IMG/VR virus record: IMGVR_UViG_3300030106_006104
Coordinates: 1 to 28,226 of that record
DNA: 28,226 bases
From: a virus
Reading direction: 5' to 3' (one strand)
The first letter of the stretch is position 1. The number at the start of each line of letters is the position of its first letter. Both the position numbers and the translations under genes were made by a program. The notes beneath the pieces are model-generated. The model made no database searches. It worked only from the letters and a program-made list of their open reading frames with translations, and was not told where the DNA came from. This document shows positions 1-28,226 of this stretch, one piece after another.

Positions 1-139
1 AATCTTTCATAGAAACCAATTTAGTTTCCTCATCAAAAACTACTTTTAAATCAAAGAAGAACTCATCATTAATTTCATCTTCTTTTAAAAACTTATTTGC
101 TATAGGTTGTCTACCTAAATCTAAAAACTCTTTCTTCAT
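1..139 (-). CDS. N-terminus of a sugar C-methyltransferase-like protein (partial)
   Basis: Only the first 46 codons are inside the window; the gene runs off the low-coordinate edge. It starts at an ATG (137-139) whose bases overlap the TGA of the upstream FkbM gene (ATGA junction), which supports both start and reality. The visible protein begins MKKEFLDLGRQPIANKFL, then an acidic stretch. The 'DLGxQPxANxFL' signature is what I associate with the N-terminal domain of sugar C-methyltransferases of deoxysugar pathways (Methyltransf_13 / Methyltransf_11 / C-methyltransferase architecture). In those enzymes a CxxC zinc-binding pair normally precedes this signature; it is absent here, so the N-terminus is shortened. 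Position at the end of the glycan and phosphonate operon fits a sugar-modifying role. The family call rests on one short motif, so it is moderate at best. Confidence 0.5.
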   Translation of the reverse strand, partial: MKKEFLDLGRQPIANKFLKEDEINDEFFFDLKVVFDEETKLVSMKD

Positions 140-789
140 TTAACTAACTCCTTATTTGTAAATAATAAATCTTTCTGAACTATTGTTTCTCCATCATAGT
201 GTTCGCCAAGACTCATTCTTTCTTCAAAACCAATTTCATTCATATAATCAATAGTCTCTTCAGCTGTTGGTGCGCCCTCATTGTATTCTATAAAAGACAC
301 TTCCAATATAATCGCTTGAGCTTTACTAACTAAATCTTTACCACCTTTTAATATATCTATTTCAGAACCTTGCGTATCTACTTTTATAATATCAAATACT
401 GCATCATTTTCAAATAAATTATCTAGCTTTTGTAATGTTACTTTAGTTTCTTGTACCAATTGTGGTATATCCCAATAGTTATGTTCTTTGTAGTAAGAAT
501 TACCCTCTGTATGTGGTTTGTCACTTCGGGTGTAAAAAGTAACTTCTCTTTCTTCATCTCCCATCGATGCTATTAGATATTGGTCATTACTAAATCTGAT
601 AAGATTTTCTAAAGTTCTTTCGTGTAGTGGATTAGCTTCTATCATCCAAATCGGTACATCTGGCCAAACTCTTTTAGCCCAACCACGAAACTGACCTGAA
701 TGTGCACCTATGTCTAAAATAAAAGTGGGATGTATTCCTAATTTATCAACATCCTCTAATCTCATTGTTTCGCCAGCTCTATACGCCAT
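136..789 (-). CDS. FkbM-family SAM-dependent methyltransferase
   Basis: A 217-residue class I methyltransferase. The glycine-rich SAM motif ILDIGAHSG is at about residues 24-32, an acidic loop end (IEANP) is at 50-54, and the FkbM-typical block IKVDTQGSEIDIL is at 135-147, followed by a hydrophobic strand (AIILEVSF). FkbM enzymes mostly O-methylate sugars or natural products; the acceptor here is unknown but is presumably the glycan built by neighbouring genes. The length is normal for the core domain. The start at 789 has a GGAG ribosome site about 7 bases upstream and overlaps the end of the preceding gene by 11 bases. An internal ATG at residue 9 is a weaker alternative. The stop overlaps the start of the next gene (ATGA). 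Confidence 0.85.
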   Translation of the reverse strand: MAYRAGETMRLEDVDKLGIHPTFILDIGAHSGQFRGWAKRVWPDVPIWMIEANPLHERTLENLIRFSNDQYLIASMGDEEREVTFYTRSDKPHTEGNSYYKEHNYWDIPQLVQETKVTLQKLDNLFENDAVFDIIKVDTQGSEIDILKGGKDLVSKAQAIILEVSFIEYNEGAPTAEETIDYMNEIGFEERMSLGEHYDGETIVQKDLLFTNKELVK

Positions 790-1513
790 TGTAAATCTCC
801 AATTTCTCTACATCTTCACACACTTTTTTGATTTCATTATAATACTTTCCGTGACCTTTTGCTGGATTAGCACCCCACGGTTTGTGTAATCCAAATGGTG
901 CTTTGTCATCTAATGGATACATATAACCATTGTCTATTGAAAAGTTCAACACATCTCTTACCTTTGGTTTAGTCCTTATCCTATCTGTTACAAAATAATC
1001 CTCACAAGGATTTCCACCCCTATCTAAATATGGTTGTAATTCGTTTTTAATTATATCCAACATAAAACTTTTCTTTCTAATTGATAGTCCACCATTCATA
1101 ACCTTTGAGTAATCATTGTCTAACATATCTAATTGATTTCCCCAATAACCACCTATGTAATCAAAGTGTTCAAAGTCCTCAACTTTATGTTCTGAATTAG
1201 GACATAGCATCGTATCACATTCAAAATACAATACAGTTTCACCGACTACCTTATTCCAAAAATCTTCCGTTAGCATAATTTCCAAGCTCGAATCATCAGC
1301 AGTTATAGTGTCTATTTCTAAATCATTACAGAAAAAATCTCTGCCACCTAAATATGGATTTTCTGAAATTACTTCATCTATATAATCTAAATTATTAGAG
1401 CCGTGAAATATCTGTAAATCCCAATCTTCTGGCAAAACTGACATAACATTATTGAGAACAAAAGGTAAGGCTTTATGTTTTCTCGTTTCTACTATAACTG
1501 CTACTTTACTCAT
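779..1513 (-). CDS. DUF5672-type putative glycosyltransferase
   Basis: A 244-residue cytosolic protein. The opening (VAVIVETRKHKALPFVLNNV, then a stretch ending LQIFHGSNN) matches my memory of DUF5672, a family found in glycan clusters of bacteria and large viruses and thought to have a GT-A-like fold. A 'YFECDTMLCPNS' segment near residue 95 could be the acidic metal-binding site of such a fold. Later come YIGGYWG and NGGLSIRKKSFM, the 'G-G-L-S-[IL]-R' type segment common in these proteins. The ATG start shares bases with the TGA of the upstream methyltransferase (ATGA). Donor and acceptor cannot be read from the sequence. Fold-level assignment is fairly good; function as a glycosyltransferase is inference. 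Confidence 0.65.
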   Translation of the reverse strand: MSKVAVIVETRKHKALPFVLNNVMSVLPEDWDLQIFHGSNNLDYIDEVISENPYLGGRDFFCNDLEIDTITADDSSLEIMLTEDFWNKVVGETVLYFECDTMLCPNSEHKVEDFEHFDYIGGYWGNQLDMLDNDYSKVMNGGLSIRKKSFMLDIIKNELQPYLDRGGNPCEDYFVTDRIRTKPKVRDVLNFSIDNGYMYPLDDKAPFGLHKPWGANPAKGHGKYYNEIKKVCEDVEKLEIYNGV

Positions 1514-2235
1514 TCAAAATCCATAAAAGCTAATGTTGTTGGCCATTTATAATCTTTATATGAGTCCATCCCAACCTGTACTGTACAACTATTCATTCTT
1601 TCTCTAATATCAAGCAGCCGTTCTTTCGTTATATGTTTAGTCTCTAATATTGAACCATCATTATTTTCAAAGTCCTTCATTAAATCTAATGTTAAAGTAT
1701 CACCCTGCTCAATAACAACATATCCATATAAACTTACCCATTGGTTACTGCCAGTATGTAAATCTTCTATTACATAAATTCCATTTGATTTTAAATCATT
1801 GTAGAGAAATCCAAAAGATGTTTGTTGCTGTCTCATTGTGTGTCCGCCGTCATCTATAATAATATCAAATTCTGAACCACACTCACCACGAAAGTTATTT
1901 AAATCTTCAATATTTGATTGGTCTCCATTAAACACAATCAATCTATTTTCATCTCTGTCATCCCATCCATCAACCATTGTCAATCTTCCACCAGTGCGTT
2001 TATTAGTAACATACTCTTCATAAAGTATTCTGTTGTCAATGGCATAAACCATAGCATTTGGAAAATACTCTAACCACATTAAATGTGAACCGCCCGTATT
2101 TAAACCTATCTCTAATATCTTAGTAACATCATTTCTAATGGATTCAAATTTCTTTTCGTAATGTTTTAAATAACCTAAATCATATTTGTCACAATTGTAT
2201 TTTAAAGCTATTTCTGTTATTGATAATTCACTCAT
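1510..2235 (-). CDS. MycE-like class I SAM-dependent sugar O-methyltransferase
   Basis: A 241-residue methyltransferase. The SAM motif ILEIGLNTGGS is at residues 40-50, MWLEYFPNA at about 53-61, a GDQSN segment near 104-108, DIIIDDGGH at 124-132 and VIEDLH at 155-160. This order is characteristic of the MycE/TylE-type enzymes that methylate sugar hydroxyls of macrolides and other glycans; in that family acidic residues in the last two motifs bind a metal. It probably O-methylates a sugar in the surface glycan. A strong GGAGG site lies 8-9 bases before the ATG, and the start overlaps the stop of the alcohol dehydrogenase gene (ATGA), so it is translationally coupled to the phosphonate module. 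Confidence 0.8.
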   Translation of the reverse strand: MSELSITEIALKYNCDKYDLGYLKHYEKKFESIRNDVTKILEIGLNTGGSHLMWLEYFPNAMVYAIDNRILYEEYVTNKRTGGRLTMVDGWDDRDENRLIVFNGDQSNIEDLNNFRGECGSEFDIIIDDGGHTMRQQQTSFGFLYNDLKSNGIYVIEDLHTGSNQWVSLYGYVVIEQGDTLTLDLMKDFENNDGSILETKHITKERLLDIRERMNSCTVQVGMDSYKDYKWPTTLAFMDFE

Positions 2236-3017
2236 ACTAAAACCTCCTGTAAAACTTTCTTATCTATAAATATCTTACTCTCATTAATCTTGTCATATTT
2301 TAGAGCTTCATCTATTACCATTTCCATATCAATATTAAAATCAAATGTAAAGTTTTCATATTCATCTATTATATCACTTACATCATTATTCATAAGTTTT
2401 GAAATCTTTGGTAAGAAATAGCCTAAAGCTAATCCGTGAGATACATTATAGTATCCTGTTAAAGGATAAGAAAGGGAATGTAACAAATTAGTGCCAGCAA
2501 TTTCTATAGCTTTTCCTGCTTCACGACCAGCTCTTATTAAATCAACATTACCTCTACCTCTATTTCTTAATATTTTTAGAGCTCTGTTACAATAACCAAT
2601 ACTTTCTTCTGTAGATTTCTTTGAATTTAAACTATCCAAACAATGACTTACGACATCAAATGTAGTCTCAGCCACAACACTATATGGTAAATCTAAAAAC
2701 TCTGAATTTATAATAACATCTCTTGGCTTGTGTCTTTTTATACTACATTTCTTACTACCATCCCAATAAACAGACCAAGAAGTTTCTGTAGAACCAGCTG
2801 CTGTGGTTGGATAGCAAACTATAGGATTCTTAGCCAATATCTTCGCTGTATCTATCACAGCACCACCACCTATCGCAGTAACCTTTTCATAAGCACCAAC
2901 CTCATCTAAAATAGTGGCATCAGGAGCTCCTTTTACAACTCTAACTTTATCAAAACCATTTATAAATTTTTTAGTAGACTCCGAGCATACTAATAGTGTA
3001 CCATTATATCCTCTCAA
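2232..3017 (-). CDS. Iron-containing alcohol dehydrogenase, probable phosphonoacetaldehyde reductase
   Basis: A 261-residue group III alcohol dehydrogenase. The NAD(P)-binding GGGAVIDTAK is at 50-59, the PTTAAGSTET loop at 70-79, and all four expected metal ligands are visible: D121 and H125 (in DVVSHCLDS), H180 (LLHSLSYPL) and H194 (NVSHGLALG). Because it directly follows PEP mutase and phosphonopyruvate decarboxylase, the best substrate guess is phosphonoacetaldehyde, giving 2-hydroxyethylphosphonate, the reaction known for PhpC/FomC-type reductases. At 261 residues it is about 100 shorter than usual, mostly at the C-terminus. The start appears to be TTG inside a TTGA overlap with the upstream stop, preceded by AAGGAG. 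The fold is secure; the substrate is inferred from context. Confidence 0.8.
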   Translation of the reverse strand: MRGYNGTLLVCSESTKKFINGFDKVRVVKGAPDATILDEVGAYEKVTAIGGGAVIDTAKILAKNPIVCYPTTAAGSTETSWSVYWDGSKKCSIKRHKPRDVIINSEFLDLPYSVVAETTFDVVSHCLDSLNSKKSTEESIGYCNRALKILRNRGRGNVDLIRAGREAGKAIEIAGTNLLHSLSYPLTGYYNVSHGLALGYFLPKISKLMNNDVSDIIDEYENFTFDFNIDMEMVIDEALKYDKINESKIFIDKKVLQEVLV

Positions 3018-3469
3018 AATAACTCCTTTATTTGTTTTGTATTCTTTTCACAATCTAATTCTACTCTTCCCTTTTTACCATCTTTGCTAATTGGAATTAT
3101 ATCATCAATACCTAAATAAGAATCTTCCAATTGAGAACTGAAGAATCCACCAACTGATTCGTGGCATCCATTATCTAAAACATATACAAAAAGATTACCC
3201 AACTCTCTGTCAGCTATAGTGTGAGTTATTCCTAAGTGCATTAACAGAGCAGCATCACCACTTAAAACTACAATCTCTTTATCTGTATTAAGAGCCATTC
3301 CCAATCCGATACACGGAGCCAATCCCATACTACCTTGCATATAAAATATATTCTTATTCTTTGGATACATATCATAAACTGCTCTAGATATATAACCTGT
3401 GTTGGTTACGAATATAGCATCGGGATGTCTCTCAAAGATAAATTTTATTGCTCCTTTTCTACTTGACAT
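3014..3469 (-). CDS. Phosphonopyruvate decarboxylase, TPP-binding subunit
   Basis: A protein of about 151 residues equal to the C-terminal, thiamine-diphosphate-binding half of phosphonopyruvate decarboxylase. It shows a 'TNTGYISRA' segment, MQGSMGLAPCIGLGMAL, the TPP motif GDAALLMHLG at about 71-80 (normally GDGxxLMxxG; the second G is A here), and LDNGCHESVGG at 98-108, typical of Ppd and sulfopyruvate decarboxylase. With the preceding gene it should form a two-subunit enzyme converting phosphonopyruvate to phosphonoacetaldehyde and CO2. I place the start at the ATG ending at 3469, which has GGAG 7 bases upstream; an ATG four codons earlier lacks a ribosome site. It overlaps the upstream gene by 11 bases. 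The sulfonate analogue (ComE) is possible but less likely next to PEP mutase. Confidence 0.85.
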   Translation of the reverse strand: MSSRKGAIKFIFERHPDAIFVTNTGYISRAVYDMYPKNKNIFYMQGSMGLAPCIGLGMALNTDKEIVVLSGDAALLMHLGITHTIADRELGNLFVYVLDNGCHESVGGFFSSQLEDSYLGIDDIIPISKDGKKGRVELDCEKNTKQIKELF

Positions 3470-3848
3470 TATTGTCTCCATCCACTATTATATAATTCCA
3501 ATAACCGATTAGGTCTAACATTTGTTTATCCACCCTACCCATTACTGCGTGTTGTGGCAAAGTATGTCTGTGTCCTATTACCAACAATGGAAGTATATTG
3601 TGTGGCATACATAGACTTGTCAATGGATTTATACAATTACCAAGACCTGAGTTTTGTAGGTAGACACAACTTTTCATACCAGCTAATTCTGCACCGACTG
3701 CAATTCCAATCGCTTGCCCCTCATTAGTTGCAGGTATGTGTTCAAATTCTGATTTTTGTATCTCTTTGATAAAAGGTTTCAATCCACTATCGGGTACGCC
3801 TGTGAAGAAATTATAACCATCATCTATAACTGATTTGAGTTTAATCAT
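3459..3848 (-). CDS. Phosphonopyruvate decarboxylase, pyrimidine-binding subunit
   Basis: A 129-residue protein equal to the N-terminal (PYR) domain of phosphonopyruvate decarboxylase. It contains FTGVPDSGLKPF at about 15-26, ATNEGQAIGIAVG at 40-52 with the catalytic cofactor-activating glutamate E43, YLQNSGLGNCINPL at 63-76, and an HRHTLPQHAVMGR block at 93-105 that resembles the 'PQHxxMGR' of the family. The cofactor site would be completed by the TPP-binding subunit encoded just downstream. In most bacteria these halves are one chain of roughly 370-400 residues; here the two together total about 280. The start ATG overlaps the stop of the PEP mutase gene by 8 bases. Whether the split is natural or a sequencing frameshift is discussed under findings. 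Confidence 0.85.
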   Translation of the reverse strand: MIKLKSVIDDGYNFFTGVPDSGLKPFIKEIQKSEFEHIPATNEGQAIGIAVGAELAGMKSCVYLQNSGLGNCINPLTSLCMPHNILPLLVIGHRHTLPQHAVMGRVDKQMLDLIGYWNYIIVDGDNNVK

Positions 3849-5124
3849 TTGGTATTAACTCCAATACTTCTTTTATTGGTAGACAATTTTTACTAGCCTC
3901 ATAAGACCTTTTATTTTCTAAAATTGATTTAGCAGTATCAATCATCGCTGGATAAGAACTTCTCAATAAATGATTAGCATAAATAACCACATCAACTCCA
4001 ATATCAATTAATTGTTTTTCTACCACTTTATTATAAGTAGATGGTACAACTACCAAAGGAACTTTTTTCTTAAACTTTTTATAGTGTTCACAAAAAGATA
4101 GTATTTCAGAAACATCTTCACTCTTACTATGAATCATAATACCATCAGCTCCACTATCTATATAAAGATAAGCTCTATCAATAGCATCAACAACTCCCTT
4201 TCCTAAAATAAAACTTTCTATACGAGCTATAATCATAAAGTCTTTTGTAACTAATGTTTTCTTACCCTCTAATATTTTATTGGCAAATTCACTTGGTTTA
4301 TCTTGCGTTTGATTGGAAGTATCATCAAATAGAGAGTTTCTTTTTGAACCAATCTTATCTTCAATTATTACTGAAGATACACCCATTCGTTCTAAAGTTC
4401 TTATCGTAAACTTAAAATGTTCAATCATCCCACCATTATCCAAATCGACAATCATTGGTTTTGTTGTCACATCAAATATCTCACTCAAAGTTTGACTAAC
4501 TGTGGTTATATCTACATACTGATTATCTGGCTTACCTTTAGATGCTGAGTGAGTTAGGCTACTCAACCACATAGCATCAAACTCATCATTACCAACCTTT
4601 GTCTTTTCTACAATCAAACCAGTCAATCCATTGTGAGCTTCTAAAACTCTCACTATCGGTTTCGACTCTATCAATCTTTTCAACATCTTTCTTCTTACAT
4701 CAGGAGTAGTTCCAATTTCTTTTAAATGATTGTGTAATTTAGTAGATGATACTCCTTTTGTGTATGGAACATCAATAACTACACCACCCCACTCTTCTAA
4801 TTTATCAATCACTCCTTGCCTAACTTGCTTTTGAACTCCCTCTTTCCAATCATCTCCGTGCACCACATATTTTGGTTTTAGTTCTTCTATATTAGGTATA
4901 TAATCCAATGTCTTTTGTGGTATAACTTTACTGACACCGACTATATTCTCTACAACTATTTTTCTTTCTTCGTAACTTAAAGCAGGTAGTCTTTTGTAAC
5001 TAGCTATAGCAGAATCAGTAAGTAAACCAACTGTAACATCTCCGTATTTTTTAGCTTCCTTTATTATATTAAGATGTCCGTGATGAATTAAATCAGCACA
5101 CATTCCAACATAAACATCACTCAT
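3841..5124 (-). CDS. pepM: Bifunctional cytidylyltransferase / phosphoenolpyruvate mutase
   Basis: A 427-residue fusion. Residues about 1-140 are a CTP-transferase-like domain: HHGH at 14-17 (the HxGH nucleotide site), an ATP/CTP-site-like TKGVSSTK at about 123-129 (compare RTxGxSTT of ethanolamine-phosphate cytidylyltransferases), and YVVHGDDW before it. Residues about 150-427 are PEP mutase: EAHNGLTGLIVE near 162, MIVDLDNGG at 224-232 and the diagnostic mutase loop EDKIGSKRNS at 255-264 (consensus EDKxxxKxNS, which separates mutases from isocitrate-lyase-like hydrolases). The enzyme should form the C-P bond (PEP to phosphonopyruvate) and activate a phosphonate as its CMP derivative. I prefer the ATG at 5124, preceded by AGGA and overlapping the upstream stop by 8 bases, to an ATG 12 codons earlier. 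Confidence 0.93.
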   Translation of the reverse strand: MSDVYVGMCADLIHHGHLNIIKEAKKYGDVTVGLLTDSAIASYKRLPALSYEERKIVVENIVGVSKVIPQKTLDYIPNIEELKPKYVVHGDDWKEGVQKQVRQGVIDKLEEWGGVVIDVPYTKGVSSTKLHNHLKEIGTTPDVRRKMLKRLIESKPIVRVLEAHNGLTGLIVEKTKVGNDEFDAMWLSSLTHSASKGKPDNQYVDITTVSQTLSEIFDVTTKPMIVDLDNGGMIEHFKFTIRTLERMGVSSVIIEDKIGSKRNSLFDDTSNQTQDKPSEFANKILEGKKTLVTKDFMIIARIESFILGKGVVDAIDRAYLYIDSGADGIMIHSKSEDVSEILSFCEHYKKFKKKVPLVVVPSTYNKVVEKQLIDIGVDVVIYANHLLRSSYPAMIDTAKSILENKRSYEASKNCLPIKEVLELIPND

Positions 5125-6304
5125 CAGCTGTTTTCCTAAAATACCATTCCCAAGGCCCATCCAAAAGATGTTGTTTTAATTCTGCACCAATGTGATATTG
5201 TGGTACATTTGGTGTATCGATAGTATTTTCTGTTTTGTTATAGATAATAATTCTTTCTTCTTGATTATGAAATTGTCTTTTATGTGCGTTTGGTGAATGA
5301 TTTACATATTGTATATACCGATGTTCATCCAAAGCCTTTATAGCAGATACTGTTGAAGCAAAGTTAGGGCTAACAGCACTTCTTCCATCTTCACGAACAT
5401 AAATTCTATTCATATCCAAATCTGACAAAACATCATTTGGTAAAGGGATATATTCTTCATCTTCCTTACTTGTATCGTATACTCTATTTAGAACTGTGTT
5501 CTTAAAATCATCACATCCTATTATTTTTTTAGTTACTTTTTGATTAGATATATTATCTTTAACACCACACCAAGCCAACCAAGAATCTGGTGGTGGCATC
5601 ATCTCACTAATATTATGTGGTTCTCCGTGGTCTGCAAATACCCAAAACAAAGAATCTGGTTCTTCAAAATCCATTTGTTTTATCATATCAGCGTACATAT
5701 CTATTATAGCATCTGAAGTAGATGGAATATCAGTTCCACCATATTTAATAAATTTACCTCTAGAAGCATCGTGGTAATGATTCCACTTCAAAACTATAAG
5801 ATGATTTGTATCTTTATCAAATTTTTCATCTATTTTCAAATCAGGACCTACTCTAACTTTTGGTATATTTTGCATCTTCTTCATAAAATTATCTTCATCG
5901 TGCGAATCATCGTAATTATAATATCGCATATTATTTGTTCTACCACATATATCATCAGGTAAAAGTTTGAAACTAGGATTAGAAACATCACCTGTTCCGT
6001 GGTCTCCTCTAGTCAATGGCATTGAATGAATATGTATCGCCCAATCATCAGGAATCATATGAAATAACATCTGTTCATCCCACACTTTTTTATCTGATAC
6101 TAATCTATCGTATGTATGTGAGTGACCAACTCCACCTATTCCGTACATCTCCGTTGGTGTCTTACCACTAAACATAGTTATAAGAGTTGGTACAGTAGAG
6201 CTACAAGTTATGTGGTCTGAAAATTCCACTCCTTTACTGCGAAAAGCATTTACTATTCTTCCATCTCTCGGAACTGTATCCATTAGTATACAATATATTT
6301 TCAT
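5117..6304 (-). CDS. Alkaline-phosphatase-superfamily (sulfatase/phosphotransferase-like) protein
   Basis: A 395-residue protein without signal peptide or membrane helix. Superfamily hallmarks: an early aspartate in LMDTVPRDG (D9), the nucleophile-region CSSTVPTLITMFSGKTP at about 34-50 (T37 likely catalytic), HYHDASRG at about 176-183, and FADHGEPHN at 223-231 supplying the D-H metal ligands. Family members hydrolyse or transfer phosphate, phosphonate or sulfate esters (sulfatases, phosphonate monoester hydrolases, phosphoethanolamine and glycerol-phosphate transferases). It sits immediately before, and overlaps by 8 bases, the PEP mutase gene, so a role in transferring or removing a phosphonate or phosphate head group is a reasonable guess. 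The lack of membrane segments argues against a classic EptA- or LtaS-type enzyme. Specificity is unknown. Start follows CGGAGAATATA. Confidence 0.7.
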   Translation of the reverse strand: MKIYCILMDTVPRDGRIVNAFRSKGVEFSDHITCSSTVPTLITMFSGKTPTEMYGIGGVGHSHTYDRLVSDKKVWDEQMLFHMIPDDWAIHIHSMPLTRGDHGTGDVSNPSFKLLPDDICGRTNNMRYYNYDDSHDEDNFMKKMQNIPKVRVGPDLKIDEKFDKDTNHLIVLKWNHYHDASRGKFIKYGGTDIPSTSDAIIDMYADMIKQMDFEEPDSLFWVFADHGEPHNISEMMPPPDSWLAWCGVKDNISNQKVTKKIIGCDDFKNTVLNRVYDTSKEDEEYIPLPNDVLSDLDMNRIYVREDGRSAVSPNFASTVSAIKALDEHRYIQYVNHSPNAHKRQFHNQEERIIIYNKTENTIDTPNVPQYHIGAELKQHLLDGPWEWYFRKTADE

Positions 6305-7065
6305 TATATTCTCCGTTCTAAATAGTGGTCTTGTACAGCATCGTGACCAACGTGTAATATTATTTCATTTCCACAACCTACGTGCCCAACACCAACTCCC
6401 CATTGTTTTGGCATTGGATACGGATATACTCCTGTATTCCAAGCTGCTCTGGTTAATTGTAAAGGACCCCTCTTTGGATTCTCTTTCATCAATCTAAGAA
6501 ACTCACTTAGATAAGCCCTGCCTCTATTATCTTCTGTGAGAAAGCCTGTCCACCACAAATCATAAGTCAATATATTGCCACGACTTTCATCTTCTCCGAT
6601 ATGATAATCTCCATCATTTCCACGAGTATATAATCCATCGACTTTAACCATTTGTCTTTCGTTTTGTGGACAACAAATTCCAAACTTTTTTATTATTGGC
6701 ACTAAAGTTTTAACTTCATCTGAAACAAACATCAAATCAGAATCCATCGCTATAGCTACATCTGCTGTAGATTCAAGTAAACCTTTTATCTGATAGTAAT
6801 CACAACAATGGTAGCCCCATTTTAACTTACCACTACCCTCTCTGTAATCTTTATCGAAAGGTGTTGATTCAGAATCTATATGTCTAACTTCCACATCGTA
6901 TCCATCTCCAATAGATTCATCATCACTATAACAAATTATATTAGCTTCGGGAAAGAAAGATTTTACACTCTGATAAGTTGGGTCTAATCTACCTATAGGA
7001 TTTGACCACTTCTGATTTGCTTTGTCTCTACTGCCAAATTCTGCAAAAATTATATCTAAACTCAA
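6304..7065 (-). CDS. Putative GT-A-type glycosyltransferase
   Basis: A 253-residue soluble protein with IIFAEFGSR at the N-terminus, a FFPEANIICYSDDES strand-turn near residue 40, and AIAMDSDLMFVSDEV near residue 105, which has the D-x-D acidic pattern that binds metal and nucleotide sugar in GT-A enzymes. A tryptophan-rich segment (LWWTGFLTEDNRGRA) and a late NTGVYPYPMPKQWGVGVGH stretch fit an acceptor-side region. No named family is recognised with certainty. The start is apparently TTG in a TTGA overlap with the GT9 stop, with AGGAGG about 6 bases upstream. It lies between the heptosyltransferase and the alkaline-phosphatase-like gene, so it most likely adds a sugar to the same glycan. Confidence 0.55.
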   Translation of the reverse strand: MSLDIIFAEFGSRDKANQKWSNPIGRLDPTYQSVKSFFPEANIICYSDDESIGDGYDVEVRHIDSESTPFDKDYREGSGKLKWGYHCCDYYQIKGLLESTADVAIAMDSDLMFVSDEVKTLVPIIKKFGICCPQNERQMVKVDGLYTRGNDGDYHIGEDESRGNILTYDLWWTGFLTEDNRGRAYLSEFLRLMKENPKRGPLQLTRAAWNTGVYPYPMPKQWGVGVGHVGCGNEIILHVGHDAVQDHYLERRI

Positions 7066-8204
7066 TACGTTCCTCCTAATAAAACTCTTCTTATAGATTT
7101 ATGTACATCTTTAGCTGATATTAAACTCATACATTTACCATCATAAGGACACGGAAATTGGTCGTAACAATTTAAACAATCCAACTCCTCTCTAACCAAC
7201 TTAATTCCTAAACCAAAAAGGTTTACTTCTTGATGTGGTGTCGGACCAAAAAAACTAACTATCTTTGTTCCTAATGAAATAGCCATATGTAAAGCAACTG
7301 TATCTCCTGTGACAATAACACTTGCCATTTTAATTAAATAACTAAACTCTTCTAATGTATAATTATCTGTTAGGTTTATTAAACTGTCTGATTTATTTTC
7401 CTCATACAATTTTTTATTTAACTCAACTTCAGATTTTGAACCACACAGTAAAACAACACACTCACTATTTTTTGATAAAAGTTTTATAAGTTCATTGTAT
7501 CCATCATAAGTCCATTTCTTATGTGGGTAGACAGGTCCACAACCAGTGTTTAGTATTACTAAATCTTTTACATACAAAGGCTGTTCATTATCATCGTCAT
7601 ATAGAAATTTTGATTCAAAGTTTTTGAACTTAACAGAATCTAATTCAAAAAATGGTTTCTCCATATCATAATCTAACTCAGCCATTTCAAATATCAACTC
7701 TTGATAGCTCTTTGTATTTTTAGTTTTTCCACCCCAATTATCCAAACAAATATTGTAGTGATATTTAGCCCCATCGTTCAAAGGTGTGGCGTGCCCCTCA
7801 GAACTTAAACCATAACCTCTCTTATCTTCCGAATTAAAAGACATCATCATTGATGTGGCTTTTGGGTCTTTATCTAAATTTATAATTGTATCAAATTTTT
7901 CAAATTGTAATTGTCTTACTATTTCAGTATTGTATTCTAAAACTCTATCTACAAATGGATTTGATTCTACAAAAAACATAGCATCTTTTACAGTAATCCA
8001 ACTTAACTGGCAATTAGGATACTTCTTTTTAATTCCCTCTGCTAGAGCAGTTGCTCTAACCACATCACCTAAAGCATCTAATTTTATTAATAGTATTCTT
8101 TCGTTATATGGATTATGGTGTTCACATTCAAAACAATCCCAAGACCTATCTATCCAATAATATTTGCAAGGTCTGTCTCCTTTGAAATGTCTACATGCTT
8201 TCAT
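7062..8204 (-). CDS. Family 9 glycosyltransferase (ADP-heptose:LPS heptosyltransferase-like)
   Basis: A 380-residue GT-B protein. It opens with a cysteine cluster (C4, then CRHFKGDRPC and CFEC) within the first 27 residues, likely a small zinc-binding module seen in some GT9 proteins. Next comes the GT9 signature RILLIKLDALGDVVRATAL and PNCQLSWIT. The C-terminal half has VILNTGCGPVYPHKKW, VVLLCGSKSE, VTGDTVALHMAISLGTKIV and FFGPTPHQE, the standard donor-binding block (D-T/S-x-x-x-H-x-A). A CLNCYDQFPCP segment near the end adds more cysteines. GT9 enzymes transfer heptose from ADP-heptose to LPS core; the directly preceding gene is an HldD-like epimerase, which makes ADP-heptose the probable donor. 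It overlaps both neighbours. Confidence 0.85.
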   Translation of the reverse strand: MKACRHFKGDRPCKYYWIDRSWDCFECEHHNPYNERILLIKLDALGDVVRATALAEGIKKKYPNCQLSWITVKDAMFFVESNPFVDRVLEYNTEIVRQLQFEKFDTIINLDKDPKATSMMMSFNSEDKRGYGLSSEGHATPLNDGAKYHYNICLDNWGGKTKNTKSYQELIFEMAELDYDMEKPFFELDSVKFKNFESKFLYDDDNEQPLYVKDLVILNTGCGPVYPHKKWTYDGYNELIKLLSKNSECVVLLCGSKSEVELNKKLYEENKSDSLINLTDNYTLEEFSYLIKMASVIVTGDTVALHMAISLGTKIVSFFGPTPHQEVNLFGLGIKLVREELDCLNCYDQFPCPYDGKCMSLISAKDVHKSIRRVLLGGTY

Positions 8205-8994
8205 TGAGATATTCTTTGTATTTTTTTATCCCCTTTTCCAAATTGTATTTTGGTTTCCACCCATCCATAAATTTCTTCTCATCTGATTTTGTATAGAACT
8301 GATAGCCTTTTGGTATTTCATACTCACCTTTATATTCATATGGTATTTCCATTAGTTCTAATACATCCTCAAACGATCGAGCTTCACCACTACCAACTTC
8401 ATATACACCGCAAGGAATATCATTAAACAAAGGATACAAAGTGGCATCAACAACATCATCTATATAAACAAAATCTCTCAGAGGTTTTTTGGGAAATAAC
8501 ATAAACCTACCAACTGAATGGGCTTGGTGTGCTACGGAAGCCATCTTACCTTTATGTTCTTCTCCAGGTCCATACACGTTGAAATATCTAAGAGCGTAGA
8601 AGTCATCAAGTGCAGCAATTCCATACTCTTCAGCTATGTATTTAGACCACCCATAAATATTTGATGGTAATCCTTTGTCGCCAGTATTAGCAGCAGATGA
8701 TGAATAGACAACTGTTTTCTCATATATAAATGCCAAATCAAACAACTCTTTACTAAAAACATAATTGTATTTTAACATTTCATTTGGGTCTTTCAACATA
8801 GTATCAGAAATAGCACCGATATGTAATATAACATCTGATTGTTCCACAGCCTTAGATAAAGTGGTTTCCCAACCAATGTGATTCATATAATCTTTTTCAA
8901 TACAAGTTATGCTACTGACATCTTCTATTGTTTTTAGTTTTTTATATACACTCTTACCAACAAATCCCTCTGAACCAGTTAAAAGTACTCTCAT
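8191..8994 (-). CDS. hldD: ADP-heptose 6-epimerase-like (HldD/RfaD) extended SDR
   Basis: A 267-residue NAD(P)-dependent extended short-chain dehydrogenase. The Rossmann motif GSEGFVG is at residues 7-13, the active-site SSSAA at 98-102, and the Y-x-x-x-K pair is Y114/K118 in SNIYGWSKY. The substrate-binding ALRYFNVYGPGEEHKGKM block, the LRDFVYIDDVV segment and the YQFYTKSDEKKF C-terminal block all match ADP-L-glycero-D-manno-heptose 6-epimerase rather than generic UDP-sugar epimerases. It should convert ADP-D,D-heptose to ADP-L,D-heptose. At 267 residues it is somewhat shorter than the roughly 310-residue cellular enzymes. ATGA overlap with the upstream gene, GAGGAG upstream of the start; it feeds the GT9 enzyme encoded next. 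Confidence 0.8.
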   Translation of the reverse strand: MRVLLTGSEGFVGKSVYKKLKTIEDVSSITCIEKDYMNHIGWETTLSKAVEQSDVILHIGAISDTMLKDPNEMLKYNYVFSKELFDLAFIYEKTVVYSSSAANTGDKGLPSNIYGWSKYIAEEYGIAALDDFYALRYFNVYGPGEEHKGKMASVAHQAHSVGRFMLFPKKPLRDFVYIDDVVDATLYPLFNDIPCGVYEVGSGEARSFEDVLELMEIPYEYKGEYEIPKGYQFYTKSDEKKFMDGWKPKYNLEKGIKKYKEYLNESM

Positions 8995-9797
8995 TTATAT
9001 AACTCCTCATATACACGTTTCATCCAATAAGTTCTATCTCTTCCAATTTCACTTGGTGGTATAGCATTGAACTGATAAACCCAACCTGAATTGTAAAGGT
9101 TTGTTAAACTATCTTCCCAAAAACAATCTGGATGCCAATGAAATAATTGTTTCCTAACCATATCCATCATACCAAATTGTCTCGGTAAAAGTTTCATCTC
9201 TAAACCAAACTCTTTTCTCATACAATTCATTAGTGTTATATCACTACCAGTTAGTAATATATCATACGAATCGATAATTTTTTGTTTGTTTTCTTCATAA
9301 AAATCAAATACTTTATCGAAGAACTTTTGATGCTCTGAATTAATAATAACAAAGCCAGTTTGAAAGAACTCAAAAGATGGTATACAAAACTCTTTGTTCC
9401 AAAACATTTTAGAGTAACCATTTATAGCTCTGTTAATCCATTCAAAGTCACCATCAGTTAATGTGCTTGTGAATTTACCATCCGTCATCTCAAAGAAATT
9501 AGGACAATCAGGATGAACTATTGAATCAGCATCGACAACTAATACTTGGTCGTAGTCTATTTCATTATGTTCTAATATATTTAAGACTTGCCATCTTTGC
9601 CAAGTTATTAACATTTCAGATTCATCACATAATAAGTCTGACATAATATAGACTTCGTGACCATTTTTTTTAGCCCACGCTTTCCAAGAGTTTATACCAT
9701 ACTCATAACCTTGATGTCTGTTTGAATGTCCAATGCTTGATTTGCCAGTCAAATCTTTTTCTCTTTTTATGTAGGGTATAAAAATTATATTCTTCAT
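8991..9797 (-). CDS. Putative GT-A glycosyltransferase
   Basis: A 268-residue soluble protein. It contains WAKKNGHEVYIMSD near residue 40, then YDQVLVVDADSIVHPDCP near 85-100, where DADS is a typical DxD metal site of GT-A transferases. A second half has FFQTGFVIINSEHQKFF, the 'G-F-x-x-x-N/S' segment common after the DxD in GT8- or GT34-like enzymes, and DSYDILLTGSDITLMN. Tryptophan- and histidine-rich FHWHPDCFWEDS follows. The fold call is good, the exact family and sugar are unknown. ATGA overlaps at both ends place it in a tightly coupled series with the DUF616 protein and the heptose epimerase. Confidence 0.65.
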   Translation of the reverse strand: MKNIIFIPYIKREKDLTGKSSIGHSNRHQGYEYGINSWKAWAKKNGHEVYIMSDLLCDESEMLITWQRWQVLNILEHNEIDYDQVLVVDADSIVHPDCPNFFEMTDGKFTSTLTDGDFEWINRAINGYSKMFWNKEFCIPSFEFFQTGFVIINSEHQKFFDKVFDFYEENKQKIIDSYDILLTGSDITLMNCMRKEFGLEMKLLPRQFGMMDMVRKQLFHWHPDCFWEDSLTNLYNSGWVYQFNAIPPSEIGRDRTYWMKRVYEELYK

Positions 9798-10480
9798 TTC
9801 TTTCCTATGTGTGCTCCAGTACTTCTATTAAAATATTCATTGTCTCTGGAATCTCCATCCATATAATTAAATTTCAGATTGTTCTTCCAAGCACAATAAT
9901 TAAAACTTAACTGGTCTCTCTTACTACCATATTTAATTTCTGTCCACCAATCTTCCATTGTTTCTATACAATCTTTTTCGTTGTGTCTCCTTAAAATAAC
10001 CATACCAGTAATTAATCCATTGTCTTTTGGAAACCCCACCATAGAATATTTAGTCATCTGTTTTTGAATCAGATAAGGATCGTCTTTGTAATTCAACATA
10101 CCTCTTTCAGGTGTAAGTTTCATATTCTTAGCTCCCAAATCAAGTATGGTTTGAGCTTCTTGATAAGGACAATTTCTAGCATCTAAATAATTGTTATTGT
10201 GACTAAAGAAAGCGACATTAGAATCCTTCAAATATTTATCCACCAACTCATCTAAGTTTCCTACGACACTCATATTCCCATCTATAAACACACTGTATTC
10301 GTAATCTTTTAAATATCTATGTGGTAAGACTTTGAACTTCTTAGCGTTCCTATTATTATCTTCGTATATTGGCATATGTGTTTCTTCACTAAAACATTTC
10401 CAATCCCAACCATCAGAACTCTGCTCTACAACATTGTCATATCCACCGAATACAGAAGTGTAAATTATACGCTCTGACAT
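9794..10480 (-). CDS. DUF616-type putative glycosyltransferase
   Basis: A 228-residue protein resembling DUF616 (the TOD1/MUCI70-type glycosyltransferase group). Signatures seen are IIYTSVFGGYDNV at the start, AKKFKVLPHRYLKDYEYSVF and IDGNMSV around residues 46-71 (the characteristic K-x-x-P-H-x-x-L-x-x-Y-x-x-S-x-x-x-D-x-x block), a GLITGMVILRRHN segment and KRDQLSFNYCAWK near residue 190. Members occur in bacterial polysaccharide clusters and large phages. It presumably acts on the same glycan as its neighbours. Start ATG lies in the end of the preceding fusion gene (16-base overlap) after a GAGGGT-like site; the stop overlaps the next start. Confidence 0.7.
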   Translation of the reverse strand: MSERIIYTSVFGGYDNVVEQSSDGWDWKCFSEETHMPIYEDNNRNAKKFKVLPHRYLKDYEYSVFIDGNMSVVGNLDELVDKYLKDSNVAFFSHNNNYLDARNCPYQEAQTILDLGAKNMKLTPERGMLNYKDDPYLIQKQMTKYSMVGFPKDNGLITGMVILRRHNEKDCIETMEDWWTEIKYGSKRDQLSFNYCAWKNNLKFNYMDGDSRDNEYFNRSTGAHIGKK

Positions 10481-11907
10481 ATTATACCCTCATAATCTTT
10501 TAACACTTTGTTTTGTGTTGTGGGATAGAAAGTTCCTTTTAACTGTCCTATCTTTTTCAAAACTTTTAACTTACCCATATTAACATACTCATCTATACAT
10601 TGTTTTAAATCAGGAAACAAACCATAATCATCAAAAGCAATTATAGTTCCCTTTCCAAATTTTAGAGCATTTTCTATATCACTTTTTATGTGAGCATAGT
10701 CGTGAACACAATCTATAAATACAGCATCCATCTTACCAAATTGTTCCCAAGATTGTGTGTACACATCCATCACAACATAATGTATGTTATGTCTATCAGA
10801 ATTTAATTGCTTTGATTGTTCGTGTCTTTCATATAGATTGTCTAATGCTGTAACTTCTCTAAACAAATGGCTCAACATTTTTGTACTATGTCCTAATGAA
10901 GAACCAACTTCTAAAATTGACATAGATTTATATTTGTCATCACTAAAATAGTTAATAAAATCGGCTTTGAATTTCTTACTAGTTGTAGTTTTAGATTCAG
11001 ATTTATCGGGCAACCCATTTAATATTGACCTAACTTTACTATCTGTTAAATAAATTTCACCTCTGACAAAATTACCAGCCAAAGGAAATTGTCTCTGTAC
11101 AGAAAATACATCTGAATATCTGACTAACAATTGTGATGTACCACATTGATTGCCGACATTGTATCTAGCTTTAGATTTGATATAGAGTTGCATTCTAACT
11201 GGCATATGTCTCATATCCAAAGCCTTATCAATAAAATTAAATGAAGTTTGTTCAATTGGTCTTTCTGTCCAATAGAAATGTTTTATGGTTGGGTCTATAA
11301 CACCCTCTATCAATCTATCCATAGAGTAATCATATCTATCTGATATAAGTAAACAACCGAAGTCTTTCCCATCAGTATATTCATTGATAATTTTATCACC
11401 CATCTCCATTTCTTCTTCACTAAAATATATCTCTGGCTTAGAGTCTGACAATTCATCTTTTTCGAACTGCCAAAACTTTAACATTTGTTCTACCAATGGA
11501 ATATCGGCACAGTTTTTATCATAAACTCTATAGTGGTCGTGAAATATCTCATCACCTACACTATCTACAAAATCATCCACATATGGATTATGTTTGAATA
11601 CATTGATTGCATTTTCAAAAGGGTCTTTCCAAGTTCCCCATTGGTCACCAATGTCTCCACAGATTTTTTCTAATAATTTTACTGATGGAACATACACCTT
11701 ACAATTTGGATACTTCTTTTTCAATAATTTGGGCATCGCTGATATGATTGCCCAATCACCAATTCCGTGACAAGTTCTCATAATTGTAAATTCACCTTTT
11801 TCAAGATATTCATCAGGAATCCTAATTCCCTCAGATTCTTCAAAACCTAAGTTCTCAACTTCGCCAGAGTGATATAATTTGTCACCCACAATTCTAAAGA
11901 AAATCAA
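10465..11907 (-). CDS. Fusion: GT9-like glycosyltransferase domain plus C-terminal SAM methyltransferase
   Basis: A 480-residue two-domain protein. The N-terminal part (about 40-300) has MRTCHGIGDWAIISAMPKLL followed by KKKYPNCKVYVP, reminiscent of the N-terminal domain of family 9 glycosyltransferases (G-x-G-D-x-x-x-x-x-P-x-x), and a degenerate donor-side region (NVGNQCGTSQLLVRYSDVFS). After a linker rich in serine and threonine (about 300-312) comes a methyltransferase: ILEVGSSLGHS at 331-341, VTALDN, and VFIDCVHDYAHIKSD at 396-410, the Methyltransf_24-like block, then IIAFDDYG. It could both transfer and methylate a sugar residue. The start is apparently TTG in a TTGA overlap with the GT2 stop, with a strong AAGGAG upstream. 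The methyltransferase call is firmer than the GT call. Confidence 0.65.
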   Translation of the reverse strand: MIFFRIVGDKLYHSGEVENLGFEESEGIRIPDEYLEKGEFTIMRTCHGIGDWAIISAMPKLLKKKYPNCKVYVPSVKLLEKICGDIGDQWGTWKDPFENAINVFKHNPYVDDFVDSVGDEIFHDHYRVYDKNCADIPLVEQMLKFWQFEKDELSDSKPEIYFSEEEMEMGDKIINEYTDGKDFGCLLISDRYDYSMDRLIEGVIDPTIKHFYWTERPIEQTSFNFIDKALDMRHMPVRMQLYIKSKARYNVGNQCGTSQLLVRYSDVFSVQRQFPLAGNFVRGEIYLTDSKVRSILNGLPDKSESKTTTSKKFKADFINYFSDDKYKSMSILEVGSSLGHSTKMLSHLFREVTALDNLYERHEQSKQLNSDRHNIHYVVMDVYTQSWEQFGKMDAVFIDCVHDYAHIKSDIENALKFGKGTIIAFDDYGLFPDLKQCIDEYVNMGKLKVLKKIGQLKGTFYPTTQNKVLKDYEGIICQSV

Positions 11908-12575
11908 GTTCCTCTCCTTACATTCATCTCTGCACTAAAGTTTTGATTATAAAAGATATTTTGTTTTTCTTGTTTATCTATAGTTTTTGGATGATATAAG
12001 CTCAACTCCTCTTGTGGTGGCAAATGTGCGTAAGTTTTACAACCAGTGATATATTCGTGAAGTGGTCTTGTCCATCTTATGTTTTTATCATTACGAAATA
12101 CACGCGCTTGATAATCAGGATAATTTACCCAACCATTCTCAGAGACTTTCCATCCCCATCTATCTATATGTTTTTGTTCCATATCATCAATGGTATTTAC
12201 TCTTGGCACCCAAATTAAATCAACACCCTCATTCATCTCCAATATTCTATGTAATTGTAAAACTAAAAAATTGTGTGGATATTCATCAGCATCAATGTGA
12301 AATATGTAATCACCTACTGCGTTTTCTATAACTGAATTTTTTTGAGCAGAAAAGTCTTTATTAAGTTTCCTCTGATATACTTTCATCATTTTACTATGAG
12401 CATATTGTTGAGTCCAACTATCTAATACGAATCTTACTGCGTCATCTTCACCATTTGTATCATCGATACAAACTATTATTTCATCTTCAGAATTTGTCTT
12501 ATGTACTAATACCTCTAATAACTTATTTAATTCATCAGCCTCATTGTGTACTGTAATCCCATAACTAATTTTCAT
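11904..12575 (-). CDS. Family 2 glycosyltransferase (WaaE-like)
   Basis: A 223-residue GT-A enzyme. It begins ISYGITVHNEADELNKLLEV, the classic GT2 opening; the acidic segments IIVCIDDTNGED and GDYIFHIDADEYP (the DxD-type motif, about residue 95) are clear, followed by WVPRVNTIDD and YQARVFRNDKNIRW and then RPLHEYITG, as in LPS-core beta-glucosyltransferases of the WaaE type. It is short for the family, with no membrane anchor. It overlaps the preceding hypothetical gene by 11 bases and ends in a TTGA overlap that starts the next gene. Donor sugar unknown. Confidence 0.85.
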   Translation of the reverse strand: MKISYGITVHNEADELNKLLEVLVHKTNSEDEIIVCIDDTNGEDDAVRFVLDSWTQQYAHSKMMKVYQRKLNKDFSAQKNSVIENAVGDYIFHIDADEYPHNFLVLQLHRILEMNEGVDLIWVPRVNTIDDMEQKHIDRWGWKVSENGWVNYPDYQARVFRNDKNIRWTRPLHEYITGCKTYAHLPPQEELSLYHPKTIDKQEKQNIFYNQNFSAEMNVRRGT

Positions 12576-12978
12576 TCTTCAACTCTTCTACAAATTGTGT
12601 TGGTAGTCTTAAATCCTCTAAAAATACTTGACTCTTTTTAGCTTTTTCTAAGGTATAAGTTCTGTAAATATCGTGTCTTTTAATTAGTCTTTTTAATCTA
12701 CTATAAACTGCTTTTGAAGTTCCATCCAATAAAACTTTGTATATCTTTTTATTTTCATCAACTATCTGAGTTTCTCCAGCTTTCTCTAATAGCTTTTTGA
12801 TTTCTCTATTAGTGGGAACATTAGATACTTCTAACTGAATTCCGTGTAATAACTTTTTTCTATTAGGTTCTAAAACAAGTATAGTTCTACGAAGTCTCCT
12901 ACCCTCTTTTGTTTCATAAACAAATGATATAATATCACCAGCACTAACTTTTGCCCAATTATATGGTAGTTTAGCCAT
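12565..12978 (-). CDS. Phage protein of unknown function, basic
   Basis: A 137-residue, lysine- and arginine-rich protein I do not recognise. Residues about 10-36 (VSAGDIISFVYET then RRLRRTILVLEP) look like a small beta-barrel of the KOW or SH3 kind, and the C-terminal half is predicted mostly helical with a basic run (YSRLKRLIKRHDIYRTYTLE). No signal peptide, membrane segment or catalytic motif is visible. It overlaps the zinc-ribbon gene upstream by 8 bases and the GT2 gene downstream by 11. Nucleic-acid binding is possible from the charge, but that is only an impression. Confidence 0.6.
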   Translation of the reverse strand: MAKLPYNWAKVSAGDIISFVYETKEGRRLRRTILVLEPNRKKLLHGIQLEVSNVPTNREIKKLLEKAGETQIVDENKKIYKVLLDGTSKAVYSRLKRLIKRHDIYRTYTLEKAKKSQVFLEDLRLPTQFVEELKNEN

Positions 12979-13438
12979 TGTCTTTTATTATTCCCATAGC
13001 TTTACAGGCTTCCATAAATTCAAATTGTCCAAACTTTTGTGGATTCTCAACATCCAATCTTTTTTCGTGACCATCGTATTTATGTCTTTCTTCTTCAGGT
13101 ATTTCTACAACTGAAGCGTAGTACCAATGCCAATTACTGACATCACCCTCTGGATAAATTACTCCCTTTTCTCCCATATTAATTACAGATGGAAACCAAA
13201 CTATACCTCTTTTTTTATCAAAAATCTTTAAATCATTCATCAGTTTAGTATGGCTTTTCGTATACTCTTCTAACTTTTCACTATCGAATGCCAAATAAGA
13301 ATTTGATGTCATACCACATTGAAAACATATGTAAGAATCAAATGGTTTACCCTCTATCTCTGTTGATTCTACGAAACAATTACTGTGCATCTCTGCACAT
13401 AAAGGACAATCTGTTTTTACTTCTACGTGTTCTGACAT
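12971..13438 (-). CDS. Unknown protein with N-terminal zinc ribbon
   Basis: A 155-residue protein. CPLC at about residues 11-14 and CFQCG at about 38-42 form a likely four-cysteine zinc ribbon. The rest has a WFPSVINMGEKGVIYPEG stretch and an acidic YDGHEKRLDVENPQKFGQFEF segment, ending in a helix (FMEACKAMGI). I do not recognise a family. It lies one base after the stop of the GT4 gene and before the basic unknown protein; the pair breaks the run of glycosyltransferases, so these may be phage housekeeping genes rather than glycan enzymes. Confidence 0.6.
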   Translation of the reverse strand: MSEHVEVKTDCPLCAEMHSNCFVESTEIEGKPFDSYICFQCGMTSNSYLAFDSEKLEEYTKSHTKLMNDLKIFDKKRGIVWFPSVINMGEKGVIYPEGDVSNWHWYYASVVEIPEEERHKYDGHEKRLDVENPQKFGQFEFMEACKAMGIIKDNG

Positions 13439-13439
13439 A

Positions 13440-14783
13440 TTAAACCTTTTTCAATTTCGGTAGTTTCATTTTAGTTGGTTCAGCAGGTTTTTCTTCACCC
13501 ACCTTTTTTAATTTAGGTAATTTTAAATTAACTGGCTGTGCTTGTTCTACAAACTTAGGTAGATAATCATCTAATATATTTTCAAACTTCTTATCCATCT
13601 TTTTCAGAGAGAAATTTCCTCTATTGAACATAGCAAGCTTCTTAGCTTTAAAGGTGTAATTCTTTTTTTGTTTGAATATAGTCTTTAACATTTGAGAAGC
13701 GTACTGATAGTTTATTGTAAACCATTGCGCCTGTTCTACCAACATATCTTTTGGAAATGCTGATGGTGGAACTTTTGTCATAGAGCCTGGTAATAATACA
13801 GCATTTTGTTTATTTAAGAAGTCTACCTGTCCACTCCAATTAGGAGCAATAACAGGCTTCTCTGATACGCTGGCTTCTAACAAAGGTCTACCGAATCCCT
13901 CACCGTGAGTAAAAGTAACATGCGCTTTTACCTTTGGGTGATTATACATTTCATTCATTTCTTTATCAGTTAAGTCTCCGTGTAAAAAATAAACATTTGG
14001 AAGTCTACCTTTTACTGTCTTTTTAATCTCTTCTATTTTTCCTTTTATATCATCTCTATCAATAATAGAAAAAGTAGCACCACTCGTTTTCATTAAAAGT
14101 GCTGGTGGTCTTTTGTGATTTTTAAATGACTCTAAAAAAGTCTTTACCAACATACCAGTGTCTTTTCTATCTTCTCCTAAACCACCCTGTAACCAATGAC
14201 CAGTATAAAGAAATACAAATTTCTCAGGAATTTTCTTCATCTCATCATTTAATTCATCCGATATTTCATTTGTTTTTTTATAAATATCTGTATCAATACC
14301 CTCAAACAAAACCTCAATAGGTTTAGTAAGTTTTAGTTCACCAGTCTTTTGACCTGTTTTTTCATCCATCTGTTCATATATGGTTTTTTTAAATACTTCT
14401 TTTGTAAACTTAGATGGAACAATATTTAAATCCATCATATTCATACCTTTAATCCACTCAGCTTTTGGTGCTGTATTTTCTATACCAGCGGTTATTCCAA
14501 TATTGTATTTTGCCAAAGGTGCAAATTCATTTGGAACTGATATGTGGATATGTATATCAGGTTGTCTTGCCATCTCATTTGCATTAAGTATTCTATCCAA
14601 TATTATCTTATCATTTGGATTCTTATCATCTAATACATTCATTGGGCAATTACCCCATCTCATTGAAGCTATTTTTATATCAAACTTATCCATAGCTATT
14701 AGACTTCTAACCAAATCTCTACTATGCGAACCATATCCACTTCTAGTATTAACAGGTCCTGTAATTAACATTAATGGTTTCAT
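13440..14783 (-). CDS. Family 4 glycosyltransferase with duplicated basic C-terminal tail
   Basis: A 447-residue GT-B protein. The N-terminus (MLITGPVNTRSGYGSHSRDL) is a glycine-rich acceptor-side loop; IVPSKFTKEVF and EGIDTDIYKK mark the interdomain region; FVFLYTGHWLQGG, YFLHGDLTDKEMNEMY and the donor-binding HGEGFGRPLLEASVSEKPV (E-x-G-x-x-x-x-E variant) identify GT4. The C-terminus carries the octapeptide KLPKLKKV twice, at 421-428 and 440-447, separated by a proline- and glutamate-containing linker; the last copy ends the protein. Start has TAGGAG upstream. The tail is outside the catalytic domain and may bind membrane, nucleic acid or a partner. Donor and acceptor unknown. Confidence 0.85.
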   Translation of the reverse strand: MKPLMLITGPVNTRSGYGSHSRDLVRSLIAMDKFDIKIASMRWGNCPMNVLDDKNPNDKIILDRILNANEMARQPDIHIHISVPNEFAPLAKYNIGITAGIENTAPKAEWIKGMNMMDLNIVPSKFTKEVFKKTIYEQMDEKTGQKTGELKLTKPIEVLFEGIDTDIYKKTNEISDELNDEMKKIPEKFVFLYTGHWLQGGLGEDRKDTGMLVKTFLESFKNHKRPPALLMKTSGATFSIIDRDDIKGKIEEIKKTVKGRLPNVYFLHGDLTDKEMNEMYNHPKVKAHVTFTHGEGFGRPLLEASVSEKPVIAPNWSGQVDFLNKQNAVLLPGSMTKVPPSAFPKDMLVEQAQWFTINYQYASQMLKTIFKQKKNYTFKAKKLAMFNRGNFSLKKMDKKFENILDDYLPKFVEQAQPVNLKLPKLKKVGEEKPAEPTKMKLPKLKKV

Positions 14784-14791
14784 TCTAACTC

Positions 14792-16204
14792 CTACCCTTC
14801 AAAAATTGTGTAACGTTTACGTGGTGTCCATTTATCAAAAGCCCTATCCATATGTTCCATAAATAAACCTGACATAGCTTTAGCAGTCATCATAGCATCA
14901 TCACTCATAACAAATTCGTGACCTAACCTACCACATCTTTTTCTTTCTTCAGCACCCATATCATACCACTCTTTTATAGCAGCAGCAAAGTCCTCTGAAC
15001 GAGGTCTGTCATCATAAATGTATGGTGTTGGAACTGAACCCTGCAAACTCCTATTAGACGGCCAAACTGGTTTACACCACTCACCCCAAGTTAAATCAGG
15101 ATTATCTTTCCATTTAAATTCATCGTGTAAAGAGTGTATCCATTCGTAATCTTCATAAGTTATGAATTTATCTTTATATTTAAATCCAACTTGGTCTTGT
15201 AATCCACCAGTAACAGTTACAGATATTGGTGTTCCACACATCAACGACTCACAAGTTCCTAAACCAAATCCCTCATTAGACGCCATATTCATTGTAACAT
15301 CAGCTAAATTGTACATATAACACATCTCTTTGTCACTTAACTTTTTGTGTGAAAATATAACATCATAATCAGGACAGAGTTCTTCAACCAATGCTGGCAA
15401 ATCTGTACCATTCTCATCGCGTGGTTGAGTGTGCATTATTAATGCACATTTCTTAGCTTGTTCTTTTGGTAAAGTATCACAAAATTGTTTGAATGACATC
15501 ACAACATCACCAGGTAATTTTCTTCTAATATTTCTATTATTCCAAAAGACTATGAAATCATACTCTCTACCCTGCGTTACAGTTCTTTTGAATTGTAATA
15601 AATCACCCCACTCTTTCATATTCAGTTCATCAACAGGATAAAAATTATCTTCATTGATTCCGTGAGGTACATAAGTATTATCCCAATCTGTTCTTGGTCT
15701 TTTCTGACAAACATTATCAACAATATTAACTGTCTGTTTAGATATATTCATAATCAAATCACAACTCTCATAGAATGGTTCATTCCATCTTGGATAAGGC
15801 AAATCATCCCAAATATTGTAATAGAATATTGGAATATTTTGTCGTATCTCATGCTCCATTTGATATAACCATCCCCAAAACCTTGGGTCTGTATAGTGAA
15901 GTATAGCATCGACACCAACACCATCTTTAGTTTCCATCCTCAGAACTTCTTTTAATAAGTCACCATTACCATATCCACTAACAGGATATATTTTAAGATA
16001 AGCATCTTTAATACCTGTCTCCTCTCTGACAGACTCATTCATATCAACGATTTTGCCTTCATCTGGATGTTTGATTGCCCCACCTATCTGAACCCATTGG
16101 TAGTGTTCCAATGTTCCCAAAACAAATTCACGAGACATCGTACCAACTCCAGACGACATTCTCATATCATCTGAAAGAAGTAGTATCTTCTTTTTATTTT
16201 GCAT
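14792..16204 (-). CDS. Family 4 glycosyltransferase
   Basis: A 470-residue GT-B enzyme. It opens with a lysine run and ILLLSDDMRMSSGVGTMSRE, a GT4-type glycine loop. DAILHYTDPRFWGW and IPIFYYNIWDDLPYP, then YVPHGINEDNFYPV, mark the N-terminal domain and hinge; FIVFWNNRNIRRKLPGD and NEGFGLGTCESLMCGTPISV (the E-x-G-x-x-x-x-E-x-x-x-x-G-x-P donor block) mark the C-terminal domain. The cysteine and tryptophan content is unusually high. It precedes the other GT4 gene by eight bases, and the two are diverged relatives that may act in sequence. Start preceded by AGAGGG. Substrates unknown. Confidence 0.87.
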   Translation of the reverse strand: MQNKKKILLLSDDMRMSSGVGTMSREFVLGTLEHYQWVQIGGAIKHPDEGKIVDMNESVREETGIKDAYLKIYPVSGYGNGDLLKEVLRMETKDGVGVDAILHYTDPRFWGWLYQMEHEIRQNIPIFYYNIWDDLPYPRWNEPFYESCDLIMNISKQTVNIVDNVCQKRPRTDWDNTYVPHGINEDNFYPVDELNMKEWGDLLQFKRTVTQGREYDFIVFWNNRNIRRKLPGDVVMSFKQFCDTLPKEQAKKCALIMHTQPRDENGTDLPALVEELCPDYDVIFSHKKLSDKEMCYMYNLADVTMNMASNEGFGLGTCESLMCGTPISVTVTGGLQDQVGFKYKDKFITYEDYEWIHSLHDEFKWKDNPDLTWGEWCKPVWPSNRSLQGSVPTPYIYDDRPRSEDFAAAIKEWYDMGAEERKRCGRLGHEFVMSDDAMMTAKAMSGLFMEHMDRAFDKWTPRKRYTIFEG

Positions 16205-16213
16205 ATAACCCTC

Positions 16214-16453
16214 TTAATCTTTTAATAACATTTTTTCTGTTTTTACTTTCCCATCTTTTGCAAAGTATTCTTGTAGATTTTGTAAGTTTTCTATAGCTTC
16301 AGACAATTTACCTGTCCAATCGTGTATTTCCTTAGATATATCAGAATGTTCTCCAATACCTACTGAATCATTAAAGTATAATTCTAGCGTAGCCAATGAT
16401 TGAGACTTTTGAGATTGCCAATAATCTAACTCTGCTTTTAACCACTTATTCAT
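16214..16453 (-). CDS. Small unknown phage protein
   Basis: A 79-residue, mostly helical protein (two predicted helices around LKAELDYWQSQKSQSLATLE and TGKLSEAIENLQNLQEYF) with mixed charge and no recognisable domain. It starts two bases after the 36-residue coiled-coil ORF and ends ten bases before the first GT4 gene, so it belongs to the same transcript. Its reality rests on spacing and composition; function unknown. Confidence 0.55.
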   Translation of the reverse strand: MNKWLKAELDYWQSQKSQSLATLELYFNDSVGIGEHSDISKEIHDWTGKLSEAIENLQNLQEYFAKDGKVKTEKMLLKD

Positions 16454-16455
16454 AC

Positions 16456-16566
16456 TTACTTACTCTTTTGTTTTTTTATTGCATTTTCTATATTTTGCAA
16501 TCTTTCATTCATTGAACTTAAAAGATTGACTATTTGATTCAATGCTTTTTCTAATTTTTCATTCAT
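16456..16566 (-). CDS. 36-residue coiled-coil micro-protein
   Basis: A 36-codon ORF with ATG at 16564-16566, read through to TAA at 16456-16458. The peptide begins MNEKLEKALNQIVNLLSSMN and continues with ERLQNIENAIKKQKSK; leucine, isoleucine and valine fall in a heptad-like pattern, so a single amphipathic coiled-coil helix is likely. The start overlaps the TGA of the upstream ribbon-helix-helix-like gene (ATGA) and the stop is followed two bases later by the next start, so the frame exactly fills the space between two genes. That packing is the main support. Function unknown; oligomerisation or binding a partner in this small-gene cluster is a guess. Confidence 0.55.
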   Translation of the reverse strand: MNEKLEKALNQIVNLLSSMNERLQNIENAIKKQKSK

Positions 16567-16751
16567 AATGCACTCCCACTTGGTTTAAGGTTTTTCCATT
16601 CGTTAATCGATGTTCTAAACTCTTTGTCGTGAACATACATATCCATAGAACGATTAACTAATTTTTGTAAGGTAAAGCTATCATCTAAATTACTTATCTT
16701 AAATTTTTTATAAAGATTGTCCAATAACTTTACGGATGTCAATTTCAACAT
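16563..16751 (-). CDS. Ribbon-helix-helix-like small protein, possible regulator
   Basis: A 62-residue protein whose pattern fits a ribbon-helix-helix (CopG/Arc-like) fold: a short strand (LKLTSV, residues 2-7), a first helix (LLDNLYKKFK...), a turn (NLDDSF), and a second helix (TLQKLVNRSMDMYVHD). Such proteins are dimeric DNA binders that often repress their own operons. It is preceded by the best ribosome site in the window (GGAGGAAA, about 7 bases before ATG) and by three tandem 8-base AT-rich repeats, and it leads the two-GT4 gene string. The fold call is from pattern only, without a search; it could also be a plain helical hypothetical protein. Confidence 0.5.
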   Translation of the reverse strand: MLKLTSVKLLDNLYKKFKISNLDDSFTLQKLVNRSMDMYVHDKEFRTSINEWKNLKPSGSAL

Positions 16752-16763
16752 AAAGTTTCCTCC

Positions 16764-16787
16764 GTATATATGTATATAAGTATATAA
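16764..16787 (-). repeat. Three tandem GTATATAW octamers upstream of the RHH-like gene
   Basis: On the plus strand, positions 16764-16771, 16772-16779 and 16780-16787 read GTATATAT, GTATATAA and GTATATAA. They occupy the 39-base gap between the SLOG-family gene and the ribbon-helix-helix-like gene, directly upstream of its ribosome site. They could be an operator or part of a promoter (the minus strand includes TATACT), but no good -35 is present at the usual distance. Confidence 0.5.
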
Positions 16788-16790
16788 GAA

Positions 16791-17192
16791 CTAACTTATT
16801 ATTACATATTTTTTTTGTTTTTCTTTAGCTTCATTTAGAGCACTTTCTGTACCTTTAGACATAGTATTTTTAGGTAAAAATGCCACCATAACATCACAAT
16901 GTTCAGCTATCTGTGCGTTCCTTTTGTGATAATTACTCTTATAAAAAGCCTTGCCATATCTGTATTTTGGTAAAACACAATGTATATTATGACTGTAATG
17001 TGCTGGCGGAAACTCTGAATAATCTACATCAAATTCAAGAGCATACTTTTTAGCATACCCATCAGCACCCTCTTTTTGTCCACCACTTACTATTTCTAAT
17101 TTTTCACCATATTTTTGTTTCAACTTAAATACAAATTCTTGAATCTTTCTTTTATTTGTATATTGCCTACTTCCTACTATCGCTACTTTCAT
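16791..17192 (-). CDS. SLOG-superfamily (DUF2493/YspA-like) nucleotide-binding protein
   Basis: About 134 residues from the preferred start. VAIVGSRQYTNKRKIQEFV at the N-terminus and EIVSGGQKEGADGYAKKYA at about 34-52 are the two strand-glycine motifs of the SLOG fold (GSRxxxD/N and SGGxxGxD), followed by HCDVMVAFLPKNTMSKGTES, a third phosphate-loop-like G-T segment. SLOG domains bind nucleotides or nucleotide-derived ligands; DUF2493-type members are common in phages but their role is not established. The longest open frame starts 23 codons earlier, but the ATG at 17192 has GAGGA six bases upstream and begins the conserved fold, so I prefer it. Confidence 0.75.
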   Translation of the reverse strand: MKVAIVGSRQYTNKRKIQEFVFKLKQKYGEKLEIVSGGQKEGADGYAKKYALEFDVDYSEFPPAHYSHNIHCVLPKYRYGKAFYKSNYHKRNAQIAEHCDVMVAFLPKNTMSKGTESALNEAKEKQKKYVIIS

Positions 17193-17595
17193 AGTCATTC
17201 CTCTTTTGTCTTTTGGGTGGTTTATCGGATGAACAAAATTTAGCACATTTATGAAACTCATCCAAACCTTTTAAAATACTTTCCGGTTTACTATAAGTAT
17301 ATTGAAACCTAACTTGATTACCATCTAATCCATATTTATCTGTTATATCGTACCAAATAAAGTCATTAGGTTTTAGTGTGTCTCCTACAACTATATTAGT
17401 TTTAAAATGTAAATTAGATTCATACTTCAGCATAAAATCTTTTAAATCTTTAGGTTTCAAAGAACCCTCTTTATACCATAATATCAAATAAAATTTAACA
17501 TTATCTTTATGTGCTTTCTCTAATTTATTTATCACCTCTTCTTCAAAAGGTTTGTATAAAAAATGAGCTAGATTCATCCGTAGATTTACTTTCAT
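17167..17595 (-). CDS. Unknown phage protein
   Basis: A 142-residue protein not recognised. It has mixed alpha/beta character (FYLILWYKEGSLKPKDLKDF, then FIWYDITDKYGLDGNQVRF) and a charged, cysteine-containing C-terminus (FHKCAKFCSSDKPPKRQKRN). I place the start at the ATG at 17595, in a TGATG overlap with the stop of the nuclease gene and with GGAG 7 bases upstream; a GTG one codon earlier is the alternative. Its 3' end overlaps the SLOG gene by 26 bases. The coupling to the nuclease suggests a shared role in DNA metabolism, but nothing in the sequence shows one. Confidence 0.6.
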   Translation of the reverse strand: MKVNLRMNLAHFLYKPFEEEVINKLEKAHKDNVKFYLILWYKEGSLKPKDLKDFMLKYESNLHFKTNIVVGDTLKPNDFIWYDITDKYGLDGNQVRFQYTYSKPESILKGLDEFHKCAKFCSSDKPPKRQKRNDYESSDSRK

Positions 17596-18461
17596 CACTT
17601 AACTCCTGCGTCACAATATTCTGTTTGATTAAAATCGCAAAATCTGCAATTTTTCTTAGATGCCACTTTACTATAAATATGCTCGGTGTTGTATTCTCCA
17701 TCAGGTTTAAAACATTCTTCCATAAATTCACTCAATCTTTTTGTGACTTGGTTAATAGATGGTGTTCCATTTGCAGGTGCAAACTTCTGAACTCTCTTTT
17801 GTGGAAAGTCTAAGTTCTCATATAATTTTCTTTTTACAATAAAGTATTCAACTTCTATCCTATCCATTGGATGATTAAATTGTTTTGAATAGAATTGTTT
17901 ATATAATAATAATTGGTCTGTTTTGATTTTATCAGCCTTCATATATTTGTTCCAACCCATAGTGGAAGTCTTTATATCATATATCTTAATTACATCTCTA
18001 ACTGTATCTCTAATTACTACATCGATATAACCAATAAACTTAACACCATTTGGCAAATCATATTCCAAAGGAACTTCTATACCAACTAACTCATAACCTT
18101 TCTTACTAAAGTATTGAGCTCTTTTCTTTTTTATGAAATCTAATATCAGTAATCCGTGTTTGTAAAACTCTACCATATCAGCTTGAGTACAGAACTCAAC
18201 ACCACCATTCTTTGTTAGGGCATCTTCGTAATTTCTCTTCATTCTAATTCTTAACATTTCAGGTAGTGGTAGAGCCTCAGCTGCTTTGGCAGTATCTTCA
18301 TACATAACAGTTAGAAATGTCTGTATAACTTCGTGCATCGATGTACCAAAAAGAGTATGTATACTTTCTGTATACTCTCTCTTACCATCTACATACGCAG
18401 TTTTCCATCTATGTGGACATTGAGCCCACATTGAATATTGACTATAACTTATCTTATTCAC
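17595..18461 (-). CDS. PD-(D/E)XK nuclease, Cas4/RecB-like, iron-sulfur type
   Basis: A 288-residue exonuclease-like protein. It shows SYSQYSMWAQCPHRWK at the N-terminus with C15, a GTSMHEVIQ motif (catalytic-fold His) at about 38-46, a GYIDVVIRD strand (Asp), IYDIKTS (the D-x-K part of the PD-D/EXK site), and a C-terminal cysteine trio C272, C275 and C283. The one-plus-three cysteine layout is that of Cas4, AddB-type iron-sulfur nucleases. In phage genomes such enzymes process DNA ends during recombination or replication. The start is GTG overlapping the TAG of the preceding micro-ORF (TAGTG). Fold call is firm; exact polarity and partners are unknown. Confidence 0.85.
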   Translation of the reverse strand: MNKISYSQYSMWAQCPHRWKTAYVDGKREYTESIHTLFGTSMHEVIQTFLTVMYEDTAKAAEALPLPEMLRIRMKRNYEDALTKNGGVEFCTQADMVEFYKHGLLILDFIKKKRAQYFSKKGYELVGIEVPLEYDLPNGVKFIGYIDVVIRDTVRDVIKIYDIKTSTMGWNKYMKADKIKTDQLLLYKQFYSKQFNHPMDRIEVEYFIVKRKLYENLDFPQKRVQKFAPANGTPSINQVTKRLSEFMEECFKPDGEYNTEHIYSKVASKKNCRFCDFNQTEYCDAGVK

Positions 18462-18598
18462 TAATCAGCCCATTCGCCATAATTAATTAAATGCCAGAAT
18501 CTATGTAGTAACACCTGACATATTAAGAAAAACAAATTATCATTTTCGTAGTGACCTTCTTCCACTTCAAGTCTGTATTTAGGTTTATACTTTGCCAT
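18461..18598 (-). CDS. 45-residue hypothetical protein
   Basis: A 45-codon ORF from the ATG at 18596-18598 to a TAG at 18461-18463. The peptide starts MAKYKPKYRLEVEEGHYEND and continues with a hydrophobic helix-like middle (NLFFLICQVLLHRFWHLINY) before an acidic end. It exactly fills the gap between the Nmad1 gene and the nuclease: its start overlaps the upstream TGA (TGATG) and its stop overlaps the downstream GTG start (TAGTG). That double coupling makes it likely to be translated. No family recognised; the middle could be an amphipathic helix or a single membrane-associated segment. Confidence 0.6.
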   Translation of the reverse strand: MAKYKPKYRLEVEEGHYENDNLFFLICQVLLHRFWHLINYGEWAD

Positions 18599-18999
18599 CA
18601 CTTACCCCACTTACCATTCTTTACGATTGTAGCCATAATACCATAGTTGGATACATCAAGAAAAGCATCTTCCATCGGTTCATTTTCTACAGCATTTTCA
18701 CGACCACTCATCAATAAATTCTTTAGTCTCTGTATCTTATCATTCATTCTGAACCATAGACCTGTAAGAGATAATTGTATCTCTTCGGGTGTTTGTAATT
18801 GTGTTCCAACTGAAATATTACCTGGACCGTAGTCGTGTTGTTTGTGTAAGAACAACTCATATTGTTCTCTTTGTAATTTACGAAACTCAGCCGTCATTTG
18901 TGGCCATTCTTTTTCCATCATTGTTACAATGTCACCATTATCACCTGTTAAATAAGAATTTACCTCTTTTTTGTTTTTAGATTCTTTTATATTACTCAT
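18598..18999 (-). CDS. Nmad1 (DUF1599) family, nucleotide-modification-associated protein
   Basis: A 133-residue mainly helical protein. The family-like residues are HDYGPGNIS at 55-63, WFRMNDKIQRLKNLLMSG at about 82-99 and NEPMEDAFLDVSNYG at 106-120, a pattern (K-x-x-D-Y-G, then R-x-x-D-K-x-x-R-L, then N-E-x-x-x-D-x-x-x-D-x-x-N-Y) that fits the Nmad1 domain, an all-alpha domain related to MazG/dUTPase-like pyrophosphatases. Nmad domains were named for their association with phage DNA-base modification. A Mom-like gene lies directly upstream, which fits. It starts at an ATG with GGGG 7 bases upstream and has a promoter-like sequence just before it. Confidence 0.7.
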   Translation of the reverse strand: MSNIKESKNKKEVNSYLTGDNGDIVTMMEKEWPQMTAEFRKLQREQYELFLHKQHDYGPGNISVGTQLQTPEEIQLSLTGLWFRMNDKIQRLKNLLMSGRENAVENEPMEDAFLDVSNYGIMATIVKNGKWGK

Positions 19000-19022
19000 T
19001 ATAACACCCCAATTTACAGTTA

Positions 19023-19052
19023 AATATACACATTTTTATGTATACAAGTCAA
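19023..19052 (-). promoter_or_regulatory. Sigma70-like promoter before the Nmad1 gene
   Basis: Minus-strand TTGACT (19052-19047), an 18-base spacer and TATATT (19028-19023), about 24 bases before the Nmad1 start. The -35 lies inside the last codons of the Mom-like gene. The spacer contains TATACA...TGTATA arms, a possible operator. The ten bases AAAGCTTGACTT are shared with the candidate promoter before the DNA polymerase gene. Confidence 0.5.
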
Positions 19053-19668
19053 GCTTTTTTATTTGTCTTTTAATTTTTTTATTAAGATAGTATACATAAA
19101 TATGCTTTGGTTTTGTGTTCTTCCAAAATATATTTTCATCACCAGCTTCGTATCTTCGTTTTAATTCTCTTCCATACGGCCTGTCTAATTGATTCAAAGA
19201 CCTACTATGCATTTCTTTACCATCTACCATTAGTATCCTACCTCTCGATGTCTCACCTAAATAATCAAAGTTAGTAGCTTTGTAAATCACACCCGTATGT
19301 CCGTGATGTTGGTCAGCAAACGAAACTATAACTTCCATATCTGTATCTCTTTTTAGTAATTTAAATGTTTGTCCTATAAAATAACTTTCTGTATTCTTAG
19401 GTGTATCATCAATACAAACTAATCTTCTAAGTTCTAAACACTTAGTGGGATTAATTGGATTGTATTTAGCTGCTGTAGCTGGCATTGATGGATGAGCATA
19501 CATCATAGCCCCAATCATTTTAGGTATTCCGAAATTTCCCTCTGTAAATAATCCATAATGATATAAAGATTGGACACCATTTACATTGTGTGAATAGTGA
19601 TGTTTCTCTATAAACTTTACTACTGATTTTCTAGGTACTTCTTCAACTGTGAAGTTCTTTACGCTCAT
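19036..19668 (-). CDS. Mom-like GNAT-fold DNA-modification protein (copy 1)
   Basis: A 210-residue protein resembling phage Mu Mom and its relatives, GNAT-fold enzymes that hypermodify adenine. Features: FIEKHHYSHNVNGVQSLYHYG near residue 20 (the family's H-Y-S-x segment), IGAMMYAHPS, CLELRRLVCIDDTPKNTESY at about 80-99 (E-L-x-R-L-x-x-x-D), VIVSFADQHHGHTGVIYKAT near 115-134 (S-x-A-D-x-x-x-x-H-x-G-x-x-Y-x-A-x-x-W/F), and a C-terminal YVYYLNK segment. A second, diverged Mom-like gene lies at 22051-22815. It is expected to act on phage DNA, perhaps against host restriction. Cofactor and base product cannot be read from sequence. It follows gp62 directly (one spare base). Confidence 0.75.
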   Translation of the reverse strand: MSVKNFTVEEVPRKSVVKFIEKHHYSHNVNGVQSLYHYGLFTEGNFGIPKMIGAMMYAHPSMPATAAKYNPINPTKCLELRRLVCIDDTPKNTESYFIGQTFKLLKRDTDMEVIVSFADQHHGHTGVIYKATNFDYLGETSRGRILMVDGKEMHSRSLNQLDRPYGRELKRRYEAGDENIFWKNTKPKHIYVYYLNKKIKRQIKKLDLYT

Positions 19669-19670
19669 TT

Positions 19671-20126
19671 CTATGATATTAAACCGAGCTTACGAATCTC
19701 CTTTTGTTCAACTCCATATTTCCCTAAAATATCTGCTAATTCCGATTGTCCGCCAGCTGATATTTCATACATCTCTACGGCGTCACTCGCTTCTCTAACA
19801 CTACATTGTAAATGTTTAGAAACTATTTCTAATACCCATTTTGGATATTTCATCTTCTTATCTCCTTTGATATATTTTAACCATTGTTTCTTCTTTGGTA
19901 AAAAATCTATATAAACTTTATATAGCTCTTTTGGTTTTAGTGGATATTTCTGAACCTCATTCACAAGTTCTATCCACTCAGGCTTCATAGAAAGAAACCT
20001 ATTAACCATAAAATTTGACCACGACTTTTTGTCATCATCAGAAATCTCATCCCAATAATCAGGATGTTGCTGACTCGTGACAGCATTAACGTGATCGAAT
20101 AAACTTTTCTTTTTAACTTTCGCCAT
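19671..20126 (-). CDS. 62: Clamp loader small subunit, gp62-like
   Basis: A 151-residue protein matching the divergent gp62 of marine T4-like phages by pattern: LFDHVNAVTSQQHPDYWDEI, then KSWSNFMVNRFLSMKPEWIE, QKYPLKPKELYKVY, LPKKKQWLKYIKGDKK and a C-terminal helix pair. gp62 pairs with gp44 to load the gp45 clamp. It is the expected fourth member of the replisome set here, though separated from gp44 by a kinase and a zinc-ribbon gene. I use the ATG at 20126; a TTG one codon earlier is the alternative. The start overlaps the upstream gene and has AAGGA in front. Confidence 0.78.
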   Translation of the reverse strand: MAKVKKKSLFDHVNAVTSQQHPDYWDEISDDDKKSWSNFMVNRFLSMKPEWIELVNEVQKYPLKPKELYKVYIDFLPKKKQWLKYIKGDKKMKYPKWVLEIVSKHLQCSVREASDAVEMYEISAGGQSELADILGKYGVEQKEIRKLGLIS

Positions 20127-20364
20127 CAAATTCCTTCATTAATGTGCTTGGAACTTTACCACAATTACCACAACTATAAACCTGTATTGGAATCATAGCT
20201 TCTTTACCTGTAGGTGATACGATTGGCGACAATCTCCTTAGAAATACTGCTGGTATAAATACAGCATTACCACAATCCTCACACACAAATGGTTCTGTAT
20301 CTCCCATAGTAACATTTACATTTGATGTTGGTTTGTTTATTGGTTTCATTGGTTTCATACTCAT
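20113..20364 (-). CDS. Small zinc-ribbon protein
   Basis: An 83-residue protein with CEDCG at about 28-32 and CGNCG at about 65-69, a treble-clef or zinc-ribbon pair, separated by a conserved-looking FLRRLSPIVSPTGKEAMIP stretch. The N-terminus repeats K-P motifs (MSMKPMKPINKPTSN). It sits between the heptose kinase and gp62, with ATGA overlap at its start and a 14-base overlap at its end. I recall similar short zinc-ribbon proteins next to gp62 in marine T4-like phages, but I cannot name a function. Confidence 0.65.
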   Translation of the reverse strand: MSMKPMKPINKPTSNVNVTMGDTEPFVCEDCGNAVFIPAVFLRRLSPIVSPTGKEAMIPIQVYSCGNCGKVPSTLMKEFDGES

Positions 20365-21128
20365 TTTATTTCCTCTTTAGTAATTGTTGAAACTCCACTT
20401 TTTTTAACTACTTCGGTAGCTGCTTTTAGAGCATACTTTATAGCCCTTTGTATTTTATTAGTCTCACCATACTTCACAACTAAAGCCGCCATAAAAGTAT
20501 CTCCTGCGCCTGATACATCTCCTCCTGTAACTTTAGTTGTGTCGTATATTTTTCCATCATACTGGCATCCATCTTCTCCGAGAGTAACTATTAATTTATC
20601 ATCATACCAATTAGTTATAGCATTCTCTTTAATAGCTTTGTATTCTAATTCATTTATCTTTATATAAGAACACTCTGTCATATATTCATCGATTGGTTTC
20701 TTTGTATCTATAAATACATTAGTGTTGTTTTGGCAAAGGTAAGCTATATCTTCCTCATCTAAAAATCCTTTGTTATAATCAGCAACCACTAAAGCATCAA
20801 ACTTCCAATCACCCACAGCATTATTTCTTATCTTATATAAATAATCCTTTTCAATCCTATCACATCTATCATTGTCATCGACTCTCATAACAAGTTGGTT
20901 GGAGCGTTTATCAACATATCTGGTTTTAACTATACCCACTTGATTAGTGACATATTTTACTTCAGCACCCAATGATTCTAAGTTAGCCACTACATTCAGA
21001 GCCATCCCATTATTACCCTTTTCCCAATCTCTATTGAACACTGGAACAGGTCCTTCAGGACATATCCTATCTATATCACCATAAACAAATATATCTTGGC
21101 AACTATCTCCGATTACTAACACCCTCAT
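20361..21128 (-). CDS. HldE-like heptose-7-phosphate kinase domain (PfkB family)
   Basis: A 255-residue ribokinase-fold protein. IGDSCQDIFVYGDIDRICPE (6-25) with GPVPVF, GMALNVVANLESLGA (41-55, a degenerate GGAxNVAxNLxxLG), VKTRYVDKRSNQLVMRVDDN (68-87), VADYNKGFL (115-123) and GAGDTF (207-212, catalytic D210) match the N-terminal kinase domain of HldE/RfaE. That domain phosphorylates heptose-7-phosphate at C1. The typical region of about 40 residues between the NVAxNL and KTR motifs, containing part of the lid, is nearly gone, and the adenylyltransferase domain of HldE is absent. It overlaps gp44 upstream and the zinc-ribbon gene downstream, so a sugar kinase is embedded in the replication operon. 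It pairs logically with the HldD-like gene at 8.2-9.0 kb. Confidence 0.8.
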   Translation of the reverse strand: MRVLVIGDSCQDIFVYGDIDRICPEGPVPVFNRDWEKGNNGMALNVVANLESLGAEVKYVTNQVGIVKTRYVDKRSNQLVMRVDDNDRCDRIEKDYLYKIRNNAVGDWKFDALVVADYNKGFLDEEDIAYLCQNNTNVFIDTKKPIDEYMTECSYIKINELEYKAIKENAITNWYDDKLIVTLGEDGCQYDGKIYDTTKVTGGDVSGAGDTFMAALVVKYGETNKIQRAIKYALKAATEVVKKSGVSTITKEEIK

Positions 21129-22063
21129 TTTATAATTCCCAACAATTCTATCATCATAGCCATCACATTTATTTCTTTATCAACAACCTGCGCATCTGAT
21201 AATTGATATTTAGCAATAGTCAATATACATTCTGCTACGTGTCCTTTACCATAATCATCAACTTCATCATACAACAAACGGAACACATCAGCAAAGTCTG
21301 ATATTTGATTATCACCTAACATCTTTCTTATAGTCACAAAAGCGTCTTTCTTACTTTGTGTTTTCAATACATTGACAACTTGAGTAGAAAATACATTTAC
21401 ATTCAAATCAACTGCAACTAAATTATCTTGGTCGATTGACAACTTACCATCAACTACTTGCCTTTGAGCAAAGTTTATAACTCTACGAATATCAGGATAG
21501 CCACCATTAACCAATGTAGCTACATCATCAACTTCGAACCCAACACCCTCTCCTTTTAAGATTTCGTTTAGGTGAATAGCAACTTCTTTTCTTGATGGTG
21601 GTACTATCTGAAATGGTTGGCAACGACTCTGTATTGGATCGATAATCCTTTCTACATAGTTACAAGTCAATATGAAACGAGTATGTTTAGAAAAAGTCTC
21701 CATAAGGTTACGCAAAGCCGCTTGTGCGTTAGGTGTGATGTAATCACACTCATCTAATATAACAACTTTCATATCTTTGAATCCAATAGTAGAAGCAAAA
21801 CCACGAACCTTATTACGAACTACATCAACACTATTCTCATCTGAAGCGTTAATATATAAGTGGTCACAATCTATATTATTGACAAGCAATTTAGCAAGAG
21901 TGGTTTTACCTGTACCTGCCCTACCATATAATAAAAGGTGTGGCAAATCCCCACTCTCTAAATAAACCTTAACCTTACTTTTTAGATGTTCATTTCCTAT
22001 ATAAGATTCAAGTGAATTAGGGCGATACTTTTCAACCCATAAGGTATTATCTAATCTTTCCAT
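21125..22063 (-). CDS. 44: Clamp loader ATPase subunit, gp44/RFC small subunit
   Basis: A 312-residue AAA+ protein. LWVEKYRPNSLESYIGNE (8-25) is the RFC/gp44 N-terminal box; Walker A GRAGTGKT is at 47-54, Walker B VVILDECD at 100-107, the sensor ILTCNYVERIIDPI at about 131-144, and the SRC arginine-finger motif at 146-148. It loads the gp45 clamp with gp62. Full-length for the family (about 315-320 residues). The start overlaps the Mom-like gene stop; the 3' end overlaps the heptose-kinase start. Confidence 0.95.
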   Translation of the reverse strand: MERLDNTLWVEKYRPNSLESYIGNEHLKSKVKVYLESGDLPHLLLYGRAGTGKTTLAKLLVNNIDCDHLYINASDENSVDVVRNKVRGFASTIGFKDMKVVILDECDYITPNAQAALRNLMETFSKHTRFILTCNYVERIIDPIQSRCQPFQIVPPSRKEVAIHLNEILKGEGVGFEVDDVATLVNGGYPDIRRVINFAQRQVVDGKLSIDQDNLVAVDLNVNVFSTQVVNVLKTQSKKDAFVTIRKMLGDNQISDFADVFRLLYDEVDDYGKGHVAECILTIAKYQLSDAQVVDKEINVMAMMIELLGIIK

Positions 22064-22815
22064 TTTTCGTTATTAACCTCTACTTTTGTTATTTCAATAT
22101 CGTGTTTATAGTTTTTAGGATAGTCCATTTCAGGATGTTTCATAACACTATGAAATTTTCTATTCTCTTTTTTATTACCAAGAAAGTAAATGTATCTATG
22201 TTTACTAGCTTCTTTCTTCAACCAAAAGTCGTGTCCAATAGCCTTAACCATTTTCTTAGGATCTGATGAACCAAATTTAGAATAAACACTTCTACTATGT
22301 ATCCATTCTCCATCTTCTTCTAATCTCAGAGAATAGGTTGGCGCCATTTGAAAAGCACCACAACCTTGATATATCCAATTAGTTGCTTGGTAGATAGCAC
22401 CATCGTGTGATTGTTCAGGGTCAGCATAAGATATTAGAACCTTTATATTTGGAGCATTTTCTTTCAACCATTTAAAAGTTAATCCTAATGCCAAAGACTC
22501 AATATTCTTACCATATCCATCGTGGATGAAGAGTCTCGTAAGTTCTAATATGTTTTTATTCTCTAATATTTCTTCAGAGAAGATAGAACCGAGAACTCTT
22601 CTTCCAACAGGAAAACCATAACATGCAACTCCCACAAGTTTCTCTTCAGCTTCTGCAAAGAATTTGTGTTCATTATCAGTTTGATAAAAGATTCCAAGAG
22701 GATAGCGACAAGATGACAACCTACCACTATAATGGTTTTTTTCTATTATATCCTTAGCCAATGGTTTATAGATTGGTCTAACAGATACTCTAGACTTATC
22801 TACATATTCTTCCAT
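22051..22815 (-). CDS. Mom-like GNAT-fold DNA-modification protein (copy 2)
   Basis: A 254-residue relative of the 19.0-19.7 kb Mom-like protein. Shared landmarks are IIEKNHYSGRLSSCRYPLGI near residue 23, GVACYGFPVG, ILELTRLFIHDGYGKNIES (about 88-106), VLISYADPEQSHDGAIYQATNWIY (about 128-150, split by family motif S-x-A-D-x-x-x-x-H-x-G-x-x-Y-x-A-x-x-W), and a late HRYIYFLGNKKENRK. It is longer, with a C-terminal lysine-rich extension. It lies between the clamp and the clamp loader, starting in a TAATG overlap with the clamp stop. The two copies are well diverged, which suggests different substrates or partners rather than recent duplication. Confidence 0.75.
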   Translation of the reverse strand: MEEYVDKSRVSVRPIYKPLAKDIIEKNHYSGRLSSCRYPLGIFYQTDNEHKFFAEAEEKLVGVACYGFPVGRRVLGSIFSEEILENKNILELTRLFIHDGYGKNIESLALGLTFKWLKENAPNIKVLISYADPEQSHDGAIYQATNWIYQGCGAFQMAPTYSLRLEEDGEWIHSRSVYSKFGSSDPKKMVKAIGHDFWLKKEASKHRYIYFLGNKKENRKFHSVMKHPEMDYPKNYKHDIEITKVEVNNEKWKD

Positions 22816-23531
22816 TACACATCTTGTTCAGCAACTAAGTAATATGTGGCATTATACTCATCAACTTTAAAATTGATTCTAGCCAAACCGCCTGAACTTA
22901 CTTCTAATGTAGCACCCTCACACTCTTTGTTTGCAACCAATACATCTCTGAATAGATTAGCATTGAAAGATACATTATCAATCTTATCATAAGATTCTGT
23001 TTCCACAGGAAGAGTAACACGATTAGTGTTAATCTCAGCATAACCAATCACAACCTTTACCCCATCATCGTTAGTCAATACTGTAAAATTATCAGTATCA
23101 GCCAAAGCACTTTTACCAGCAATAAACTTCTGCATAAAAGACTTATCGACTTTTATCTTTACCTCAAAATCAGGTATAGATTTAAGATTAGGTGGCGAAC
23201 TAATAACAGATAAATCTGAAAGCATATAATTAACATCAGATTTACTATCTGATATTTTAAGAGATACTGCTTTATCTCCAGCTTTAGTAAGATTCATTGT
23301 GATATTCTCTGACAGAACTGAAAGTAGTTTAACAAGCTGCTCTGTATTATATACACCTAAATCAGCCTCATCGAACTTCCAACCTGACATAGTTAGTTCT
23401 CCAAGTAAATTTTTATCACCAGTAATAAATCTAGTAGAAAGAGAATCTCCTTTACTATTAATTACAACCGATGAACAATTTCCGCCAAGATAGTACTTAT
23501 CAATAAAGCGGCTTAATGAATGTTTGTTCAT
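22815..23531 (-). CDS. 45: Sliding clamp, gp45-like
   Basis: A 238-residue DNA clamp in the T4 gp45/PCNA superfamily. Recognised by overall pattern and context: LSRFIDKYYLGGNCSSVVIN, then GWKFDEADLGVYNTEQLVKL, NYMLSDLSVISSPP and VSFNANLFRDVLVANKECEG, with a C-terminal YYLVAEQDV. The clamp tethers gp43 to DNA and also activates late transcription in T4. I take the ATG at 23531 (AAGGAG 5 bases upstream) over the GTG two codons earlier, which the ribosome site overlaps. A palindrome and promoter-like sequence precede it, so it may also be transcribed separately from the polymerase. Confidence 0.88.
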   Translation of the reverse strand: MNKHSLSRFIDKYYLGGNCSSVVINSKGDSLSTRFITGDKNLLGELTMSGWKFDEADLGVYNTEQLVKLLSVLSENITMNLTKAGDKAVSLKISDSKSDVNYMLSDLSVISSPPNLKSIPDFEVKIKVDKSFMQKFIAGKSALADTDNFTVLTNDDGVKVVIGYAEINTNRVTLPVETESYDKIDNVSFNANLFRDVLVANKECEGATLEVSSGGLARINFKVDEYNATYYLVAEQDV

Positions 23532-23552
23532 TTTCACTCCTTATGTAGTTTT

Positions 23553-23572
23553 TGATATATAAATATATATCA
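23553..23572. repeat. 20-base AT-rich perfect inverted repeat before the clamp gene
   Basis: TGATATATAAATATATATCA has nine-base arms and a two-base centre, in the 57 bases between the polymerase stop and the clamp ATG. Both flanks carry GTTTT. It overlaps the -10 of a promoter-like sequence, so an operator role is possible; its pure AT composition makes it a poor terminator. Confidence 0.6.
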
Positions 23573-23592
23573 GTTTTTATTTTCAAAATCAA
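23564..23592 (-). promoter_or_regulatory. Weak sigma70-like promoter before the clamp gene
   Basis: Minus-strand TTGATT (23592-23587), 17 bases, then TATATA (23569-23564), about 33 bases before the clamp ATG. The -35 overlaps the polymerase stop codon. Such AT-rich matches arise easily by chance in this genome. Confidence 0.3.
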
Positions 23593-26084
23593 AAAAATCT
23601 TTCCATAGATGTCTTTTTATTTACTGGCTCATTCCACTTCAATGAATCATAAAACATCATTATCTTTTTCTCTAACATTTGAGCATACATCTTTTTGTAG
23701 TCAATATTAGTTTTAATAAATTCTATTATTTGTGGTGGATCTTCATAACCTTTATATCCACAAGACTCTAATCCTAAATCATTTTGTCTTAGATAAACCC
23801 ACTTTATCTTTTCAGAGTTACTTATCTTTTCATATTTTTTACCAACTCCGAAATGTCTTAGTAAATCATTATAAGTTATAGCGGCTTTGATATGAGCTGG
23901 TGCACCTTTGGCAAACTTTGTAAACTTACCCATCTTACCATCTGAGTATTTCTTTAAGTTATTTATACCAGTTGGCATCGCTATCCTATCGAAGTCTACC
24001 AACTTCATAGATTCCTTAAAATTTATAATTCTCTCATCTATCTTATCCTTTGGCACAGTTGCCAGAATATCCTCTAATACACTTTTTAATAACTCACCCA
24101 TAGCCTTAGGAAAATTACTACGAACTAAGTCCAATCCTTTGACATGCAGTTTGTTTACCTTTACTCCATTGTCATTGATAATCTTCATACCATATCGTTT
24201 CTTCACAATAAACAAACCACTCTTAGCAATCAATTCCTGCTTTATCTCAAATCTATGTTTATCCAAATTCAAAAACCTTTTGGCAAAGTAATCATAAGAC
24301 TTATTCAGAAATCCCTGCATCTCATCAGCCACATCCAATATCCTCTTACTCATCATAGTCTCACTATCGAAGTCCATAGTAGGAAATCTTTTCTTAACTA
24401 ATGGAAGCGCTGAATAGAAAACTGAATCAGTATCAATATAAATACAATAGTCATTATTATCTCCCAACTCTTTGTTGTAGAAATGATTACCAATCTTTTT
24501 GGTAAACTTAATTAGTTCTTGACCTGTAAGTGTAGTAGCCTCAGCATTGTCTAAGTCATAGAATCTAAATACTGGCAAACCTAATACACCATATAATGAA
24601 TTTAGAACCACCTTTTGAATTAACTGACGACTTTTGAAGTAAGTATACTTCTCATTATCACCAGCATCACCGAACTTCTTCATCAATTTTCTATACTCCA
24701 CACGAGTATCGAACCACTTTTCTAACAGAGCCGGAATCAATCCTTTCTTATCACTACGATATAATACACCATTAGAAGATACTGAAACTTTATTATTATC
24801 AAAGAAATCTTTTAGTTCTGTTTCAGTAAGTTTACCCATCTCTTTTTCGCCTGACATAAGAGTATAAGTTTTCTTAGTTCCTTTCATAAACTCTTCAGCA
24901 TCCCAACCTTTTAATTTACCCATCTTTGTTTCAGGCGATACATTCAGAGACATAATAACTGATGGATACATAGATGTAATATCTAAATCAAATACCCAAT
25001 CGTGTTTACCTCTTTGTGGTGGTTGTACATAAGCACCAGCAAACTTCTCATCACTATTCATATTTGGTCTGGTTGGTTTATTAGGGGCTATCACTCCTAA
25101 GTTTTTTAGATAAACTAAAATAGCACCCTCTAAATAACGAGATGAGAAATAAACATCTTCATATGGAACGTGACCTACGTGACATACACCACGAGCCATA
25201 TCAATTAAATCTAATTTTTCGTGTAATCTTCTTACAAGTCTAACATCGTGTATGTTATACTCTACAAATTTATCTATGTTATTTTCATATAAATCATTTA
25301 GTGTTCCACTATAATCAATTTTCTTTTCACTAAGTTCGTGTTCAGCTACAGCATCTAATCTGTAAGATGATAATTGAGTATAGGTAAATAATTTATATAG
25401 AGCCAAATAATCCAAACAACTAACACCAGCAAACATATATCTCTTACGATGTTTGTTCCATTTAACTTCTCTTATAGGTGATATTAGATTAGCTATATCC
25501 GAACCAACTATTTTACAAGCTCTGTTATATAGATATGGCATATCAAATGAATCTGAATTCCAACCTGTAATTATGGTTGGTTTCCAATCTAAATATAATA
25601 GAAAAAATCTTTGTAGTAAATCAAACTCATTTTCAAAAGATTCGATAATCACATTATCTTTTGATTCTAAACTGAGTTTCTTTTTCTCATCCAATACTAA
25701 ACAATGATACTCATCTTCTTCTGAATTATGTACAGCAATCGCTGTCACTTTGTTTTTGGCATCTTCAGGATATGGAAAACCATCTGTTACTTCAACCTCT
25801 ATATCGATTGTCATAATACGATGGCCTTTAGACATTTCTTCTGAATCTGTGTAATTGTCTACTAATACACGAGTTTCAGGTGGAACATCTGATTCAAATA
25901 AATTTGGTGTGTCGGGATCGAATCTATAAACCTTTTTAAGTTTATCTCCATATAAAGATATATGAGTTCCAGCCCTATCCTTTACATAAGCATATTTTTT
26001 ATGTGGAAGTGTATAATAACCACTTTCATCATCCCATATATGAAACAATTGTTTTTTATTATCGAAGTAAACATTTTGGTACAT
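23589..26084 (-). CDS. 43: DNA polymerase, family B (T4 gp43-like)
   Basis: An 831-residue replicative polymerase with intact proofreading and polymerising sites. Exonuclease: DIEVEV (DIE at 94-96), GWNSDSFDMPYL (174-185), YNIHD (276-280). Polymerase: motif A DLDITSMYPS (366-375), motif B KVVLNSLYG (491-499), motif C YIDTDS (549-554), and a KKRYGMK box further on. The C-terminus ends SMERFF, a short hydrophobic tail like the clamp-binding peptide of family members. Length is normal for gp43 (roughly 800-900). It starts the replication operon after a TTGACT-type promoter-like sequence. No inteins or truncation seen. Confidence 0.97.
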   Translation of the reverse strand: MYQNVYFDNKKQLFHIWDDESGYYTLPHKKYAYVKDRAGTHISLYGDKLKKVYRFDPDTPNLFESDVPPETRVLVDNYTDSEEMSKGHRIMTIDIEVEVTDGFPYPEDAKNKVTAIAVHNSEEDEYHCLVLDEKKKLSLESKDNVIIESFENEFDLLQRFFLLYLDWKPTIITGWNSDSFDMPYLYNRACKIVGSDIANLISPIREVKWNKHRKRYMFAGVSCLDYLALYKLFTYTQLSSYRLDAVAEHELSEKKIDYSGTLNDLYENNIDKFVEYNIHDVRLVRRLHEKLDLIDMARGVCHVGHVPYEDVYFSSRYLEGAILVYLKNLGVIAPNKPTRPNMNSDEKFAGAYVQPPQRGKHDWVFDLDITSMYPSVIMSLNVSPETKMGKLKGWDAEEFMKGTKKTYTLMSGEKEMGKLTETELKDFFDNNKVSVSSNGVLYRSDKKGLIPALLEKWFDTRVEYRKLMKKFGDAGDNEKYTYFKSRQLIQKVVLNSLYGVLGLPVFRFYDLDNAEATTLTGQELIKFTKKIGNHFYNKELGDNNDYCIYIDTDSVFYSALPLVKKRFPTMDFDSETMMSKRILDVADEMQGFLNKSYDYFAKRFLNLDKHRFEIKQELIAKSGLFIVKKRYGMKIINDNGVKVNKLHVKGLDLVRSNFPKAMGELLKSVLEDILATVPKDKIDERIINFKESMKLVDFDRIAMPTGINNLKKYSDGKMGKFTKFAKGAPAHIKAAITYNDLLRHFGVGKKYEKISNSEKIKWVYLRQNDLGLESCGYKGYEDPPQIIEFIKTNIDYKKMYAQMLEKKIMMFYDSLKWNEPVNKKTSMERFF

Positions 26085-26118
26085 TTAGATTATAAAAACC
26101 CCTTTTTCAACATTTAAA

Positions 26119-26147
26119 GTTACAAACAAAAACCATTAAAGTCAAGC
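26119..26147 (-). promoter_or_regulatory. Candidate promoter before the DNA polymerase gene
   Basis: Minus-strand TTGACT (26147-26142), 17 bases, then TAACTT (26124-26119), about 35 bases before the polymerase ATG. The preceding AAAGC and following TT are identical to the candidate before the Nmad1 gene; both are followed by a GGGG run and TTATAAT shortly before the start codon. The -10 is poor for a sigma70 site, so a phage- or host-specific consensus may apply. Confidence 0.45.
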
Positions 26148-26160
26148 TTTATTTTGATAA

Positions 26161-26183
26161 AAAGGGGGCTTTTGCAAGCCCCC
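26161..26183 (-). terminator. Hairpin terminator after the TonB-dependent receptor gene
   Basis: GGGGGCTT (26164-26171), a four-base loop, and AAGCCCCC (26176-26183) form a perfect 8-bp GC-rich stem, 13 bases after the receptor stop. On the minus strand it is followed by TTTAT, a short U tract. It is by far the most GC-rich element in its surroundings and would separate the receptor transcript from the replication operon. Confidence 0.75.
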
Positions 26184-26195
26184 CAAATTACCATT

Positions 26196-28226
26196 TTAAA
26201 AATTAACAGAAAGTCCTAAGTTGAAGTGTCTTGGTGTACCCAAAAATACTTCAGCGTTATGAGCTGCGTGAACTTTGTCACCATACCCATTGTACTTACT
26301 ATTATCGACAGCATCCTGTACATAAACATTATCAAGTGCGTTAAACACGTGACCAGTTAGAGTTAAATCTAAACCAGCAATTTCTGGCAGTTTATATGCA
26401 AAATGCAAATCAAGTTTAGAATATCCAGGAGATTTCCAAACTTGTGCTCTGTCAGCGTCACCATCGACTTCACGAGAATCAGGACTCCAATCAGCATAGT
26501 GATTGTCGTATATCCTATAAAGACCCTGTAAACTAAGTCCATCGATTGGCTTTAGTGTAAGACCACCAACATAAGCAGTTTGTGGCATATCACCAACCAT
26601 TAAACCATCGAGAGCGTATTCATACTCTGTAGAAGTCTGACCAATGATTTGATTATCATCGTTGTATTCCATCTCTGTATAATCACCTTTAGCATCGCCA
26701 TCAAACTTCCAAGAACCAATACTTACTGCTACATCCAACTCAACCATTTCGTGAAGAGCAACTTTAGACTCTATCTCAAAACCGCTGTGACTTTGGTCAA
26801 CACCTTTAAGATAAATAATATCTGTGTCGCCTGAGTCACCTTGACCTGTTGTTACAGATTTAGTAAGGTTTCTATCTTTCCATTGAGTGTTATAGAAACT
26901 ACCTTTGATAGCAACTAATTCACTGTTATACTCACCACCGATTTCATTAGATATGAATTTCTCATTATCTGGATTCTGTGATACATTACCATCATAATCG
27001 ATTACATTATCTAAGATTGGTGGTTTCTGAACATACCCAACATTGGCAAATGCTGACATTCTATCATCAAGATTGAATCTACCACCACCTTTAACTTGAA
27101 AGGTTGTAATATTATCAGCCTCAACTACATCAGCATCAACAGCAAAATGGTCGTGATAAGTATATCCAATTGTAGATACACCACCCATACCATAAAGGTT
27201 GAATTTTTCAGTATCATATTTACCTTGCACAAATCCACCTAACCAATCAACAGTAGTTTCGTTATGATAAGCGATAATATCACCTAACCTAACAACTTTA
27301 CCATCAGCAGCGTTGTCATCAGCAAAATCAACATAATAGTCACCACCTAATAAATCACGAACTTCACGAGCGTGTTCTATACCAGCAGTTCTCCAATCAA
27401 GACCAATCTGAACTTCAAGTTCATCTGAAACATCATAGTTTAATTTAGAAATCAAACCATAAGTGTTTTGTCTATTGATTGAATTACGAAGTATACCTGT
27501 TGAGCGATTTTCTGTATCAGACCAAGCAGAATCTACATTAGCAGAGTTCTGTTCAATCTCAGCGTTCCAATCCCACATCCAAGGTGAACTTGCGTACCAA
27601 GCATTTCCTTCAACTGCAGGTATTCTACTGACACTACCATAAGTACCAGTTCCACCACCTGAACCACCAGACCAATAGAGTACAGAACTTAGTCTCATCT
27701 CATCATTGATGTCATAGAAATGGTTAAGGTTTACCAATGGTTTATGAAAGAAGTTTTCTCTTTCATTCAACATATTGGCATTATACCTATCGGTTGTTCT
27801 CGCACCATACATATACCAATACTGCTGGCCTTTGTATGATGGATCAACAGGTGCCCAATTTTGGTTGAAAAACCTACCAGCTTCGTGCTCAAACTTCTCA
27901 CCCTCAACATAAGCTGAATCGTTGTATCCATCGATACTACCAGCTAACTCTTGTGAATAAGTTGCTATGTTCTGTTTATATAGGTTTTGTCCGTGCCTTT
28001 GTGGTGCACCAATTGCGTATAACTCAAATCGATGTTCGTCATTCATCTGATAGGAACTACCAAAGTAGTAAGCCCATGCGTCTGTCCAAGTTCCATCAAT
28101 GAAACCATCACCAGTCTTACGAACTATTGTTCCACTAAGTGCCAGTTTGTCATTGATTAGACCTGAGTTATAGTTTAAAGTAGATTTGACGAATCCGCCT
28201 TCACCTACTTCTTGTTTTACTTTACC
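26196..28226 (-). CDS. TonB-dependent outer-membrane receptor, beta-barrel part (5'-truncated by window edge)
   Basis: The frame is open from the window end to a TAA at 26196, 676 residues; the true start and the plug domain lie outside. Alternating aromatic and polar strands fill the length (for example SGTIVRKTGDGFIDGTWTD, then AWAYYFGSSYQMNDEHRFEL), with FELYAIGAPQRHGQNLYKQN typical of TonB-dependent receptors of Bacteroidota and similar diderms. The protein ends LNLGLSVNF, the terminal phenylalanine signal for outer-membrane barrel insertion. Usual cargo is siderophores, vitamins or glycans; the ligand cannot be inferred. The gene is noticeably richer in GC than the phage genes (hand counts of 60-base lines: 27/60 at 27601, 26/60 at 27361, 23/60 at 27661 and 21/60 at 27001, against 15/60 at 17461 and 18/60 at 21301). 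It is likely of recent host origin, or an assembly artefact. Confidence 0.88.
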   Translation of the reverse strand, partial: GKVKQEVGEGGFVKSTLNYNSGLINDKLALSGTIVRKTGDGFIDGTWTDAWAYYFGSSYQMNDEHRFELYAIGAPQRHGQNLYKQNIATYSQELAGSIDGYNDSAYVEGEKFEHEAGRFFNQNWAPVDPSYKGQQYWYMYGARTTDRYNANMLNERENFFHKPLVNLNHFYDINDEMRLSSVLYWSGGSGGGTGTYGSVSRIPAVEGNAWYASSPWMWDWNAEIEQNSANVDSAWSDTENRSTGILRNSINRQNTYGLISKLNYDVSDELEVQIGLDWRTAGIEHAREVRDLLGGDYYVDFADDNAADGKVVRLGDIIAYHNETTVDWLGGFVQGKYDTEKFNLYGMGGVSTIGYTYHDHFAVDADVVEADNITTFQVKGGGRFNLDDRMSAFANVGYVQKPPILDNVIDYDGNVSQNPDNEKFISNEIGGEYNSELVAIKGSFYNTQWKDRNLTKSVTTGQGDSGDTDIIYLKGVDQSHSGFEIESKVALHEMVELDVAVSIGSWKFDGDAKGDYTEMEYNDDNQIIGQTSTEYEYALDGLMVGDMPQTAYVGGLTLKPIDGLSLQGLYRIYDNHYADWSPDSREVDGDADRAQVWKSPGYSKLDLHFAYKLPEIAGLDLTLTGHVFNALDNVYVQDAVDNSKYNGYGDKVHAAHNAEVFLGTPRHFNLGLSVNF

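Follow-up and report, generated by a model that had tools for sequence, protein, structure and literature searches.

Gene content of the locus

The window, meaning the whole 28,226-nucleotide stretch of IMG/VR virus record IMGVR_UViG_3300030106_006104 that was analysed, carries at 2232-5124 four overlapping minus-strand ORFs (3841-5124, 3459-3848, 3014-3481 and 2232-3017). A sequence-only reading had described them as a PEP mutase fused to a CTP-type transferase, both halves of a phosphonopyruvate decarboxylase (Ppd) and an Fe-type dehydrogenase with four metal ligands. All four families are matched by profile, which confirms the set.

The cytidylyltransferase-PEP mutase fusion (3841..5124, minus strand) is 427 aa long when counted from the ATG at 5124, with the cytidylyltransferase at about 4714-5124 and the PEP mutase at about 3847-4683. 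The ORF opens at 5160; the ATG at 5124, also the earlier choice, agrees better with relatives. Against the NCBIfam PEP mutase equivalog TIGR02320 the fusion scores 367.2 bits, above the curated cut-off of 319.55, with phosphonopyruvate hydrolase (124.7 bits) and methylisocitrate lyase (95.9 bits) both behind. Kinship of the mutase with hydrolases or isocitrate lyases, which would have refuted the sequence-only reading, was rejected on these scores. The PEP mutase motif EDKxxxxxNS is present as EDKIGSKRNS, and the other two motifs picked out earlier, HHGH and TKGVSST, were found in the same protein. The N-terminal part matches CTP_transf_like (PF01467, 53.9 bits, cut-off 21), which gives the protein the Fom1-type architecture of a PF01467 cytidylyltransferase N-terminal to PEP mutase. 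PDB matches are 5x3d_A for the N half (188 bits) and 1m1b_A for the C half (151 bits); mutase residues agree with 1m1b in every column compared, including the Asp that differs in 1s2u.

Over 136 residues the cytidylyltransferase shares 58.8% identity with chain 5x3d_A, the cytidylyltransferase of Fom1. Seven columns separate dehydrogenase-linked from transaminase-linked cellular homologues; the window sides with the dehydrogenase-linked group in five of them (7, 35, 39, 75, 127) and carries the transaminase-type letter in the other two (57, 149). Cytidylylation of 2-hydroxyethylphosphonate (HEP) by this enzyme is inferred from sequence similarity only, and its specificity for HEP is not certain because PF01467 cytidylyltransferases include, according to the available part of PMC6697681, a phosphonoformate enzyme.

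The decarboxylase is encoded on the minus strand as an N-terminal half (PpdN, 3459..3848, 129 aa) and a C-terminal half (PpdC, 3014..3481, 155 aa). TIGR03297 is the top model for either half, with 113 bits over profile positions 2-122 for PpdN and 95.8 bits over 171-285 for PpdC; neither reaches the whole-protein cut-off of 312.5, and profile parts 123-170 and 286-360 have no match in the window halves. Between them the halves supply the two TPP domains (TPP_enzyme_N, 28.3 bits against a cut-off of 26.8, and TPP_enzyme_C, 38.4 against 21.9), and the Glu as well as the GD..N motif is in place. The last gene (2232..3017, minus strand, TTG start) encodes a short iron-type alcohol dehydrogenase of 261 aa, a predicted phosphonoacetaldehyde reductase. 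Its top model is TIGR03405 (Phn_Fe-ADH) with 64.3 bits, far under the curated cut-off of 423.7, and Pfam ADH_Fe_C gives 29 bits against 27. The four metal ligands (D121, H125, H180, H194) and the nucleotide motif GGGAVID are intact; the protein is more than 100 residues shorter than most cellular counterparts. Since parts of the Ppd profile are uncovered and the dehydrogenase is short, the activity of both is only assumed, the window Ppd being read as a split relative that would work like a Ppd.

The module sits in a 19-gene minus-strand glycan cluster adjoining T4-type replication genes. Downstream of the module, Pfam gives an FkbM methyltransferase (136-789), a DUF5672 protein (779-1513) and, below cut-off, a methyltransferase-like protein (1510-2235). 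Pfam/NCBIfam matches on the other side, again on the minus strand, are a GT9 heptosyltransferase family protein (7062-8204), an ADP-heptose-epimerase-like protein (8191-8994), a TOD1/MUCI70 GT domain (9794-10480), a methyltransferase-domain protein of 480 aa (10465-11907), a GT2 (11904-12575) and two Glycos_transf_1-like proteins (13440-14783, below cut-off, and 14792-16204). The cluster genes 6304-7065, 8991-9797, 12565-12978 and 12971-13438 have no Pfam match. No aminotransferase was found by Pfam among the 19 genes, as had been observed before, and the earlier preference for the hydroxyethyl over the aminoethyl branch stands. Beyond the cluster, PHROGs (phrog_225, 168, 223 and 262) gives a clamp-loader family protein (19671-20129), a clamp loader (21125-22063), a processivity factor (22815-23537) and a DNA polymerase (23589-26084), all on the minus strand like the module, which bears out the replication genes named previously by their T4 numbers (gp43/44/45/62). 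T4 late promoters (TATAAATA) gave no signal, with 10 matches against 6.41 expected and as many in 17 of 100 shuffles, and no tRNAs were found.

Recurrence in other viral contigs

The window is not unique in its viral carriage: PEP mutase occurs in 28 further IMG/VR contigs, accompanied by the dehydrogenase in 26 (one broken, L114) and by a split Ppd in 25. Among seven contigs compared, the core genes are under purifying selection (dN/dS 0.03-0.26).

Ppd rows were taken from 22 of the 28 contigs and the window, leaving out the near copies L001, L010, L011 and L109 and also L118 and L133. The decarboxylase is split in 22 of 23 viral rows versus 0 of 71 cellular rows, and is in this form virus-type. 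All 22 split rows retain the Glu of NEG, and all have GDA or GDG with the second Asn of the motif; HESVG is kept in 20, the window among them. Its loss in the remaining two (L120, L121), the long stem branch of the split clade (1.45, in the quick tree cited here) and the 90.6 bits of PpdC with sulfopyruvate decarboxylase beta, near its 95.8 for Ppd, could point to a divergent Ppd and dehydrogenase shifted to another reaction, e.g. sulfopyruvate-type decarboxylation, with an end product other than HEP. Such a shift appears improbable given the linkage to PEP mutase in 25 of the 28 contigs, the preference of PpdN for Ppd (113 versus 75.1 bits) and the retention of HESVG in most rows.

The fusion tree covers the window and 22 of the 28 contigs, without the four near copies named above and without L123 and L220, whose mutase is unfused; it contains a supported viral clade. 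This clade speaks against an assembly chimera or cellular contamination, as do a DNA polymerase at 64-100% in nine carriers and, in five others, genes for tail, terminase or portal. The contigs are metagenomic, only 14 of the 28 have a checked phage hallmark, L123 has a cell-like module and L003 may be chimeric at its left end. Misassembly or contamination is nonetheless judged very unlikely, to the point of being scarcely credible, because two longer contigs from two datasets share 15 kb with the window at 99.9% identity and PEP mutase modules recur in 28 contigs; the misassembly that would have undone the sequence-only reading is not indicated. Capsid Gp23 was found in 1 of 11 records, only in the contig of L013, itself without mutase; Terminase_6N was found in 3 of 25 and Portal_T4 in 1 of 25. 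The carriers mostly lack these three in the sequenced part, or have versions too divergent. The PHROGs scan of the big contigs took in 10 of 172 listed ORFs of at least 200 aa (6 of 97 in the contig of L109, 4 of 17 in that of L121). Two faecal GenBank records labelled 'Bacteriophage sp.', MT837901 and MT836947, match at about 50%, and were excluded from the viral count because MT836947 has a transaminase and a single-ORF Ppd.

The neighbouring alkaline-phosphatase-fold protein and the proposed pathway

Directly upstream of the module (5117..6304, minus strand) lies a gene for an alkaline-phosphatase/sulfatase-fold (ALP-fold) protein of 395 aa, a candidate phosphonyl transferase or esterase on which the sequence-only reading is silent. 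It has no Pfam or NCBIfam match, and its sequence gave only chance-level matches against the PDB (best SidE, E 0.049). An AF2 model (pLDDT 84.8, pTM 0.88) resembles YejM and sulfatases by Foldseek and VIA-align, and LtaS also by Foldseek; an earlier model from 7 sequences was poor (pLDDT 52.9) and was kept out of the fold search. The model has the superfamily fold, with a VIA Z of 22.2 across 305 residues, and the Foldseek match to 2w5r has E 1.6e-5 with 12-13% identity over the aligned part. D9, T37, H178, D225 and H226 are invariant in 14 aligned rows and H336 is kept in at least 90%; these may be the nucleophile and metal ligands, an assignment made without geometry data.

An ALP-fold or transferase-type gene touches the module or lies one gene off in 21 of the 28 viral contigs: ALP-fold in 14 (one truncated to the last 113 residues, in L003), Glyphos_transf in 3 and LicD in 4. 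The other 7 have none of these within one gene. LicD and Glyphos genes occur in glycan clusters in any case, and the count comes without a chance expectation. In L220 an aminoethylphosphonate-aminotransferase-like gene replaces the dehydrogenase while the split Ppd and the ALP-fold gene are retained. The ALP-fold protein may also act without the pathway, because its gene is present in L131, where the four module genes are cleanly absent, and distant relatives occur in three other contigs with no mutase.

The fold is compatible with hydrolases and transferases alike, and LtaS-type transfer rather than hydrolysis is inferred from the neighbourhood only. CMP-HEP could be made and the ALP-fold protein be a hydrolase (of phosphonate or phosphate esters, or a nucleotide-type phosphodiesterase) that trims or recycles, with a host enzyme or an unassigned cluster gene performing the transfer. 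Structural matches to sulfatases and to the phosphonate monoester hydrolase 4upk, besides LtaS, would suit such a role, as would the gene kept in L131. This remains a real possibility, though a doubtful one, in that CDP-glycerol-transferase-like or LicD genes hold the equivalent position in some phages, in L008 the ALP-fold gene and the mutase form a single reading frame, and in L138 the ALP-fold gene touches a stand-alone nucleotidyltransferase. The L008 fusion is known from a single contig, where a sequencing error could have produced it.

The reading preferred here, given a probability of about 0.7, is that of a phage-encoded, miniaturised CMP-HEP pathway that decorates a phage-specified glycan. 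PEP mutase would convert phosphoenolpyruvate to phosphonopyruvate, which a two-subunit decarboxylase would pull on to phosphonoacetaldehyde; the short Fe-type dehydrogenase would reduce this to HEP, and the cytidylyltransferase half of the fusion would yield CMP-HEP, the predicted product of the module. CMP-HEP would then donate its phosphonyl group to the glycan made by the surrounding cluster, most likely through the ALP-fold neighbour, with CDP-glycerol-transferase-like or LicD enzymes taking this task in other phages. The virion or the infected cell would thereby come to display a glycan capped with phosphonate. Gene content, family membership, conserved residues, selection, recurrence and neighbours are observed, and the earlier family assignments, gene order, phage context and hydroxyethyl branch are supported. 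No biochemical or expression data stand behind the pathway, of which the substrates, product, transfer step, acceptor and benefit are inferred.

As the acceptor is not identified, the product could instead be a free or lipid-linked phosphonate (a phosphorus store, signal, small inhibitor or phosphonolipid); in Streptomyces, CMP-HEP is an intermediate to a diffusible antibiotic, going by the accessible text of PMC8158854. This is unlikely for a module embedded among 19 genes of which five match glycosyltransferase families (one below cut-off) and none has a radical-SAM or epoxidase-type Pfam match, and glycan-type genes also flank the module in several other carriers.

C-P bond synthesis commits phosphorus. 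Given that cost, carriage under purifying selection suggests that the phage gains a real advantage, perhaps in the form of surface groups that resist phosphatases. In the part of their paper available, Acker et al. hypothesise that surface phosphonates shield bacteria from viral lysis and grazing (PMC8931226); phages with the pathway would put that chemistry on the opposite side. Related sets are found in more than two dozen other metagenomic virus fragments, and most of these have a compact form that none of the compared cellular clusters shows. It is tempting, although the odds are somewhat short of even, to see a widespread, old and virus-specific cassette by which tailed phages form the C-P bond with a two-gene mini-decarboxylase absent from the compared cellular clusters, swap the next enzyme for hydroxyethyl- or aminoethylphosphonate, use a new class of ALP-fold CMP-phosphonate:glycan transferase, and give virions or infected cells a coat of groups that resist hydrolysis. 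Viruses may be added to the possible makers of phosphonates, and with a gene set this small and separable the transfer step of phosphonate tailoring, so far unknown, can be put to the test.

Comparison with known systems

By sequence, the window set is made up of counterparts of Fom1, Fom2 and FomC, the Streptomyces fosfomycin enzymes that make CMP-2-hydroxyethylphosphonate (CMP-HEP). Fom2 is a decarboxylase and FomC an Fe-type dehydrogenase. The same three steps are predicted for the window, with the N half 58.8% identical to 5x3d_A; in contrast, the window Ppd is split and short, its dehydrogenase is short and the location is a phage glycan cluster. Homologues of the later fosfomycin genes Fom3, FomD and Fom4 were not found among the 19 cluster genes, none of which has a radical SAM, B12-binding or cupin-type match (Pfam, E 0.01). 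In the sections available of the papers concerned, Fom1 unites a cytidylyltransferase and a PEP mutase in one protein (PMC6697681) and produces CMP-HEP (PMC6697681, PMC8158854), and the three enzymes are said to convert PEP to 2-HEP-CMP (PMC8158854).

Bacterial phosphonyl-tailoring (Pnt) clusters, as far as PMC6697681 could be consulted, resemble the window in the joining of PEP mutase to a nucleotidyltransferase and in glycan surroundings, being near LicD-like or glycan genes. Their two characterised PntC enzymes belong to PF12804 and use aminoethylphosphonate, whereas the window enzyme is PF01467, phage-borne and without a transaminase; an AEP transaminase is absent from the window cluster by Pfam and present in the relative L220.

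Cellular clusters with CyTase-PepM, Ppd and Fe-ADH (Neomarinimicrobiota, Ignavibacteria, Bacteroidota and others) were compared at 80 loci, many of which follow the window gene order, and their mutase fusions are 56-66% identical to that of the window. In cells, linkage to a dehydrogenase is more frequent (50 of the 80 loci) than linkage to a transaminase (13). Unlike the window, these clusters have a single-ORF Ppd and dehydrogenase, mostly 370-400 aa each from stop to stop, and no ALP-fold match was found near any of the 80. LtaS, an alkaline-phosphatase-superfamily transferase, shares the fold of the 5117-6304 protein at an aligned identity of only 12-13%, and the donor of the latter is unknown.

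The earlier statement that no described phage carries such a route holds in that the open-access literature search found no phage precedent for a phosphonate pathway, and falls short for virus-like elements. Gene 308 of the Cobalt Borg, in a glycoconjugate region, is reported as a likely PEP mutase-cytidylyltransferase fusion in the accessible portion of PMC12660748, which makes no mention of a decarboxylase or dehydrogenase; the Borg is an archaeal extrachromosomal element, whereas the window belongs to a tailed phage.

Gene assignments and conserved residues

The window, 28,226 bases of a virus record, carries nineteen minus-strand ORFs between positions 16204 and 136, most of which overlap or abut their neighbours. 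Pfam and NCBIfam both assign four minus-strand genes here to a cytidylyltransferase-PEP mutase fusion (3841-5124), the N-terminal (3459-3848) and C-terminal (3014-3481) pieces of phosphonopyruvate decarboxylase (Ppd), and an Fe-type dehydrogenase of 261 aa (2232-3017), the same families that the sequence-only reading had named. The PEP mutase identity proposed there also holds and is firm as a call from sequence: the match scores 367.2 bits where the curated threshold is 319.55, and the hydrolase model reaches only 124.7. In a phmmer alignment with 1m1b, the mutase half keeps an Asp (Ala in 1s2u), a DxD pair, the EDK..NS loop, an Arg and a His, whose roles in PEP mutase we presume. The N-terminal half of the fusion matches PDB 5x3d_A (188 bits), an entry labelled phosphoenolpyruvate phosphomutase, which we take to be the Fom1 cytidylyltransferase domain.

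The key residues of the decarboxylase and dehydrogenase are intact. The Ppd pieces are small as well as split, since their matches span only profile positions 2-122 and 171-285 of 360. All 22 split Ppd rows from viruses keep the NEG Glu and the second Asn, and 20 keep HESVG (contigs L120 and L121 deviate); the GDG position reads GDA in 15 and GDG in 7, and all 71 cellular rows read GDG. The 50 cellular matches to the dehydrogenase lie in ORFs of 333-608 aa from stop to stop, mostly 370-390. Its ligands D, H, H and H are present in 21 of the 22 window and viral rows printed, the gene in L114 being broken. The second metal-ligand place is Gln in 10 of 11 cellular dehydrogenases printed (L022-L031, L033) and His in viral ones.

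Nei-Gojobori dN/dS, from unsaturated pairs only among seven contigs (window, L002, L004, L007, L008, L105, L109; six for the upstream neighbour at 5117-6304), is 0.07-0.12 for the fusion, 0.03-0.23 for PpdN, 0.10-0.21 for PpdC, 0.15-0.26 for the dehydrogenase and 0.18-0.36 for the neighbour. These figures are rough because many dS values exceed 1.

Recurrence, descent and loss of the module

PHROGs matches on the window include DNA polymerase, processivity factor, two clamp-loader families and exonuclease. Two Mom-like DNA modification proteins (phrog_1384; 19036-19668 and 22051-22815) lie among the replication genes, a YspA/cpYpsA-type SLOG family protein (16791-17261) adjoins the glycan cluster, and a 616-aa ORF (26196-28046) has no PHROGs match at E 0.001. 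Contig L010 is 99.9% identical to the window over positions 1-15160, and so is L001 over 51-15160.

The first IMG/VR scan gave 18 loci, with the full fusion in 11 and the four genes in order in all 11. An alignment-based scan raised this to 26 contigs, and scans with the 5117-6304 neighbour added L133 and L220, for 28 carriers from 26 datasets (window excluded), the longest of 189,182 bases. Split Ppd occurs in 25/28; none was found in L118, L123 has a single cell-like ORF, and L133 ends before it could be seen. The dehydrogenase is present in 26/28 (exceptions L133 and L220), counting the broken L114 copy, and the order in L120 and L121 is PpdN-PpdC-dehydrogenase-fusion. Phage hallmarks are confirmed on 14/28 carriers; the virus label of the other 14 rests on IMG/VR. 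A window-like polymerase (64-100%) is found on 9 of 26 carriers tested, tail sheath and baseplate on the contig of L109, terminase, portal and polymerase on that of L121, terminase on those of L115, L120 and L122, and a T4 portal on that of L115. The earlier observation of a four-gene module in phage, predicted to make a CMP-phosphonate, is confirmed. L123 (9911-13430) belongs to a 77 kb contig with a viral label and carries a cell-like module with separate mutase and nucleotidyltransferase, single-ORF Ppd and a longer dehydrogenase.

The quick maximum-likelihood fusion tree (105 rows: 23 viral, 80 cellular, 2 faecal records) groups 16 viral rows, including the window, together with SH-aLRT 98. 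Explaining the viral label on this tree takes 4 changes, of which starred branches force only 1. The two faecal records, L020 (MT837901) and L021 (MT836947), are short, unverified 'Bacteriophage sp.' entries, and L021, with a bacterial-looking aminoethylphosphonate cluster, is probably not phage. A quick tree of 95 Ppd rows sets the 22 viral split rows apart from the remainder (support 91), and 20 of these group at 100 on a stem of 1.45; the program flags long-branch attraction for L120/L121 versus other viral rows. No split Ppd occurs in the 71 cellular rows. The cellular set comprises the best 80 of at least 577 loci, with a dehydrogenase match in 50/80 and a transaminase in 13/80.

Absence of the module was assessed in 11 contigs from 68 polymerase-relative loci, each extending at least about 19 kb beyond the polymerase on its downstream side, with known carriers excluded. 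The mutase half was matched in none of the 11, one of which is 164,845 bases; the others, being fragments, could still have a mutase elsewhere in their genomes. Two show a weak nucleotidyltransferase-like match. At least part of a 480-aa cluster protein is kept in 9/11, against 0/11 for the mutase half, so the glycan cluster is a shared feature, within which the phosphonate module appears optional. Base-level comparison of L131 (4100-4300) with L105 (10000-12793) shows this option directly as a clean loss: the flanks are about 96% identical (95.5% across 5177 bases and 96.4% across 1641), the four genes are absent from L131, and L131 retains the dehydrogenase 3' end as a relic together with the upstream neighbour gene.

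Genes beside the module

The neighbour at 5117-6304 matches nothing in Pfam or NCBIfam, and by sequence nothing convincing in PDB. Its AF2 model from 14 aligned rows (pLDDT 84.8, pTM 0.88) has an alkaline-phosphatase/sulfatase (ALP) fold, with Foldseek returning YejM/PbgA, sulfatases, LtaS and phosphonate monoester hydrolase (85 matches, E <=0.001) and VIA-align reaching Z 22.2 over 305 residues. D9, T37, H178, D225 and H226 are invariant. The gene lies directly ahead of the mutase gene in window-type contigs and after the fusion in L115 and L133. In L008 (8885-11290) it shares one 801-residue reading frame with the cytidylyltransferase-mutase, possibly a sequencing error because this is seen in one contig. 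Only its last 113 residues are present in L003, where an opposite-strand 444-aa ORF abuts the truncated gene (66-1815), a junction that could be a genuine breakpoint or come from a chimeric contig end. In L220 one gene separates it from a mutase that stands alone and scores 232.3 bits, under the 319.55 cut-off. That module (4001-8851) is an aminoethylphosphonate-type version with split Ppd, a stand-alone nucleotidyltransferase and an aminotransferase-like gene whose best match is 2-aminoethylphosphonate aminotransferase (155 bits, cut-off 360.8). In L138, a contig without mutase, a distant relative (23%) directly adjoins a nucleotidyltransferase.

Other carriers have transferase-type genes here. 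A CDP-glycerol glycerophosphotransferase-like gene is directly upstream of the fusion in L108 (68 bits), L109 (identical protein) and L009 (23.7 bits, cut-off 22.1). LicD is directly upstream of the fusion in L110 (37 bits), directly after the dehydrogenase in L119 (22.7 bits, cut-off 22.6), and one gene away in L114 (35.2 bits); L116 is counted by similarity to L114. With the 14 ALP-fold cases (L001-L008, L010, L011, L105, L115, L133, L220), a gene of these three kinds touches the module or lies one gene off in 21/28 carriers, no chance expectation having been computed; L112, L113, L118 and L120-L123 have none so placed. The best 80 of at least 577 cellular loci include 12 with a LicD-type match, 4 with a Glyphos-type match and none with an ALP-fold match. 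A common CMP-phosphonate donor would predict such varied transferase-type genes at one position. L013 (9267-11795) has consecutive PhyH, nucleotidyltransferase, Fe-ADH and LicD genes, and its contig of 116,897 bases lacks a PEP mutase.

Predicted product and precedents

The four genes would suffice for CMP-2-hydroxyethylphosphonate (CMP-HEP), by the enzymology quoted in the portions available of PMC8158854 and PMC6697681. At seven cytidylyltransferase columns, cellular rows linked to a dehydrogenase differ from those linked to a transaminase. The window carries the dehydrogenase-type letter at five of them (7, 35, 39, 75, 127) and the transaminase-type letter at two (57, 149), and the Fom1 segment likewise has the latter at column 57. 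The test is weak because 9/14 transaminase-linked rows fall within a single clade of Bacillota. A phage route to CMP-HEP, as first inferred from the genes alone, is supported, and the product is still a prediction. Whether the glycan sits on virion or host cannot be told from sequence.

No description of a tailed phage with PEP mutase was found in the open-access literature searched, available partly as excerpts; most subscription papers were beyond its scope, which leaves room for a published precedent there. A term search of the accessible text of Lockwood et al. found no mention of viruses (PMC9381506). A 2026 reservoir study, in the part available, reports viral phosphonate-degradation genes, with pepM only among community genes (PMC13188868). 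The chemistry is already known from bacteria; the new elements are the virus-type split decarboxylase and a strengthened case for glycan decoration. The nearest precedent, going by the sections available, is the Borg paper (PMC12660748).
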